Shown piece by piece: positions 1 through 64,000 of a stretch of DNA of 64,000 nt. The translations under genes and the position numbers were made by a program. The stretch is from Alphaproteobacteria bacterium (lineage in GTDB: Bacteria > Pseudomonadota > Alphaproteobacteria > Micavibrionales > Micavibrionaceae): contig JAUHXT010000001.1 of NCBI GenBank assembly GCA_030426925.1, forward strand, positions 62,001-126,000, in the 5' to 3' direction. The notes under the pieces are model-generated. The model had not been told where the DNA came from. It saw only the letters and a program-made list of their open reading frames with translations, and searched no databases. Numbering within the stretch: the stretch's first letter is position 1; every line of letters begins with the position of its first letter.

Positions 1-419
1 GCGCCCATCATTTCCAGCGGGGTCATAATGCGTTGCATCGGGCGCCCCGACAGGGATGCATCTCCCTCAAACGTGCAGGTGATTGGCGAGGTAGACACGA
101 GGCCGATCAAAAGGCGTGTCGACGTTCCACTATTGCCCATTTGCAGCGTATTTGCGGGTTCGCGCAGGCCGCCGATACCGACACCGAATGTGCGCCATAA
201 TCCGTCACCACCAGCTTCCACGGTTGCGCCCAGTGCGCGCATCGCGTCAGCGGTGTGCAGCACGTCTTCGCCTTCCAGAAGGCCGGAGATGATTGTTTCC
301 CCAACAGCCAGGCCGCCCAGCATCAGCGAGCGGTGGGACATGGATTTATCGCCGGGGACGTTGGCGACACCGGACAGGGCGCCGGACTTTTCAGATAGTA
401 ATGGTGTTGCTTCAGTCAT
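1..419 (-). CDS. aroA: EPSP synthase (3-phosphoshikimate 1-carboxyvinyltransferase), N-terminal part, cut by window edge
   Basis: Encodes the first 139 residues of the enzyme that joins phosphoenolpyruvate to shikimate 3-phosphate in chorismate synthesis, in the cytoplasm. Visible signatures are PGDKS near residues 22-26 (substrate-binding lysine), NSGTS at 96-100 and GDASLSGRPM at 119-128. The gene runs off the left edge, so about two thirds of the usual 430-450 residues are out of view rather than deleted. The start is the ATG at 417-419, which leaves about 20 residues before the first conserved motif; no strong ribosome binding site is visible. It lies downstream of the GGDEF-EAL gene on the same strand with a 57-base gap. 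Confidence 0.93.
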   Translation of the reverse strand, partial: MTEATPLLSEKSGALSGVANVPGDKSMSHRSLMLGGLAVGETIISGLLEGEDVLHTADAMRALGATVEAGGDGLWRTFGVGIGGLREPANTLQMGNSGTSTRLLIGLVSTSPITCTFEGDASLSGRPMQRIMTPLEMMG

Positions 420-476
420 AGGAATTTGCATACACGCATCATGGCGTGATGACAACCAGAGTTATGGGGAAGAATG

Positions 477-2672
477 TTACGCGTTTTTGTCGAAACTGCT
501 TAAATCACCGGTGTATGTGGCCACGAATTTGCGGAATTCTTCTTCCGGAACGGGGCGGGAATAGCGGAACCCCTGAACTTCGTCACAGGTTTGCTCACGC
601 AGGAAGGTTTCGTGTTCGATTGTTTCCACACCTTCCGCAATGACTTTCAGGTTCAACGAGTGGCCAAGCGTAATAATTGTTTTGGCGATGGACGCATCAT
701 CGGCATTGTTCAGGGCGTTACGAATGAACGACTGGTCGATTTTCAGGCGGTCAATCGGGAATTGGCGCAAGTATGACAGCGAAGAGTAACCGGTTCCGAA
801 ATCGTCAATGGCCAGTTCAACGCCCAGACTGTGCAGATTGCGCAGTGTGTCGATGGCGTGCTGGATATCGTCCATAAAGACGCTTTCCGTGACTTCTAGT
901 TCAAGATTGGAGGCTTTCAGCCCGGTTTCGCCCAGAACTTTTTGTGTGAATTCCACAAGGTCGCTTTGGTAGAATTGAGCGCCAGATACGTTGACGGCAA
1001 TCCGCAGTTCACCGCCATTTTTCTGGAAGTCTGCAGCCATTGTGCAGGCCTTGTGCATGACCCATTCACCGATCGGGACAATGAGGCCGGAGCTTTCAGC
1101 CACAGGAATGAACTCTGCCGGTGAAATAAATTTACCGCCTTCTTTGCTGTTGTCCGGCTTGAACCAGCGCAGCAAAGCTTCGGCACCGATGAGTTTGCCT
1201 GTCGATAGATCAAACTGCGGCTGGTAGAACAGGTCCAGTTGTTTGTGGTCCAGTGCATCGCGCAGGTCGCGCAGCATCTGGAATCTTTGCTGCACTTCGC
1301 GGTCGTAATCTTCGGAATATTCCTTGTATGTGTCGCGGCCTTCTTCCTTGGCGCGGTTGAGTGCGATATCAGCGTTTTTCAGCACCTGGTCCGGATCAAT
1401 CCCGTCATCGGGGAAGGTCGCTGCGCCGATAGATGCGCGGATCTGGAAGTTTTCGTTAAATGCTTTAAACGGTTCTGAGCGGATAACCTGCGATACTTTT
1501 TGTGCAAGGTCTTTTGCGCTTGGTATGTCACTGTTCAGCGGCATAGTGATGGCGAATTCATCCTCACCGGATCGGGCAACAATTGCATCATCCGGCAATG
1601 CGGAACGCAGACGTTTGCTGACCCCGCGCAAGATAGCATCGCCGACATTATGGCCCATTGTGTCGTTTACATCCTTGAAATGGTCGAGGTCGAGGGCGAT
1701 CACCGCGAAATGTTCGGGGTCTTTTTCACCGCGCTGGGATTTTGCCTGTTCGTTCAGTTTTTGCAGGAACAATGTGCGGTTCGGCAGCCCGGTCAGGGTA
1801 TCGTAATAGGCGAGTTTATGAATTTTGTCTTCGGCCGCGCTCTTGATCTGGCGGATGTTGTCGGCGTTTTGCAGAATCAGGCGGTGCGCCACGATAATCG
1901 CGCCGCCGATTTCATCGTTTGGATCGAAGGGGCTGTCATGAATTCCCGGGTTTTCGGGGTTTTCAGATGCGATTAACAGGTTTTCACGCAGAAACAGCAA
2001 TGGCTCCAGCAGCCAGTGGCCAATTGCGATCATTAAAACAACCGTCACAAACGCGGACATCAGCAGCATGATCAGGATAGTGTTTTCCAGGTAAGAGAAC
2101 ACGGCTTTGCCGACATGGCTGGCATCCAGCCTTGCGACCAGATACTGATTACCGCTGAGCGTATAAATGACTTCGTAAAAATTGCCGTTGGCGGAGCGGT
2201 AGGTCTTGGTCAGGCTGTCACGGTCCACAACGACCATATCCGGCGCCGCGCCATAAGTTTTTAGCAGGAAGATGGAGTTGCTTCTGACGTCGCTTGCCGC
2301 TTCACTTGTCCTGATATTTTCAATGCCGTAAATAGCGGCGCCCAGAATGATTTTTGAGGCGATGGCCTTGCGCAGTCCCTGTTCATCAATTGCCGGGTTC
2401 AGGAAGTCTAGACTGTTCGGGTTTGCCAGCGGCTTGATTGCCGCGTGACCCAGATCAGTGATTTCGGTTAAAAGCTTGAATTCCTCTTCCTTGATTGTCA
2501 GAGCGAGGATACCGGCCTGTACCATCATAATCGTCAGGAACACGGCCATTGCGACGCGCCAGCTCAGACGGCTTTTCCAGATTTTGGATGGAGATGAGCC
2601 AAGCCTTCCTGTCAGCTGCAGCCTTCTGGAGACGTATTTAGATTTTTCCCGATCGTGTTCTGTTTCCGACAA
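477..2672 (-). CDS. Membrane-bound GGDEF-EAL protein, probable c-di-GMP phosphodiesterase with altered GGDEF motif
   Basis: A 731-residue protein for c-di-GMP turnover at the inner membrane. Order: cytoplasmic N-terminus, membrane segment about 40-60, presumed periplasmic sensor 61-195, second membrane segment about 197-218, linker, GGDEF domain about 288-450, EAL domain about 470-725. The GGDEF signature reads GEDEF (369-373): the second glycine is glutamate. The EAL domain looks complete, with EAL at 498-500, N561, E593, DDFGTG at 623-628, K644 and E680. Family knowledge: loss of a signature glycine usually abolishes cyclase activity, so I infer a phosphodiesterase, perhaps with a GTP-binding regulatory GGDEF domain. 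The start at 2672 is a TTG; the first in-frame ATG (residue 42) would cut into the first membrane segment. Confidence 0.9.
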   Translation of the reverse strand: MSETEHDREKSKYVSRRLQLTGRLGSSPSKIWKSRLSWRVAMAVFLTIMMVQAGILALTIKEEEFKLLTEITDLGHAAIKPLANPNSLDFLNPAIDEQGLRKAIASKIILGAAIYGIENIRTSEAASDVRSNSIFLLKTYGAAPDMVVVDRDSLTKTYRSANGNFYEVIYTLSGNQYLVARLDASHVGKAVFSYLENTILIMLLMSAFVTVVLMIAIGHWLLEPLLFLRENLLIASENPENPGIHDSPFDPNDEIGGAIIVAHRLILQNADNIRQIKSAAEDKIHKLAYYDTLTGLPNRTLFLQKLNEQAKSQRGEKDPEHFAVIALDLDHFKDVNDTMGHNVGDAILRGVSKRLRSALPDDAIVARSGEDEFAITMPLNSDIPSAKDLAQKVSQVIRSEPFKAFNENFQIRASIGAATFPDDGIDPDQVLKNADIALNRAKEEGRDTYKEYSEDYDREVQQRFQMLRDLRDALDHKQLDLFYQPQFDLSTGKLIGAEALLRWFKPDNSKEGGKFISPAEFIPVAESSGLIVPIGEWVMHKACTMAADFQKNGGELRIAVNVSGAQFYQSDLVEFTQKVLGETGLKASNLELEVTESVFMDDIQHAIDTLRNLHSLGVELAIDDFGTGYSSLSYLRQFPIDRLKIDQSFIRNALNNADDASIAKTIITLGHSLNLKVIAEGVETIEHETFLREQTCDEVQGFRYSRPVPEEEFRKFVATYTGDLSSFDKNA

Positions 2673-3062
2673 GCCAACCCGCCATGTTTTTACTTAATAG
2701 CTGATTCTTTTGATAAAAAAGGACTACCATTAGTTTTATTAGCTTCTTATTGAGCCCGATTTTTGTCAAACCATAAGGACATAGAATCCACGTCTATTTC
2801 CCAATGGACCTGTTTATATTAGGCCGAAATTCCTTAAAAACTCTTTTATATCCTACCGAAAGAAATGATTATTTTAGCGATTACTAAATTTTAAGGCATT
2901 GAATCTAAATAGAAAAAGTAAATAACAAGAATTCGAAAAAAATTTTTCAAAAATTTATATCAAATTTTTCTTATTTACATGAATTACTTGCTTTTTTTCT
3001 GTATTTTTGCATAATGGTAAACAAAAAATAAATAAATAATTAATCAGGGGTAGAGGGCAAAT
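2673..3062. other. AT-rich intergenic stretch between divergent genes
   Basis: About 390 bases with no convincing gene on either strand. Base composition drops sharply: 2881-2940 has 12 G/C in 60. There are long A and T runs, notably around 2935-3030, with a weak A/T inverted repeat near 2937-2970. It separates the leftward GGDEF-EAL gene from the rightward small membrane protein and must hold both promoters, but I cannot place them with confidence. It could be a curved or nucleoid-protein-bound segment, or a decayed insertion. Confidence 0.5.
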
Positions 3063-3320
3063 ATGGGAGTCTTAACGATGAACGATATATTTGCTTTTTG
3101 TATCCGGCCTTTTGTCGACGTTTTGCGTGCAATTTCCGATTACCCGATCATGTGTTCTATCTTTGCGGGGCTTATTGCCGCGCTGGTGACTCAGGACACG
3201 GGCATAGGGTTTTTGGTTTTCGCCGCTGCGATTGCTTTCCTGGCTGTGATATATGTCTTAACGTTCGGCCGTGCGTTTGGCCGTGGCGGTCACAAGACGG
3301 ATTTTGAAATCAAGTCCTAG
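3063..3320 (+). CDS. Small two-segment membrane protein, unknown
   Basis: An 85-residue protein I do not recognise. Two hydrophobic stretches (about residues 28-45 and 48-67) suggest a hairpin in the inner membrane, followed by a basic, then polar tail. An AGAGGG ribosome binding site sits about seven bases before the ATG at 3063; an internal ATG at 3078 has no comparable site. It is preceded by a long AT-rich region and converges with hisI, overlapping its end by four bases. The acceptable ribosome site and coherent hydrophobic pattern support it being real; function cannot be inferred. Confidence 0.6.
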
Positions 3321-3679
3321 TCCGTGAACGTCAATTTTAAGTCTTTGCCGACAGATCTGTAAAAACAGGATTTGCGGCCTGTGTGACAGGCCGCTGATCC
3401 AACCTGCTCGACCATCAGAAGGATGGCATCCTGATCACAGTCGATAAGGATGCTGGCGATTTTCTGGATATTGCCGCTGGTGGCACCTTTATGCCATAAC
3501 TCTTTGCGCGAGCGTGACCAGTAATGCGCTTCACCCGTTTCTATGGTTTTTCGCAGGGCTTCCTCATTCATCCATGCGATCATCAGAATGTCTTTGCTTT
3601 CAGCGTCCTGCGCGATGGCGGCGATAAGCCCGTCGGCATTCCATTTCGGCTGGAGGTCTTCTGTTTCCTCTACACTCAT
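3317..3679 (-). CDS. hisI: Phosphoribosyl-AMP cyclohydrolase
   Basis: A 120-residue enzyme that opens the adenine ring of phosphoribosyl-AMP, the third step of histidine synthesis. Seen: WHKGATSGN at 62-70, DCDQDA at 80-85 (acidic metal ligands), and [11 protein letters not shown] at 98-108 with zinc cysteines C98 and C105. It is monofunctional, with no HisE domain. I chose the ATG at 3679 because it overlaps the pyrC stop as TAATG and has GGAG about nine bases upstream; an in-frame ATG at 3694 would add five residues. It is translationally coupled to pyrC, so histidine and pyrimidine genes share one transcript. Confidence 0.95.
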
Positions 3680-4776
3680 TATTTTATGCTCCATGGGATT
3701 GTGTTTTGTTCCAGTCCCAACGGCAAGGGCGTGACATCACCATCATCCGTTTTCAGTGCAGCAATTTGCTGCGGCTCCCGTGACAATATGAAAGTGTCAG
3801 ACGGCGTTTGCAGGCCATAAAAATCCGGACCGTTGCTGCACAAAAACTGTTTGAATATGTTCTGGTTTTCTTTTCTGTCCAGTGTGCATCCTGCTTCTTC
3901 AAACGCTTGCGCGTATAATTGCGGCGCGACACCGCCGGTAAAGCATCCGGCGGCGCAGCCACAGGGTGTGCATTTGGTCGTGTGCGGCGCGCTGTCTGTT
4001 CCCGCAAAAAACTTTTTGTTGTCTGTGGCCGTTGCGGCTTCGCGTAATGCTGCGCGGTCATCTTCGAATTTCAACAAGGGCAGGCAATACAAGTGATAGC
4101 GTAACCCTTGAAGCAAGTGGCCGACGGTATACAGCAGGTGTTGCGGTGTAATGGTTGCAGCAACATTATCGCCTGATTGCTGCACGAAATTTGCTGCGGT
4201 TTTTGTGGTGATATGTTCCGCAACAATTTTCAGGCCAGGCAGCGCATCCCTGACTTTCGGCAGGCGCTGGCTGTAGAAAACTTCTTCTGCTGTTTTGTTG
4301 CGGTCGAAATATTCGGCCCCGCTCAAACCGTGTTCTTCGCCATGAACGCACAGTACAATGCCGTTATTCTGCATGGCTTTCAAAACATCCTTGTCGATAA
4401 AATCCTGAAGCGGGCGACCGTGATCGGCATTGGTCGTCCCGTGGGGCGGGTAGTATTTTGCTGCGCGCAGAAGACCGGATTTTGCGCCGCTTTCGATCAT
4501 GTCCGGCGTTGTGTCCCTGGTCAGATACAGCGGAACGATGATATCGTCAAACGCATCCCCGCCATTCGTGCGGATCAGGTCGAGGTAGCCTTCGATACAC
4601 CAGTAATCAAGCGGGTCATCCTTTAACACTTTGCCGACCGGGGGCTTTGTATTTGGCATGGCCAGGACGCCTGCGCAACCCATGTCAAGCTGTGCGCGAA
4701 TATACGCCTTCATGCCGTCACCCTGACGCAGGTGTACATGAAGGTCATACCATTTGGGAAGTGTGAAGCTGGTCAT
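3679..4776 (-). CDS. pyrC: Dihydroorotase, PyrC (class II) type
   Basis: A 365-residue zinc amidohydrolase that interconverts carbamoyl aspartate and dihydroorotate in pyrimidine synthesis. Seen: DLHVHLRQG at 11-19 with the two metal histidines, MPNTKP near 40, [10 protein letters not shown] (expected carboxylated lysine), CVHGE, EHITTK and [12 protein letters not shown] with the catalytic aspartate. The Cys-rich segment [11 protein letters not shown] that follows is usual for this subgroup. Its start overlaps the preceding membrane-protein gene by four bases (ATGA) and its stop overlaps hisI, so the three genes form a tight unit. Length is a little above the roughly 345 residues usual for the family. 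Confidence 0.95.
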
Positions 4777-5429
4777 ATCGTATTGTCTGCCGGTTTGTCT
4801 TTGTTTTTAGAAAATTCAAGCCCGGCAAGATCATAAGCTGATTTCATAATAATTAAAAGTATCAAGGCCCATATCGGCGCGCCGAGGGCTTCGGCCAATA
4901 ATCCCCCTACTATTAGAACCACATGCAAAATTATGATCCGGCCATAAGGAGCGAACATCAGGACCTTTACATCCAGTTCTTCCCTGCTTTTCTCAAATTG
5001 CCGGACGGCGGTGAAAGCACAGGCCAGAATGATGCCCAAAGCAGCCCAAAGCAAATTATGTTGCACAAAAACTGCGACGATATCGGACAGCGGCGGCAGT
5101 GTAGAACTTTGGAAGTCACCGTCGCCGAACAGTGCAAAGACGAAGACCCCGTGTCCCATTGTAAACAACCCGTAATGGACAGTGAAAAAGGCGCAAATAA
5201 ACAGGATACGCAGGAATGTGAAGGGATTGTCCTTGTTGATGACAATGCGTTTCATGCCGAATGCCAGCATTTGCGCAACATTGAATACACCTATCATCAC
5301 ATTTTCGAACCAGAAGAGCACGAATACCATAAAAATATCCCAGCCCCAGAACAGCACACCGTATAGCGGTATGGCATTGGCCAGAACTGAATAGATGGCG
5401 GCAGTTTTGCCCGGGTGAAGAACGCTCAT
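4773..5429 (-). CDS. Polytopic membrane protein, probable DUF6498-like
   Basis: A 218-residue inner-membrane protein with about five to six hydrophobic segments (near 10-30, 30-55, 75-95, 120-140, 165-185, 185-200) and a basic-acidic C-terminus. The WFENVMIG motif near 40-47 is typical of a widespread family of unknown function (I think DUF6498). It sits upstream of pyrC with a four-base ATGA overlap, so the two are translationally coupled. No enzymatic motif is visible. The coding assignment is firm; the family name is from memory and less sure. Confidence 0.8.
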   Translation of the reverse strand: MSVLHPGKTAAIYSVLANAIPLYGVLFWGWDIFMVFVLFWFENVMIGVFNVAQMLAFGMKRIVINKDNPFTFLRILFICAFFTVHYGLFTMGHGVFVFALFGDGDFQSSTLPPLSDIVAVFVQHNLLWAALGIILACAFTAVRQFEKSREELDVKVLMFAPYGRIIILHVVLIVGGLLAEALGAPIWALILLIIMKSAYDLAGLEFSKNKDKPADNTI

Positions 5430-5471
5430 ATCATTGAAAGGATATGGGTGAAGAGACGCGAAAGCCAGTGC

Positions 5472-6080
5472 TTATTTGCGGATCATGTCCATGAAGCGAT
5501 GCTGTACTTCTGTGTTTTTGAATTCACCTGTGAAGGTGAAGGTCACTGTCGAGCTGCCGCTTTTTTGAACGCCGCGGGTGCTCATACATTCGTGGTTGGC
5601 GTCAATCATCACCGCAACGCCTTTGGGTTCCAGCGTGTCTTCGATGACGGCGGCGATTTCCTTCGTCATGTTTTCCTGGGACGTCAGGCGTTTTGCCAGA
5701 ATGTCGACGACACGGGCCAGTTTGCTGATGCCCACGACTTTCTTGTCCGGCCAGTACGCAACATGGGCAACGCCCTGAATCGGAACAATGTGGTGTTCGC
5801 AGTGAGAGACAAAGTTGATGTCCCTGACCAGTACAAAATCATCGTAGCCTTCGATATCTTCGAATGTTTTGGCCAGATCGTCCGCTGGATCCATGGTGTA
5901 TCCTGCAAAAAATTCGTCGAATGCCCGGACATAGCGGGCAGGCGTTTCACGCAGGCCTTCACGCTGCGGATCTTCGCCAATATAGCGCAGCAGCGTTTCC
6001 ACGGCCTTTTCCGCCTCTTCGCGGGTTGGTTTTGGGCCGGAATCCTTCTTTTTAAACTGTTCGATGCTCATTGCGCTCAC
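5472..6080 (-). CDS. folE: GTP cyclohydrolase I
   Basis: A 202-residue cytoplasmic enzyme that converts GTP to dihydroneopterin triphosphate, the entry to folate and other pterins. Zinc ligands are visible as C94, H97 (in SHCEHH) and C165 (in HECMSTRG). [13 protein letters not shown] at 131-143 is the second family signature. Length matches the bacterial family. The ATG at 6080 was chosen; a second ATG three residues later is also possible. The upstream region carries a long imperfect inverted repeat, and the divergent neighbour is cysS. Confidence 0.96.
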
Positions 6081-6120
6081 TTTATGGCGGAAAACTGTTT
6101 CTTTCTCAAGTTTTTTCCGC

Positions 6121-6218
6121 TAGAGCTTTGATCGTTCAGCTTGAATTGCGTCATTGTGGTGCTTACGTAGGCCAAACTACGCTTCACACCTTATTCCTAA
6201 TTCAATCTAAACGCTCTT
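6121..6218. repeat. Imperfect inverted repeat, about 95 bases
   Basis: Between folE and cysS the sequence can fold on itself along most of its length: AGAGC (6122-6126) with GCTCT (6213-6217), TTGAATT (6141-6147) with AATTCAA (6199-6205) plus flanking partial pairs, GGTG (6158-6161) with CACC (6187-6190), and CGTAG (6166-6170) with CTACG (6177-6181) around a six-base loop. There is no T-run on either side, so it is not a simple terminator. It could be a leader structure, a small dispersed palindromic repeat, or a regulator site; I see no second copy in this window. Confidence 0.5.
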
Positions 6219-6237
6219 TGCCCTAGGATAAGAAAGT

Positions 6238-7581
6238 ATGCCGGAACTAAAACTTTACAACTCCCTGACCCGTAAAAAAGAGGTGTTTGAACCTCTCGAC
6301 CCCAGCCATGTGCGCATGTATGCCTGCGGGCCGACGGTTTATAACTATGCCCATATTGGCAATGCGCGGATGGCGGTAGTGTTCGACTTATGGGCGCGGG
6401 TGTTACGGCATCTCTATCCCAAGGTGACATACGCATCCAATATTACGGACGTCGAAGACAAAATCATGATTGCTGCGCGGGAAGCGGGTGTGCCGATTTC
6501 CGAGATTACAGAGAAATATACCAGAATATATAACGACGATATGGCCGCGCTGGGCGTGTTGCCGCCTGACGTGCAACCGAAAGCGACCGAGCATATCCAG
6601 GAAATGATCGACCTTTGCACGGCGCTGATCGACAAGGGGCATGCGTATGAAGCCGAAGGGCATGTGCTGTTCAACGTGCCGTCTGATCCGTCTTATGGCG
6701 CATTATCAGGCCGTAGCCGGGACGAGCAGATTGCCGGTGCGCGCGTGGAAGTTGCGCCGTATAAAAAGGACCCTGCGGATTTTGTTTTGTGGAAACCGTC
6801 GAGCGAGGATGAGCCGGGATGGGACTCCCCGTTCGGCTTTGGCCGACCGGGATGGCATATCGAATGTTCGGCGATGGCGGAAAAGCATCTTGGCCTGCCG
6901 TTCGATATTCACGGCGGCGGGGCGGATCTGAAATTCCCGCACCATGAAAATGAAATCGCGCAAAGCTGCTGTGCGCATGATACGGAAGACGCACCGGACA
7001 GCTTTGCCAAATACTGGCTGCATAACGGGTTCCTGACGGTCGAGGGCGAGAAGATGTCCAAGTCGCTCGGCAATGTTCTGATCGCGCATGATTTGATTGA
7101 AAGCTATCCGGGGGAGGCGTTGCGCCTGACATTATTGTCTGCGCAATACCGCCAACCGCTGGACTGGAGCGAGGCAACGTTGCAGCAGAATAAAAAGCTG
7201 CTCGACAAGCTTTACACCAAAATCAAGGACAGCGATGTTGATGCCGGGGAGATACCGCAGGGTATTCTGGATGCGTTGTGCGATGACCTTAACACGCCGC
7301 AGGTGATGGCGGAGTTGAATGCGCTGGCGAAGGCCGATGATATTGCAGCCCTGAAGGCGGCCGGAAAGCTGCTTGGAATTTTGCAGCAAGATGCGAATGA
7401 ATGGCTGGGCTATGGTCAGAGTGACGGCGCGGCCGAGATTGAAGCGTTGCTGGCTGAACGGACGCAGGCGAAGGCCGAGAAAAATTTCGCACGCGCCGAT
7501 GAAATCCGTGATCAGTTAAAAGCGCAAGGGATAGAGATTGAAGATACGCCCGATGGCCCTATCTGGCGCAAAGCCGGTTAG
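6238..7581 (+). CDS. cysS: Cysteinyl-tRNA synthetase
   Basis: A 447-residue class I aminoacyl-tRNA synthetase. Seen: C30 (zinc ligand) before [12 protein letters not shown], with the HIGH-type motif at 39-42; WHIECSAMA and the HHENE segment that complete the zinc site; KMSKS at 272-276; and a C-terminal tRNA-binding helical region ending in a conserved GIxIxDTPDGxxWR-type segment. Length is close to the usual 450-465. The ATG at 6238 lies just after the inverted repeat. The 3' end overlaps the stop of the convergent pilin-like gene by four bases. Confidence 0.97.
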
Positions 7582-8303
7582 CGGGCGATCAGAACCTTGT
7601 AATAGCCATATTCATTCAGTCCCACGTAAGTTCCGCCGCCGTTACCTGTAAAACAACCTGAAACTTCGCCTGATGCATAATTAATGTGAGCAGTCGTTAC
7701 ATTATAATCACCTGTAAATAATGCGCCTGAATGAAAAGCGGCATTTGTATCCGTCGGTATGGAATCGTCGCCATATAATCTTTCGTTTATTGCCCTGCAA
7801 ACGTCTTCCTTCAACCAGAGTATGAATAAAGTTAAGTCGCCATGTAACAAGGTGTTCGATGCCGTGTTACAGCTTGCGCCATGTGTTCCTAAATCCGGCA
7901 CACATGTTAAGGCAAAAACATTTTCACCGTAGAAGCCGGGAGCAGCCAGATCATCTAGCCATATATTTTGAGGCTCCAGATAATTGATGTTACCGCCCGA
8001 AGTATCGAAGACATGACATGAGTTATCCGCCGGCGCGTTCGAATTTGAATAATCGTCAGTGGTAAATGGATTTTCAAAGCTGATTTCTGTGTCGGAACAG
8101 CCGCGGAGTTTTAATTTCTGTACAGCTTGCTCAACAACATTACCGTACGCAATGATTTCGGTGGCCGCAAGAGCGGCCTGTTCTTCCGTCAGCATGGATG
8201 AGCCGGAGCGGCTGTTGCTGGTAATGTTATAGGCCAAAGCTGCCATCAACGCGATGGCAATCAGGATATAAACGAGGGCCGATCCGTTTTCCGATCTTTT
8301 CAT
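7578..8303 (-). CDS. Pilin-like / single N-terminal membrane segment protein, unknown
   Basis: A 241-residue protein with a short charged start (MKRSENG), one hydrophobic helix about residues 8-26 and a long polar, Cys- and Asn-rich exported domain. The charged start, Gly then [19 protein letters not shown] looks like a type IV pilin or pseudopilin N-terminus, and the following [20 protein letters not shown] would be the continuing helix. The residue at mature +5 is not a clear glutamate, so prepilin processing is uncertain. Several cysteines suggest disulfides. I cannot assign a function; it has no pilus genes beside it. Confidence 0.65.
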
Positions 8304-8342
8304 GGTGCTTATGGTACAGGAAAAAGGTAAAGGAAGACTATG

Positions 8343-8768
8343 TTATTTTGCCAGATATGGGGCAAAGTCGGCCTTGTCGGCCACTGTAATATGTACCGGG
8401 ATGGCCGTGTATCCCGCAGCGGCGAGTGTCAAGAAGACAGCTTTGCCGGAACCGATTTCCACGCTGTTTAACATGCCGATGCCCAGAACCGGTTTTACCA
8501 AGGACTGGCCGTTTTCAATGGCCTGCTGTGTATCCAGGCGTTTTTGACGCTGGGCCAGCGGCAATTCGTCAAGCGTTTTCAGCCGTCCGTCATTATGTAT
8601 CCATTCAAAAGAAAAAAGGGATGATTTCCAGCTTTTCAGCACGGATTCGATGTCGACATCGACCGTCATATACATGTCCGGTTTGGCGAGAGCCACCGAG
8701 TGGTCGACTAAAGTAATATTTTCCATTTTCGCTGCTGCTTGCATCGTTATTGGGCTTGTGTTGTTCAT
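8343..8768 (-). CDS. Hypothetical protein, 141 residues
   Basis: An unrecognised soluble protein. It contains a Leu/Gln/Arg-rich helical middle (around LPLAQRQKRLDTQQAIENG) and a C-terminal segment with alternating hydrophobics (AVFLTLAAAGYTAIPVHITV) that could be a beta-alpha-beta element. I chose the ATG at 8768 rather than the frame's upper limit, since extending further would run into the divergent zinc-ribbon gene; a GAGAGG sits unusually close to this ATG. No signal peptide. It lies 40 bases downstream of the start of the pilin-like gene on the same strand. Confidence 0.6.
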   Translation of the reverse strand: MNNTSPITMQAAAKMENITLVDHSVALAKPDMYMTVDVDIESVLKSWKSSLFSFEWIHNDGRLKTLDELPLAQRQKRLDTQQAIENGQSLVKPVLGIGMLNSVEIGSGKAVFLTLAAAGYTAIPVHITVADKADFAPYLAK

Positions 8769-8827
8769 CCTCTCATGCCAATTTAATCGGTATTGGTTAA
8801 CAAATCCGTAACAAGAGTGCAGACACC

Positions 8828-9019
8828 GTGACACCAAAAGACAGACAGAATATTGAGCCGCCGGAAGTGATAGTTGTTGCCGCAGATGTGGACGAAGTTC
8901 GCTGTGACGGTGGCGGCGGGCCGCTGGGTCATCCTGTTGTCTGGTACAGCTTCGATGGTGCCTCTGAAGTCGAATGCGGGTATTGTGACCGGAAATTTGT
9001 AAAGAAAACAGACGCTTAG
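8828..9019 (+). CDS. zf-CHCC zinc-ribbon protein (NDUFS6-like fold)
   Basis: A 63-residue protein matching the zf-CHCC family that is widespread in alphaproteobacteria and homologous to the zinc-binding region of mitochondrial complex I subunit NDUFS6. Seen: CDGGGGPLGHP near 26-36 supplying Cys and His, and CGYCDRKFV near 50-58 supplying the last two cysteines. The start is a GTG at 8828 with no strong ribosome site. It lies just upstream of the hsp20 promoter region. Role in bacteria is not well defined; a link to respiratory complex I assembly is inference from the fold. Confidence 0.88.
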   Translation: MTPKDRQNIEPPEVIVVAADVDEVRCDGGGGPLGHPVVWYSFDGASEVECGYCDRKFVKKTDA

Positions 9020-9025
9020 TCCCGG

Positions 9026-9055
9026 TTGAAATTCTTAACCCAAATTCTATATAAT
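9026..9055 (+). promoter_or_regulatory. Putative promoter of hsp20
   Basis: TTGAAA at 9026-9031 and TATAAT at 9050-9055, separated by 18 bases, resemble a housekeeping-type promoter. The -35 also resembles the heat-shock sigma element, but no CCCCAT-type -10 is present at the expected distance. Transcription from here would give a leader of about 60 bases, matching the ROSE-like structure that follows. Confidence 0.45.
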
Positions 9056-9061
9056 AAATGT

Positions 9062-9122
9062 ATCAGGTGCTGCGAGGTTGCGGGCCTGTAGACATAACTT
9101 ACTTGCTCACAGGAGGAGTATG
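9062..9122 (+). promoter_or_regulatory. ROSE-like RNA thermometer in the hsp20 leader
   Basis: The leader ends with TTGCT (9103-9107) able to pair with AGGA (9114-9117) of the ribosome binding site with one bulged G, the diagnostic pairing of ROSE elements in alphaproteobacterial small heat-shock genes. Flanking pairs TAC (9100-9102) with GTA (9118-9120) lengthen the stem over the site. A second hairpin, CAGG (9064-9067) with CCTG (9085-9088), lies upstream, as in multi-hairpin ROSE leaders. Melting at heat-shock temperature would free the AGGAGG. Confidence 0.7.
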
Positions 9123-9602
9123 ATGAACACAAGACTATCCTTGTTTGATAGCCCGATGTTCCTGGGCTTTGACCAACTGGAACAAACATTTGACCGGATC
9201 CGCAAAAGCGCCGGAGAAGGATATCCCCCCTATAACATCGAACAAATTGGCGAAGACGGTTTGCGCATTACGCTGGCCGTTGCCGGCTTTACGATGGATG
9301 ATCTGGATATCGAAATCGAACATAACCAGTTGTCCATTCGCGGACGGCAGGAAGACGATGACGAGCGTTTATACCTGCATCGCGGGATAGCCGCACGGCA
9401 GTTTCAGCGTTCGTTTGTGCTGGCTGAGGGTATTGAAGTTCTTGGCGCAACGCTGGACAACGGCTTGCTGCATATTGATATGCAACGGGTTACGCCGGAA
9501 TCAGCCGCCAAGAAAATTGCTATTTCCGCCCCGGCAGACCATTCAACCAACGGCAAATCGTCGGCGAAGACGATTGATGTCGATAAAGGTAAGAAAGCGT
9601 AA
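9123..9602 (+). CDS. Small heat-shock protein, Hsp20/IbpA type
   Basis: A 159-residue ATP-independent holdase chaperone that keeps unfolding proteins soluble. The alpha-crystallin domain spans about residues 35-130, with PPYNIEQ at its start, the hydrophobic LAVAGF, the LSIRGR strand and a GxLxI-type element (NGLLHIDM). The C-terminal extension carries KIAI in place of a strict I-x-I. An AGGAGGAG ribosome site at 9111-9118 best fits the second of two adjacent ATGs (9123 rather than 9120). It is followed 11 bases later by the DUF1150-type gene, a standard alphaproteobacterial pairing, and preceded by a ROSE-like leader. Confidence 0.95.
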   Translation: MNTRLSLFDSPMFLGFDQLEQTFDRIRKSAGEGYPPYNIEQIGEDGLRITLAVAGFTMDDLDIEIEHNQLSIRGRQEDDDERLYLHRGIAARQFQRSFVLAEGIEVLGATLDNGLLHIDMQRVTPESAAKKIAISAPADHSTNGKSSAKTIDVDKGKKA

Positions 9603-9613
9603 GGAGGATAGTG

Positions 9614-9847
9614 ATGGAACATCACGTAATAACCGTAGAGGACGCTTTGCGCAAATTAAGCGTTCAGGATTTTCTGAATATGGGGATTGATCAAATTGCC
9701 TATATCAAGCCTTTAGAGGCAGGAAAGTCCGAACCGGGGTTCGCCATTCACGCGGCAGACGGTCGGCAGATTTCCGTGATAGACAGTTATATGTCTGCGG
9801 TTGCACTTATTCACCAGAATGATATGCACGCTGTTACGGTTCATTAA
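9614..9847 (+). CDS. DUF1150 family small protein
   Basis: A 77-residue protein matching the DUF1150 family, which in alphaproteobacteria commonly follows an hsp20 gene. The core is a helix then beta-strand pattern ending in a conserved aspartate-rich and DMHAVTVH-like terminus. AAGGAGG at 9601-9607 is ideally spaced from the ATG at 9614; a GTG three bases earlier is less likely. Function is unknown, but shared transcription with hsp20 suggests a heat-stress role. The transcript ends at the terminator just downstream. Confidence 0.85.
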   Translation: MEHHVITVEDALRKLSVQDFLNMGIDQIAYIKPLEAGKSEPGFAIHAADGRQISVIDSYMSAVALIHQNDMHAVTVH

Positions 9848-9853
9848 ACGTTT

Positions 9854-9888
9854 AAAAAAGCCGGGTCTTATATAGTTCCGGCTTTTTT
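9854..9888. terminator. Bidirectional intrinsic terminator
   Basis: AAAAAAGCCGG (9854-9864) pairs with CCGGCTTTTTT (9878-9888) around a 13-base loop. The A-run and T-run make it work for both the hsp20 operon and the leftward gene that ends inside it. Confidence 0.9.
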
Positions 9889-10141
9889 ATGCCACCAGCG
9901 AGCAGTCAAATTCATCAGAGTTTTCGAACTGACGGATTTCAATTTCACGAAAGTCCGCGAAATCATTCAGAGCCAGATTGTTCAAAAACGCCTTCAGGTT
10001 GGTCAGTTTTTGCGTATCAGAGACCGTACGCATCACGGACAGATCAATATCCGTTTCCACGATCAGTTTCTGGGTAATTCCGCGTTCAGTCATCGTTTCC
10101 ATGATACGCGTACGCTGGATATGTGGATGTTCAGTCAACAT
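9887..10141 (-). CDS. Hypothetical protein, 84 residues
   Basis: A small soluble, acidic protein without recognised domain. It has a short N-terminal basic stretch, a TDIDLSVMRTV segment and a C-terminal IEIRQFENSDEFD pattern. An AAGGAG site nine bases upstream of the ATG at 10141 supports translation. Its stop lies inside the shared terminator with the hsp20 operon. It lies 81 bases downstream of the ptsN stop codon reading frame region on the opposite side, and probably has its own promoter there. It may be part of the nearby stress cluster, but that is only location. Confidence 0.65.
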   Translation of the reverse strand: MLTEHPHIQRTRIMETMTERGITQKLIVETDIDLSVMRTVSDTQKLTNLKAFLNNLALNDFADFREIEIRQFENSDEFDCSLVA

Positions 10142-10222
10142 GGCAGTTGTCTCCTTGCTTTGTTATTGCAAAAAACACATACCCAATATCATGGCCCTTT
10201 CGGGCTACCGCTTGTTATAAAA

Positions 10223-10696
10223 TTATGCAGCCATCAAAATTTGTGTCTGGGAATCCAGGAACAAGCTTTGAAGGTCTTCTTCATCTTCCAGTTCCCGCAG
10301 GTTGTCACAGAAATCTGTGTCACGCAGCAAGCGGGACAGGCGTGATAAACGTCTTAAATGGTGCGGACCGTCGGCTTTCGGCGAGGCAACGCAACAAATA
10401 ATATCTACGGGCATATCATCAATGCCTTTGAAATCTGTCGGTTTTTTGAGTTTCAGCAGCGCGCTGAGCGGTTGATCAATGTCATCAATCTGGATATGCG
10501 GCAGGGCGATGCCGTTGCCGATACCGGACGGCGAGGTTACTTCCTGTTCCATAAACGCTTGCAGGAAGTGTTCTTCGCTTTTACCCGTAATTTTTGCGAA
10601 CCCGGCGGCCAAAGTTTCTAAAACTTGCTTTTTTCCCGCTAGGTCAATATCGGTCAGAACAAAGTCAAACCGTAGCTTTTCACGATGAGAGAGCAT
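10223..10696 (-). CDS. ptsN: PTS IIA-like nitrogen-regulatory protein
   Basis: A 157-residue phosphocarrier of the PTS-Ntr system, which couples nitrogen, potassium and carbon status to regulators. The EIIA type 2 domain spans about 5-150; the active histidine is in GIALPHIQ near residue 67-72. A GGGG-type site lies before the ATG at 10696, and earlier in-frame codons have no support. In proteobacteria ptsN commonly lies with rpoN and hpf, as here, although a MurD-like gene on the other strand separates hpf from rpoN. The 165-base gap to hpf upstream is AT-rich and may hold a separate promoter. Confidence 0.92.
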   Translation of the reverse strand: MLSHREKLRFDFVLTDIDLAGKKQVLETLAAGFAKITGKSEEHFLQAFMEQEVTSPSGIGNGIALPHIQIDDIDQPLSALLKLKKPTDFKGIDDMPVDIICCVASPKADGPHHLRRLSRLSRLLRDTDFCDNLRELEDEEDLQSLFLDSQTQILMAA

Positions 10697-10861
10697 ATCA
10701 TCCCCACAAAATTTCACCACAACACAGATGCATTTATGATCGAAAAACATACAAAAGACAAGCGTTTTTGGTAGGAAAAACAACGATTTGTGTATTTTCG
10801 ACCTAACTTTTTTATTTATAAAAACGAACTTGAGAAAATCCGTATATATTAGTTTTTCGTG

Positions 10862-11476
10862 TTAGTGATTGCCTTCCGGATCGACCCAGCCGACATTTCC
10901 GTCCTCGCGCCGATAGACCATATTTAGTCCATTATGGTGCGGATTCCGGAACATCAGGGCGTTCTGACCTGACAGGTCGAGTCGCATGACTGCTTCAGAT
11001 ACGGTCATGGTCTGAATATTTGTGACCATATCGGCGATCACGACCGGATTATCGCCGTGCGGATAGTCACCGTCTTCATTTGCCTCGTTATCCTGTTCTT
11101 CTGCTTCCGGACCGGTTGTGGCGAGGACATAATCGCGGGCCTTCATAATCTCCGCTTCCGGCGTTTCTTCCATGCGTGCGTGGTGGTCGCGCAGCATTTT
11201 CTTATATCGTCTCAGTTGCTTGGCGACTTTTTCGGCGGCAGTGTCAAACGAGACATACGGATCGCTTTCCACCGCATCGGACATCACCATGATATCCTTG
11301 CCAACGCGGATCGAGATATGAGTTTTGGTAAAGGCATGCCCTTCCGGCGCCAATGTTACCGTCGCGTCGATCGCGCGGTTGAAGTATTTGTTGTTAATGT
11401 CCTCCAGTTTATCGGATACATGCGTGCGCAGTGCGTCACCAACATCCATTTGCTTCCCTTGAACGGTTAGTTGCAT
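10862..11476 (-). CDS. hpf: Ribosome hibernation promoting factor, long form
   Basis: A 204-residue protein that inactivates ribosomes, typically by driving 100S dimers in stationary phase or stress. The N-terminal S30AE/YfiA domain covers about 1-105 with the basic KQLRRYKKMLRDHH stretch; an acidic linker (about 115-145) leads to the C-terminal dimerising domain about 145-204, ending in a FRNPHHNGLNMVYRR-type motif typical of long HPF. The ATG at 11476 starts directly at the family N-terminus. A promoter with TATAAT lies about 95 bases upstream. Confidence 0.95.
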   Translation of the reverse strand: MQLTVQGKQMDVGDALRTHVSDKLEDINNKYFNRAIDATVTLAPEGHAFTKTHISIRVGKDIMVMSDAVESDPYVSFDTAAEKVAKQLRRYKKMLRDHHARMEETPEAEIMKARDYVLATTGPEAEEQDNEANEDGDYPHGDNPVVIADMVTNIQTMTVSEAVMRLDLSGQNALMFRNPHHNGLNMVYRREDGNVGWVDPEGNH

Positions 11477-11571
11477 GGTTTTTGACCTTCTTTTAATGAA
11501 AAGTTACGTGAAAAGTGTCCAGACAATGGGGGGAGACCCCATCTATAATTTGTCTTAAACAGCATAATACT

Positions 11572-11599
11572 ATTATAGTCCATTTTTAGTTTTCCACAA
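11572..11599 (-). promoter_or_regulatory. Putative sigma-70-type promoter for hpf
   Basis: Reading leftward, TTGTGG (11599-11594) and a perfect TATAAT (11577-11572) are separated by 16 bases. The start would give a leader of about 90 bases containing a GGGG/CCCC hairpin at 11526-11541. The element ends about 20 bases before the murD-like start on the other strand, so the two genes diverge from a very compact region. Confidence 0.45.
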
Positions 11600-11621
11600 A
11601 AGCTTTAATCAAGGAAATATT

Positions 11622-12827
11622 GTGGCATCGATTCCGAAAAATATCGCGATCTGGGGTACCGGAAAGGAAGGGCAAGCAGGGCTTTCGTACCTAAGTAGGC
11701 TTTATCCGGATGCAGACTTTACATTGATCGATAAAGATAACGAAATGGCGTTTTTGCCATCTGTCGCCGCGGGTGATTTTGACCTGATTTTCAAAAGTCC
11801 GGGCGTTAGTTTGTACAAACCGGAACTTGTGCAGGCAAAAGACAAAGGTACATGCATAACATCGGGCACGAATTTGTGGTTCGAGGCACATCCGGATGCA
11901 TGCGTCGTTGCCGCTACCGGTACGAAGGGGAAAAGTACAACCGCGGCGTTGATTCATCACATGCTGCAAAAATGCGGAATCCACAGTGTTTTGGCTGGGA
12001 ACATCGGTAAGCCGCTGCTGGAAGTTGAGCCGCAGGACGTGACGGTGGTGGAGCTATCATCGTTCCAGACAGCGGACCTGGAGCATCATCCGGAAATTGC
12101 CGTGCTGACCAATTTGTATGAAGCGCATCTGGAATGGCATGGCGGGCGGGAGCAATATCATAAAGACAAGATGCGCCTGTTTGATTTATCCGACGAGACT
12201 ACGGCGATTGTTTCCAAGGATGACGAAGCCGCCAAATCTTATCTGGGGGATCGCGACAATGTTTTTCTGTACGGTTCGAATGTAGGCGATTTAATTGTGC
12301 CAGCGGTATTGAACAAACCGCATAATTTAAAAAATATTTCGGCTGCGATGACCGTTGTAGAAGTTTTGAACGCTCTGTCACGGTTGCCGGTCAATGCGCT
12401 GGATGATTTTAAACCGTTGCCGCACCGGCAGGAGATTGTTGGCGAGCGCGACGGAATTACCTTTGTCAATGATAGTATTTCCACCGTACCGGAAACAGTC
12501 GTAGCGGCGCTTGAGGCGTTCTCTGATAAGCCGGTGTCGCTTATTATTGGTGGGGAAGAAAAGGAGCAAGACTACACGGTTGTTAGCACCGCTGTTAAAA
12601 AATATGGCGCTATCAAAGTATTTTGTGTTCCGGACAGCGGGACGCGCCTTGTGAAAGAAGTCGAAAATTCCACGCTTTGTATGAATATGGAAGATGCTGT
12701 GAAGCAGGCGATCGCCGCCGTTCAAGGGGGTGGATATGTCCTGCTATCGCCCGGTACGCCCAGTTTTCCTATCTATCAAAACTATGTCGAGCGCGGCAAG
12801 CATTTTAAAAAGCTATGCGGGTTTTAA
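11622..12827 (+). CDS. MurD-like Mur ligase (UDP-MurNAc-L-Ala glutamate ligase family)
   Basis: A 401-residue ATP-dependent ligase of the Mur family, adding glutamate to UDP-N-acetylmuramoyl-L-alanine in peptidoglycan synthesis. Order: Rossmann-like N-domain 1-90 (WGTGKEGQ), central P-loop GTKGKSTT at 100-107, LSSFQTADL near 145, HLEWHGG near 169, and a C-terminal domain with HRQEIVG then NDSISTVPE at 283-291. Classical MurD usually reads NDSKATN at that last motif; the NDSIST form recalls MurD2 enzymes that use L-glutamate, so substrate stereochemistry is open. GTG start with AAGGAA upstream. It interrupts the usual rpoN-hpf order on the opposite strand. Confidence 0.85.
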   Translation: MASIPKNIAIWGTGKEGQAGLSYLSRLYPDADFTLIDKDNEMAFLPSVAAGDFDLIFKSPGVSLYKPELVQAKDKGTCITSGTNLWFEAHPDACVVAATGTKGKSTTAALIHHMLQKCGIHSVLAGNIGKPLLEVEPQDVTVVELSSFQTADLEHHPEIAVLTNLYEAHLEWHGGREQYHKDKMRLFDLSDETTAIVSKDDEAAKSYLGDRDNVFLYGSNVGDLIVPAVLNKPHNLKNISAAMTVVEVLNALSRLPVNALDDFKPLPHRQEIVGERDGITFVNDSISTVPETVVAALEAFSDKPVSLIIGGEEKEQDYTVVSTAVKKYGAIKVFCVPDSGTRLVKEVENSTLCMNMEDAVKQAIAAVQGGGYVLLSPGTPSFPIYQNYVERGKHFKKLCGF

Positions 12828-14290
12828 ACCTGGCTTTTCTTTTGTTTGCGGCGCTGAATCGATGAGGGGATATGCATAGCTTCGCGATATTTTGCGACTG
12901 TGCGGCGTGCGATATCAATTCCTTCTCCTTGCAATATCTCAACGATTTTATCATCGGACAAAATAGATTTCGGGTTTTCTTCGTCAATCATGTTTTTAAT
13001 GCGCGCCTTGATGCTTTCGGATGAATGGGCGATTCCGTCTTCACTGATAAGCGCGGTGGAGAAGAAATATTTCAGTTCGAAAATACCGCGCGGCGTGCCG
13101 ATATATTTGTTGTTGGTGACACGCGATACCGTGCTTTCGTGCATGTCAATGACATCAGCAATATCCTTCAATGTTAAGGGGCGTAAAAATTCAATCCCGT
13201 AATTGAAAAACGCATCCTGCTGTTCAACGATTTCAGCCGCGACTTTTAAAATTGTCTGGGCGCGCTGGTCCAATGCCTTGACCAGCCAGTTGGCCGAGTT
13301 CAGCTTCGTGGTGATGTATTCCTTGTCTTCTTTACGTTTCGCGGTTCCTGCGACCTGCGTGTAATATTCCTGATTGATCAGAACCTTTGGCAAGGTGTCG
13401 GTGTTCAATTCTACTTTCCAGCCGCCGCCCAGATTTTTCGGAAGTTTTTTCATGAGCACGTCGGGCACGGCAGTTTGTACAACGATATGATCAAAATTCG
13501 CGGCCGGTTTCGGGTTCAGGGATTTGATATCCGCGATCATATCCTGAAGGTACGTGGTGTTCACGTCACATTTTTTTGCCAGCGCGTTGAAGTCATGGTC
13601 GGCGAGCATGTTTAAATTTGCCAAGAGTTTTTTTGTCGGCTCGTCGAGCTTTCCCTGCTCATCAAGCTGTAATGCAAGGCACTCTTCCAAGTCCTTGGCA
13701 AACACGCCGGTCGGGTCAAACTGTTTCATTTCGTGCAAAAGTTTTTCGAGGCGTTCGACGGAGCAGCCGAGCTTTTCTGCCAGGTCGGCCGGACTTTCGC
13801 GCAAGTATCCTGCTTCGTCCAGCCGTTCAATCAGCAACGCGCCGATCATGCGGTCGCGCCCATCATTGAAGGTTACGAATAGTTGTTCCAATAAATGCTC
13901 GCGGAATGTTTCGGGGCGTGACATGGAGTTTTCGAACGCAGTGTCGAGGGTGTCGAAGCTGCGGGACCCGCCTGCGCCAACGTCGGCCATGGAGGATCCT
14001 GCGTCGAAATCCTGCATATCGCTGCCGGAGTTTTCCGGTTCGTAATCGTGTGCGAAGTTATCATCCATACTGTCCGACGGTTCAGTGGATTCGGGTGCGT
14101 CGTCCGAGCCTGTGTCACTTTCACGCTCCTGTTTTTCCAGTAGCGGGTTTTCGGCGAGTTCGCTTTCCACAAATTCCGTCAGTTCCTGATTGTTCAGCTG
14201 CAACAGCTTGATTGCCTGCTGCAGTTGCGGGGTCATGACAAGGTTCTGGGACTGGCGCAGATCGAGGCGCTGTGAGATATTGCTGCTCAT
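12824..14290 (-). CDS. rpoN: RNA polymerase sigma-54 factor
   Basis: A 488-residue alternative sigma factor needing AAA+ activators. Region I at the N-terminus is Gln/Leu-rich (LRQSQNLVMTPQLQQAIKLL), followed by an acidic region II about 50-110, the core-binding domain about 120-300, a helix-turn-helix segment near 380-400 (LKDIADVIDMHESTVSRV) and the RpoN box ARRTVAKYRE near 467-476. Length and order match the family. It lies 29 bases downstream of lptB, the classical order, and converges with the MurD-like gene with a four-base overlap. Confidence 0.97.
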   Translation of the reverse strand: MSSNISQRLDLRQSQNLVMTPQLQQAIKLLQLNNQELTEFVESELAENPLLEKQERESDTGSDDAPESTEPSDSMDDNFAHDYEPENSGSDMQDFDAGSSMADVGAGGSRSFDTLDTAFENSMSRPETFREHLLEQLFVTFNDGRDRMIGALLIERLDEAGYLRESPADLAEKLGCSVERLEKLLHEMKQFDPTGVFAKDLEECLALQLDEQGKLDEPTKKLLANLNMLADHDFNALAKKCDVNTTYLQDMIADIKSLNPKPAANFDHIVVQTAVPDVLMKKLPKNLGGGWKVELNTDTLPKVLINQEYYTQVAGTAKRKEDKEYITTKLNSANWLVKALDQRAQTILKVAAEIVEQQDAFFNYGIEFLRPLTLKDIADVIDMHESTVSRVTNNKYIGTPRGIFELKYFFSTALISEDGIAHSSESIKARIKNMIDEENPKSILSDDKIVEILQGEGIDIARRTVAKYREAMHIPSSIQRRKQKKSQV

Positions 14291-14319
14291 ACCTTTATCT
14301 TACCATGTGCGCGGCAAGG

Positions 14320-15066
14320 TTACAGAGAAAATCCTTCGCCGAGATAGACGCGGCGGACGTCTTCGTGATCGACGATTTCTTCCGGTGTGCCTTCCATCAG
14401 TACGCGGCCATCATGCAGGATATATGCGCGGTCAACGATTTCAAGACAGTCGCGGACATTGTGGTCGGTGATCAGAACGCCGATCCCCTTGGTTTTCAGA
14501 TAACTGATGAGGTTGCGTATATCGCCGACGGCGATCGGGTCGATCCCGGCCAGCGGTTCGTCGAGCAGCATGAAAGACGGGCGTGAGGCCAGTGCGCGTG
14601 CGATTTCCACACGTCTGCGTTCACCGCCCGATAACGCCAGTGCCGGGGTCCGGCGCAAATGGCTGATGGAGAATTCGGACAGCAGTTCTTCGAGCAGACG
14701 GTCCTGTTCGCTGTGGCGCAGTTTTTGTGCCTGTATGACTGCGCGCAGGTTTTCTTCGACGTTCAGGCCGCGAAAAATCGACGCTTCCTGCGGCAGATAA
14801 CCGATGCCAAGACGTGCGCGGCGGTACATGGGCAATTCAGTGATGTCCTGACCATCCAGTTTAATGGTGCCGGAATCGGCGTTCACCAAGCCGGTAACGA
14901 TATAAAAGCTGGTGGTTTTGCCAGCACCGTTCGGGCCGAGCAGGGCGACGGATTCCCCACGCTGAACATGCAGGGAAATGTCATGCAGCACAGGCCGCTT
15001 TTTATAGCTTTTCGACAAATGTTCGGCGTACAGACCGTTTTGTACGGTTTTCAGGCTGGATGACAT
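14320..15066 (-). CDS. lptB: LPS export ABC transporter ATP-binding protein
   Basis: A 248-residue ATPase that powers LPS extraction from the inner membrane with LptF and LptG (both also in this window). Walker [10 protein letters not shown] at 44-52, signature [15 protein letters not shown] near 145-159 and Walker [14 protein letters not shown] near 165-177 are present. The start ATG at 15066 follows the stop of a 24-codon open frame (TAAATG). A rightward ATP-grasp gene separates it from lptA, so lptB cannot share the rnd-kdsD-lptC-lptA transcript simply and probably has its own promoter. Confidence 0.96.
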
Positions 15067-15141
15067 TTACGGGGTTACCCCCATTGCCAGCGCCGCGCCG
15101 AACGCGAAAACCAATAAGAACCGCTTATATAAAAAATCCAT
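15067..15141 (-). CDS. 24-residue hydrophobic small ORF directly upstream of lptB
   Basis: A short open frame beginning ATG at 15141 and ending in TAA abutting the lptB ATG. The peptide begins with a few charged residues (MDFLYKRF) and continues as one hydrophobic helix (LLVFAFGAALAMGV), like a signal peptide or a single-pass microprotein. Its position suggests translational coupling to lptB. The ribosome site is weak (AGGCG). It may be a real membrane microprotein, a leader peptide, or a remnant of a longer exported protein such as a displaced lptA start; I cannot decide. Confidence 0.35.
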   Translation of the reverse strand: MDFLYKRFLLVFAFGAALAMGVTP

Positions 15142-15247
15142 GAAACGCCTGTATTTTAACCTTTGGTCAATATGCTTGCTTTAGCCTGAAAAGCAAGATG
15201 AATGGTCAATTTTTCACAAATCAGGACATAAAAGTACAGTTTATCCA

Positions 15248-16315
15248 ATGGCAAGACAATGCAAAGTACTGGTGTTGACCGATAGTTCCCTTCATGGCCC
15301 CCATGAAGGCATTTATGTTGTTTTACAATCGCTTATCAAAGAAAATCTGATTGAATCCGTGTCTGTTTGTGACCGGAATGACGATGATAACCTGCATTTT
15401 TACCGTGACAGGCTGGATGTCGGCGGTTTGAGTGTGTTCGAGGTGGATGAGTGGTATGATTATGAAACGCGGCATGCGCATATGAACAGTTTTCAGTCGC
15501 TGGAGTATTTTGATGCGGTGTGGATGTTCCTCGATCACCCGGTTAGTCCGGAATTTTTACGTTATATCAAAGGGATGTTCCCGAAAGCCTTTATCATGAA
15601 TTGTCCGCTGGGGGTCGAAGAAACCAGCACGAAGGCGGTTTTGGAGGATTTGAAGCGCGAGATTTCCAGTACGACGCAATACATACCTGCCATCAAGGTG
15701 TGTACGTCCATAGAGGATGTTGAAGAGTTTCATAAGGAGTACGGCGATATTGTCCTGAAAGCCTTGCGTGACTTCGGTGGGGCCGGTGTTAAACGGTATA
15801 AAACGAACGGGGAAACAGACATTCGTACGGTACAGGACGTACAGACGTTTCTGGGTAAGCAAGGCGGGCAATGTCTGGCCATGCGGTATTTGGAGAATGA
15901 GGACCAGTCGGACAAACGTACACTGGTGTTTCGCGGGCAGATCTTGGGGTCTGTTTTGCGCCGTCCGGCAAAGGACGGGTGGCTTTGTAATATTGCATCG
16001 GGCGGCAGCGCCGAGATTTCAGCGCCGAATATCGAAGAAAAGACCCTGGTCGACGTGATTGACCCGTGGTTGCAAAGCAAAGGGATATATTATTACGGCA
16101 TTGATACGCTAAAGGATGAAAACGGACGGAGGGTTTTGTCCGAAATCAACACACTGAATATCGGCGGCGCAAAAATTGTGCAGGATTTAACCGGAGAGGA
16201 TATTTCATATATCATTGCTTCCGGGTTTTGTGACTTACTGAGCGAGCATCAGGATTTGCAGATTTCAAACGATGTACGCGATCAGTGGTCGGAGCTTTTT
16301 TCCGATTTCGGGTAA
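15248..16315 (+). CDS. ATP-grasp ligase, glutathione-synthetase-like
   Basis: A 355-residue enzyme resembling GshB. Seen: an N-terminal domain with a DHPVSPEFL segment analogous to the GshB substrate region, an ATP-grasp Gly-rich loop (LRDFGGAGVKRY near 174-185), RRPAKDGWLCNIASGG near 238-253 resembling the GshB R-P-x-x-G-x-x-x-N-x-x-x-G-G motif, and a C-terminal EINTLNIGG near 299-307 with metal-binding Glu and Asn. Whether the product is glutathione or another peptide is unclear, as overall similarity is loose. It lies on the opposite strand between lptA and lptB; its end overlaps lptA by 34 bases. Confidence 0.7.
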   Translation: MARQCKVLVLTDSSLHGPHEGIYVVLQSLIKENLIESVSVCDRNDDDNLHFYRDRLDVGGLSVFEVDEWYDYETRHAHMNSFQSLEYFDAVWMFLDHPVSPEFLRYIKGMFPKAFIMNCPLGVEETSTKAVLEDLKREISSTTQYIPAIKVCTSIEDVEEFHKEYGDIVLKALRDFGGAGVKRYKTNGETDIRTVQDVQTFLGKQGGQCLAMRYLENEDQSDKRTLVFRGQILGSVLRRPAKDGWLCNIASGGSAEISAPNIEEKTLVDVIDPWLQSKGIYYYGIDTLKDENGRRVLSEINTLNIGGAKIVQDLTGEDISYIIASGFCDLLSEHQDLQISNDVRDQWSELFSDFG

Positions 16316-17103
16316 AAGATCCCGCGGACGCGTTCGCCTGTTTCTTCCGCTCCGAACATTTTCGAAATATTGGTAGTTAAATCGACTTCGGCCCGCGCGC
16401 CTTCCAGCACATTCGGCCCGCGGGTGATTTTTACATCACCGGTGATTTCAGCCTTGTTGGTGGAGGAGCGGAAAATAGCGTAATTGCCGGTCAGCACTTC
16501 TTCGGGTGTGGTAATGACTACATTGCCCTTGGCTTCCAATGTTTCGACTGCGTCCTGCCCTTTGCCCTGCCCTTCTTCTTTAAACACGGCTTCAATGGTG
16601 TTGGCTTCGATCGTATCCTGCGCGCGTACGACTTTGGCATTGCCGACGGCGGTTGCGCGGCGCTGTGCCGTTTTATAAACGAAGCGGTCTGTCGCCGTGA
16701 TTGTCTGGTCCGGCGATACCAGTTTTAAATCCGATCCGGTCAATGTTGCGGTTTCGATTTCGACGTTATAAACGGCCTTGTCACCGTAAGCGGTGCTGTC
16801 TTCGTTTTTGATGGTCACATCATCCAAGGCGGTCAGTTGCCAGATGTCGATGCTGGATGCGTCGCTGCTTTTGTAATCTGCGGTCAGGGTCTGGGCCTGA
16901 ATGGAAATGGCGCCCTGTGTCGCGATTGCGGAACCGGTGGCGATATATTGCTGTTTGTTCCTGTGCCATTCCAGGCTTTTCTGTGCGGTGATTTCAATCG
17001 GCTCATTACTGTTCGAGGCAGATTCCAGCGGGCTTTGCGCGTAGGCGCTGGCAGGTGCGTACATCGTGAGTGCGGCCAGTACTATCAGACTGTGTTTGAT
17101 CAT
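16282..17103 (-). CDS. lptA: LPS transport periplasmic protein LptA
   Basis: A 273-residue periplasmic beta-jellyroll protein forming the bridge that carries LPS to the outer membrane. A signal peptide is clear (hydrophobic core about 6-18, cleavage near AYAQS at 20-24). The rest shows repeated OstA-type strands (for example YIATGSAIATQG, VVITTPEEVLTG, ITGDVKITRGPN). It is longer than E. coli LptA (185 residues), as common in alphaproteobacteria. The ATGA overlap with lptC shows coupling. The C-terminus overlaps the convergent ATP-grasp gene. Confidence 0.88.
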   Translation of the reverse strand: MIKHSLIVLAALTMYAPASAYAQSPLESASNSNEPIEITAQKSLEWHRNKQQYIATGSAIATQGAISIQAQTLTADYKSSDASSIDIWQLTALDDVTIKNEDSTAYGDKAVYNVEIETATLTGSDLKLVSPDQTITATDRFVYKTAQRRATAVGNAKVVRAQDTIEANTIEAVFKEEGQGKGQDAVETLEAKGNVVITTPEEVLTGNYAIFRSSTNKAEITGDVKITRGPNVLEGARAEVDLTTNISKMFGAEETGERVRGIFYPKSEKSSDH

Positions 17104-17783
17104 GGCAAAGTATTCCCTAAGTTCATGGCGTCACCCGATGCGTTTAGCAGCATCGTCGCCGGTCCTTTAAAGATTACTATATTGTCTGTTCCGTAAGCTT
17201 CAAGCCCGATTGCGTTAATGATGCCTTCCGGTCCCTGTGCCTGTACGTCCTGATCGGAAAATGCTTCCTGCGTTTCAAGGTTGACGCGTAGTTCTTCGGT
17301 TTCCAGCTGGTAGCCCGCATCGTGGAACAGGTGTACGTTGCCATTGAGCTGTAATTTTTCCGCGTTTTGTTCGTAAATGGCGTTGTCGGCCTTTGCCGCA
17401 AGCCATGTGCCGTCTTTCATCAACATGTCGGCTGTCGGCTTGTCGAGTAAAATCAGTTCGGGGTTGTTCTGATCCTGCGCGGCCTTTTCGGCCGTAATCG
17501 TGAACGGCTGCTGGTCTTTGTCCAGGCTTTCGTAGCGGGGTTTCAGCAGCTCATTCTGGGCGGAGGGGACATCGGGCAGGATTTGCTCACGCGCCAGCGG
17601 CTCAATCGTGTCTTCCATTTCCGGCCATGCGAAAATCAATGTGACGATGATAATTGCGATTAATGGCAGCAGAAGGCGCATCGCGCGAATAAAGGAGCTG
17701 TACCCTTTCGAGAAATTCTTTTGTTCCTCCGGTCTGGCATGAAGACCGGAAAGGCGCTGATTTTGTTCTTCCGGTGTGTCCAT
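17100..17783 (-). CDS. lptC: LPS export protein LptC
   Basis: A 227-residue inner-membrane-anchored protein linking LptBFG to LptA. A single membrane helix at about 38-56 (LLLPLIAIIIVTLIFAW) follows a soluble start; the periplasmic part shows LptC/OstA-like strands (FTITAEKAAQD, GNVHLFHDAGYQLETEEL). The ATG at 17783 was chosen since it has AAGGAA upstream and avoids overlap with kdsD, 10 bases before. The stop overlaps the lptA start (ATGA), consistent with an rnd-kdsD-lptC-lptA operon. Confidence 0.9.
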   Translation of the reverse strand: MDTPEEQNQRLSGLHARPEEQKNFSKGYSSFIRAMRLLLPLIAIIIVTLIFAWPEMEDTIEPLAREQILPDVPSAQNELLKPRYESLDKDQQPFTITAEKAAQDQNNPELILLDKPTADMLMKDGTWLAAKADNAIYEQNAEKLQLNGNVHLFHDAGYQLETEELRVNLETQEAFSDQDVQAQGPEGIINAIGLEAYGTDNIVIFKGPATMLLNASGDAMNLGNTLP

Positions 17784-17793
17784 TGCCGTTCCT

Positions 17794-18804
17794 TTACGCC
17801 AATCCCCGTTGCAGGCAGTCCTGCAGGCGAATGAGGCCGGTGAGACTTCCGGCCGCATCCTGAACAATCAGGCTGGTGATGTAATGGTCGGGTGTCCTGG
17901 TCATGATTGTCAAGGCTTCAACCCCCAATGCATCACCGGCGATGGATTTTGGATTTGTGCTCATGATGTCTGTGACGGGTTTAGTGAGGAGATCCGGGCC
18001 CATGTGGCGCTTTAAGTCTCCGTCCGTGATGATGCCTTTTAATGATTTTTTTTCATCAATCACGAGTACGCATCCAAGATTTTTGTCTGATAGCACCAGA
18101 ATGGCGTCTTCCATGGTCGCTTTTTCATTCACCAGCGGTAAAGAGTCGTAAGGGTGCATAATGTCGGATACGCGCAGTAACTGCTGCCCCAGTTTTCCGC
18201 CAGGATGAAACACCTGAAAATCCTCTTTTGATAAGCCCATGCGTTCCAACAGGGCTACGGCCAGGCAATCGCCAAAGGCCATTGTTACGGTGGTCGATGT
18301 TGTCGGCGCCATGCCGTTGGGGCAGGCTTCCGGAGCGCGCGGCATGAGTAGCAGGATATCGCTATGCTTTGCCAGTGTGCTGTCGGCTTTGCTGGTCATC
18401 GCGATCAGTGGAATGCTGAAGCGGCGCGTATAATGGATCAGGTCTGATAATTCGGCATTTTCACCGGAATTGGAAATCATCAGGACGACATCGGCTTCGG
18501 TAATCATGCCCAGGTCACCGTGGCTGGCCTCACCAGGATGGACGAAATGGGTCGGTGTGCCGGTGGATGCCAATGTTGCGGCGATTTTACGCCCGACATG
18601 TCCGCTTTTGCCGATACCGGCAACGATCAAGCGACCGGCTTTGCCCTTTTTCATTGTGTCGATCAGTTCGACAGCCCGGCTGAAATTCTCATCCAGCGCG
18701 TCTTTCAGTGCCGAAAGCCCGTTTATTTCCGTTTCCAGAACTTTTCTGGCGCTTTCTAAATCTGTGCCGGATGATTCCGGAGTGTTTTGGGGGATGGCTG
18801 TCAT
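17794..18804 (-). CDS. kdsD: D-arabinose-5-phosphate isomerase
   Basis: A 336-residue enzyme making arabinose 5-phosphate from ribulose 5-phosphate, the first step to Kdo of LPS inner core. SIS domain about 40-175 (GIGKSGHVGRKIAATLASTG, HGDLGMI, SNSGEN) and two CBS domains about 205-265 and 275-335. Length fits the KdsD/KpsF family; given the lpt neighbours, KdsD for LPS rather than KpsF for capsule is favoured. The start ATG overlaps the rnd stop by four bases. Confidence 0.95.
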   Translation of the reverse strand: MTAIPQNTPESSGTDLESARKVLETEINGLSALKDALDENFSRAVELIDTMKKGKAGRLIVAGIGKSGHVGRKIAATLASTGTPTHFVHPGEASHGDLGMITEADVVLMISNSGENAELSDLIHYTRRFSIPLIAMTSKADSTLAKHSDILLLMPRAPEACPNGMAPTTSTTVTMAFGDCLAVALLERMGLSKEDFQVFHPGGKLGQQLLRVSDIMHPYDSLPLVNEKATMEDAILVLSDKNLGCVLVIDEKKSLKGIITDGDLKRHMGPDLLTKPVTDIMSTNPKSIAGDALGVEALTIMTRTPDHYITSLIVQDAAGSLTGLIRLQDCLQRGLA

Positions 18805-19418
18805 GAATGATGAGCGAAAATGTCTGTGTCAGGCCAGCCCAGCAAGTCCAGTTCCGAACGTACGGGCAGGAAGTTGTTGACCTTTTGCAGCAGTTCCGTG
18901 CGGCCTTCACGTTTAATCATCTCATCCAGCTGTTCTTTTAGCCGGTGCAGATACAGGACATCGCTTGCCGCATAGTCCAGCTGATCTTCATTCAGCGTGT
19001 CAGCGCCCCAATCAGAGGATTGGTGCTGCTTTTTCAATTCCACGCCAAGCAATTCACGGCACAGGTCTTTCAGGCCGTGCCTGTCGGTAAACGTACGGCA
19101 CAGGCGAGAGGCCATTTTCGTGCAGTACACAGGCGTACAATCAATTTCGAGTGACGCCTTTATCGCCGCAATATCAAAGCGGGCGAAATGAAAGATTTTT
19201 GTGACGTCCGGATCTGTCAGCACCTTTTTCAGGTTGGGTGCGTCATATTGTCCCTTGGCTAGCTGAACCAAGTGGGCTGTGCCGTCCCCGGCAGACAGCT
19301 GGACCAGGCAGAGACGGTCGCGCAACGGGTTTAAACCCATAGTTTCCGTATCAACAGCAACGCTGTCGCCAAAGCTAATATTAGAGGGAAGGTCGCCTTT
19401 ATGGAGTGTGATTGTCAT
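18801..19418 (-). CDS. rnd: Ribonuclease D, single exonuclease domain
   Basis: A 205-residue 3'-to-5' exoribonuclease that trims tRNA and other stable RNA 3' ends. The DEDDy residues are present: D23 and E25 (DTETMGLNP), D82 (FARFD), Y149 and D153 (YAASD). It lacks the C-terminal HRDC domains of the E. coli enzyme, as usual for the short alphaproteobacterial form. It heads the kdsD-lptC-lptA run and lies 31 bases downstream of a tRNA-Leu gene on the same strand with no terminator between them. Confidence 0.93.
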   Translation of the reverse strand: MTITLHKGDLPSNISFGDSVAVDTETMGLNPLRDRLCLVQLSAGDGTAHLVQLAKGQYDAPNLKKVLTDPDVTKIFHFARFDIAAIKASLEIDCTPVYCTKMASRLCRTFTDRHGLKDLCRELLGVELKKQHQSSDWGADTLNEDQLDYAASDVLYLHRLKEQLDEMIKREGRTELLQKVNNFLPVRSELDLLGWPDTDIFAHHS

Positions 19419-19449
19419 ATTTTTTTATACTGTCATTATTTTTTGTAAA

Positions 19450-19536
19450 TGGTGCCCAAGAGAGGACTCGAACCTCCACTCCCCGAAGAGAACTAGCACC
19501 TGAAGCTAGCGCGTCTACCAATTCCGCCACTTGGGC
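19450..19536 (-). tRNA. tRNA-Leu, anticodon CAG
   Basis: An 87-base gene. Acceptor GCCCAAG (19536-19530) pairs with CTTGGGC, followed by discriminator A and an encoded CCA (19452-19450). The anticodon stem CTAGC/GCTAG encloses TTCAGGT, giving CAG. A variable arm (TTCTCTTCGGGGAG region) and T-loop GGTTCGAGTCC are present, matching class II tRNA-Leu. Confidence 0.97.
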
Positions 19537-19729
19537 CCGGGCGTTTTCATGCACGAAAATGCCGAACAGGCGCACTTTTTAGCCTAAGACCCGGCAAAAG
19601 TCAAAGCATATGTCGTAACGATTTTTAGCTGATTTATTTGGTTTTCGCATAGTTTTTTGTTTATTATTAATAAATAGCCCTGCAATATAGTGGCAAATTG
19701 TTTTTGGTCGTCTAATCGAAAGTAAATTC

Positions 19730-20569
19730 ATGAAAATCTTGGTAGTAGACAGAGATCGCCTGACATCGCAAATGATTCGTACAAAGCTGGAAGGCGCAGG
19801 CCATACAGTGATCGAAGAAGCGGTGAAAAACAACGCGATTGAACTGATCGGCCAAAATGACATTGATGCCGTATTTTTCGATCCTGCGCCGCTTACCAAT
19901 GCGCGCCCGATTGTTTTGGGAATCCGCCGGTCAGTTTCGACCTATACGTATGTTTGCATGATGTCGCATAACCTGACGCAGAAGGAAGCGGCCGATATGG
20001 GCGCCAATGACCTTTTGGCAAAGCCGGTCGATGCCGAGCAGCTTGTTCTTAAATCCGAAAATGCCAAACGGATGGTCGCGCTGGTTAACCGCATTGGTGA
20101 TGAAAGCGAAGATTTTCCCAGCGCCGGCGGCGTGATTGCCAAGTCAGCGTTCAACCAGCTATTCCTGTCCGCCATTGACCGTGCAGACCGTTATGGCGAA
20201 CGGTCCTATATCGTGTTTATCGAAATGAGCAATTACGAAGATATCAAAGCAATGGATGGTGCATATGCTGCGGAATATGCCGTGTCCAAGATGGCTCAGT
20301 ATCTTGTACGCCTGCGCCGTCAAAGTGATATTATCGCACAGACCGGTCCGGGCGAATACGCGCTGTTATTGCAACGCCCGCAACAGGACAACGAGCCGAC
20401 AGAAGCGGCCAGCCGTTTTGCAGCGTCCCTGTCAGAATTTGACGATATCGTTTCCGGCGGTTCCACGCCGGTTGAAATTACGGTCAGCCTACTTGATATT
20501 CCGGTTTGTAATCAGTTGTTCAAACGCAGCCTGATGCACCAGCCGCAGCAAGTACAAAGCGCGACATAA
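19730..20569 (+). CDS. Response regulator with degenerate GGDEF-like output domain
   Basis: A 279-residue PleD-like two-domain protein. The receiver (about 1-120) keeps the acidic pair D7 and D9, phospho-acceptor D51, S79 and K98, so phosphorylation is plausible. The second domain (about 135-265) follows a GGDEF fold pattern (AFNQLFLSAIDRADRYGER, a middle helix, then SDIIAQTGPGEYALLL) but the signature is GPGEY at 206-210, and the usual GTP/metal residues are absent. I infer a non-catalytic output, perhaps protein binding. No kinase is adjacent. The tail after 255 is Gln-rich and short. Confidence 0.8.
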   Translation: MKILVVDRDRLTSQMIRTKLEGAGHTVIEEAVKNNAIELIGQNDIDAVFFDPAPLTNARPIVLGIRRSVSTYTYVCMMSHNLTQKEAADMGANDLLAKPVDAEQLVLKSENAKRMVALVNRIGDESEDFPSAGGVIAKSAFNQLFLSAIDRADRYGERSYIVFIEMSNYEDIKAMDGAYAAEYAVSKMAQYLVRLRRQSDIIAQTGPGEYALLLQRPQQDNEPTEAASRFAASLSEFDDIVSGGSTPVEITVSLLDIPVCNQLFKRSLMHQPQQVQSAT

Positions 20570-20725
20570 ATTTCTCTACAAGGTTGAGGATGAAATGACT
20601 CTTCTTCTGTATTTTGAAGACGGGTTTCTTTTATACTGTTGTTAATCCGTCAGGCAAACTGGCTCACGACCTTTACCGGGCCGAAAGATAACAACAGCAA
20701 TCGTAAAAACTATGGAGTTTTTTTC

Positions 20726-20977
20726 ATGCAAAGCCGATTGGGCCTTGCCCATTTTTTTGTCTTTGTTTTGTGCGGGATTATCAGTATCAGCGCGTGCTGC
20801 CTGGGTGTGTTCGGTGTGATTATACAGGGCAGCGAGCCGGTCCAGCAGGCGCATAACAGCATAAACGGCTCCATTGTCCGGCAAGCGGAACGGCAGGTTA
20901 TTACGCATCCGCGGGACAAAAAGTGGGAGCCGGTGTTTGTTTTAAGCCTGTATGAATCCAAACACTCCGTGGAGTAG
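20726..20977 (+). CDS. Small membrane or secreted protein, unknown
   Basis: An 83-residue protein with one long hydrophobic stretch (about 8-36) containing two adjacent cysteines (SACC). GGAG lies eight bases before the ATG at 20726; the longer frame from 20639 lacks such a site. The remaining residues are polar and mildly basic. The stop lies five bases before the next ATG, so it is cotranscribed with the following membrane protein. No family recognised. Confidence 0.6.
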   Translation: MQSRLGLAHFFVFVLCGIISISACCLGVFGVIIQGSEPVQQAHNSINGSIVRQAERQVITHPRDKKWEPVFVLSLYESKHSVE

Positions 20978-20982
20978 TTTTT

Positions 20983-21903
20983 ATGGATGACGAGACTATC
21001 CATTCTTATTTTTTATATTCTTTTGCGCTGGTGAGTGTCTTTTGTGTCGCGCAATTTTCCGGAACAAATTGGCTGTTGCCATTATTTCTGACTGTCTGGG
21101 CATTGCTTGGTCTTTTCCGGCTTTTTGTTCTGACGACACCGTTTCAGGGCAAAAAAAATGCGAGCCTGCCTGTGAAAATCCTCGCGTCTCTCGGTCTGAA
21201 AAAACAGGAACGGCGCGAAGATATCCTGATGCGTGTTTTTATGAATCCCTTTTTGCTGATGTTTATTTCTTTCGGCGTTAGCTTTTTGTTCATAGAGTAT
21301 CTGACGTATAAGCCGTTGCTGCAAGACCATCTGGTTGCATCTTTCTGGGGGCATGTGGCATCGGTCAATGTGCGCAGCGGGTCCGTTTTTCTTGCATTGG
21401 AATGTATATTTTTTCCGTTTTTGTGTGGTCTGATATTTATGCTTTTTTGTAGTCATGCCATTCATACAGGTAAGAATATGTACGCAGCGTTTGGCTTTTC
21501 AGGCGTGTTTTTGGCCTTTGCTGTGTTGCATGTTTTCAGTGGTTCTACCGATGATGCCTTGATGAGCAGTTACATGACACGGGTGTCCGTCGGCGGTTTC
21601 TGGCTGGCGTCCATGCCGTATTTTCTGGGTCTGTTAATCGCCGCTATTCCTGCGGTTTTGTTTTTTGACGGTCTGCGCGGTGTTAGCATATCCAGTGTGT
21701 TTCTTTCGTTGATCCTGCTTTCTATGGGCATAGTTGATATGAATTTTGCCGCCAATGGGATGACGCAGGCTTTGTTGCTAACGGGCTGGATTATTTGCGG
21801 TCTTGTGACCGGGCCTGTTATTTACAAGGTGCAGGGCGACTACCATGCCTATCGAGGATTCAAAGAAAACCTTGACTTTGGAACAAAAATAGAACATTCT
21901 TAG
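20983..21903 (+). CDS. Polytopic membrane protein, unknown
   Basis: A 306-residue inner-membrane protein with about eight hydrophobic segments (near 10-28, 30-50, 85-105, 135-160, 168-188, 200-222, 228-250, 262-282). The loop at 55-80 is basic (GLKKQERREDIL), suggesting a cytoplasmic face. No transporter or enzyme motif is recognisable. It follows the 83-residue membrane protein by five bases, and a strong terminator lies immediately after, so these two genes form a compact unit. Confidence 0.75.
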   Translation: MDDETIHSYFLYSFALVSVFCVAQFSGTNWLLPLFLTVWALLGLFRLFVLTTPFQGKKNASLPVKILASLGLKKQERREDILMRVFMNPFLLMFISFGVSFLFIEYLTYKPLLQDHLVASFWGHVASVNVRSGSVFLALECIFFPFLCGLIFMLFCSHAIHTGKNMYAAFGFSGVFLAFAVLHVFSGSTDDALMSSYMTRVSVGGFWLASMPYFLGLLIAAIPAVLFFDGLRGVSISSVFLSLILLSMGIVDMNFAANGMTQALLLTGWIICGLVTGPVIYKVQGDYHAYRGFKENLDFGTKIEHS

Positions 21904-21908
21904 GTCCA

Positions 21909-21955
21909 TACAGGCCAGACCTGTATCTGCAACGCGCCATCCGGCGCGTTTTTTT
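21909..21955 (+). terminator. Intrinsic terminator after the membrane-protein pair
   Basis: Main hairpin ACGCGCC (21932-21938) with GGCGCGT (21943-21949), loop ATCC, followed by seven T. A small hairpin TACAGG/CCTGTA lies just before it (21909-21925). Confidence 0.9.
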
Positions 21956-21984
21956 GTGTCTGATTTATAAAAAGGAGATGATTC

Positions 21985-22326
21985 ATGACTACATTGCTTC
22001 CAAAAGATGCCGATAATAACGCCATTCCGGCCTTACGTTTAAAAGACGGCGGTGCGCATGTGATATCTGTGACAGGTACGTCCGCACGCAACAGCGTGGC
22101 TTTTTCAGCTGATACCAAAGTGATCAGTGTGTACGCGACAGGGCCTGTTTACCTGAAACTGGGCGATGCCAGTGTGACAGCTACCAGCGGCGACCATTAT
22201 TTTCCGGCCGGTGTGTACTACGATATTGCTGTGAGCGGTGGCGGCGGTAAAACGGCGCAGGATACATATATTGCAGCGCTTCAGGCTGACAGCAGCTGTT
22301 CACTGTACGTATCTGAAAAGGAATAA
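21985..22326 (+). CDS. Phage-structural-like small protein, unknown
   Basis: A 113-residue beta-rich protein. The pattern VISVYATGPVYLKLGDASVTAT then DHYFPAGVYYDIAV resembles small proteins found in phage and gene-transfer-agent structural modules, but I cannot name a family. AAGGAGATGATTC places an excellent ribosome site upstream of the ATG at 21985, after the preceding terminator, so it has its own short transcript. No other phage gene is nearby, so it is an isolated domesticated gene or simple look-alike. It converges with recR. Confidence 0.65.
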   Translation: MTTLLPKDADNNAIPALRLKDGGAHVISVTGTSARNSVAFSADTKVISVYATGPVYLKLGDASVTATSGDHYFPAGVYYDIAVSGGGGKTAQDTYIAALQADSSCSLYVSEKE

Positions 22327-22335
22327 GCGTACGCC

Positions 22336-22929
22336 CTAGGCTCTGGATTGCAGGGCGGTGGCGATGGTGCCGTCGTCCAGGTAATCCAGCTCCCCGCCGA
22401 TGGGCACGCCATGTGCCAGTTTGGTGATTTTGACGTCACCTTTGATATCAAGAATATGATCAGTCAGGACATGGGCGGTGGATTGACCATCAACTGTGGC
22501 GCTTAGGGCGATAATGACTTCGGAAATATCGTTTTGCTGAATCTTGTTCATTAAAGTGTCAATGGACAGATCATCCGGCCCGATACCGTCCAGTGCGGAC
22601 AAAACGCCGCCCAGAACGTGGTAGCGCCCTTTATACGACCCGGTGCGCTCAATTGCCCATAAATCGGCGACGGTTGCGACGACACAGACCGTACGTGTAT
22701 CGCGGGCCTGGTCGCGGCAGATGCGGCAGGGCTGCGCCGTGTCGAGGTTGCCGCAACGTTCGCATTCGGAAATTGCGTCTGCGCATTCCTGTAATGCGCG
22801 GGCGAGCGGCAACATCGTGCCTTCTTTATGAGTGAGCAGGTAGAGCGCGATGCGCTTGGCAGAGCGGGAACCAAGGCCCGGCAGGCTGGCGATAAGCTTT
22901 ACAAGGTTGTCCAACGGGCCATCGTACAT
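22336..22929 (-). CDS. recR: Recombination protein RecR
   Basis: A 197-residue protein acting with RecO (and RecF) to load RecA at gaps. The N-terminal helix-hairpin-helix (LPGLGSRSAKRIALYLL near 15-31), C4 zinc finger (CERCGNLDTAQPCRICRD near 56-73) and Toprim domain about 80-170 are all present; length is typical. It stands without dnaX-ebfC and is six bases downstream of lolA. Confidence 0.96.
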   Translation of the reverse strand: MYDGPLDNLVKLIASLPGLGSRSAKRIALYLLTHKEGTMLPLARALQECADAISECERCGNLDTAQPCRICRDQARDTRTVCVVATVADLWAIERTGSYKGRYHVLGGVLSALDGIGPDDLSIDTLMNKIQQNDISEVIIALSATVDGQSTAHVLTDHILDIKGDVKITKLAHGVPIGGELDYLDDGTIATALQSRA

Positions 22930-22935
22930 GGCAGT

Positions 22936-23547
22936 TTACTCGTTCAGTTTGCCGCGCTGGGCATTGGGGTCGCGATAGTTGAAAAATCCGCCGGGGAAAT
23001 CCACGTCCGTTTTGATGTTTTCCAGCTTGATATCGACGGTTGTGCCCTGTGCGTCCGTAACCCGCCATTTTACCAGCTGGAAAGGAATGTCAGAGAACAT
23101 AAGCTGAAGGCTGCCGGCCTGCGGGTCGGCGGTTTGGCTTAATGTCATGGTCGTGTAACCGTTGCTTTTGTGGATGTTCTGCACCGTCACGTCGTCTTCC
23201 AGCCTGATTTTGTCGCGCAGCAGGAAATCGGCCAGTGTTTGCCCGATCGGCGCGTTGGATTGCTGACGTTCTTCCGAATCATAGAAATAGACAAAGAATC
23301 CGTCGGCCACGATGAAATCGTCAATTTCATTGAATTCAAAGCGCAGCCTGCCCGGCCGGTCGAGATAGAACGTGCCGGTTAAAATGCGCGGGACGTCGGT
23401 TTCATCGACATAGGTCTGAGTGAAGCTGGCTTCGAGCTTATCCAGCCTTTGCAGGTAGCTTTGGGCGCGGACAATGTCCGGATTTGCCGCCAACGCCGGA
23501 ATCGCAGCGGTCATAAGCAGTAAAACGGTGCTGATAATATATTTCAT
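22936..23547 (-). CDS. lolA: Outer-membrane lipoprotein carrier protein, LolA type
   Basis: A 203-residue periplasmic chaperone that carries lipoproteins from LolCDE to the outer membrane. A signal peptide occupies about 1-21 (cleavage after ALA). The mature part shows the LolA pattern LEASFTQTYVDE, GTFYLDRPGRLRFEF, DGFFVYFYDSE, and a final half-barrel with QLVKWRVTDAQG. In alphaproteobacteria such genes commonly lie near ftsK, as here with two genes between. The ATG at 23547 was chosen for the signal peptide; the frame continues upstream but has no support. Confidence 0.88.
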   Translation of the reverse strand: MKYIISTVLLLMTAAIPALAANPDIVRAQSYLQRLDKLEASFTQTYVDETDVPRILTGTFYLDRPGRLRFEFNEIDDFIVADGFFVYFYDSEERQQSNAPIGQTLADFLLRDKIRLEDDVTVQNIHKSNGYTTMTLSQTADPQAGSLQLMFSDIPFQLVKWRVTDAQGTTVDIKLENIKTDVDFPGGFFNYRDPNAQRGKLNE

Positions 23548-23599
23548 GGGTTCAGTTTTATCGAAAAAATCCGGCCAAAGAAAGGCGGAAATACGATAA

Positions 23600-24700
23600 T
23601 TATTGTGCCGTGAAGCGTTTATACGCGTTTGTTTGCATGATTTCACGGGCGGCGAGTTCATGGGCCAGCGCATTCCAGTGCGCGTCCTGCGTGAATTCGA
23701 ATTTCTGGTGATGATCTGCATAATGTTTTTCGAATACTGGATGCATGTCGATGATGGTGTAGCCGCGTGCTCTCGCCCCGTCGATCATCGCGGCGCGCAT
23801 CTGTCCGAAATAAGATTCGCTGTTGTCCGTTCCTGCATAAATATCGGTGCGGATACCGTCGATGATGAGGATAATTTTATCCTTCGGCAGACCAGCATAA
23901 TCAGGGAGCAGATCAAGGAACGCATCAATCGCCTTTTTCGAATCGTCAATTTTTTGCTGTGATGCGTCGGCGGCGACGTTGCTGACAAAATCCACCTGTT
24001 CCGCATTTCGCTTTTTAAACAGGATTTTATTGTAGGTATCTGCCAAGTTCATGTGAAAGTAGAAATAGCGAACCAGCGCGGAATGCGCGATCAGGCCTTT
24101 TAAAACAGACGGTTTGTATTCACCGATCAGCTGCGGCTTTAAATCGCCGTTTTCATCGGGAACGAAGTAATGGAAGCGCGGCTTGTTTTTATATTGTGGC
24201 AGGCTTTCATCGAAATCGTTGGATACGATGTTGACCACCATAAAGACCGGTTTGTATGTATCGCGCGCATGCGCGGCGAAGATTAAATACTGGCTCAGGG
24301 GAGATCCGCCGATACCGAAGCTGTAAACATTCACGGAACCGTTTAGCGTGGTTTGCAATCGGCCCTGTATGGTCTGGCCATGTTCAACCATGCTGGCCTG
24401 AATGTAAGAATCGCCGACAATAGCGATTACCGGTTTGCCTTTCTCTGCGTAATCCTGATCGTTTACCCATCCTTGCGCGTTTGTTCTTCCCTTTGCTTTC
24501 GCATCGAAATCCCATCCGGCGGAATAGGTGAATTTTCTGTTCGGTTCAAAATGCAGAAGCGGGTCTTCTTTCGTTACCGGCTGTAGAGGGACATAGCTCT
24601 GTACAGGGAACAAACGCAAAGCCAGTTCAAGCAGCAGCAGCGTAAAAAAGATAGAGATCAGAATGGCGGCGCTCGCCAATATGGCCGGATGCGTTTTCAT
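23600..24700 (-). CDS. Membrane-anchored SGNH/GDSL-like hydrolase
   Basis: A 366-residue protein with one N-terminal membrane helix (about 8-28) and an extracytoplasmic SGNH fold. Block I GDSYIQ near 95-100, block II GIGGSPLSQY near 130-139, block III NIVSNDF near 155-161, and block V DAHWN near 342-346 supply the Ser, Gly, Asn and Asp-His residues. Related proteins include O-acetylesterases acting on cell-wall or polysaccharide acetyl groups; substrate here is unknown. It lies between a secreted small protein and lolA, on the same strand. Confidence 0.8.
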   Translation of the reverse strand: MKTHPAILASAAILISIFFTLLLLELALRLFPVQSYVPLQPVTKEDPLLHFEPNRKFTYSAGWDFDAKAKGRTNAQGWVNDQDYAEKGKPVIAIVGDSYIQASMVEHGQTIQGRLQTTLNGSVNVYSFGIGGSPLSQYLIFAAHARDTYKPVFMVVNIVSNDFDESLPQYKNKPRFHYFVPDENGDLKPQLIGEYKPSVLKGLIAHSALVRYFYFHMNLADTYNKILFKKRNAEQVDFVSNVAADASQQKIDDSKKAIDAFLDLLPDYAGLPKDKIILIIDGIRTDIYAGTDNSESYFGQMRAAMIDGARARGYTIIDMHPVFEKHYADHHQKFEFTQDAHWNALAHELAAREIMQTNAYKRFTAQ

Positions 24701-24712
24701 GGCTCGCGGATT

Positions 24713-25102
24713 TTATTGTTTTGCATCTTCATAGTCCGGCCAGCCGCGCCAAATGCCGTAAAACTCATTGTCTACGTTGGTTTCCCCGGCGATGTAGTAT
24801 TTTTGACCAACTTTGATATCGTACGGGCGCATGCAGCTGTGATCCTGGTAGCGAATGGTCAATTTTGTCCCTTCGTTGATGCCGCGGATGGCTTCTATGA
24901 CTTCGACCTGAAAAATCGTTTCATACGTTTCCTTGTTGTGGTCTATCGACAGGATTTTAACTTTTGCAATTGAATCGCGCGTATTTTCCTGTTTTGGGAT
25001 GCCGTCCAGAAAGGCGCGCGTTTCCATTTGAGGGCCACGACAGGCGAATGAAAGCGAAGGCCACATGAATGTAATTGCAAGCAATAGGCTGAAAAATTTC
25101 AT
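24713..25102 (-). CDS. Secreted small protein, unknown
   Basis: A 129-residue protein with a clear signal peptide (about 1-18, MKFFSLLLAITFMWPSLSFA) followed by Cys at 19, so signal peptidase II processing is possible but the lipobox is weak (SFAC). The mature part shows beta-rich sequence (ETIFQVEVIEAIRGINEGTKLTIRY) similar to TIMP/netrin-like domains, with two cysteines. A GAGGAGAAGG site precedes the ATG. It is 13 bases before the SGNH hydrolase gene and 16 after ftsK, so all may be cotranscribed. Confidence 0.7.
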   Translation of the reverse strand: MKFFSLLLAITFMWPSLSFACRGPQMETRAFLDGIPKQENTRDSIAKVKILSIDHNKETYETIFQVEVIEAIRGINEGTKLTIRYQDHSCMRPYDIKVGQKYYIAGETNVDNEFYGIWRGWPDYEDAKQ

Positions 25103-25118
25103 AGGCCTTCTCCTCATT

Positions 25119-27551
25119 TTATTCCGAATGGTCGCCGACAAGGATTTCCCGTTTGCCAACATGGTTGGCGGGACCGACAACGCCCTGACGTTCCATTTCC
25201 TCAACGATTCTTGCGGCGCGGTTATAACCGATTTGCAAGTGACGCTGGATAAAGGATGTCGATGCCTTACGTTCGCGTGCGACAACGGCCACGGCCTGAT
25301 CGTACAACTCGTCAACGCTGCCGCCTTCTTCCCCATCGCGGTCATCAAAGATCGCGTTCATGACATCGGATGCTTCAAATCCGCCGTTTGATATGTCTTC
25401 CAGATAGGCGGGTTCGCCCTGACTTTTGAGGAAGTTCACGACATTTTCAACATCTTCATCCGAAGAAAACGGTCCATGTACACGGGTGATACGTCCGCCT
25501 GCGGCCATGTAGAGCATGTCGCCCATACCGAGGAGCTGCTCTGCGCCGCCTTCGCCTAAAATGGTGCGGGAGTCGATTTTGGAGGTCACGGCAAAGGAAA
25601 TCCGCGTCGGGAAGTTGGCCTTGATCACACCCGTTATAACGTCAACGGACGGGCGCTGCGTCGCCATGATCAGGTGGATACCGGCGGCCCGTGCCATTTG
25701 CGCCAGGCGCTGAATGGCGTTTTCAACTTCTTTTCCTGCGACCAGCATCAGGTCGGCAAATTCATCAACAATCACGACGATAAACGGCAGTTCGGTTAAA
25801 TCCAGCGGCTGTTCTTCATAGACCGGCTTTCCTGTTTCCGGATCAAAGCCTGTTTGCACCTTGCGCATCAGGACTTCGCCTTTTTTGCGCGCTTCGTTGA
25901 GGCGCTGGTTGTAGCCTTCGATATTCCGCACGCCAAGTTTGGACATGGCGCGGTAGCGTTCTTCCATTTCGGCTACCACCCATTTCAATGCGACGATCGC
26001 GCGGCCCGGTTCCGTTACCACAGGGGACAGCAAATGCGGGATGTCATCATAGACAGACAGTTCCAGCATTTTCGGGTCGATCATGATGAAGCGGCATTTT
26101 TCCGGCGGCAGGCGGTAGAGCAGCGACAGGATCATCGTATTCACGGCCACGGACTTACCGGAGCCGGTTGTTCCGGCTACCAGCAGGTGCGGCATACGCG
26201 ATAAGTCCGCGATGATGGCTTTCCCGCCAATGTCTTTTCCTAAAATCAGCGGCAGGTTCGCCTTTGTCTTTTCGTATTCGCGCGTGGACAGCAGATCGCG
26301 GAAATAGACAAACTGGCGGCGTTTGTTCGGGATTTCGATGCCGATCACATTCCTGCCCGGCACAACGGCGGCTCGCACTGATACGGCTGACATGGAGCGC
26401 GCGATATCATCGGCAAGGCCGATCACGCGGGAAGATTTTGTGCCTGGCGCGGGTTCGAGTTCGTATAAAGTGACGACAGGGCCGGGGTGGATGGAAACGA
26501 TTTCGCCTTTCACATTGAAATCGTTCAATACGTTTTGCAGAAGCTCCGCATTCATACGCAATGCGTTTTCATCGAGCATGTGTTCACTTTGGTCTTCCGG
26601 TTCCTGTAACAGGTCAAGCGCGGGAAGTTCCCATTCACCGCCGTCAAATAACTGGAACTTTGTTTGCGCGGAGGTTGAGGATTGATGTTCGCTGGCCTGC
26701 GGTGTCACAACCTTGATCGGTGCGGCCAACGGCGTATCGGCATCGTCGTCCATCGGCTGTTGATGGGTGATCTGCGGCTGCACATGTTCCCGGTTTTCGA
26801 TGACGGGGGCTTTACGCTCTTTTTTCATTTTGCGCGGGGAGACATAGCCGGCATCGCCGTAGTGACGGACCCAGTCAACAAACCCCATGAATGCTTCGAA
26901 TAACCAGATGGCGAAAGCGACGATCATCGTCCATGCGAAGGAAAGCATTTTTTTCCATCCGTCTATGCCAATCATCAGGGCGAACGATAACGCGAAGAGG
27001 CAGATTAAAAACGCAGTCGCGGAAATGACCGTATGTGCGTATGGCACACCGATGGATGACAAAGCGTCGGCAAAGCGCGCTTGTATCAGTGCACCGGCTG
27101 CCCCGCCGGAATAGGGATGCAGCAGCCAGTCAGTCGATGGAATACGTGCCAGTGCTATCGCACCTGTCAGGGCGGCCAGAAAAAGCGCGGTCATACGCCC
27201 CCAGAAAACGCTCAGCGGCAGGCGCTTTAATATGCGGTATCCCCAAACAGCCAGGCCCAGACCCAGAATGATCGAGGCCAGACCCAATGTCTGTAAAAGT
27301 ATGTCCGATAATGTCGCACCGGCAGAGCCAAGCCAGTTGGATATATGACCGATGCCGCCGCCGGAGGAATTCAGGGAGGGGTCGGCGCTGTTATAGCTGA
27401 AAATTGCCAGCAGAATCAGCGCGCCGGATATGGCGAGTGTGACTCCGGTTCCGTCGATAATCCGGCGGGCGAGGAAGGCCTGCATGCTATCGGGTAGGAT
27501 ACGGGACAGGCGGCTTTGTTTTCTGCGTTTAACTTTATATTTGCGGGCCAT
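25119..27551 (-). CDS. ftsK: DNA translocase FtsK
   Basis: An 810-residue septum-located motor that pumps chromosome dimers apart at division. The N-terminus has about four to five membrane segments within 30-215, followed by a Gln/Pro/Asp-rich linker (about 230-320), the beta-alpha RecA-like motor (P-loop AGTTGSGKSVAVNT near 455-470; FIVVIVDEFADL; MATQRPSVDVITG) and the C-terminal winged-helix gamma domain (about 735-805, QIGYNRAARIVEEME) that reads KOPS-like sites. Length is normal for alphaproteobacteria, shorter linker than E. coli. Start ATG at 27551 follows a basic KYKVKRRKQSR segment. Confidence 0.97.
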   Translation of the reverse strand: MARKYKVKRRKQSRLSRILPDSMQAFLARRIIDGTGVTLAISGALILLAIFSYNSADPSLNSSGGGIGHISNWLGSAGATLSDILLQTLGLASIILGLGLAVWGYRILKRLPLSVFWGRMTALFLAALTGAIALARIPSTDWLLHPYSGGAAGALIQARFADALSSIGVPYAHTVISATAFLICLFALSFALMIGIDGWKKMLSFAWTMIVAFAIWLFEAFMGFVDWVRHYGDAGYVSPRKMKKERKAPVIENREHVQPQITHQQPMDDDADTPLAAPIKVVTPQASEHQSSTSAQTKFQLFDGGEWELPALDLLQEPEDQSEHMLDENALRMNAELLQNVLNDFNVKGEIVSIHPGPVVTLYELEPAPGTKSSRVIGLADDIARSMSAVSVRAAVVPGRNVIGIEIPNKRRQFVYFRDLLSTREYEKTKANLPLILGKDIGGKAIIADLSRMPHLLVAGTTGSGKSVAVNTMILSLLYRLPPEKCRFIMIDPKMLELSVYDDIPHLLSPVVTEPGRAIVALKWVVAEMEERYRAMSKLGVRNIEGYNQRLNEARKKGEVLMRKVQTGFDPETGKPVYEEQPLDLTELPFIVVIVDEFADLMLVAGKEVENAIQRLAQMARAAGIHLIMATQRPSVDVITGVIKANFPTRISFAVTSKIDSRTILGEGGAEQLLGMGDMLYMAAGGRITRVHGPFSSDEDVENVVNFLKSQGEPAYLEDISNGGFEASDVMNAIFDDRDGEEGGSVDELYDQAVAVVARERKASTSFIQRHLQIGYNRAARIVEEMERQGVVGPANHVGKREILVGDHSE

Positions 27552-27762
27552 GGTGGTGTGGTTCGGGAATGGAGAGTGAAAATTCAGATGTTTCTATTTT
27601 ACAGGGGGTAATACGGAAAGACAAGCAGGTGTTAAGCCTTTATAAGGCAAGGCTTATATATCAGTTTTTAATGCTTTGTTAACTATTTCACCATACGTTT
27701 AGATTTAGTCGTCTATACTAATCTTATAGATGGATTTCGATAATTAACGAGGGGTTTTATTC

Positions 27763-28107
27763 ATGGCGCAGTCATCGTCTGCTCAGATTGAATATAATAT
27801 CTATACCTTTGATATGCCCAAGGGCAAAAAGAAGGGCGAAGCGAAGTGGAAGCTGAATAAAACACTGAACGATATGAATACGGCCATGAAAATGGCTGAA
27901 AGCCTGCATGATTCGAAGCAATACCATAAGGTTGAAGTGAAGCAGAAGTTTTTCGATGAAAAGAAAAACCGCATGGTTGATATGACGTTGAAAAGCTTTG
28001 AACAGAAACCAAACGGTAATATGGCGGTTTATGTCGCGCTGCTGGTGTCGGTCGCCGCGGGAGTCGCAGCTTTTGCCGCTACACTACATTTAGCGAGCGG
28101 CCTTTAA
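27763..28107 (+). CDS. C-terminally membrane-anchored small protein, unknown
   Basis: A 114-residue protein: soluble, Lys- and Met-rich first 85 residues (MPKGKKKGEAKWKL, then NDMNTAMKMAESLHD helix) and one hydrophobic C-terminal segment (about 88-107). GAGGGG lies nine bases before the ATG at 27763. The gene stands alone between the divergent ftsK and the convergent 60-residue gene. Base composition is ordinary. Family unknown. Confidence 0.7.
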   Translation: MAQSSSAQIEYNIYTFDMPKGKKKGEAKWKLNKTLNDMNTAMKMAESLHDSKQYHKVEVKQKFFDEKKNRMVDMTLKSFEQKPNGNMAVYVALLVSVAAGVAAFAATLHLASGL

Positions 28108-28134
28108 TTTCCCATTTTTTGAGAGATAAAGCGC

Positions 28135-28317
28135 CTAGGCTTCAGGATCCTGCAATTCTGCATTCGGATCATGTTCCACAAGATCGGCCACCTGATCGAA
28201 TACAGTCGCATTTTCATCCATCTGGTCTTTCAGAGGAGGATTTTCAGTTCCCAGTGTTCTGAAAAATGCAGCAGCATCGCGTAACAGTTTGGCTGCAATT
28301 TGAGCATGTGTTGGCAT
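28135..28317 (-). CDS. Small acidic helical protein, 60 residues
   Basis: A short soluble protein with an amphipathic helix (HAQIAAKLLRDAAAFFRTLG) and a strongly acidic C-terminus (DLVEHDPNAELQDPEA). AAGGA sits seven bases before the ATG at 28317, supporting translation. It lies 84 bases downstream of the pheA start, on the same strand, with its own ribosome site. No family recognised. Confidence 0.55.
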   Translation of the reverse strand: MPTHAQIAAKLLRDAAAFFRTLGTENPPLKDQMDENATVFDQVADLVEHDPNAELQDPEA

Positions 28318-28401
28318 AGTAGATCCTTACTTGGGTTAAGATTTTCGCCTTAATATTCGCGAACCCTAACACCTTGTATGTGTTTTGTGAATGCCCGATC
28401 T

Positions 28402-29241
28402 CTATTTTTTCCGGAAATTGTGGGCCTTGTATGTTCCGAGGTTCGTATAAGTACTGGCGAAGAATTCCAGTTCCTTTAACGCACGGTCAACCGCTTCATT
28501 TTCTATGTGACCCTCAATATCGGCATAGAACTGCGCAGCGTTGAACTGTTCGTCGATGTAGGATTCCAGTTTCAGCATATTTACACCGTTGGTGGCGAAA
28601 CCGCCCAGTGTTTTGTACAGAGCAGCGGGGATGCTTTGTACCTGAAAGAGAAAACTGGTGACGTACATTTCGTCTGGATCGTACGCAGGTACTGCTGAAG
28701 AGCCGCTGAAAATAGTAAATCTTGTCGTGTTGTGGTTAGCGTCCTGTACGTCATCTTCAAGAATTTCGAGGCCGTATATTTCTGCTGCGAGGGCGGAGGC
28801 GATGGCGGCATGCTCAGGGCTGTTTAACTCCGCCACCTTTCTGGCCGCTCCGGCGGTATCGCCTTCCACCTGTTGTTTTGCTCCAAGTTTGCGGATGATT
28901 TCCCGGCACTGGGGCAGGGCATGGAGATGCGAGTGTATGTATTTGATATCGTCAATTTTTGTGCCTTTTACAGCCATCAAACTATGTTGGATCGGCTGAA
29001 AATGCTCGCCGATAATGGACAGGCCACTTTCCGGAATTAAATGATGGACGTCTGCCACGCGTCCGGCCAGCGTGTTGTCGATCGGGATCATGGCATAGTC
29101 GGCAGCGCCGTTTTGTACGGCTTCAAAGGCGAGTTGAAAGGTTTCGCAAGGAACTGTCTGATACTCCGGATAGACGGCACGACATGCCAGATCGGAATAC
29201 GCACCGGCACTGCCCTGGAATGATATTGTTTTTTTGCTCAT
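28402..29241 (-). CDS. pheA: Prephenate dehydratase with ACT regulatory domain
   Basis: A 279-residue monofunctional enzyme converting prephenate to phenylpyruvate. PDT domain about 4-180 with FQGSAGAYSD, IPIDNTLAGRV and the NHNTTRF signature near 169-175 (catalytic Thr); ACT domain about 195-270 with GGFATNGVNMLKLESY, the phenylalanine-sensing region. No chorismate mutase domain is fused. It diverges from a membrane cytochrome c gene, a pairing common in alphaproteobacteria (cycM-pheA region). Confidence 0.96.
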   Translation of the reverse strand: MSKKTISFQGSAGAYSDLACRAVYPEYQTVPCETFQLAFEAVQNGAADYAMIPIDNTLAGRVADVHHLIPESGLSIIGEHFQPIQHSLMAVKGTKIDDIKYIHSHLHALPQCREIIRKLGAKQQVEGDTAGAARKVAELNSPEHAAIASALAAEIYGLEILEDDVQDANHNTTRFTIFSGSSAVPAYDPDEMYVTSFLFQVQSIPAALYKTLGGFATNGVNMLKLESYIDEQFNAAQFYADIEGHIENEAVDRALKELEFFASTYTNLGTYKAHNFRKK

Positions 29242-29379
29242 AAATTTTACCCTTCAAAACGCTGTGAAAATGTCAGCTTTGTTATCGACCTTCATTTAAC
29301 CCCTTGATATATTCTTGAATTGCAAGTAATTGCAAGGATACAAAAATAATCGCTTTAACCGATATACCAGAGACGACTC

Positions 29380-30030
29380 ATGGACAGTATGGAATTTAAC
29401 AAGATTTTCGCGGCTATTCTCGTTGCCGGAATTATTGCGGCCTTAACAGGTTTCATCTCCAAACGGCTTGTGCATCCGGAAGAACTTAAAGAAGCCGCCT
29501 ATCATATTGAAGGCGTAGAAGATGGCGCGGGCAGCGGCCCGGCGAAGGAAAAACTGGCTGAACCAATTCTGGCCATGATTGGCGCTGCCGATATCGGTAA
29601 GGGCGAAAAAATCGCGAAGGCCTGTGCCTCCTGCCATACGTTTGACAAAGGTGGAGCGAACGGGGTCGGCCCCAATCTGTATGGTATTGTCGGTGCAAAT
29701 AAGCAGGCGCATGCAGGGTTTTCGTATTCAGGTAGCCTGAACGCGCAGGGCGGTGATGTCTGGACCATGGCAGAGATGAACAAGTTTCTCTGGAAGCCAA
29801 AGAAATACGCGCCTGATACCAAAATGAACTTCCTTGGCGTGAAAAAACCGGCAGACCGCGCTGCGCTTATCGCATACCTGAACAGTAATTCAGATAGCCC
29901 GAAACCGGCTCCTTCCGATGCAGACATCGCAGCGGAACAAGCGGAACTTGCACCGGCTGAGGAAGAGGCCGCTCCAACTGCTGAAGAAGGGGAAGGCGAA
30001 GCTGCGGCTGCAGAGCCTGCTTCCCATTAA
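29380..30030 (+). CDS. Membrane-anchored c-type cytochrome, CycM-like
   Basis: A 216-residue electron carrier tethered to the inner membrane, likely passing electrons between the bc1 complex and an oxidase. Uncleaved N-terminal helix about 9-27; heme site CASCH at 82-86; conserved GVGPNLYGIVG at 95-105; Met ligand at 149 (DTKMNF). After the heme domain, residues about 173-216 form an Ala/Glu/Pro-rich acidic tail that is unusual for the class. ATG at 29380 or at codon 4. Divergent pheA neighbour fits CycM. Terminator follows. Confidence 0.92.
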   Translation: MDSMEFNKIFAAILVAGIIAALTGFISKRLVHPEELKEAAYHIEGVEDGAGSGPAKEKLAEPILAMIGAADIGKGEKIAKACASCHTFDKGGANGVGPNLYGIVGANKQAHAGFSYSGSLNAQGGDVWTMAEMNKFLWKPKKYAPDTKMNFLGVKKPADRAALIAYLNSNSDSPKPAPSDADIAAEQAELAPAEEEAAPTAEEGEGEAAAAEPASH

Positions 30031-30057
30031 TCGTACCAAAAATTTAAAAGATTTTTG

Positions 30058-30093
30058 AGGCGCCTTAAGCTTTATTGCTCCAGGCGCCTTTTT
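30058..30093 (+). terminator. Intrinsic terminator of the cytochrome gene
   Basis: AGGCGCCT (30058-30065) pairs with AGGCGCCT (30082-30089), a self-complementary arm, with a 16-base loop and a T-run to 30093. It overlaps the end of holC on the other strand. Confidence 0.75.
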
Positions 30094-30511
30094 CGTCCTG
30101 TTGCCAGTATGTGACGTCGAAGCCTTCGTCTTTATAGGATTTCCAGCGCTCACGGGCGGCTTTTACCGCGTCGTCATCAAAGCCGTCGAGGAATTCACAA
30201 CACAAATCATAGTCCTTCGCGTTGTCCGGCAGGGCACCGCCGCCTGTCATAATGACCTTTGCGCCGTTCGGGTTGTCGTTGTCAGCGGTCAGCCATACGG
30301 GCTGGTGCTCTGCGAAGCCATCTTTTTTACTACCGTGCGGAAGGAAGCTGTCCGGCCTGAAAACCCATAAATGCTGGTTCATGTGGTCGACGGACTGCTG
30401 ATTCTTTAATTTGACCACGATTTTATGACCCATGGACAGCGCTTTGGTCAAAAGTTGAGGCAAGGCCTGATCCAGCGTTTGTTTTTGTAGATGGTAAAAA
30501 CGTATTTCCAT
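30065..30511 (-). CDS. holC: DNA polymerase III chi subunit
   Basis: A 148-residue accessory clamp-loader subunit that bridges to SSB. The start MEIRFYHLQKQTLDQALPQLL, the LWVFRPDSFLPHG segment and the WLT motif after HQPVWL are family features. It follows pepA by five bases on the same strand, the order seen in many proteobacteria, so it is likely cotranscribed. The ATG at 30511 matches the family N-terminus; the frame extends upstream into pepA without support. Confidence 0.92.
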   Translation of the reverse strand: MEIRFYHLQKQTLDQALPQLLTKALSMGHKIVVKLKNQQSVDHMNQHLWVFRPDSFLPHGSKKDGFAEHQPVWLTADNDNPNGAKVIMTGGGALPDNAKDYDLCCEFLDGFDDDAVKAARERWKSYKDEGFDVTYWQQDEKGAWSNKA

Positions 30512-30516
30512 TCTTA

Positions 30517-32037
30517 TTACTCGTAATGATCGGCGACCAGGCGGTCCAGTACGCGTACGCCAAATCCGACGCCCCCGGCTGTTGTTGTGCCCTTGTCTCC
30601 TTTTTGGTCCATTTTTCCGGCAATGTCCATATGCGCCCACGGCATGCCGTCTTCTATAAAGTGTTCAAGGAAACCGGCCGCCGTGCAGGCACCGCCGAAG
30701 CGGCCCATGTTACCGACATTGTTCAGGTCGGAAAATTTGCCTTCCATTGCTTTGCGGAATGCGTCATCCAAGGGCATGCGCCAGAGTTTTTCCCCTGTTT
30801 TTTGACTTGCGCTCTCTAATTTATTCCAAAGGTCATTATTATTGACGAATGTTCCGCAATATTCGTGTCCTAGTGCGACCATCATTGCGCCTGTCAGGGT
30901 CGCGAGGTCGATGACGAATTTTGGTTTGTACGTTTTTTGTACGTATGTCAGGGAGTCATTCAGCACCAGACGTCCTTCAGCATCGGTGTTCCAGACCTCA
31001 ATCGTCTTGCCGGACATGGAATCAATGATATCACCGGGGCGGTATGCCTTGGATGAGGGCATATTTTCCGCCAGTGCGACGATGGCAACCACATGGGCTT
31101 TTGATTTCCGGGCGGCAAGCGCCTTCATCAGGCCGACCACGGCGGCGGAACCGCCCATATCCATTTTCATGGCTTCCATACCGGCTGACGGTTTAATGGA
31201 AATGCCGCCTGTATCGAAGGTGATGCCCTTACCGACAAAGGCCACGGGTTTTTTGCTAAAGGTTTTCTTTGCCTTGGTCACCGGTCCGCCGTGCCAGCGC
31301 ATGACGACCACGCAGGATTTGCGCTCAGAGCCCTTGCCGACCTCAAGATGGGACAGGAATTTCAGTTTTTTCATCTGGGCTTCGCCAATGACTTCTACAT
31401 CCACGCCCAGCGGCTTCAGCTCTTTCTGGATACGTTTTGCGTAGCTGTCGGGATAGAGCTTGTTTGGCGGCTCGTTCATCACATCGCGGGCCAGAAATAC
31501 GCCGTCTGCGACGGCGTCCTGATGGTCGAAAAGCTTTTTGGCGGCCGCTGTTTTTTCTAAAATGACGTCAATCTGCGCCAGCGCCTGCGGCGTTTGAGAC
31601 TTCTTGTATTCGGTGAAACTATAGGACCGCAGGCGAATCCCGGCGGCGAAAGCGGATGCGAATTCGGTTTCTTCTATCGCCAGTGTTTTCGGGGCATCAA
31701 CAAAAATGCTGGCGCACTTTGCGCCTGTGGCTTTCAAAACCGGCAGTGTGTTTGCGCCTGATGTTTCCACGGTCAGAATGTCCACTTTTTTTGGATCGCC
31801 AGCGCCAACGACCAGTACGCGCGGGAAATCTGCCCCTTTGGGCATGCTGACGCTTAATACCTGCCCGGTTTTTCCTTCGAAACTTGCGGATGCGCTCAAG
31901 GCAGCCTGAATTTGCCCTTTGCCGCCCTTGTCCAGCTCTTTGCCGAAGGCCGTCAGGGTTTTATTGCCAAAAGTGAAGATGACTGCGATATCCGATTTTG
32001 CTTTGGGGGCTTTTCCGAAGGAGAACTTGATGCTCAT
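30517..32037 (-). CDS. pepA: Cytosol aminopeptidase (leucyl aminopeptidase)
   Basis: A 506-residue M17 metallopeptidase that trims N-terminal amino acids. The catalytic half carries VGKGITFDTGGISIK near 266-280 (metal Lys and Asp), MKMDMGGSAA, and NTDAEGRLVL near 347-356 (metal Asp and Glu, catalytic Arg). The N-terminal domain (1-170) is typical. It begins with MSIKFSFGKAPKAK, length normal. It is followed by holC and diverges from lptF. Confidence 0.96.
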   Translation of the reverse strand: MSIKFSFGKAPKAKSDIAVIFTFGNKTLTAFGKELDKGGKGQIQAALSASASFEGKTGQVLSVSMPKGADFPRVLVVGAGDPKKVDILTVETSGANTLPVLKATGAKCASIFVDAPKTLAIEETEFASAFAAGIRLRSYSFTEYKKSQTPQALAQIDVILEKTAAAKKLFDHQDAVADGVFLARDVMNEPPNKLYPDSYAKRIQKELKPLGVDVEVIGEAQMKKLKFLSHLEVGKGSERKSCVVVMRWHGGPVTKAKKTFSKKPVAFVGKGITFDTGGISIKPSAGMEAMKMDMGGSAAVVGLMKALAARKSKAHVVAIVALAENMPSSKAYRPGDIIDSMSGKTIEVWNTDAEGRLVLNDSLTYVQKTYKPKFVIDLATLTGAMMVALGHEYCGTFVNNNDLWNKLESASQKTGEKLWRMPLDDAFRKAMEGKFSDLNNVGNMGRFGGACTAAGFLEHFIEDGMPWAHMDIAGKMDQKGDKGTTTAGGVGFGVRVLDRLVADHYE

Positions 32038-32134
32038 AAACCTAGCTTTCTGCTTAATTTTATTTTTTGCTTTCCAAGTCTCTTAATATAAGTATTTTTT
32101 GTAACTTAGCCAGTGGGCAGAGCGCAGAATTATA

Positions 32135-33259
32135 ATGGTTTTCGACAAATATCTTTTTCGCAGTATCCTGATCGCGACAGTCTTTATGACACTGACGCTG
32201 GCGACGATTATTTTTTTAAGCCAGTCGCTGCGTTTTCTGGAACTGGTGATCGAATCCGGCGCATCAAGCAAGATGTTCTGGATTTTGACTTTTCTTGCCC
32301 TTCCCCGATTTTTTGAAGTGGTGGTGCCGATCGCATTGATGGCGGCGACATTGTTCACCTATAACCGGCTGACCATGGACAGTGAACTGGTGGTGATGCG
32401 CAGCGCCGGATATTCGCCCATGCGTCTTGCCCGTCCGGTTCTGATTCTATCCGTTCTCACAACGTGCTTTTTGTTGTTTGTGACGACATGGCTGGCGCCT
32501 GTATCCTTAAGCCAGATGCAACAGCTGCGGCTTGTTCTGAAATCCCAGTATTCATCTCTTTTGATCAAGGAAGGGGTTTTTAACGCGTTTGGCGATAACC
32601 TGACGGTGTACGTAGAAGACAGGAAAAAAGACGGGGAAATGGAAGGGATTATGATTCACGATACCAGCCCCGAATGGGAATACCCGGTGACAATTGTCGC
32701 GCAAAAGGGATATATCGTGACATCCGACCAGGGCCAGCAGGTCATCGTGGATGAGGGATGGCGGCAGACGTTTAATCCGGATACCGGCGCGCTGGATAAG
32801 CTAAGCTTTGAACGTTATTCCATTGACCTCCCCGAAAGCGAAGATGTACGCCAACGATGGGTGGAGCCGGACGAGCGTACGTTCCTGCAGCTATTGAATC
32901 CCGATTTATCCGTGGAACGTGATCAGGACAATGTTGAAGAGTTTTTGCGCGAAGCGCACCGCCGGATTATCAGTCCGTTTTTGGCGATGACCTTTACTGT
33001 TCTGTCGCTTGCCTTTTTATTGCTGGGGCCTTTGAACCGGCGCGGGCAAAGCTGGCGCATCATTGCGGCGATTGTGAGTGTGGTGCTGATACAAGGGCTG
33101 TACTTGTTCGCCTTTAATCTGTCCAGTCGTTCTGCCTTCGGGCTTTTGGGGATGTATGTACTTGTTTTTGTGCCGTTGATTGCAGGCTTTATCGCCCTAA
33201 GCCCGATGAGTGAAAAGTTTCGCCGTAAAGTTCTGTACCAAGCGGGAGAACAAACATGA
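32135..33259 (+). CDS. lptF: LPS export ABC transporter permease LptF
   Basis: A 374-residue inner-membrane permease of the YjgP/YjgQ family. Six membrane helices, in two groups of three around a periplasmic jellyroll-like domain (about 120-270), fit LptF. The start is MVFDKYLFRSIL. It overlaps lptG by four bases (ATGA), the usual tandem. The partner ATPase lptB and the bridge genes lptC and lptA lie about 16-18 kb away in this same window, so the LPS exporter is split over two loci. Confidence 0.92.
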   Translation: MVFDKYLFRSILIATVFMTLTLATIIFLSQSLRFLELVIESGASSKMFWILTFLALPRFFEVVVPIALMAATLFTYNRLTMDSELVVMRSAGYSPMRLARPVLILSVLTTCFLLFVTTWLAPVSLSQMQQLRLVLKSQYSSLLIKEGVFNAFGDNLTVYVEDRKKDGEMEGIMIHDTSPEWEYPVTIVAQKGYIVTSDQGQQVIVDEGWRQTFNPDTGALDKLSFERYSIDLPESEDVRQRWVEPDERTFLQLLNPDLSVERDQDNVEEFLREAHRRIISPFLAMTFTVLSLAFLLLGPLNRRGQSWRIIAAIVSVVLIQGLYLFAFNLSSRSAFGLLGMYVLVFVPLIAGFIALSPMSEKFRRKVLYQAGEQT

Positions 33260-34359
33260 TGAAGCATGCGTTTCCCCGGCAGCTTAGTTTTTATATGGCG
33301 GGTACATACATAAAAAATTTTCTTTTCCTGGCAATGATGCTTTTGGGCGTGGTGTACCTGTTCGATACGGTTGAGCTATTGCGCCGGGCGGCGAAGTTTG
33401 ATGATGTGCCGATCCTGCTGGTTTTACAGATGGGGCTGTTCAAACTGCCGGAAGTCGGGCAAATGGTTCTGCCGTTTGCGGTATTGTTCAGCGCGATTTT
33501 TACATTCTGGCAGATGACACGGCGTTATGAACTTGTTGCTGTGCGGGCAGCTGGTCTGTCGGTTTGGCAGATCCTGGGGCCGATTGTGCTGACCGCGTTT
33601 TTGATCGGGGTGATACAGGTCAGTATGGTCAATCCGTTCGGCGCGCTTTTGATCGGAAAGTTCGAAGCGCTGGAAAGTACATACCTGAAACGTCAGACCA
33701 GTTTTGTCAGCTTGTCCAAGCAGGGGTTATGGCTGAAACAGGATCAGGATCAGGGGCATGTTATCCTGCATGCCGGTACGATCGATTCCGAAAACTGGAT
33801 ATTGAAGAAAATTATTGTCCTGTTTTTTGACGATACCTACAGCTTTACCCGCAGGATGGATGCCGATTCAGCAGAATTGCAGGACGGGCAGTGGTCGTTC
33901 AAGGACGTGGTATCCAACCGACCACGCGAAATGCCGGAGCGATCCGATTTTGTGACGATGACAACAGACCTGACGCGCGAAGATATCGAAGATAGTTTTG
34001 CGTCGCCGGAAACGGTTTCATTCTGGTCTTTGCCGTCCTTTATTGAAACTATGGAAAACACAGGATTTGATCCTATTCGGCTCAAGATGCATTACCAGGT
34101 ACTGCTGTCCCAACCCTTGTTATATTTGTCCATGATTTTACTGGCGGCCTGTGTGTCTTTTCGGCCACCCCGGAATGGCGGGACATTCCTGCTGATTGCC
34201 ATGGGAACATTGATGGGATTTATGATCTTTTTTGCTTCCAGTTTCCTTCAGGCTTTGGGCGCTTCGCACCAGATTCCGCTGCTTTTGGCGGCATGGGCCC
34301 CCGCGCTGGTGTCCATGCTGATCGGGGCCACGATTATTATGAACGTGGAAGACGGCTGA
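33256..34359 (+). CDS. lptG: LPS export ABC transporter permease LptG
   Basis: A 367-residue partner of LptF. Pattern of N-terminal three helices, a periplasmic domain about 130-275 and three C-terminal helices is repeated. Start ATGATG at 33256 overlaps the lptF stop. The segment ELLRRAAKFDDVPILLVLQMGLFK near 35-58 and the terminal helix ending VSMLIGATIIMNVEDG fit the family. Both permeases together form the channel for LPS entry. It is followed by a 125-base gap with no visible terminator and then mlaA. Confidence 0.92.
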   Translation: MMKHAFPRQLSFYMAGTYIKNFLFLAMMLLGVVYLFDTVELLRRAAKFDDVPILLVLQMGLFKLPEVGQMVLPFAVLFSAIFTFWQMTRRYELVAVRAAGLSVWQILGPIVLTAFLIGVIQVSMVNPFGALLIGKFEALESTYLKRQTSFVSLSKQGLWLKQDQDQGHVILHAGTIDSENWILKKIIVLFFDDTYSFTRRMDADSAELQDGQWSFKDVVSNRPREMPERSDFVTMTTDLTREDIEDSFASPETVSFWSLPSFIETMENTGFDPIRLKMHYQVLLSQPLLYLSMILLAACVSFRPPRNGGTFLLIAMGTLMGFMIFFASSFLQALGASHQIPLLLAAWAPALVSMLIGATIIMNVEDG

Positions 34360-34484
34360 TTTAATTGTGTATCAAATCCACATAAGGTGCTGGAATTAAT
34401 TCAAATTGTCTGTATTTTTAACCTTGAAATAACCAAAAGATGATGTACTGATTTCGGGGTCTAACAAATTAAGGTTTTACAAAT

Positions 34485-35264
34485 ATGTCTTTCCGCATCA
34501 AGCATTTTACAGAAAATGTTTCGAGCAAAACTGTCCTGGCGCTGACACTGGCGGCCTTGGTTTCTGCTTGTTCCACAACGGGTAGCCAATCCGGCGATTA
34601 TGCCGCGATGGATCCGTTTGAAGAAATGAACCGTGGCGTGTTCGCCTTTAACGAAGGCGTCGATAAAGCGGTTTTGCAGCCGGTTGCCAAAGGATACCGC
34701 GCTGTTACGCCGAAGGGTATTCGTATTGCCTTGCGCAATTTCCTGCGTAACCTGCGTAGCCCGGTTGATTTAGGAAACCAGATTTTGCAGGGCGATGTTG
34801 AAGGTGCCACCAACCAGACAGCCCGTACGTTTATCAACACGCTGGCCGGTTTCGGCGGTATTGTTGACGTTGCCGAAATGGGCGGTATTCCGTATGAGCC
34901 GGAAGATTTCGGCCAGACACTGGCAACATGGGGTGTCGATCACGGCGCGTATCTTGTTGTGCCGCTGTTAGGGCCATCCAGTATGCGTGACGGCTTTGGT
35001 ACGGCCGTGGACAGCATTGCTGATCCGCTGCGTATCTACATGTTCAATATCAACGAGGAAGAATGGCACTATACCCGCATGGCGGCCAGTGTCGTGGACA
35101 AGCGTGAAGAGTTGATCGATGTTATCGACGACTTGCGTAAGAACTCGTTCGATTATTATGCGGCCCTTCGAAGCGCATATTTCCAGAATCGTGAATCTCT
35201 TGTGAATGACAAGGACCCGAACTTTACAACAGGTCCGTCCATTCCTGATTACGACGATTTTTAA
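34485..35264 (+). CDS. mlaA: MlaA family lipoprotein (VacJ)
   Basis: A 259-residue outer-membrane lipoprotein that removes surface phospholipids to keep outer-membrane asymmetry. A lipobox (LVSAC, cysteine near 29) follows a signal peptide. MlaA features: DPFEEMNRGVFAFNEGVD, a central NFLRNLRSPVDLGNQ, and PYEPEDFGQTLATWGVDHGAYLVVPLLGPS. The next gene is mlaC-like; the inner-membrane MlaDEF transporter is not in the window. Confidence 0.94.
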   Translation: MSFRIKHFTENVSSKTVLALTLAALVSACSTTGSQSGDYAAMDPFEEMNRGVFAFNEGVDKAVLQPVAKGYRAVTPKGIRIALRNFLRNLRSPVDLGNQILQGDVEGATNQTARTFINTLAGFGGIVDVAEMGGIPYEPEDFGQTLATWGVDHGAYLVVPLLGPSSMRDGFGTAVDSIADPLRIYMFNINEEEWHYTRMAASVVDKREELIDVIDDLRKNSFDYYAALRSAYFQNRESLVNDKDPNFTTGPSIPDYDDF

Positions 35265-35351
35265 TCACGGGTTTTTCCGGTAATATAGAATTGTCACCTG
35301 ATGCATTAGCGTGTATTTAGGAAAGCGTTGTTTATATTACAGGAGAAAGTT

Positions 35352-36050
35352 ATGGCAATGAAAACGGTTCTGACGATTTTGCCCGCAACAGCTATAGTTT
35401 TGTGTTCCGGTATCCACACCGCCGATGCCCGTATGCCTATATCTTCTGTTCATGCGCCTTCTTATATTTATGACGGTCTGGTTCCGATCGCCGGCAAAAA
35501 CCCGGTCAGTGAAGACAGCCAAAGTCAGGTTACAAAAGGCGCCGAAAATTTCATTGATTCCATGGGCAAGCGCGCAATCGGTTTCCTTGGAAGTTCTTCT
35601 ATGTCCAAGGAGCAAAAAGCGAGCGAATTCCGCAAATTGCTAAAAGACAGTTTTGATCTTACGACGATTGGCCGTTTTTCCTTGGGACGTTACTGGAATG
35701 CCGCGACGGACAGTCAAAAACGGGAATACCAAAGCCTGTTCGAAAATCTGGTCGTGGATGTTTACTCCGCCCGTTTTGACGAGTACCAGGGGCAGGCGCT
35801 GGAGATACGCTCCAGCCGTCCGGAAGGTACGAAAGACACGATTGTTAAATCATTTATTGTCGATAAAAACGGAACAGAATTCAGCGTTGACTGGCGTGTG
35901 CGTTATAAAGACGGTCGCTATAAAATCATCGACGTGATTATCGAAGGGGTCAGCATGTCATTGACCCAGCGTTCTGATTTCTCCAGTGTCATTCAACGCG
36001 GCGGCGGAAATGTTGATGTGTTGATCGCGCATCTTAGACGACAGGATTAA
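35352..36050 (+). CDS. mlaC: MlaC/Ttg2D-like phospholipid-binding periplasmic protein
   Basis: A 232-residue periplasmic shuttle for phospholipids between MlaA and the inner membrane. Signal peptide about 1-23 (cleavage after ADA). The mature sequence has the MlaC pattern: KLLKDSFDLTTIGRFSLGRYW, a mid-region of YQSLFENLVVDVYSARF, and IIEGVSMSLTQRSDFSSV near the end. AGGAGA at 35340-35345 sits six bases before this ATG, favouring it over the upstream frame. It converges with the DotA-like array, ending five bases before the last gene of that array. Confidence 0.9.
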   Translation: MAMKTVLTILPATAIVLCSGIHTADARMPISSVHAPSYIYDGLVPIAGKNPVSEDSQSQVTKGAENFIDSMGKRAIGFLGSSSMSKEQKASEFRKLLKDSFDLTTIGRFSLGRYWNAATDSQKREYQSLFENLVVDVYSARFDEYQGQALEIRSSRPEGTKDTIVKSFIVDKNGTEFSVDWRVRYKDGRYKIIDVIIEGVSMSLTQRSDFSSVIQRGGGNVDVLIAHLRRQD

Positions 36051-36055
36051 TTCCC

Positions 36056-39000
36056 TTATAAACGCTGTACGCCGTTACTGCGAAGAAGCTCTTCGATGCC
36101 GTCGTCGGCGCTCTTCATTTTGTCCGTGATTCTTTTGTACTCGGCTTTGTATCTGGCTTCCAGATTGCCGATTCCTCCTAGATCCTCTATACGGCGAACG
36201 ATTTTACCCTGTTTCGCGTCCAGGGTGTCCAGCGTTCCTTTGAACTGAGAATCAAACAGGGCTTGTTTACGCTCACGCTTCAGCCTGTCTCTTACCTGTT
36301 CTGCTGTCTGTGTTCCATCACCGGTAATGTTCGGGTCATTATCAATGTCTTCGTCAATTTTTCGGAATTCTTCTCTCATTTCAGAAAGTTTTGTTTCCTT
36401 CGCGCTTACCTGTCTTGGCAGAAGGGCATCATCTGTGAACAGGAAGATCATTTCGTTTCTACTGCGTCTTGCAACTTCCGGCCCGATGCCCTGCAGGTTC
36501 TCTTTCACAGAGTCTATACCCTCGCTCAGCTGTGATCCCAATGCGCCGGCACCGATTGTAGAATATTTCATCAGGCTTTCAGCGCCGCGTGACGGTTCGT
36601 TGTCGTCGTTAAAGCTGGACGTACCGGAACCGAACCAGCGCATCATGTTATTCGGAATAAGGTCTATCAGCTTAAACGACGCCATGCCCATCATGTACAC
36701 GATGACGGCGTATAAAATTGTAAAAAAGAATTCATCCACGACGTTCCGTGTGAATTTCTCTGAGCCGGGTAAGTCCCCCAACGCGTCCTCCCCCAGACCG
36801 GACAGGGCGCCGGTTACACAACCGCCATTTTGCATGGCGTCCGGATCTGCGCCGGCTACGCTGGTGACGACCAGGAAGAAGACTTCGTTCAAGGCTTTTA
36901 CCTGTGCGGCGAATATTACGATTGCCGCCAGAAGTCCGAATATGATCATAATCGGACGCAGGAATATTTCGAGCAAGAGCATGTAGCCTGCCGCTGCCGC
37001 CTGCCCGGGCAGGCCTTCGGCATCAATGCGCAGGTGAGCCAGCGCCCATAAAGGGACACCGACCATGGCTTCGAACACACTTTTGACCCAGCCGCCGACA
37101 GCAAAGAAGAAATAGATGAATGGCAGGAATGGCAGGACATAGTACAGGACAAACCCGATCGAAAGACCGATTCCGGCAATTGTTCCATAGAAACCGGACA
37201 GGGAATTCAAGGCTGATCCAGCGCTTCCCGGTACAAGACCAGTACCGCCAAAAATACCGAAACCCGCGCTGACGGCCAAGTTCTGGATTGCGTTTTCAAT
37301 CAATCCTTTTCCTATGGCTGATAACTGTGCCAGTGGGTGAATGTCTGTATTCTGACACATATCGAACAGGCCTTCCGTGCCTAAAATCGCGCTGATCGTA
37401 TTGATGAATACGTTGTCGGTATCCGTCAGGACGTGCGTAGCCCGCGCATCGGTGCGGGTGTCGCGTTGTTCCCAAAATGTGAAAATCTGATTGAGCGCAC
37501 GGGCAATATCCGCGTCACCGGATTGCGGGAAGACGAACGGTTCTTCGACAGACAGCTCGGGAGTGAAGCGTTCGCTGGGATGGACCTGCCGGTCGTTTTT
37601 CATGCGTTCCTGACGGATAAATTCCATGGTCCGCGGATATAGCTGCGGGGCAGGGGTGTTCATAGCTGCGGTGGTTAGCGCGCCGTTCTGTTCGGCGATG
37701 CGGTTGTACCAAATTCCTGCACCGGCCCAGCCGAGTTGTGCAATCTCCGGGTCTATACCCTGATCTGTAACGGCAAGCTGAATGCCGACTGCCTGTGCGA
37801 TGATTTGTTCTACCGCAGCGCCCATGGCCGTGATGACATCGCCCCTGAATGCAGCATTCGGGATTGCACTTTGCGGTTCACGCGGCAGGACGGACATAAA
37901 ACGGAACGAGAAGTTTCGGGCATAGGCATCGACAAAGCCGCCATCGGCCCATAAAAGTTTTATCAATTCAAAATAACCATTTTGAATGGCAAAGGACCCT
38001 GGTTGCCCGACATCTGTTGTTTTCAGGACCAGTTCCCCGCAATCGGGGCTGACTCCGCCGCCATAGACCAGGTTACCGTCTTCTACGCCGAAGCGGATGA
38101 TCAGGTTACCGGCGGGTGATTCATCATTCAGGTCGGCGGTCAGAAGGCCAAGGGCAGCGGCGTAGCCCAGCCCTGCGATCGGTGTGTTGTCATCGGGGTC
38201 CGGGCCGTGAATAAGGTAAGCGTCGATTTCCTTGCCGTATTTACGCCCTTCGGCCCACTGGCATGTTTTGGCAACCATCATAAAGGCCGGGATATGCTGT
38301 ACTTCCGGTGTGTTTGGGGTTGCGACCAATGTGCCGTTTGCCCCGAGCGGGTTGTTGACCACCAGATTGAATTGCAGCCAGCCGTTTGTGGCGAGGCTGG
38401 AACCATATTTCGCTACAGATAATGTTATCCATTGTGCGCCGTTCAAACCGTCTGGCAGCGGGATCAAAAGTCCGAAGAATACAATCAGGCGGATCGGCAC
38501 CCAGGCATGAGAAAAGCGTTTACCGAACGGAACGCCGGTATTGGCGGTTTCCGCAATGATGGTCGTGGCGAAATACAGGATAATAAACGTTCCGACAATC
38601 AGCATACCGATGCTGTAGAATTCAAACAATGCATATAACGCCATATGAATTGGCTGGATAGCCACGGCGGCACCGTAAATATCGGTTCCAAATACCAGCG
38701 TCATCATCCGGAAGGCAACGTCGGTTTCCGGGAACGGTGTGACAAAAAAGCTTTCATACCAGCCGCCGCCGGCAAAGGCGGGGTTTGTGATTAATGAGAA
38801 AAACAGGACGATAAACTGCAGTCCCAGCAGGATAATGCCTGTCATAATGGCGAAATAGACCAATACCTGGTCAATATGATCGCGGTCGAATTTCAGGTTT
38901 TTGGACGCTTCCGCCATGACGTGGCGAATACCGTATTTGCCGACAGAAGAGGCGCGCAGATAGGTATGGTTTTTCGGCAGCAGGCCGGCGGTGTTGTAAA

Positions 39001-39127
39001 TCAGTGCAATAAGATAAGCAAGGTTTCCAAACCCGCTACCGACAAGGTCGCGGATCCTCGTCCCGAATTGCGGGAGAAGCGTGTATTTAAAAAACTGCTT
39101 GCGCGTAAAAGGCGCTTTCGCCTGCAT
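36056..39127 (-). CDS. DotA/TraY-like giant membrane protein, paralog 1 (last of four), coiled-coil tail
   Basis: A 1023-residue polytopic protein. Shared features: N-terminal block about 15-80 (FGNLAYLIALIYN, KYGIRHVMAEASKN), hydrophobic segment about 86-112 ending in AFAGG (117-121), two further segments about 168-192 and 208-224, a large presumed periplasmic domain about 225-640 with cysteines, and a C-terminal membrane block about 655-850 containing FFFAVGGWVK and GVPLWALAHLRIDAEGLPG. Its own feature is a soluble, charged tail (about 905-1015) that looks coiled-coil. I see family resemblance to DotA/TraY, the pore-region protein of type IVB secretion; assignment is inference. It closes a four-gene leftward operon. 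Confidence 0.75.
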   Translation of the reverse strand: MQAKAPFTRKQFFKYTLLPQFGTRIRDLVGSGFGNLAYLIALIYNTAGLLPKNHTYLRASSVGKYGIRHVMAEASKNLKFDRDHIDQVLVYFAIMTGIILLGLQFIVLFFSLITNPAFAGGGWYESFFVTPFPETDVAFRMMTLVFGTDIYGAAVAIQPIHMALYALFEFYSIGMLIVGTFIILYFATTIIAETANTGVPFGKRFSHAWVPIRLIVFFGLLIPLPDGLNGAQWITLSVAKYGSSLATNGWLQFNLVVNNPLGANGTLVATPNTPEVQHIPAFMMVAKTCQWAEGRKYGKEIDAYLIHGPDPDDNTPIAGLGYAAALGLLTADLNDESPAGNLIIRFGVEDGNLVYGGGVSPDCGELVLKTTDVGQPGSFAIQNGYFELIKLLWADGGFVDAYARNFSFRFMSVLPREPQSAIPNAAFRGDVITAMGAAVEQIIAQAVGIQLAVTDQGIDPEIAQLGWAGAGIWYNRIAEQNGALTTAAMNTPAPQLYPRTMEFIRQERMKNDRQVHPSERFTPELSVEEPFVFPQSGDADIARALNQIFTFWEQRDTRTDARATHVLTDTDNVFINTISAILGTEGLFDMCQNTDIHPLAQLSAIGKGLIENAIQNLAVSAGFGIFGGTGLVPGSAGSALNSLSGFYGTIAGIGLSIGFVLYYVLPFLPFIYFFFAVGGWVKSVFEAMVGVPLWALAHLRIDAEGLPGQAAAAGYMLLLEIFLRPIMIIFGLLAAIVIFAAQVKALNEVFFLVVTSVAGADPDAMQNGGCVTGALSGLGEDALGDLPGSEKFTRNVVDEFFFTILYAVIVYMMGMASFKLIDLIPNNMMRWFGSGTSSFNDDNEPSRGAESLMKYSTIGAGALGSQLSEGIDSVKENLQGIGPEVARRSRNEMIFLFTDDALLPRQVSAKETKLSEMREEFRKIDEDIDNDPNITGDGTQTAEQVRDRLKRERKQALFDSQFKGTLDTLDAKQGKIVRRIEDLGGIGNLEARYKAEYKRITDKMKSADDGIEELLRSNGVQRL

Positions 39128-39161
39128 TTAACTTACGTTCCTTCCGTTTGTTTTCTCATTG

Positions 39162-41930
39162 TTATTGCCCACCGTTATCACCGCTTTTCAGCTGTTTTAA
39201 CAAGCCTTGCCCTGCGGAGCTGAAGAAGGAGCTACCCTGTTGTGCTGCACCTTGCAGTTTACCCATGATAGCGCCGCCGCCCACAGTAATACGCTGTGTC
39301 AGACCTTCGGCTGTTTCGCCGCGTTCATCGTTGAATGTTTTTACGTTTGCACCCATCCAACGCATAATTTCATTCGGGATCTGGTCGATCAGTTTGAACG
39401 ACGACATGCCAATCATGTACACGATGACGGCGTAAATGACGGTGAAGAAAAATTCATCAACGGGCCCGCGCAGATATTGTTCCTGTCCCAGTTCAAAGAG
39501 GTTGGTTGATCCGGTGATTGTACAAGCCGTCCGGTCAACCGGATCATGGCCGGAAATGTTGGACACAACCAGATAGAAAATATCATTCAATACTTTCACC
39601 ATTGCGGCGTAAATTGTAATGGATGCCAGCAATCCCAGAACAATCATGAACGGCCGCAGGAAGATTTCCAGTATCAGGAAATAACCGTACGAACCGCCGG
39701 GGCCGGGCAGGCCTTCGCCATCAATGCGTAAATGCGCCAATGCCCAAAGCGGTACACCGACCATGGCTTCGAAAATTCCTTTTATCCAGCCGCCGACCGC
39801 GAAGAAGAAATACAGGAACGGCATGAATGGAATCACGTAATACAACAGGAATCCGATCAAAATACCGACCCCGGCAATTGTGCTGAAGAAGCCGGAGGCA
39901 GCGCCGAGCGCGGATCCCATGTGCGGAGAGAGGATATATGCCGCACCGCCCATGACGCCACTGGCCAGAGAATATCCAAGGTTACGGATCGCCGCTTCGA
40001 TCAGGCCCTTGCCCAAGCTGGCCATTTGCGCCAGCGGATGAATATCGGCGTTTTTACACATATCGAACAGACCTTGCGTTCCGAAAATTGCGTTGATAGT
40101 GTCGATGAACGAGTTTTCCTGGTTGTCCGCTTGGGTTCTAAGCGCATCACCGCCATATCCGCGTTTTTCCCAGTACTGGAAACTGATATTAAAGACTCTG
40201 GCAAGTTCTGGATCGTTCGGATTTTGAAATTTGATTTCCTTACCCTGTTCCATTTCTGGTTTGAAACGGTCGCTCGGGTTGATGTTGTCGTCCTGTTGCA
40301 GTTTTTGTTCCAGAACATATTCCATGATCAGCGGGTATTTATAAATACGCGGAGGCTGGTTCAGTGCCGTTACAAATCCGCCATTAACCTGCGCCAGCTT
40401 GTTGTACCATATTGCCGCCCCGGCCCATCCCAGATTTAATCCGTCTTCATCTATATTCCAAGTGTCGCTGGCGGCCAGTTCTGCCTGGGCAAGTAGAGCA
40501 CAGCTATCCACCACCTGTTTTAAGTTTTGCCGTTCTTCTTCAAGCGCACCGTCTTCGTGGAATATTCTTAATGCATCTTCAAGGAACGCTATTTCACTGC
40601 GGTTATAAGAACTACTTAGCTCTACCATAGCGTATGTAGTGGCAATAGCTTGTGTTGCGGATAGTGCAACGTATACGCCGCATGGATCTTCCAGAGAGTT
40701 GTTGTAAACAAGCGCTTGACCCAGATAGTAATACCCTTCCTGTATCAATTCAAATCCGGGTTCCTGTGTCGCAAAAGTATCTATAATAATTTCACCGCAA
40801 TACGGCTTTACCATACCTTTTTCATCTGTGTAGGTGGTATCATGGTGACCAACCTTGATATGAATTTGTCCTCCTTCGGAAAACTCTACAGCCTGTTCAA
40901 ACGGTGTATCATAGTAAATAAGGTGTTCCGCCGCATCACCAGTTCCTTTGACTATGTATGCTTCAATCTCTCCGGCACCAAACTGATAGCCCGCCTCCAT
41001 GAAGCCTTCTCCCTCATAAACGCTATCGCACATCAGCATAAGACCGGAAAAAGACTGAAGGTGTGATACTTCCGGCCCGCGCGGCAATGCGACGAGCGTT
41101 TCCCGCTCACCGATATAAGTGCCGCCACCTCCCGTTACGATCTGATTAAAGTAAATCCAGCCATTTGTCGCGAAACCGGAGCCCCATTTTGCGGAGTATA
41201 ATGTAATGAATTGTCCGGCATTCATACCAAAGCCGATAGGGATCAGCAGGCCAAAGGCAACGATGATACGGACAGGAACCCACACATGATTAAAACGTTT
41301 GCCGAAAGGTGTTCCCGTTTGTGCTGTTTCAATCAAAACCGCGCCGATAAAGTACGAAATGATCAGCGCACCGATAACGATGATGCCCAGACTGTAGATA
41401 ATGAACATGCCGTGCAGGGCTTCCTGAAAATCCGCCATGATATTAAGGTATGTCAGTTCTTGTGAGCCAAAGAAGCCGGGTATGCCGAATACCATGTCCA
41501 GAAGACGGAATGCGATATCCTGATCCGGATTTTCGGTGAGAACGTATTCATGTAAACTGCCCGGAAGGCCGATGGCCGCGGCGTGCGCGCTTTTTGCAAA
41601 AAAGCTCATCAAAACCAGGCCAAATTGAAAGGCGACAAGAATGATGCCGAAGAAAATAGCGAAGAAGATCAGAATCTGATCAATGTTTTTCCAACTGAAT
41701 TTTAAGTGCCGTCTTGCTTCTGAAATAACGTGCCGAACGCCGAATTGTCCTGACATGCTGGAACGCAGATACGGGTGGTTGGACGGTAAAATGCCAACAG
41801 CGTTGTAGATCAGGGCAATAATGAAAGCCAGGGAGGTAAAGCCGTCCTTGGAGATCTCGCGCAGGCGCGGCTTTATGCCCGGAAGGAACATATAGCGTAA
41901 TACGTCTTTTTTTGTTATCGCGATATTCAT
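39162..41930 (-). CDS. DotA/TraY-like giant membrane protein, paralog 2
   Basis: A 922-residue paralog, 34 bases upstream of paralog 1. N-terminal block (FTSLAFIIALIYN, QFGVRHVISEARRH), a segment ending in SAHAAA near 113-118, a presumed periplasmic domain with LMLMCDSVYEG, VKPYCGEII and FDMCKNADIHPLAQ, and the conserved C-terminal block with FFFAVGGWIK and GVPLWALAHLRIDGEGLPG. The tail is short and Gln/Gly/Ser-rich (GKLQGAAQQGSSFFSSAGQG). In E. coli IncI and Legionella the homologue is a single gene; here this is one of four. Start ATG at 41930 with a GGAG/AGGA site. Confidence 0.75.
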   Translation of the reverse strand: MNIAITKKDVLRYMFLPGIKPRLREISKDGFTSLAFIIALIYNAVGILPSNHPYLRSSMSGQFGVRHVISEARRHLKFSWKNIDQILIFFAIFFGIILVAFQFGLVLMSFFAKSAHAAAIGLPGSLHEYVLTENPDQDIAFRLLDMVFGIPGFFGSQELTYLNIMADFQEALHGMFIIYSLGIIVIGALIISYFIGAVLIETAQTGTPFGKRFNHVWVPVRIIVAFGLLIPIGFGMNAGQFITLYSAKWGSGFATNGWIYFNQIVTGGGGTYIGERETLVALPRGPEVSHLQSFSGLMLMCDSVYEGEGFMEAGYQFGAGEIEAYIVKGTGDAAEHLIYYDTPFEQAVEFSEGGQIHIKVGHHDTTYTDEKGMVKPYCGEIIIDTFATQEPGFELIQEGYYYLGQALVYNNSLEDPCGVYVALSATQAIATTYAMVELSSSYNRSEIAFLEDALRIFHEDGALEEERQNLKQVVDSCALLAQAELAASDTWNIDEDGLNLGWAGAAIWYNKLAQVNGGFVTALNQPPRIYKYPLIMEYVLEQKLQQDDNINPSDRFKPEMEQGKEIKFQNPNDPELARVFNISFQYWEKRGYGGDALRTQADNQENSFIDTINAIFGTQGLFDMCKNADIHPLAQMASLGKGLIEAAIRNLGYSLASGVMGGAAYILSPHMGSALGAASGFFSTIAGVGILIGFLLYYVIPFMPFLYFFFAVGGWIKGIFEAMVGVPLWALAHLRIDGEGLPGPGGSYGYFLILEIFLRPFMIVLGLLASITIYAAMVKVLNDIFYLVVSNISGHDPVDRTACTITGSTNLFELGQEQYLRGPVDEFFFTVIYAVIVYMIGMSSFKLIDQIPNEIMRWMGANVKTFNDERGETAEGLTQRITVGGGAIMGKLQGAAQQGSSFFSSAGQGLLKQLKSGDNGGQ

Positions 41931-41948
41931 TTTATTCCTGCATTACTC

Positions 41949-44717
41949 CTATTCGTACTTCTGCCTTAATGAATCCTGTTGTATTTTGTCCTGTGCCATT
42001 TCACCAATTTCACCACCGGCTTTTTTCAGGTTTTCGCCCGCGCCTTGCAGGCTTTGACCGATCATACCGCCGCTCACAGTCACTTTCTGGATCAAACCGC
42101 CCGGATCAGTGCTGCCTTCATCGTTGAATGTCTTCACGTTTGCGTTCATCCAACGCAGGATACTGTTCGGAACCATATCGATCAGCTTGAAACATGACAT
42201 GCCGATCATATAAACCAGGATGGCGTAGACAATGGTGAAGAAGAATTCATCAATGGGGCCGCGGAATTGTTCCAGTGTGTTAATACGTTCCAGTGGCGAT
42301 GCTTCGTTAATCCCGCAGAATCCGACGGAGTTACTTTCGAACCCGGTCAGGTTTGAGATTACAATGAAGAAGATGTCGTTCAGTACCTTTACCATAGCGG
42401 TGAAGATAAGGATCGAGGAGATTAATCCCAGTACAATCATAATCGGGCGGAAGAATATCTCAAAGATCAGGAAATACCCGTCTGCGGCCGCATCGCCGGG
42501 CAGTCCTTCCCCATCAATGCGTAAGTGAGCCAGCGCCCAGAGCGGTACACCGACCATGGCCTCAAATAATCCTTTGACCCATCCGCCGACGGCGAAGAAG
42601 AAATACAGGAACGGCATGAACGGAATGACGTAGAACAGAATAAAGCCAACAAGCAGGCCGATGGCTGCTACGGCCGAGAAAAATCCTGCACCGGCCATGC
42701 CGATTGCGCCTGCATGGGCATCAAAGAGGTATGCAAATCCCCCTGCGGCACCACTGGCGACAGAAAAGCCGAGGTTCCGGATAGAGCTTTCAATCAATGT
42801 GCGTCCCATCATTGCAAGCTGGGCCAGCGGGTGAATGTCGTTGTTTTTACACATATCGAACAGCCCGCCTGTTCCCAGCACGGCGTTGATAGCATCAAGG
42901 AATTTGTTGTTGGTTTGCCCTGTGTGTGACAGACCGGCGGTGTCGGAGCGGTATCCGCCGCTTTCCCAGAAATTCTGTATGATACACATGGTACTGGAAT
43001 AATCCGAGTGGCCGGGCATCTGGAAGTTAATTTCCCGCCCCTGTTCACTTTCCGGACAGAACCGTGTTCGTGCCAGGATGTTATCGTCCTGCTGCATTTT
43101 TTCTTTTTTCACGTACTCCATGATCGCAGGATATTTTGTTGGGCGAGGAACGGCATGCGCGGCTACGGCTATTGTTCCGTTGACCTGTGCGACCTTGTTG
43201 TACCAGATGGCGGCGCCGGCCCAGCCATATAAATAAAGCTCTGGATCGACTTCCCAGATGTCAGACTCCCTGTCCATATTGACAGCTTCGACAATACAAT
43301 TCTGTAAGTTGTTATACATGTTCACATAAGACGCGTTCTTGAATTCGGAATCGGGCAATCCGTTTTCCTCATAAGGAAGGCCATAGAGTTCGTGTACGGG
43401 CGGTTCCATGATGCGGTTGTCTACGGCGGCATAAGCACGCATAAAGTTATGGGCGTAACCTATAATTTCCTCTACATATGCCGCACCGCCATTGCCGATA
43501 CCGTTATCGCCAGCGCAGGCAGATTGCAGGCCGCCAGTCCACCATGCCTGCATAATGCTGTACAGGCTTTCCTGAATAAAGTATGCGCCGCTTTCCGGAT
43601 CCAGTGACGTTGTTGACAGTTGGAGTTCCCCGCAATCCGGACGGACAAAGCCTTTTTCATCGGTAAAAGTCGGGTCCAGCTGCCCGAAACGAATATAGAT
43701 ATCGCCGTTGTTGGACATCTCAAGCGCTGTTGCATAATTGGTTCCCGCCAGCTCGGACGCGGCAACGCCGATGTCGTCGCCTGTCGATACGACATAGGCG
43801 TCAATGACGTGTCCGTATTTGTCTTCTTCCGCGTAATCACAGGCATGGGCCATCATGAAGAATGCGGGCAGGTGCATCATTTCCGGCGCGTTCGGCACTC
43901 CAACCAGCGTTTCCGGATCACCCAGGTAAGTTCCTTGCAGGGTCTGGTTGAAGGTAAGCCAGCCGTTGGTTGCAAAGTTAGAGCCGAATTTGGCTGCGTA
44001 CAGTGTAATCCACTGGCCGCTGTTCAGGCCGGAAGCGATGGGAATGATCAGGCCGATGGCGGCGACAAGCCGTAACGGTGCCCATGCGTGGTTAAAACGT
44101 TTTCCAAACGGTGTGCCTGTATGGGCGGTTTCTGCAACGATGGCTGTCACAAAGTAGGCAAGGATCAGGCAGCCGACGACCAATATGGCCTGACTGTACA
44201 GGGAAAACATATTCTGAAGTCCGACGTGGAAAGCGGGCAACATGCCTTCCACATGGTTTCCGAACAGGTCCGGCACACCAAACACCATATCCAACATGCG
44301 GTAGGCCAAGTCATACTGTTCCTGTGCGGCGGAAATAACGAACCAGTTATCAAACGGCCCGCCGCCCGCGAAGGCCGAGCTTGTCGCCGCCATCAAAATT
44401 AAAATCAGAAACTGTGATACAAACAGTAAAAGCCCTGCCAGAACTGCAAAAAATATTATGACCTGGTCAATTGTTTTAAGGGAGTAATTTATATTTCTGG
44501 ATGCCTCGACAATAACATGGTGTATGCCATATTTCCCTTTATTCTCTTTTTGAAGGTATGGATGGTTGTTTGGCAATATGTTGACAGCATTAAAAACCAG
44601 CGCAATCAGGTAAGACAGGTTTGTAAAACTGTGTTCCGAAAAATGCCGAAAGCGCCCAGCAATGCCGGGCGTTAAAGTGTATGCGAAGAATTTTTTTGCT
44701 AATCCTGTATCCGCCAT
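41949..44717 (-). CDS. DotA/TraY-like giant membrane protein, paralog 3
   Basis: A 922-residue paralog, 18 bases upstream of paralog 2. Shared features are the N-terminal block (FTNLSYLIALVFN, KYGIHHVIVEASRN), a segment ending in SAFAGG, the cysteine-bearing presumed periplasmic domain (MMAHACDYAEE, VRPDCGELQL, FDMCKNNDIHPLAQ) and the C-terminal block (FFFAVGGWVK, GVPLWALAHLRIDGEGLPG). The short polar tail reads as a helix (LQGAGENLKKAGGEIGEMAQ). The ribosome site AAGGGAG lies inside the last codons of paralog 4, 11 bases before the ATG at 44717, implying coupled translation. Confidence 0.75.
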   Translation of the reverse strand: MADTGLAKKFFAYTLTPGIAGRFRHFSEHSFTNLSYLIALVFNAVNILPNNHPYLQKENKGKYGIHHVIVEASRNINYSLKTIDQVIIFFAVLAGLLLFVSQFLILILMAATSSAFAGGGPFDNWFVISAAQEQYDLAYRMLDMVFGVPDLFGNHVEGMLPAFHVGLQNMFSLYSQAILVVGCLILAYFVTAIVAETAHTGTPFGKRFNHAWAPLRLVAAIGLIIPIASGLNSGQWITLYAAKFGSNFATNGWLTFNQTLQGTYLGDPETLVGVPNAPEMMHLPAFFMMAHACDYAEEDKYGHVIDAYVVSTGDDIGVAASELAGTNYATALEMSNNGDIYIRFGQLDPTFTDEKGFVRPDCGELQLSTTSLDPESGAYFIQESLYSIMQAWWTGGLQSACAGDNGIGNGGAAYVEEIIGYAHNFMRAYAAVDNRIMEPPVHELYGLPYEENGLPDSEFKNASYVNMYNNLQNCIVEAVNMDRESDIWEVDPELYLYGWAGAAIWYNKVAQVNGTIAVAAHAVPRPTKYPAIMEYVKKEKMQQDDNILARTRFCPESEQGREINFQMPGHSDYSSTMCIIQNFWESGGYRSDTAGLSHTGQTNNKFLDAINAVLGTGGLFDMCKNNDIHPLAQLAMMGRTLIESSIRNLGFSVASGAAGGFAYLFDAHAGAIGMAGAGFFSAVAAIGLLVGFILFYVIPFMPFLYFFFAVGGWVKGLFEAMVGVPLWALAHLRIDGEGLPGDAAADGYFLIFEIFFRPIMIVLGLISSILIFTAMVKVLNDIFFIVISNLTGFESNSVGFCGINEASPLERINTLEQFRGPIDEFFFTIVYAILVYMIGMSCFKLIDMVPNSILRWMNANVKTFNDEGSTDPGGLIQKVTVSGGMIGQSLQGAGENLKKAGGEIGEMAQDKIQQDSLRQKYE

Positions 44718-44725
44718 TTATAGGG

Positions 44726-47700
44726 TTACTCCCTTTCAGTTGGCGGTGCGTCAGGCGTTCCTGTGTCTCCGGATGACGTGTCGCCGCCATCACCGCCGCC
44801 GCCTGTGTCACCACCACTATCACCGCCGCCGCCTGTATCTCCACCGCCGCCGGTGCCGGTACCGGTGCCACTACCTGTGCCGCTGCCCGTATCTCCGCCG
44901 CCTGATGTTTCCGGGGCTGGCGGTTGTGCCGGTGGTGTCTGGGGTTGTTCTTGCTGTTGTAATCTTTCTGCCATTTCTATTGCGCCCGGTACCATTTCAC
45001 CTGCACCTCTGGCAGCAGAGGTCAAGGCGCCACCGATCTGACCGCCGATCATGTGACCACCGATAGCAGCGTACTGAACCATGCCTTCTGTCGGATCATC
45101 GCGCTGATCACCGAAGGTAGACAATGATTGTCCCATCCAGCGAATAATAAAGTTCGGAACCATGTCGATCATTTTGAACGAGGCGGTTGCCATCATGTAA
45201 ATAATGATCGTGTAAATAACGGTATAGAAGAATTCGTCCACGACATTGCGCCGGAAGATTTCGATCGCTTCTCCGACATCTCCGCCGCCGACATCGGGCT
45301 GTGCTATGTCCGGTTCATAACCGCTCAGGTTCACGATAACCAGATTGAAAATTTCGTGCAGTATGTGCGCCAGCGCCGTGAAGATGGCGAAACCACCAAC
45401 AAGTCCAAATACGGTCAGGATAGGCCGGATGAAGATTTCGAAGATCAGGAAATATCCGTTGTTGGCCGAGTTTCCGGGGAAGCCGTCACCATCAATACGC
45501 AGGTGAGCCAGTGCCCACAAAGGTGCGCCGACCATGGCTTCAAAAATTGTTTTGACCCATGCGCCGACCGCAAAGAAGAAATAAATGAAGGGCAGGAACG
45601 GGACAACGTAATACAAAGTAAAGCCGATACCCAGACCGATTGTCGCGATCGACAGGAAGAAGCCGCTCAATGCCTGCGCGCTTGCGCCGACATGTGGATC
45701 CAGCGCCGTTCCCGCACCGCCTGCGGCGGCGAACATAATAGCGCGGCCAAGATTTTCAATTGCACTGTCAACGATTCCCTTGCCCAGCGCGATTAACTGC
45801 ACCATCGGGTGTGTTCCTACAGCGCACCCCTCACGCCAGTTATCGGGCGCACCTGTCGGTCCTGGGAAGGGGTCGATCATACAAAACAGGCCATATGTTC
45901 CGAACAGCATGTTAATAGCATCGAAAAAGATATTTCCCTGAATCGGACTTTCGTTGGTTGTTTGGTCGTTGGCCCAGTACTTATAAGATTCATTCATGGA
46001 CTGGGCGACAATCAGGTTACCGGTTTGGTCAATTGACGGAATGGGCGTGTTTTCAGCAAGGTTCGGGTTGAACCGCTCACTTCCCAGGCTAGCCCCGTCC
46101 TGTTTCTGGCGCTCCTTTTCAACCAGTTCCATCAGTTCCGGGTAACTTTTGGCTGTCGGCACCGTATATACTGCATCGAAAAACTTTCCGTTAATATCGG
46201 CAAGGTCGTTATAGGCAATACCGGCGCCGCCCCATCCGCGTGCCAGAATTTCCGGACGGACAATCAGGTTCAACTGGGCACGGAACAGGTTGAATAATCC
46301 TGTTACATAACCGCTCATTTGCGCCTGCATGACCGTTAACACGGCTTCCTTGACGGCTGTTGGCGGCTCATAACGCAGATCGGCACACTCTTCGGCATCC
46401 AGCAGGATTCCGGCTTTCCAGCAATCACGGTCATCGAGAGGCTGGTCATTCGTTACTATTAAAGCTCTTGGGAAACGTTCACCCAATGCACGCAAAGTTG
46501 GATGATCCCATAGTGCACGGACAAGGTTATAATAAGCTTCCTGTACGGCTTCCGCCTGTACACCACGATTATCGTCACCGTCAAAGGCGGCAAGCGGCAC
46601 GGTAACTTTCCCGCAATACGGTTTAACGTAGCCGGTTTCGTCGGGGTATTCCGCCGGATCATGATGCCCAAACGTAATGACGATATCGCCGCTTTGGAAA
46701 AATGCCTTGGCGCCGATGTAATCAGTACCTTCAAAGTTCAATGCCTGCGTGCCGGTGGTCAGGTATGGTTGGATCAGGATACCTTCGGCATCGCCGGGTG
46801 CAGGGCAGTGGTTCGCGGCGCCTGGCGGTTTTACACCAATACAGTATGCTTCACGGCAGGTGTGGATGACGGCCATCAGTGCAACAAGTTCATCAATCTG
46901 CGGTGTTTGCGGGCGGGCCAGAAGTGTCTGGGTCTGAACGCCCATCACGTTTTCCAGGCCGTTGTTGTAAACTAGCCAGCCGTTGGTGGCGAGGCCGGAA
47001 CCCATGCGCGCGGCAACCAGCGTGATGTACTGGCTGGCGTTAAAGCCCCAGTTCAAAGGAACCAGCAGACCTACGGCAACAACCAGACGGAACGGCGCGT
47101 AAATGTGTGAGAAGCGTTTGCCGAACGGTGTTCCTGTTTGTGCGGTTTCGGCAATTACCACGACCACGTAGTACAGGAAAATCAGAACGGCGACGACAAG
47201 CAGAGCAAAATTATAAAACTGGAACAGGGCGTGCAGGCCGGCATGGAACGGTGTGGGCAGTGTACCGTTAATGGCAGAGCCAAAGAAATCCGGAATTCCG
47301 AACACGTGGTCTAGCAGCAAAAATGCAATATCGGTCTGCGGGTTCGGGGTTGCGAACAATCCCTGAAACACGCCACCGGCATAGGCACTGTTGATGATGA
47401 ATCCCAGGATGAGGGCAAAAAACTGTAACAGCAGGACTATAACGCCAGCCATGATGGCAAAGAAGACAATGACCTGATCAATATTTTTACGGCTTATTAC
47501 AATATGGTTTGCGGCAGCCATGATGGCCTGCCGCGCGTTGAACTTTCCGATATTTGCCGGGTTTGTGTAGGGGTGGTTTGCGGGCAGGATCCGCACTGCC
47601 TGATACACCTGTGCAATCAGGAACGCGAAATAGCCGAATCCGGATGTAAACAGTTCCTGTAATCTTGGAAGAATACGCGGCATGAAGAGATAGCCCGCGA

Positions 47701-47755
47701 TATCGCCAGTCTTGATTTTTCTCTCAGTATTAAATGTGGGTACGTTGTGTGTCAT
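44726..47755 (-). CDS. DotA/TraY-like giant membrane protein, paralog 4 (first in operon), Gly-rich tail
   Basis: A 1009-residue paralog that starts the operon. Same N-terminal block (GYFAFLIAQVYQ, KFNARQAIMAAANH), a segment ending in SAYAGG, presumed periplasmic domain with AVIHTCREAYC and VKPYCGKVTV, and C-terminal block (FFFAVGAWVK, GAPLWALAHLRIDGDGFPG). It is the most divergent of the four: the FDMCKN-type motif is replaced by FCMIDPF...REGC. The C-terminus is a Gln/Pro segment then a Gly/Asp/Thr/Ser-rich low-complexity tail (about 951-1000), unlike the other three. It follows the ettA terminator by about 110 bases, so its own promoter must lie there. Confidence 0.75.
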   Translation of the reverse strand: MTHNVPTFNTERKIKTGDIAGYLFMPRILPRLQELFTSGFGYFAFLIAQVYQAVRILPANHPYTNPANIGKFNARQAIMAAANHIVISRKNIDQVIVFFAIMAGVIVLLLQFFALILGFIINSAYAGGVFQGLFATPNPQTDIAFLLLDHVFGIPDFFGSAINGTLPTPFHAGLHALFQFYNFALLVVAVLIFLYYVVVVIAETAQTGTPFGKRFSHIYAPFRLVVAVGLLVPLNWGFNASQYITLVAARMGSGLATNGWLVYNNGLENVMGVQTQTLLARPQTPQIDELVALMAVIHTCREAYCIGVKPPGAANHCPAPGDAEGILIQPYLTTGTQALNFEGTDYIGAKAFFQSGDIVITFGHHDPAEYPDETGYVKPYCGKVTVPLAAFDGDDNRGVQAEAVQEAYYNLVRALWDHPTLRALGERFPRALIVTNDQPLDDRDCWKAGILLDAEECADLRYEPPTAVKEAVLTVMQAQMSGYVTGLFNLFRAQLNLIVRPEILARGWGGAGIAYNDLADINGKFFDAVYTVPTAKSYPELMELVEKERQKQDGASLGSERFNPNLAENTPIPSIDQTGNLIVAQSMNESYKYWANDQTTNESPIQGNIFFDAINMLFGTYGLFCMIDPFPGPTGAPDNWREGCAVGTHPMVQLIALGKGIVDSAIENLGRAIMFAAAGGAGTALDPHVGASAQALSGFFLSIATIGLGIGFTLYYVVPFLPFIYFFFAVGAWVKTIFEAMVGAPLWALAHLRIDGDGFPGNSANNGYFLIFEIFIRPILTVFGLVGGFAIFTALAHILHEIFNLVIVNLSGYEPDIAQPDVGGGDVGEAIEIFRRNVVDEFFYTVIYTIIIYMMATASFKMIDMVPNFIIRWMGQSLSTFGDQRDDPTEGMVQYAAIGGHMIGGQIGGALTSAARGAGEMVPGAIEMAERLQQQEQPQTPPAQPPAPETSGGGDTGSGTGSGTGTGTGGGGDTGGGGDSGGDTGGGGDGGDTSSGDTGTPDAPPTERE
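44756..44905 (-). repeat. Coding low-complexity Gly/Asp/Thr repeat
   Basis: In-frame GGN-rich codons encode runs of GGGGD and GTG units in the tail of paralog 4. The pattern is irregular and codon-level, so it is protein-driven low complexity, not an array of DNA repeats. Such tracts may vary in length between strains by slippage. Confidence 0.85.
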
Positions 47756-47863
47756 CCCGCCCTGATCGTTCCGTATTTGTTGCCCTGCACAATAAAGGGA
47801 TAAATTTATCTATCCGATACATTATAATAGCATAGCAAAATTGCCCTATTCCAATTTCAACAC

Positions 47864-47892
47864 AAAAAGGCCATATTTGCTATGGCCTTTTC
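47864..47892 (-). terminator. Intrinsic terminator after ettA
   Basis: AAAAGGCCATA (47865-47875) pairs with TATGGCCTTTT (47881-47891), loop TTTGC; on the leftward strand it ends in a T-run. It lies 40 bases past the ettA stop and insulates the DotA-like operon from ettA transcription. Confidence 0.9.
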
Positions 47893-47931
47893 ATATCAAG
47901 TAATTGATTTTACAGAACTATTTAGGTGTAT

Positions 47932-49611
<1,680 letters not shown>

Positions 49612-49678
49612 ATTTGTTCCCATTCTTTGAATTCAGCTGCGTTTTAGCATATAGTCTACGTGAAACAAAGAGGCAAAG

Positions 49679-50440
49679 ATGGCAGAAAAGGAAGTATTGA
49701 GCGCATCCCAGAAGGCGCTGATCGAAGCGACAAAAAGCCGCGCGAGTTTTTCCGGTCATGCGCATGGTAACGCGCTGGGTGCCGCCGGATATGTCTCCGA
49801 TACGGATGACAGTTGTGATTTTCTGGCAACAACCGGACAAACGACAATCTTTAATCCACCCGAAGGCGGTTTTGGCGACATTCTGATCGGAGCGGCATGG
49901 CAGAATATCAAAAAGGAGCGCGGCGGATTTTTTAGTAAACTAAAAAGCAAGGCAGTGGATGCGGGTGTCGATCTGGATCTTGGCGTCATGTATGAATTGC
50001 AAAACGGGAAGGTTGGATGCGTACAGGCGTTTGGCGGCACGATGGGCAATTATGAAGCGGAACCCTATCTGGCGTTAAGTGGTGATGACCGGACCGGCGA
50101 TGACGACGATGACGACGAACACGGCAATGATGAAATCATCCTGCTGAACGGGCAGAAATGGCCGGAAATCAAGCGGTTGCTGATTTATCTCTATATCTAT
50201 GAAGGGGTACAGAACTGGGCGCAGATCGCCCCGCAAGTGCAACTTCTGGTTCCGGATGAAAAGCCGATGGTGGTGACGTTGCATACGTATAAGTCCGAAT
50301 TATGCCTGGCGGCCGTGGCGCGGATGGAAAATATCCGTAACGGTATCCGTATGACCAATATTACGGAATATTATCCGGGGCACCCGTCTATGGATCGTGC
50401 TTTTGGCTTCGGGATAGAGTGGGAAGACGGCGAGAAATAG
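49679..50440 (+). CDS. TerA-like tellurium-resistance-family protein
   Basis: A 253-residue cytoplasmic protein of the TerD/TerA superfamily. Seen: VDLDLGVMYELQNGKVGCVQAFGG near 105-128, an acidic calcium-site-like loop GDDRTGDDDDDDE near 143-156, ILLNGQKWPEIKRLLIYLYIYEGVQNW and a C-terminal MENIRNGIRM...YYPG...FGFGIEW as in TerA. These proteins are implicated in stress signalling with Ca2+-binding modules, more than direct tellurite chemistry. It is followed 45 bases later by a Ca2+/Na+ exchanger, then a TerD-like gene. Confidence 0.85.
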   Translation: MAEKEVLSASQKALIEATKSRASFSGHAHGNALGAAGYVSDTDDSCDFLATTGQTTIFNPPEGGFGDILIGAAWQNIKKERGGFFSKLKSKAVDAGVDLDLGVMYELQNGKVGCVQAFGGTMGNYEAEPYLALSGDDRTGDDDDDDEHGNDEIILLNGQKWPEIKRLLIYLYIYEGVQNWAQIAPQVQLLVPDEKPMVVTLHTYKSELCLAAVARMENIRNGIRMTNITEYYPGHPSMDRAFGFGIEWEDGEK

Positions 50441-50485
50441 GATACTCTTGTCGAAATACGTGATTCCCTATAACACGCGGCCTGC

Positions 50486-51484
50486 ATGATTGATTTAACA
50501 ACACTGGAACTTTTTATTCTCGCAACCGGGGCTTTGGGCCTTGGCATTATCATGCTGCTGAAGGGCGGAACATGGACGATTGATGCAGCCGTTTATGTCG
50601 CACGCAAAGCGCATATGTCGCCGATGCTGATCGGGTTTACGATTGTGGCGTTTGGAACATCACTGCCGGAGCTGATTGTCTCTGTTAACGCCAACCTTAC
50701 CGGCCTTCCCGGTATCGCGATCGGGAATGTGATCGGATCAAATATTGCGAACATTTTGCTGGTGCTTGGTGCAACGGCGACGGTGACGACGCTGGTCGTG
50801 GTTCCGCGTGATATTGTACGTGATAGCGTTGTGATGATCCTTGCGACCGTCCTTATGACCGTCTTGATACTGGACGACCAGATCAGCCGCCTTGCCGGTA
50901 TTGGTATGGTCGGTGTTTTGCTGGCCTATGTTATCTGGCAATACCGGCTGGCCAAAAGCGGTAAAATCACTGTCGAGATGGATGTCGAGGATTCAGATTA
51001 TAAAAATGTATGGATGGCCGTCAGCTTCCTGTTCCTTGGGCTTGTGTTTATCGCCCTGGGCGCGGAATTCCTGGTACGGGGTGCTAAAGTCTGTGCGGAA
51101 ATTATAGGCGTTCCGGACGCTGTCATCGGGCTTAGTATTATTGCACTTGGGACATCGCTGCCCGAACTGTCGACGTGCGTGATCGCGGCGATGCGCCGCC
51201 AAACCGACCTGATCATCGGGAACATATTGGGGTCTAACGTCTTCAATATCCTGATGATCCTTGGTGTGGCATCCATTGTGAAACCGATTGCAGGCGGGCA
51301 GATTGCCGAGCAGGTCGCAAAGGTCGATATCTGGGTGGTTTTGGCGATTTCCGTGATTTTTGCGTTGTTGCTGTTTTTCTACCGAAAAATCGACCGTGCC
51401 GTGGGGATTGTCTTTATTCTTTTGTACATTTTATACATCGCGGCAATTTATGCGTTATACTTACAGGGTACGACCTTCATCTAG
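50486..51484 (+). CDS. Calcium/sodium antiporter, YrbG/CaCA family
   Basis: A 332-residue membrane exchanger of the K+-dependent Na+/Ca2+ type. The internal repeat is clear: alpha-1 TIVAFGTSLPELIVSV and later alpha-2 IIALGTSLPELSTCV, each followed by a GNVIGSN or GNILGSN motif. About ten membrane helices. It probably exports Ca2+. Lying between two Ter-family genes, both with acidic Ca2+-site-like loops, suggests shared Ca2+ biology. Start ATG at 50486. Confidence 0.92.
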   Translation: MIDLTTLELFILATGALGLGIIMLLKGGTWTIDAAVYVARKAHMSPMLIGFTIVAFGTSLPELIVSVNANLTGLPGIAIGNVIGSNIANILLVLGATATVTTLVVVPRDIVRDSVVMILATVLMTVLILDDQISRLAGIGMVGVLLAYVIWQYRLAKSGKITVEMDVEDSDYKNVWMAVSFLFLGLVFIALGAEFLVRGAKVCAEIIGVPDAVIGLSIIALGTSLPELSTCVIAAMRRQTDLIIGNILGSNVFNILMILGVASIVKPIAGGQIAEQVAKVDIWVVLAISVIFALLLFFYRKIDRAVGIVFILLYILYIAAIYALYLQGTTFI

Positions 51485-51506
51485 TCCCGCAGTTAAAGAG
51501 GCGATT

Positions 51507-52193
51507 ATGAGCGATAAAGACATAAAACCGATTGATGCCCAGGATGATGACCTGCCGGACGTGGACTACGACAAAATCGTTTACGGCGCCAGTGTCAGCC
51601 GCGTAAACAAAGGCGACGAACTGGACCTGATGGAAGTCGATCCGACGCTTGTGAACTGCATGATCGGTATGGGCTGGGATCTCAAGAATTTTGAACAGCT
51701 TCCGCTCGACCTGGATTCCAGTGTTTTCCTTTTGAACAAAGACGAAATGACGCGGGAGAACGAGGATTTTATTTTCTACAACAACCCGCATGACAAAGTC
51801 GGTGCGATCAAACATGATGGCGACAGCCGGACAGGTGCGGGCGATGGCGACGATGAAACAGTTACGATTAAGCTGACCAAGCTGAGCTTTGATGTCATTA
51901 AAATTGTTTTTGTTATTTCCATTTACGATGATGAACTGGTCGGGCACTCATTCAAAGATGTCCGGAACGTGTATTTCCGTTTTGTGAATATCGACAGTGA
52001 TCACGAACTTTTCCGTTTTGAACTGGACGATATGGAGCATGAGCTGGCCGATGCCGGTGCGTTGATTGTCGGCGAAATGGAGCGGGTCGGCCCGAAATGG
52101 GTTTTCCGCGCGCTAGGCGAGCCGGTAAAAGACGGGCTTTCTGAAGTTGCTACCAATTACGGGATTGTCGTTGCAGAACGGGTTCAGGCGTAA
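51507..52193 (+). CDS. TerD-like tellurium-resistance-family protein
   Basis: A 228-residue cytoplasmic TerD domain protein. The TerD pattern VSRVNKGDELDLMEVD...MGMGWDL is followed by DLDSSVFLLNKD, an acidic calcium-site-like loop DSRTGAGDGDDE near 110-121 and VTIKLTKL..I..IVFVISIYD...HSFKDVRNVYFRFVN. An AAAGAGG site lies before the ATG at 51507; the frame continues upstream inside the antiporter gene without support. It follows the exchanger by 22 bases. Confidence 0.9.
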   Translation: MSDKDIKPIDAQDDDLPDVDYDKIVYGASVSRVNKGDELDLMEVDPTLVNCMIGMGWDLKNFEQLPLDLDSSVFLLNKDEMTRENEDFIFYNNPHDKVGAIKHDGDSRTGAGDGDDETVTIKLTKLSFDVIKIVFVISIYDDELVGHSFKDVRNVYFRFVNIDSDHELFRFELDDMEHELADAGALIVGEMERVGPKWVFRALGEPVKDGLSEVATNYGIVVAERVQA

Positions 52194-52205
52194 AAAAGTT
52201 TTTCC

Positions 52206-52718
52206 TTACATTCCACGACCGTGTTTCATGCCCAGCAGTTGCTGTGCTTGAATTTTCGGTGACTTTCCGCCGCCACCGCCATATTGATCGGAGAAGCGTT
52301 CTTTAGATGTCAGTTCACGTTCCAGCAGAGCTTCGATGTCCGGCATCAGCCCCATTTTCAATTCCTGAACACACGCATCAAAAAATTTGCAGCATTTTTC
52401 TTCGTAGTTGTAAATTTCTTCGAGACTATCGACGCCTTTGACCTTGAGAACTTTGTTATCCCATTTGTCGCTCGACCCGGTTGCCGGCTTGTAAATGGCT
52501 ATGAAAATCTGTTCCAGCGGTTCTTTTCCTTCCGGCGGTGTGTCGTAGAGCATTTGCAGCTCTGCTTCGATCTCATCGCCGTCCGGTCCCATGCGCACTT
52601 CGGCGCTACAGGTCGCGCTCTGCTCGTCATCGTAGACAGACCAGAGTGAATTTTCATAAGGTGCAAGCGCGTACCCGACACCCAGCTTATCCATCAATTC
52701 TTTCAATAAAATGCGCAT
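52206..52718 (-). CDS. Hypothetical protein, 170 residues, beside the Ter genes
   Basis: A soluble protein I do not recognise, with an acidic N-terminal half (SVYDDEQSATCSAEVRMG, DGDEIEAELQML), a Cys-pair (EKCCKFFDAC) and a Gly-rich basic C-terminus (QYGGGGGKSP). An AGGA site precedes the ATG at 52718. It converges with the TerD-like gene (12-base gap). It diverges from the SNase-like membrane protein. It may be a partner in the Ter region but this is only position. Confidence 0.6.
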   Translation of the reverse strand: MRILLKELMDKLGVGYALAPYENSLWSVYDDEQSATCSAEVRMGPDGDEIEAELQMLYDTPPEGKEPLEQIFIAIYKPATGSSDKWDNKVLKVKGVDSLEEIYNYEEKCCKFFDACVQELKMGLMPDIEALLERELTSKERFSDQYGGGGGKSPKIQAQQLLGMKHGRGM

Positions 52719-52818
52719 AATTCCTTTTATTATAGCCGAAAAACAATGAAAACGCTTTTTTAATTCACCTTCCAGTCTGGTACTATAGTTACAACGCTTT
52801 TTATATGAACTTAACCCT

Positions 52819-53934
52819 ATGAAACACCTTGTTTTTTTAATTTTCGGCTTTTTTATTTTGGTGCCGCCGGCTTTTGCGCAAGGCACCGCCAAGCCTGAGA
52901 GTTTTACAGCAAAAGCAACAGCGCAGGACGCGCAAACCCTTATCACGAGCCGCTATTCGGTGTTGTTGTGGGGTATTGAAGCGGCGCATGTTGCAGGTAC
53001 GCCATTATCCCTTCACGGCCGGACGGCGATGGATACATTGATCTCGGAACAGCCGGTGCGGTGCGATATTGTCAGCTGGCGCGGACAACAGCCGGTCGCG
53101 CGATGCGCCAATACGCACAATGTCGATCTTGCGGCCAGTATGCTGCAAAAAGGGTTTGCCGTGGTGCAACGGCAGAGTGTTGTCGGCACACCGTATGAGG
53201 AGCTGTACACTACGGCGGAAAACACTGCCAAGGCGCAGAAAAAAGGAATATGGGCACAAGCATTGAGCGAAAACCCGGCTCCTGCTGTATCCATTGCGGC
53301 GATGGATGACCAGATGTTGCTGATCGGATCGGTCGCCGGTAGTTCTTTGCTGGTCCTGCTTATACTCAGCTTGCTTATGTGGCGGGGGTTTAAAAATACC
53401 GAAAAGCTTTTGAAACGCAGCATGGCGATGACGCGCGCACAGGAAGAACGTATGCGCAAGCGCGAAAAGTTTGTCGTTGCCGCTATGCTGGAAGGGGAGT
53501 TGCTGTCCAATAAAGGAAAGGTCGAAGCGTTCCTTGTAATCAACCGGGATATGATGGAAGGGCTGATGTCCGCCAAAGCCAATAACAGGCCGCACAAATA
53601 TCAGGAGAGCACGGAGATTATCCAGAAGACGCCGATTCTGGCGCGGTCCATTTTTGACGGGAATACGGACAAGCTGGAATTGCTTGGCCCGCAAATAGCC
53701 AAGGATATTGTGCAGCTTTATAACAGTATTCATGCGGAAGCGGATTATATTACACTGCAGAAAAGCATGCCGATTGAAGAAGCTATTAATGAAGCGCAAA
53801 AAATTATCCTTAGGGCTGAACAGCTTTTAGATCCGATTGATCAGGTGGCGCAGGGGCTGCAAATTATCCTGAGTGATCGTAAACGGCCTTACGTGTCCGC
53901 TATCAAGGATGAGGATATGCTGACGATTGACTAG
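52819..53934 (+). CDS. SNase-like domain membrane protein, probably catalytically dead
   Basis: A 371-residue protein. Signal peptide about 1-20 (cleavage after AFA), a thermonuclease-like OB domain about 40-150 (YSVLLWGIEAAH, VRCDIVSW, LAASMLQKGFAVVQ, AQKKGIWA), a membrane helix about 162-185 and a cytoplasmic region about 186-371 rich in Met, Glu and Lys, probably helical. The SNase motif VRLIGIDTPE is replaced by SVLLWGIEAA, so the catalytic Arg and Glu are missing; it may be a sensor or scaffold. No known architecture comes to mind. It converges with xseA with a four-base overlap. Confidence 0.7.
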   Translation: MKHLVFLIFGFFILVPPAFAQGTAKPESFTAKATAQDAQTLITSRYSVLLWGIEAAHVAGTPLSLHGRTAMDTLISEQPVRCDIVSWRGQQPVARCANTHNVDLAASMLQKGFAVVQRQSVVGTPYEELYTTAENTAKAQKKGIWAQALSENPAPAVSIAAMDDQMLLIGSVAGSSLLVLLILSLLMWRGFKNTEKLLKRSMAMTRAQEERMRKREKFVVAAMLEGELLSNKGKVEAFLVINRDMMEGLMSAKANNRPHKYQESTEIIQKTPILARSIFDGNTDKLELLGPQIAKDIVQLYNSIHAEADYITLQKSMPIEEAINEAQKIILRAEQLLDPIDQVAQGLQIILSDRKRPYVSAIKDEDMLTID

Positions 53935-55319
53935 TCTTTCGTGCCGGTGATTTTGGCCTGCGCCGTTTTCTTTTCCCTGAAATGCAGTTCGACATCCTGC
54001 CCGGTTTTCATGCCGTCGGTAGTCGAAATAACATGTCCTTTCGCGTCCTTCACCACCGCATAGCCGCGGTTCAGGATGCTTTCGTAAGACAGGCTGTCGA
54101 GCAGCCGGGCGGTCTGGCCGAGGGTACGCTCCATCTTGTCGATATTTTGTTTTTGTGCTCGCAGCAAATTTGTAAATGCGCTGTCCAGCCTTGTTTGTGA
54201 ACGTTCCAGCCCATGGCTTGGTGGCTTCAGTTGTCCGGATATGACCGATAAGGCAGATTGTTTTTGCTGCACAAATGCGCGCAGCAAAGATGAAAACTTG
54301 TCGGATATGAAATCAATAATTTGCTGTTTTGATTCCAGCAATTGCTGCGGGTTGCCGAGGCTTGCGGCCTGCGCGGCCAGCATATTTTTGTATTCGGACA
54401 GGCGGCGGGTCAGCGCCTGCGCCATGCGGGCCTGCTGTTGCAGCGTCCATGCCATCAGGTCGGCCCGCACCGGTACGGCCATTTCGGCTGCGCCTGTCGG
54501 TGTCGGGGCGCGGCGGTCGGAAGCAAAGTCAATCAGGGTCGTATCGGTTTCATGTCCGACGGCGGAGATTAGCGGAATGTCGCTGGCCGCGGCCGCCCTT
54601 ACCACCACTTCCTCGTTAAAGGCCATCAGGTCTTCGAGCGAGCCGCCACCGCGCGCGACGATGATGAGGTCCGGGCGTGGGACGTTTCCATTTTTATCCA
54701 TGGCGTTAAAGCCGTTGATTGCTGCAGCAATTTGCTGCGCGGCGCCTTCGCCCTGTACCAATACGGGCCAGAGCAGCACGCGGCGCGGGAAGCGGTCGTC
54801 GAGCCGGTGCATGATGTCGCGTATGACTGCGCCGGAAGGGGAACTGACCACGCCGATGACTTCCGGCAGGTAGGGCAGTCGTTTTTTGCGCGCATCATCG
54901 AACAGGCCTTCGGCAGACAGTTTTTTGCGGCGCTCTTCCAGCATTTTTAATAATGCGCCTTCGCCCGCCATTTCAACGGATTCGATAATAAGCTGGTAAC
55001 GTGAGCTTTTGGGATAGCTGGAAACCTTGCCCGTGACGATGACTTCCAGCCCGTCTTCGGGTTTGACGGACAGGCGGGAGATTGTGCTGCGCCAGCAGAC
55101 GATGTTGACGACCGCGTTTTCGTCTTTCAAATCGCCATATAAGTGGCCGGAGCCGGCGAGTTTCAGCCCCGTGAATTCTCCGCGCACGCGAATACGTCCG
55201 AAGGATTGTTCCAACGTTCGTTTGACAGAATTCGCCAGATCGCCGACAGTCAGTTCCGGGACGTTGCTTGCGGTTGCGGTAGGCTTTTCCTGCGAATGTG
55301 TGAACAAGTCTGTTGCCAT
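53931..55319 (-). CDS. xseA: Exodeoxyribonuclease VII large subunit
   Basis: A 462-residue single-strand exonuclease subunit. An OB domain occupies about 25-115 (VRGEFTGLKLAGSGHLYGDLKD), then the catalytic domain with GVVSSPSGAVIRDIMHRLDDRFP near 155-178, ARGGGSLEDLMAFN, and VGHETDTTLIDFASDRRAPTPTGAAE near 250-275, followed by a long coiled-coil (about 290-420) and a C-terminal segment. Length matches the family. xseB is not in this window. It diverges from putA. Confidence 0.95.
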   Translation of the reverse strand: MATDLFTHSQEKPTATASNVPELTVGDLANSVKRTLEQSFGRIRVRGEFTGLKLAGSGHLYGDLKDENAVVNIVCWRSTISRLSVKPEDGLEVIVTGKVSSYPKSSRYQLIIESVEMAGEGALLKMLEERRKKLSAEGLFDDARKKRLPYLPEVIGVVSSPSGAVIRDIMHRLDDRFPRRVLLWPVLVQGEGAAQQIAAAINGFNAMDKNGNVPRPDLIIVARGGGSLEDLMAFNEEVVVRAAAASDIPLISAVGHETDTTLIDFASDRRAPTPTGAAEMAVPVRADLMAWTLQQQARMAQALTRRLSEYKNMLAAQAASLGNPQQLLESKQQIIDFISDKFSSLLRAFVQQKQSALSVISGQLKPPSHGLERSQTRLDSAFTNLLRAQKQNIDKMERTLGQTARLLDSLSYESILNRGYAVVKDAKGHVISTTDGMKTGQDVELHFREKKTAQAKITGTKD

Positions 55320-55371
55320 GGCCCAAGATGATATAGATTAATAAAGTCATCGCAAGTGGGAATGGAATATT

Positions 55372-58300
55372 ATGACACCTGGCCTGTCGAGTTCTTATCT
55401 GAAACCGGAAGAAGAAAGCGTGGACGCGCTTTTACAGGGGGTGCCCTGGGACGAAGCGCGCAGCAAACGCGTGAGTGCGCAGGCATCAGGGTTTGTTTCC
55501 GAACTGCGCTTGCAGAAAAAAAGCGCCAGCGACCTTGAAACATTTTTTACGCATTACGGGCTGGATACGGCGGAGGGGCTGGCGCTAATGTCGATGGCGG
55601 AGGCGTTGCTGCGCATTCCCGATACGGCCACTGCAACCGCGTTGATCCGCGATAAGGTTGCGGCGACAAACTGGCTCAAGGCCGGAGCGGGGAACAAAGA
55701 TTTCCTTAGCCGCGCCGCCGGACTGGGCCTGCAACTCACTGGTGGTACTATGACGTCGCTGTTTTCAAAAATGGGCGAGCCGTTGATCCGTAATGCGATG
55801 GTGCAGGCGATGCGCCTTTTGGGGCGACAATTTGTTATTGGCCAGAGCATCGAAAACGCGCTGAAAAATTCCAAACGGCCGGAAAACCTGCCGTACCGGA
55901 TGTCCTACGACATGCTGGGGGAAGGGGCGCGGACGGTGGAGACGGCGGAGCGGTATTTTGATTCCTACCGTCATGCGATTGAAAGCATCGGCGCCAAGGC
56001 AGACGGGTTTGAACGCCGTCCTGGTATTTCGGTGAAGTTATCGGCGCTGCATCCGCGCTATGAATTTGCACAAAAAGACCGCTGTGTTCCCTTTCTGGCG
56101 GAACGGCTGACCGCGTTATGCGAACTGGCGGCGCAGCATAACCTGACCCTTACCGTTGATGCGGAAGAAGCGGAGCGGCTCGAGCTATCGTTACTGGTCA
56201 TCGAAAAAACATTGTTAGCGTTGCAGCAAACGGAGTGGGACGGGTTCGGGCTGGCGGTCCAGGCCTATCAGAAACGCGGCTATCCGTTGATTGACCATAT
56301 CGGCACGTTGGCCAAAACACATAAGCGGAAGTTACAAGTGCGGCTTGTCAAAGGTGCATACTGGGATACCGAAATCAAACGGGCGCAAGTGCTGGGGCTC
56401 ACCGGTTATCCGGTTTTTACCCGAAAATCCAATACAGACCTTAGTTATCTGGCGTGCGCACATAAAATGCTGCGCCATGATTATATCGACCCGCTGTTCG
56501 CTACACATAATGTTCATACGATTTTTTCTATTCTGGACATGGCCGAGGGCAGGCCAATGGAGTTCCAGAAACTGTTCGGTATGGGCAATGCCGTATACCG
56601 CCGGTTTATGGAGCAGGAGCTAGGCAAGGTCAGTATTTATGCACCTGTGGGCGTGCATGAAGATTTGCTGCCGTATCTTGTGCGGCGGTTGCTGGAAAAC
56701 GGGGCCAACTCTTCGTTTGTGAAAATGATTTATGATGCGGACGTTCCGGCGGATACGCTGGCCGCCGATCCGGTTGCCAAAGCAAAAAGCAATGAACAAA
56801 AACGCCATCCGAAAATTCCGTTGCCTGCCGATATTTACGGCGATGCGCGCAAAAATTCTGAAGGACTTGACCTTACCGACCGGGCGAGTGTGAGTTCTTT
56901 GCAATTCGCGATGGAACGCGCACACAGGAAAAGTAACAAGGGTGCGCCGCTTATTGGCGGAAAGGCGATCCGCACATCTGTGACCCAGCCTGTATTCAAC
57001 CCGGCCCGCACGGAAGAAGCGGTGGGTGAAGTCTTTTTTGCCGAACTGGATATTGTGCCAAAAGCGTTTGAAACGGCGAAGACCGGGCATGTGATCTGGT
57101 CGAAAATGGAGGCATCGCGGCGCGCGATGATTTTACGCGGTTATGCTGATTTGCTGCAGCAAAACCGTACAGAACTGATGATGTTGTGCGTCAAGGAAGC
57201 CGGAAAAACGTTGGATGATGCGCGGGACGAAGTGCGCGAGGCCATTGATTTCTGCCGCTATTATGCGCAGCAAGGAGAAGCGTTGTTTGCGGAAGGCGGC
57301 GTGCGCATGCCGGGGCCGACAGGCGAATCCAATATCTACAAACATGAAAGCCGGGGGGTTTTTGTGTGTATCAGCCCGTGGAACTTTCCGCTGGCGATTT
57401 TCACGGGGCAGATTGCGGCTGCGCTGATGGCCGGGAACGCGGTGATTGCCAAGCCGGCAGAACAGACGCCATTGATTGCGTTTAAAGCCGTGGAGTTGAT
57501 GTTGAAGGCGGGCGTACCGCGTGAAGTCATTACGTTGATGCCCGGTGACGGGCGGATCGGCGCTGCGCTCGTCGCGCATGCCGAGACTGCCGGAGTCGCT
57601 TTTACCGGGTCGACCGACGTGGCGTGGGAGATTAACCGCACGCTGGCGGCCAAGGACGGGCCGATTGTTCCGTTGATTGCCGAAACGGGCGGACAAAACG
57701 CGTTTATTGCGGACAGTTCGGCGCTGGCGGAGCAAGTGGTGGATGATGTGATTCATAGTGCGTTCGGATCGGCCGGGCAGCGCTGTTCCGCAGCCCGCGT
57801 GTTGTTTGTGCAGGATGATGCGGCGGATGTGATTTTGCCGATGCTGGCCGGAGCGATGCTGGAATTACGTGTCGGTGATCCGTTTGATATTGCCAGCGAT
57901 ATCGGGCCGGTGATTGATGAAGAAGCGCGCAGCATTTTGCGCCGTCACCGTATGAAACTGGATGGTTTCGGTAAGAAAATCGCTGAAGTTCCGGTGGATG
58001 AAGATTTAAAGAGCATGGGCAATTTCTTTGCGCCGTGTGCGTATGAGATTGATGCGCTATCCAGCCTTACCAAAGAAGTGTTCGGCCCGATTTTGCATGT
58101 GATCCGATACAAGGCAGCGGAGCTGGATGATGTTATCGAGCAGATTAATGCAACCGGATACGGCCTGACGCTGGGGATTCACAGCCGGATTGATAAAACC
58201 GTCCAGCGTATTGCCCGCAATGTGAAGGCCGGAAACGTCTATGTGAACCGCAGCACGACAGGCGCGGTCGTGGGTGTGCAGCCCTTTGGCGGGCGCGGAC

Positions 58301-58425
58301 TTTCGGGGACGGGGCCGAAAGCGGGCGGGCCGGATTATCTGCGTGCCTTTGCCAGTGAAAAGCATGTCAGCACCGATATTACGGCAGCGGGTGGAAACGC
58401 GTCGCTTGTCATGCTATCGGAATAG
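55372..58425 (+). CDS. putA: Bifunctional proline dehydrogenase / P5C dehydrogenase
   Basis: A 1017-residue enzyme that oxidises proline to glutamate in two channelled steps. Proline dehydrogenase domain about 130-460 (KLSALHPRYE near 222, RLVKGAYWD near 324), aldehyde dehydrogenase domain about 530-1005 (SPWNFPL near 668, AETGGQNAF, catalytic Cys at 805 in GQRCSAA). There is no N-terminal ribbon-helix-helix domain, so it cannot act as its own DNA-binding repressor as in enteric bacteria. Length is like the minimal type A PutA. Start ATG at 55372. Confidence 0.96.
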   Translation: MTPGLSSSYLKPEEESVDALLQGVPWDEARSKRVSAQASGFVSELRLQKKSASDLETFFTHYGLDTAEGLALMSMAEALLRIPDTATATALIRDKVAATNWLKAGAGNKDFLSRAAGLGLQLTGGTMTSLFSKMGEPLIRNAMVQAMRLLGRQFVIGQSIENALKNSKRPENLPYRMSYDMLGEGARTVETAERYFDSYRHAIESIGAKADGFERRPGISVKLSALHPRYEFAQKDRCVPFLAERLTALCELAAQHNLTLTVDAEEAERLELSLLVIEKTLLALQQTEWDGFGLAVQAYQKRGYPLIDHIGTLAKTHKRKLQVRLVKGAYWDTEIKRAQVLGLTGYPVFTRKSNTDLSYLACAHKMLRHDYIDPLFATHNVHTIFSILDMAEGRPMEFQKLFGMGNAVYRRFMEQELGKVSIYAPVGVHEDLLPYLVRRLLENGANSSFVKMIYDADVPADTLAADPVAKAKSNEQKRHPKIPLPADIYGDARKNSEGLDLTDRASVSSLQFAMERAHRKSNKGAPLIGGKAIRTSVTQPVFNPARTEEAVGEVFFAELDIVPKAFETAKTGHVIWSKMEASRRAMILRGYADLLQQNRTELMMLCVKEAGKTLDDARDEVREAIDFCRYYAQQGEALFAEGGVRMPGPTGESNIYKHESRGVFVCISPWNFPLAIFTGQIAAALMAGNAVIAKPAEQTPLIAFKAVELMLKAGVPREVITLMPGDGRIGAALVAHAETAGVAFTGSTDVAWEINRTLAAKDGPIVPLIAETGGQNAFIADSSALAEQVVDDVIHSAFGSAGQRCSAARVLFVQDDAADVILPMLAGAMLELRVGDPFDIASDIGPVIDEEARSILRRHRMKLDGFGKKIAEVPVDEDLKSMGNFFAPCAYEIDALSSLTKEVFGPILHVIRYKAAELDDVIEQINATGYGLTLGIHSRIDKTVQRIARNVKAGNVYVNRSTTGAVVGVQPFGGRGLSGTGPKAGGPDYLRAFASEKHVSTDITAAGGNASLVMLSE

Positions 58426-58461
58426 CGGCATAAACGTATATACACCTGAAAAGGAAGAACG

Positions 58462-59760
58462 ATGAAAATACTGGTAATCGGAAGTGGCGGACGTGAACAT
58501 GCGCTGGTATGGCGGCTGGCGAAATCAGAACGGTGCGAAGAACTGTACTGTGCGCCGGGAAATGCCGGGATCTGCCAAATCGCCGACTGTGTGGACATCA
58601 AGGATACGGATGTCGAAGGTATTGTTGCCTTTGCCAAGGACAAGGCGATTGACATTGTTGTGGTCGGGCCGGAAGCCCCGCTGTGTATCGGGCTGGTTGA
58701 TGCGCTGGAAAGTGCGGGTATCAAGGCATTCGGCCCGCGCGAAAATGCCGCGATCATGGAAGGCTCCAAGGCCTTTATGAAAGATTTCTGCAAAAAATAT
58801 AATATTCCGACGGCTGGTTACGGACGTTTTACCGACATTGATGATGCCAAGGCGTTTATTGATAAAAACGGGGTGCCGATTGTCATTAAAACCGACGGGC
58901 TTGCGGCCGGAAAAGGCGTACTGATCTGCCAGAGCGTGGAAGAAGCGTATAAAGCGGCAGAAGAAATGCTATCCGGCGCAGCATTCGGCGCGGCAGGCAA
59001 TGAAATCGTGATTGAAGAATTTATGGACGGCGAAGAGCTGAGTTTCTTTGCTATTGCCGATGGTGAAAGCGTTCTTCCCTTTGGCACGGCGCAGGACCAC
59101 AAGCGTGTGGGCGATGGCGATACCGGCCTGAATACAGGCGGTATGGGCGCGTATTCCCCGGCGCATATGGCGACACCGGCACTTGAAAAGAAAATCATGG
59201 ATACAATCATTATACCGACCGTGGACGGGATGAAGGCCGAAGGCCGACCGTATACGGGCGTATTATATGCGGGGCTGATGCTGGTGAACGGTACGCCGAA
59301 GCTGATAGAATATAATGCACGGTTCGGCGATCCGGAATGCCAGGTGATCATGCCGCGCCTTGGCAACGATTTCCTGGACGTGATCGAAGCAGCGGTAAAC
59401 GGAAACCTGAAACAGTATGGCGGCAAACTGGAATGGAGTTCAAAATCATCCATCACGGTTGTCATGGCATCCAACGGGTATCCGGGCAGCTATGAAAAGG
59501 GCAGCGTGATTAAAAATGTTGATGAAGCCGAGAGGTATGAAGGTGTGAAAGTGTTCCATGCGGGCACTGCACGTAACGACGACGGCGAACTGGTCAATGT
59601 TGGCGGGCGCGTTCTGAACATCACGGCCGGCGGGGATAATATTGGTCATGCCAAGCGGCTTGCGTATGAAGCGATTAAAAAAATCGACTGGCCGGGCGGG
59701 TTTTGCCGGTTCGACATCGGCTGGCGCGCGGTCAAGGCAGAAGAAGAGAAAGCAGCATAG
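58462..59760 (+). CDS. purD: Phosphoribosylamine-glycine ligase
   Basis: A 432-residue ATP-grasp enzyme, the second step of purine synthesis. N-terminal GSGGREHAL near 7-15, ATP-grasp core with KTDGLAAGKGV near 143-153, NTGGMGAYSP near 224-233 and EYNARFGDPECQV near 282-294. AAGGAAG site before the ATG at 58462. The stop is followed two bases later by the EAL gene start, so the two are probably coupled. Confidence 0.96.
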   Translation: MKILVIGSGGREHALVWRLAKSERCEELYCAPGNAGICQIADCVDIKDTDVEGIVAFAKDKAIDIVVVGPEAPLCIGLVDALESAGIKAFGPRENAAIMEGSKAFMKDFCKKYNIPTAGYGRFTDIDDAKAFIDKNGVPIVIKTDGLAAGKGVLICQSVEEAYKAAEEMLSGAAFGAAGNEIVIEEFMDGEELSFFAIADGESVLPFGTAQDHKRVGDGDTGLNTGGMGAYSPAHMATPALEKKIMDTIIIPTVDGMKAEGRPYTGVLYAGLMLVNGTPKLIEYNARFGDPECQVIMPRLGNDFLDVIEAAVNGNLKQYGGKLEWSSKSSITVVMASNGYPGSYEKGSVIKNVDEAERYEGVKVFHAGTARNDDGELVNVGGRVLNITAGGDNIGHAKRLAYEAIKKIDWPGGFCRFDIGWRAVKAEEEKAA

Positions 59761-59762
59761 CC

Positions 59763-61043
59763 ATGACGTTGAAAGCCAAAGAAAGTAACCAGAACGACCA
59801 GTCATTCTATTCATCTGTCGGTGGGGGCATGTCCCGCCTCGCACGGTTTGAAGAAGGCGAGAAGATTTTCAGCATCGGTGAGGTGCGTAAAAACGCCTAT
59901 ATCATCGACCACGGCGAAGTAAACATTCTCGACAAGGATGGGAAGGTCCTTTGTGTTCTAAAAGCCGGAGATATTTTCGGTGAAATGGCGCTGGTAGATG
60001 CCGGTGCGCGTACAGCTAATGCCATCGCCGCCAAAGACACGAATGCTTTTGTCATTCCCCGTAAAATGATTGAAAAGCGCATGCACGGCCTGGACCCGAT
60101 GATTTCGCTGTTGATTGGTTTGCTGATTGAGCGTTACCGAGTCACCCGTATTCACATGCCTGAATCCATCCGTGAAGAAGGCGTTGAATACCTGGTGGAA
60201 AAGCTGGCGAAAAACCAGGGTACAGAAGAGCTGCAAACTTTCCTGAACACGCAGGCGTACAAAGAAACGGCAATGCATGAATTGTCGATGGAACAGGAAT
60301 TGCGTCAGGCGCTGATGAAAAAGGAATTTGTGCCGTTCCTGCAGCCGATTGTCGAATTGCCGTCGCGCAAGATTATCGGGTTTGAAGCGCTGATCCGATG
60401 GAATCACCCGGAACGCGGGATCGTCGGGCCGTTTGAATTTGTGCCCGTGGCCGAACGCACGGGCGTTGTGCAATTGCTCGACATGATGATGATTGAAAAA
60501 GCGTGCGAGGCTCTGCCTGATCTATTGGCGGCGGCAGGGCATGACGATATCTATGTTGGGGTGAACTTGTCCGGTATCAACTTTGAAACAACGGACATGC
60601 TGAGCAGTATCGGCAATATCCTGAAACTGTATGATACCGATCCAAAGCATTTGCGCCTTGAAATCACGGAAAGTGCGTTGATCGACGATCCGCAAGGGGC
60701 GGAGGAAATTTTAAAAGGCCTGAAAGACCTTGGGCTGAAAATTGCGCTGGATGACTTTGGTACGGGGTATTCCTCGCTGTCTTACCTGCACAAATTTTCG
60801 ATTGATACGATCAAGATTGACCGCGCCTTTGTCGACAAAATAGACCAGAACCCGAAAAGCCTGGATATCGTGCGCGCGATTATCGGCCTTGCCAAAACCT
60901 TCAAGCTGGAAACAGTTGCGGAAGGGATTGAGCGTGATGAGGAAGCGGTGGCTGTTGGCTCACTCGGCTGCGACCGGGGGCAGGGATATTATTTCAGCAA
61001 GCCTGTTTCGATTGACGAGGCTAAGGCGCTTTTATCCGCCTAA
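59763..61043 (+). CDS. Cyclic-nucleotide-binding-like plus EAL phosphodiesterase
   Basis: A 426-residue cytoplasmic protein. A CRP-type cyclic-nucleotide-binding fold spans about 20-140 (FEEGEKIFSIGEVRKNAYIID, LKAGDIFGEMALVD), then a linker helix, and an EAL domain about 170-426 (FEALIRW near 205-211; NLSGINF; LEITESAL; DDFGTGYSSL near 332-341; AEGIE). All expected catalytic residues are visible, so it can hydrolyse c-di-GMP. The CNB is missing an obvious arginine of the cAMP phosphate cassette, so ligand is uncertain. ATG at 59763 is two bases after the purD stop; the in-frame ATG at 59703 lies within purD and is unlikely. Confidence 0.9.
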   Translation: MTLKAKESNQNDQSFYSSVGGGMSRLARFEEGEKIFSIGEVRKNAYIIDHGEVNILDKDGKVLCVLKAGDIFGEMALVDAGARTANAIAAKDTNAFVIPRKMIEKRMHGLDPMISLLIGLLIERYRVTRIHMPESIREEGVEYLVEKLAKNQGTEELQTFLNTQAYKETAMHELSMEQELRQALMKKEFVPFLQPIVELPSRKIIGFEALIRWNHPERGIVGPFEFVPVAERTGVVQLLDMMMIEKACEALPDLLAAAGHDDIYVGVNLSGINFETTDMLSSIGNILKLYDTDPKHLRLEITESALIDDPQGAEEILKGLKDLGLKIALDDFGTGYSSLSYLHKFSIDTIKIDRAFVDKIDQNPKSLDIVRAIIGLAKTFKLETVAEGIERDEEAVAVGSLGCDRGQGYYFSKPVSIDEAKALLSA

Positions 61044-61501
61044 CGTTTTCCGGCGAAAAATTCCTTTAATACCTGCCCGCATGCATCGGCTTCAACGCCG
61101 GTGGTGATATTGATTTTGTGGTGGCATGTCGGCTGTTCAAAAAATTTTCCGCCATGGGCGATGCCGCCGCCTTTGGGGTCCGATGCGCCGTACACCAGCC
61201 TGCGGATGCGGGCGAAGGCGATAGCGCCCGCGCACATCGCGCAGGGCTCCAGCGTCACATATAAATCATATTCGGGGATACGCTGAACGCCCAGCTTCTC
61301 GCATTGTTCGCGGATGACCAGTATTTCCGCATGGGCGGTGGGGTCGGATAATTCGCGTGTGCGGTTGCTGTTGCGTGCGACGATTTTGCCGGTGCGTGCA
61401 TCCACCAAAACCGCGCCGATCGGCACTTCATCGCGCATTCTCGCTTTTTCCGCCTCTTCCAATGCGGCGCTCATCAGGGTATTGTCATGGCTTTCAGACA
61501 T
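61040..61501 (-). CDS. tadA: tRNA-specific adenosine deaminase
   Basis: A 153-residue enzyme making inosine at position 34 of tRNA-Arg. Zinc and proton-transfer site: HAEI at 57-60 and PCAMCAGA at 86-93, with PIGAVLVD before. Length is normal. ATG at 61501 chosen since upstream frame residues have no family resemblance; a second ATG at codon 10 is possible. It converges with the EAL gene, overlapping by four bases. Confidence 0.94.
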   Translation of the reverse strand: MSESHDNTLMSAALEEAEKARMRDEVPIGAVLVDARTGKIVARNSNRTRELSDPTAHAEILVIREQCEKLGVQRIPEYDLYVTLEPCAMCAGAIAFARIRRLVYGASDPKGGGIAHGGKFFEQPTCHHKINITTGVEADACGQVLKEFFAGKR

Positions 61502-61565
61502 GCAGCTACATATACGGGAAGCAATGGTCGAGAGTAAAGGTAAATTGGTAAAAGGCAGGCCAGAC

Positions 61566-62309
61566 ATGAAAATCGGATTAATGGCATTGGGTTTGATCAT
61601 GGCGGGCAGCATCGCGGCACTGGCGATGAGCCAGGCACAGGATGGAACCAAAACCTATAGCTGGCGGTACAAAATGACCGTAACCGTTGAAACCCCGGAG
61701 GGGGAGAAGTCCGGTTCTGCTGTACGTGAAGTCACTGTAATATTTGTTCCAAGACATGATCCGAATCCTAATAATCCACAATATGATGTCGGAAAGAAGT
61801 TAAAGGGAGAAGCCGTTGTTGTGGATTTAGGGAAACGCGGCAAGGTTTTTGCTGTGCAAAGTCATAATGATTATTCTTTACCTTTTAGAGTTTTTAAAGG
61901 TCCACCCGGCTTAACTATTGAGGGCGCGGAATACTACAGCCAGCTTATGGCTCAAAAAGAGCTTCCTATTTCTGAATATCCAATGTTTGTGATGTTTGAG
62001 GATCTAAATAACCCATTATCTGTTCAATTGGCATATGGGAGCGAGCCTACATACAAAAAAGAAGGAAATCCTTATACGTTGCAAAACAATTTTGAAAAGA
62101 TTTTTGGACAAGGGGTTAAGCTGAAAAAAGTTCAAATAGAAATGACAAACGAACCCCTCGTTTATAAAATTAGAGAAGCATTACCTTGGATAGACGAATA
62201 TCACAATCAATACTTTGATGGAAAAGGCATACACACTGCGAATTTTAAAAATAAGCTAGCAAATAGATTGGGATCTGGCTCTTTTACGACAGATAAAGGA
62301 GTAAAATAA
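61566..62309 (+). CDS. Secreted protein of unknown function, with AT-rich body
   Basis: A 247-residue protein. Signal peptide about 1-24 (hydrophobic MALGLIMAGSIAALAMS). The mature start YSWRYKMTVTVETPEGEKSG then SAVREVTV resembles a family of alphaproteobacterial secreted proteins of unknown function. The first 55 codons have normal G+C; after about 61735 composition becomes clearly AT-rich, with AAA, ATA and TTA codons. It diverges from tadA. The stop is one base before a 22-codon frame with a strong ribosome site. Confidence 0.75.
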   Translation: MKIGLMALGLIMAGSIAALAMSQAQDGTKTYSWRYKMTVTVETPEGEKSGSAVREVTVIFVPRHDPNPNNPQYDVGKKLKGEAVVVDLGKRGKVFAVQSHNDYSLPFRVFKGPPGLTIEGAEYYSQLMAQKELPISEYPMFVMFEDLNNPLSVQLAYGSEPTYKKEGNPYTLQNNFEKIFGQGVKLKKVQIEMTNEPLVYKIREALPWIDEYHNQYFDGKGIHTANFKNKLANRLGSGSFTTDKGVK

Positions 62310-62310
62310 A

Positions 62311-62379
62311 ATGAATATAAACATCATAAATGCTTTATTAGCAATGGATTCCTATAACAGGGACTATGATGCAGGGTAA
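62311..62379 (+). pseudogene. 22-codon truncated gene remnant or leader peptide
   Basis: ATG at 62311 preceded by AAGGAG (62296-62301) at nine bases: a very good translation start. The peptide (MNINIINALLAMDSYNRDYD...) stops after 22 codons, four bases before the rluB-type ATG at 62383. The LLAMDSYNR pattern looks like the N-terminus of a hydrolase-like family in alphaproteobacteria (from memory, low confidence). Either the rest of the gene was deleted, or it is a leader peptide of the next gene, whose ribosome site overlaps its last codons. Confidence 0.45.
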
Positions 62380-62382
62380 TTT

Positions 62383-63108
62383 ATGACAGGCGAAAGAATA
62401 GCAAAAGTGATGGCGCGGGCGGGGGTTTGTTCGCGCCGGGATGCGGAGCGGATGATTGCGGATGGGCGCGTCAGCGTGAACGGCGCTGTTTTGCAAACGC
62501 CTGCGACGATTGTAAGCGATGCCGATGACATTGTTGTGGACGGCAAAGCCTTGCCGCAAAAACAGGCCACGCGGTTGTTCCTGTACCATAAACCCGAAGG
62601 GCTGGTAACGACGGCGCGCGATGAAAAGGGGCGTCAGACAGTGTTTGATGCGCTGCCTTCTGATTTGCCGCGCGTGGTATCCGTCGGGCGGCTTGACCTC
62701 AATACCGAAGGATTACTGTTGCTCACCAACGATGGCGGGTTGTCCCGTTACCTGGAGCTGCCTGCTACTGGCTGGGTGCGGACATACCGTGTACGTGCGT
62801 TCGGCAAGGCAGACCAGAAGGCGCTCGATAAACTGGCGAACGGCATCACGGTTGACGGGGTGAAATACGGGCCGATCAAGGCCGTTTTTGAATCGCGGCA
62901 GGGATCGAATATATGGCTTAGCCTGTCGCTGGCGGAAGGAAAAAACCGGGAGGTGCGGCGCGTGCTGGAAGCGCTGGGGCTGCAGGTCAACCGGTTGATC
63001 CGCGTATCCTACGGCCCGTTTGAGCTGGGCAAGCTGGATAAAGGGTCTGTTGCGGAAGTGCCGCAGGACAAGCTGCAGCAAGCATGCGCGGGGTATTTCA
63101 AGGGATGA
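62383..63108 (+). CDS. rluB: 23S rRNA pseudouridine synthase, RluB/RsuA family
   Basis: A 241-residue RsuA-family enzyme. S4 RNA-binding domain about 3-60 (RIAKVMARAGVCSRRDAERMI), catalytic domain about 65-235 with GRLDLNTEGLLLLTNDG near 105-121 supplying the catalytic Asp, and NREVRRVLEALGLQVNRLIRVSYG near 188-211. Short for RluB but fits the family; RsuA-type on 16S rRNA cannot be excluded. The stop overlaps rsmD (ATGA). Confidence 0.9.
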   Translation: MTGERIAKVMARAGVCSRRDAERMIADGRVSVNGAVLQTPATIVSDADDIVVDGKALPQKQATRLFLYHKPEGLVTTARDEKGRQTVFDALPSDLPRVVSVGRLDLNTEGLLLLTNDGGLSRYLELPATGWVRTYRVRAFGKADQKALDKLANGITVDGVKYGPIKAVFESRQGSNIWLSLSLAEGKNREVRRVLEALGLQVNRLIRVSYGPFELGKLDKGSVAEVPQDKLQQACAGYFKG

Positions 63109-63668
63109 AAATTTCGGGCGGAACATTTCGCGGGCGCAGATTGATCGTACCGAAGGGCGATGCGGTTAGGCCGACAACGGACAAAGTGCGGCAGGCGATT
63201 TTTAATGCGCTGAACAGCCGCGGAGTGATTGCGGGCGCGCATGTGCTCGACCTGTTCTGCGGAACGGGCTCACTGGGGTTGGAGGCACTGTCGCGCGGCG
63301 CATCGACCTGTACCTTTATTGATAACAGCACAGAATCATTGAAAGCCTGTAAGGCCAATATCAAGACATGCGAGGCGCATGAGTCTACGTCTGTCATTTA
63401 TAAAGATGTTTTGAAGCTCCCGGTTTTGACGGGGCAGAAATACAGCCTTGTTTTAATGGATCCGCCATACCGGTATAATCTTGTGTTTCCTGCGCTTCAG
63501 CATTTATCGGACATGGGCTGGATTGCCCGTGAGGCGGTTATCGTGATTGATTGCGAAAAAAGCGCAGATGAAAACCTGCCCGCCGGGTTTGATTTGCTGG
63601 ATGTCAAAAATTACGGCGATGTGAAAGTTATTCTAGCCGAATATACCGGAATAGATCGCGATCAGTAA
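63105..63668 (+). CDS. rsmD: 16S rRNA (guanine(966)-N(2))-methyltransferase
   Basis: A 187-residue SAM-dependent methyltransferase acting on G966 of 16S rRNA. N-terminal ISGGTFRGRRL, RPTTDKVRQAIFNAL, SAM loop DLFCGTGSLGLEA at 49-61 and catalytic DPPY at 119-122. ATG at 63105 overlaps the rluB stop (ATGA), a common coupling. Its 3' end overlaps the convergent uppP by 36 bases. Confidence 0.95.
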   Translation: MKISGGTFRGRRLIVPKGDAVRPTTDKVRQAIFNALNSRGVIAGAHVLDLFCGTGSLGLEALSRGASTCTFIDNSTESLKACKANIKTCEAHESTSVIYKDVLKLPVLTGQKYSLVLMDPPYRYNLVFPALQHLSDMGWIAREAVIVIDCEKSADENLPAGFDLLDVKNYGDVKVILAEYTGIDRDQ

Positions 63669-64000
63669 TCCGCCGCCCAGAATAACGCGGTAGATTGCAA
63701 ACGGTGTGAAGGTTGATTTTTGCAGCCAGCCCATCATCAGCGAGATAGCCACCCAGCCGGACACAAACGCCAGAACGGCCGCAATGACTGCGTCCATTCC
63801 CAGTGTGGCGTTCCCTGTTTCCATGATGTCCGCTATACCCAAAATGCCAGCGCCCGCGATGGCGACAATGGCCAGAAGAAGCGAGAAATGCGCAGATTCT
63901 GTGCGGGTATAGCCCAGCACCCGCGCCGCCGTCATGGTAATGCCGGAGCGTGATGTGCCGGGGACAAGCGCCAGAATCTGCGCGCTGCCGATGAACATGG
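63633..64000 (-). CDS. uppP: Undecaprenyl-diphosphatase UppP (BacA), C-terminal part, cut by window edge
   Basis: C-terminal 121 or more residues of the membrane phosphatase that recycles the lipid carrier of peptidoglycan and other polymers. The signature PGTSRSGITMTAARVLG is seen with several membrane helices. The N-terminal half lies beyond the right edge. An internal methionine at 63998 is not the start; the frame is open to the window end. The 36-base convergent overlap with rsmD is unusual but compatible. Confidence 0.92.
   Translation of the reverse strand, partial: MFIGSAQILALVPGTSRSGITMTAARVLGYTRTESAHFSLLLAIVAIAGAGILGIADIMETGNATLGMDAVIAAVLAFVSGWVAISLMMGWLQKSTFTPFAIYRVILGGGLLIAIYSGIFG

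What the first reader, a model, noticed from the sequence alone, without database searches (positions are those of the whole stretch)
36056..47755. Operon of four consecutive DotA/TraY-like giant membrane proteins
Seen: four leftward genes of 1009, 922, 922 and 1023 residues with gaps of only 8, 18 and 34 bases, sharing an N-terminal block, an A-x-A motif after the second hydrophobic segment, a large cysteine-bearing domain and a nearly invariant C-terminal membrane block (GVPLWALAHLRIDGEGLPG-type). Known: DotA in Legionella and TraY on IncI plasmids are large polytopic proteins normally present once, beside DotB/C/D, IcmE and other genes. Inference: this is an expanded DotA family in an alphaproteobacterium, with no other Dot/Icm gene in view. 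It could form a hetero-oligomeric channel, alternative secretion pores, or a distinct membrane machine.
Basis: partly seen in the sequence, partly recalled or inferred. Interest (0 to 1): 0.92.

Follow-up and report, generated by a model that had tools for sequence, protein, structure and literature searches.

The report
Multi-subunit DotA channel in Micavibrio relatives
A bacterium from the Micavibrio family, whose known cultured members prey on other bacteria, carries four tandem copies of DotA, the inner channel protein of the type IVB secretion machine, plus tandem copies of what looks like DotA's partner IcmX, while the core part that was counted occurs once, which suggests a channel built from several different subunits where the Legionella one uses a single kind.

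Summary
Four intact, co-directional genes (1009, 922, 922, 1023 aa; gaps 8, 18, 34 bases) are all DotA/TraY proteins (223-233 bits, cut-off 100); a predicted structure of one has Legionella DotA as its only significant PDB match. No other Dot/Icm gene is in the window, but the genome has them: DotB, C, D, F, G, H, I, L, M, N, IcmT and a likely DotO on other contigs; DotH is single-copy. In the Micavibrio family every fully bounded array holds three dotA (49) or four (2). The three positions are old paralogue classes at one conserved chromosomal site. Other families of the order mostly have one dotA, some with independent duplicates. The window's extra gene is a lineage-specific copy of the second class. 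A second tandem array (3 genes here, 2-5 in relatives) diverges from dotI-dotH-dotG; its predicted fold has one significant PDB match, the IcmX chain of the DotA-IcmX protochannel. So both protochannel partners appear expanded. Best reading: a hetero-oligomeric DotA-IcmX channel in a chromosomal type IVB system; swappable channels remain possible. A 2011 paper on Micavibrio ARL-13 reported no evidence of a type IV secretion system.

The parts
44726..47755 (-). DotA paralogue, array position 1 (class p1), 1009 aa, with a Gly/Asp/Ser-rich C-terminal tail
   Evidence: TIGR04346 223.1 bits; falls in the p1 clade with first genes of relatives' triads
41949..44717 (-). DotA paralogue, position 2 (class p2, first of two sister copies), 922 aa
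   Evidence: TIGR04346 231.9 bits; AlphaFold model pLDDT 81 with best PDB match 9ngy DotA, E 4.7e-14; sister of the next gene at support 99
39162..41930 (-). DotA paralogue, position 3 (class p2, second sister copy, lineage-specific duplicate), 922 aa
   Evidence: TIGR04346 228.6 bits; Legionella DotA 9ngy E 1.1e-16 by sequence; tree
36056..39127 (-). DotA paralogue, position 4 (class p3, last gene of triads), 1023 aa, with a long charged C-terminal tail
   Evidence: TIGR04346 232.9 bits; groups with p3 genes of relatives
47756..47931 (-). 176-base gap between the ettA-like gene and the first dotA; likely position of the array's promoter (inferred)
   Evidence: ORF map; no promoter-like site above chance
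47932..49623 (-). EttA-like ABC-F ATPase, conserved upstream neighbour marking the locus (not part of the machine)
   Evidence: Two ABC_tran domains; EttA > DotA order in dozens of related loci
35328..36050 (+). MlaC, conserved convergent downstream neighbour (not part of the machine)
   Evidence: Pfam MlaC; DotA > MlaC < order
34485..35264 (+). MlaA, conserved neighbour marking the locus
   Evidence: Pfam MlaA; synteny

Best explanation
The four genes encode paralogous DotA (VirB6-like) subunits of one chromosomal type IVB secretion system. Shown: family membership, fold, the rest of the apparatus in the same genome, single-copy DotH, an ancestral three-gene set of positional classes across the family, independent fourth copies, and a parallel tandem array of proteins whose best structural match is IcmX. 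Inferred: the DotA paralogues co-assemble in one pentameric ring with the IcmX-like paralogues stacked on it. The Legionella protochannel, a DotA-IcmX pentamer made of one kind of each subunit, would here be a hetero-oligomer whose near-identical membrane block closes the ring while the divergent periplasmic segments give each position its own face. Also inferred: the gated conduit moves proteins, rather than a plasmid, into a contacted cell, plausibly prey.
For: DotA identity: NCBIfam TIGR04346 at more than twice its cut-off for all four; profile hit to Legionella DotA E 6.8e-59; structure match 9ngy DotA E 4.7e-14, followed by weak VirB6/TrwI hits. Rest of the machine in the same genome: DotH, DotB halves at two contig ends, DotI, DotG, DotF, IcmT, DotD, DotM, DotN, DotC and a VirD4/TraG-type DotL. 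DotH is single-copy in all 51 of 58 relatives where it was found. Copy rule: bounded arrays are 49 triads and 2 quads, none smaller. Positional classes: 6, 9 and 9 label changes against about 43 shuffled. Fourth copies arose from different parents: p2 in the window, p2 in L173, p1 in L155, p3 side in L190/L200. IcmX: model pLDDT 85; the only PDB chain under E 1e-3 of 350,542 is the non-DotA chain of the DotA-IcmX entry; 2-5 tandem copies in the family. All classes keep 85 columns conserved at 95% or more. Legionella DotA-IcmX pentamer: PMC12857230 and PMC12981334.
Against: Co-assembly is not demonstrated; only monomer models were possible. Four, or three, paralogues do not divide evenly into a pentamer. 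IcmX-like copy number (2-5) does not track dotA number one to one. p2 and p3 cluster by subclade in part of the family, so their identities are less stable than p1's. Few columns separate the classes, which also fits interchangeable subunits. The IcmX assignment rests on one fold match of modest TM-score (0.31-0.33) plus gene context; sequence profiles found nothing. There is no evidence of what is secreted.
Confidence: 0.55

Rival explanations
1. Alternative channels: each DotA paralogue forms its own homopentamer with a matching IcmX, and the cell swaps them to change gate, substrate or target contact.
For: Periplasmic segments of the four DotA are only about 20% identical; IcmX-like paralogues are numerous and variable in number; all DotA classes keep the full conserved core.
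Against: All dotA copies sit in one tight cluster with no internal promoter-like signal above chance and a fixed order; no bounded array in the family has fewer than three, whereas swappable modules should be lost at times; IcmX-like numbers do not match dotA numbers.
Confidence: 0.3
2. Dosage or drift: the copies are redundant and kept for expression level, with no specialised roles.
For: Duplications recur in the order (families f3 and f5, and the quads within f1); few class-specific columns.
Against: The classes are old and positional and about 40-48% identical, with no loss below three in 51 bounded arrays; redundant copies would be expected to be lost at times or to stay near-identical.
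Confidence: 0.1
3. The system is an IncI-like conjugation machine that moves DNA.
For: TraQ-, TraO-, PilN- and PilP-like genes; DotA relatives lie on many conjugative plasmids.
Against: Component genes are spread over several contigs and the array is flanked by lpt/mla/ettA at a conserved chromosomal site; DotH is present once in 51 of 58 relatives; the only relaxase-family hit in the genome is a 185-residue frame on an unlinked contig.
Confidence: 0.08

Closest known systems
Legionella pneumophila DotA-IcmX protochannel (Dot/Icm type IVB system; PDB 9ngy, 9nh0)
   Same: DotA sequence and fold; IcmX-like fold of the partner; the dotI-dotH-dotG-dotF gene order; single-copy DotH
   Different: Legionella uses one DotA and one IcmX in a pentamer; here there are four DotA and three IcmX-like proteins. 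These DotA also carry a roughly 117-residue N-terminal leader region with an extra hydrophobic segment, ahead of the point where the Legionella DotA alignment starts.
Rickettsiales rvh type IV system with VirB6 paralogues (rvhB6a-e)
   Same: Multiplied large VirB6-type subunits of one T4SS, in alphaproteobacteria, with ancient paralogue classes (PMC2653234)
   Different: rvh is a VirB/D4 (type IVA) system; here the DotA equivalent of the type IVB system is expanded, together with the VirB5-like IcmX candidate. The two expansions are likely independent.
IncI-type conjugation systems (TraY)
   Same: TraY belongs to the same DotA/TraY family; shared DotB/C/D/G/H/I-type parts and a PilN-type pilus secretin
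   Different: Plasmid-borne with a relaxase and, as I recall, a single TraY; here chromosomal, dispersed and without a linked relaxase
Bartonella trw system with amplified trwL and trwJ-H (virB5-7)
   Same: Amplification of VirB5/VirB6-type subunits within one T4SS (mentioned in PMC2653234)
   Different: A type IVA system; in the Micavibrio family the dotA copies are divergent positional classes and are not linked to the IcmX-like genes in one repeated block

Membership tests
DotA/TraY family | Match to the curated family model above its cut-off | tested here: met
   TIGR04346 223-233 bits against cut-off 100 for all four
DotA/TraY family | DotA fold | tested here: met
   Model of one copy: best and only significant PDB match 9ngy DotA, E 4.7e-14, probability 1.00
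Legionella-type DotA equivalog (NF033886) | Score above the equivalog cut-off of 500 bits | tested here: not met
   144-156 bits: family members but not close equivalents of Legionella DotA
Type IVB (Dot/Icm) secretion system | Outer-membrane and periplasmic core DotC, DotD, DotG, DotH | tested here: met
   PF16932, PF16816, DotG/IcmE and TrbI models, PF12293
Type IVB (Dot/Icm) secretion system | ATPases DotB, DotL and DotO | tested here: inconclusive
   DotB split over two contig ends; DotL-position protein matches TraG/TrwB-type domains; the DotO-position protein has no family or PDB match and is named from gene order and Walker motifs only
Type IVB (Dot/Icm) secretion system | Coupling complex DotM, DotN with adaptors IcmS/IcmW | tested here: inconclusive
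   DotM and DotN found; IcmS/IcmW not searched
IcmX (VirB5-like) | IcmX fold | tested here: met
   Only PDB hit under 1e-3 is the second chain of the DotA-IcmX entry, E 9.5e-4, probability 1.00, TM 0.31-0.33
IcmX (VirB5-like) | Detectable sequence similarity to IcmX | tested here: not met
   No Pfam, NCBIfam or PDB sequence match, so they are called IcmX-like, not IcmX
Conjugative (IncI) system | Linked relaxase | tested here: not met
   Only a 185-residue MobA/VirD2-type frame on unlinked contig C95; other relaxase families not searched

The most novel reading that the evidence does not exclude
Members of the Micavibrio family build a hetero-oligomeric DotA-IcmX protochannel with dedicated subunit positions, three ancestral DotA classes plus lineage-specific extras with several IcmX-like tips, in a type IVB machine used for contact with prey. 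This would be a type IVB counterpart of the rickettsial multi-VirB6 systems and a natural handle on whether the VirB6/VirB5 ring is asymmetric.
Probability: 0.45. Interest if true: 0.87.

Novelty: new variant of a known kind. Interest (0 to 1): 0.74.

Why it matters
The DotA-IcmX protochannel is the newly defined gate of type IVB secretion, seen so far as a pentamer of one DotA and one IcmX. A family-wide natural system in which both protochannel partners appear multiplied, while DotH stays single, makes ring asymmetry, and why VirB6-type proteins multiply in unrelated systems, directly testable. It also places a type IVB apparatus in a family whose cultured predator was described as showing no evidence of a type IV system (PMC3189940), so prey attack by this route becomes a concrete hypothesis.

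Tried and rejected
A single-sequence scan of named genomes found nothing; an alignment query worked. Assembly artefact rejected: copies are 40-48% identical and the array recurs in independent assemblies. Apparent loss of dotA in two family genomes (G024, G036) is most likely missing sequence: neither yields MlaA, the conserved neighbour, and they are 89% and 79% complete; that MlaA search had no positive control. IcmX by sequence: nothing, so a fold search was used. DotO could not be confirmed by family or PDB sequence. Paralogue-specific columns were sought and are few, so strong neofunctionalisation is not supported. In the IcmX tree the label OUT wrongly includes two G022 rows because of a naming slip; the clade of LAST genes (19 of 22 rows, plus the window genome's) is unaffected. 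In the class and phylum surveys only 2-3 candidates per genome were scored, so copy numbers there are lower bounds.
Full report
Observation. The window holds four consecutive minus-strand genes at 44726-47755, 41949-44717, 39162-41930 and 36056-39127 (1009, 922, 922 and 1023 aa), separated by 8, 18 and 34 bases. In alignment the first sequence is 48, 40 and 44% identical to the others. Identity among the four is highest in the C-terminal membrane block (59-73%) and lowest in a periplasmic segment, residues 376-490, and the tails (15-30%). The A-x-A motif is present in 57 of 58 aligned relatives, and two cysteines are invariant in all 58. Promoter-like and terminator-like sites within the cluster do not exceed shuffled expectation.

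Identity of the proteins. Each scores 223-233 bits against the NCBIfam DotA/TraY model, whose cut-off is 100, but only 144-156 against the Legionella DotA equivalog model, whose cut-off is 500. A profile of the family hits Legionella DotA in the PDB at E 6.8e-59. An AlphaFold2 model of the 41949-44717 protein (pLDDT 81) has one significant PDB match, DotA of the DotA-IcmX protochannel (9ngy, E 4.7e-14); the next T4SS entry is the R388 VirB5-VirB6 stalk at low probability. They are members of the family, not merely similar to it. A region of about 117 residues with a second hydrophobic segment precedes the A-x-A site; the match to Legionella DotA begins near residue 15 of that protein, so these proteins carry a long leader-like extension that other families of the order also have.

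The rest of the machine is in the genome. The window's genome (2.14 Mb, 111 contigs, 99.8% complete) has dotA only here. Contig C26 carries dotI, dotH, dotG, dotF, a small pilin-like gene, dotN and a DotO-position ATPase in that order, plus a TraQ-like gene further on. Contigs C19 and C2 carry dotD, dotC, the two halves of dotB at their ends, icmT and PilN/PilP/PilQ-type pilus genes. Contig C24 carries dotM and a TraG/TrwB-type coupling protein in the dotL place. The DotO name rests on order and Walker motifs only. DotH is present exactly once in each of the 51 of 58 relatives where it was found.

Distribution and history. Among 77 distinct arrays from the family, every one not cut by a contig or locus end has three (49) or four (2) dotA genes; three further complete quads lie near locus edges. 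Families f2, f6 and f7 of the order have one dotA in the genomes examined; f5 has one or two and f3 one or four, from separate duplications. First genes of triads form a class of their own in most of the family; second and third genes form classes that in parts of the family cluster by subclade. Over 49 triads the position labels need 6, 9 and 9 changes against about 43 when shuffled. The window's extra gene is a second-class duplicate (support 99). Other quads duplicated the first class (L155), the second (L173) or the third-class side (L190, L200). The order EttA > DotA x3 > MlaC < MlaA < LptG < recurs in dozens of loci (some genomes are counted twice there, as a handle and as a named record). 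In the single-dotA genome G043 the same Lpt/Mla site carries dotI-dotH-dotG-dotF-dotA, tying the array to the secretion operon.

The partner array. Divergently beside dotI on C26 lie three tandem genes (580, 444 and 790 aa) without any family match. The AlphaFold2 model of the 444-aa protein (pLDDT 85) has one PDB match below 1e-3 in 350,542 chains: a 417-residue chain of 9ngy, which by exclusion is IcmX because the entry is titled DotA-IcmX and its other protein is DotA. TM-scores are modest (0.31-0.33), and sequence methods find nothing, so this is a strong lead, not proof. Relatives with the dotA triad have 2-5 such genes in tandem; beside dotI in four single-dotA genomes there were 0, 0, 1 and 2. 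The last gene of the array forms a clade of its own (support 98), while others multiply within lineages.

Mechanism. In Legionella, DotA and IcmX form a pentameric protochannel that gates secretion (PMC12857230, PMC12981334; the primary paper was not held). The simplest account of two multiplied partners on a single-copy core is that the ring and its tip are built from several different subunits. The near-invariant membrane block would close the ring and the divergent periplasmic parts would give each position a distinct face; all DotA classes keep 85 columns at 95% or more and very few columns separate the classes, so every copy looks like a working channel subunit. This step is inference. 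Swappable homomeric channels remain possible, and dosage is less likely given old classes and no loss below three. Substrate and target are unknown: the apparatus is chromosomal, dispersed and conserved, with no linked relaxase, so protein delivery is favoured, and the predatory habit of cultured Micavibrio suggests prey as the target.

Relation to known work. The nearest analogue is the rickettsial rvh system with up to five VirB6 paralogues (PMC2653234), a type IVA system. A 2011 genome paper on M. aeruginosavorus ARL-13 found no evidence of a type III or IV system (PMC3189940); ARL-13 itself was not examined here, though a closed 2,458,610-base family genome (G022) carries a triad and a single DotH. 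In the held library no paper joins Micavibrio with DotA, but most subscription papers are not held. Outside the family, multi-dotA genomes appear rare in class and phylum samples, within the limits of those searches.

Noticed in passing
L047 (genome contig C2) 605-7818: IcmT is followed by PilN-, PilP- and PilQ-type type IVB pilus genes, next to the C-terminal half of DotB at the contig start.
   Followed up: partly
L045 10335-12707: One IcmX-like protein is 790 aa with a long N-terminal extension; in relatives some reach 1063 aa. The extension has no family match.
   Followed up: no
window 44726-44950: The first DotA ends in a low-complexity tail rich in Gly, Asp, Ser and Thr, absent from the other three.
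   Followed up: no
L133 (G050, family f3) 1275-15357: An independent set of four tandem dotA genes, one of 1396 aa, in a different family of the order.
   Followed up: partly
L131 (G043, family f7) 8280-16054: Single dotA directly beside dotF-dotG-dotH-dotI at the same Lpt/Mla site; possibly the ancestral arrangement.
   Followed up: partly
L223 (genome contig C24) 2003-6900: DotM, a 178-aa unknown protein and the DotL-like coupling protein are followed by a prepilin-like gene overlapping the DotL end.
   Followed up: no
L245 (genome contig C95 1703-2062): A 185-residue frame with a MobA/VirD2-type relaxase match, unlinked to the dot genes.
   Followed up: no
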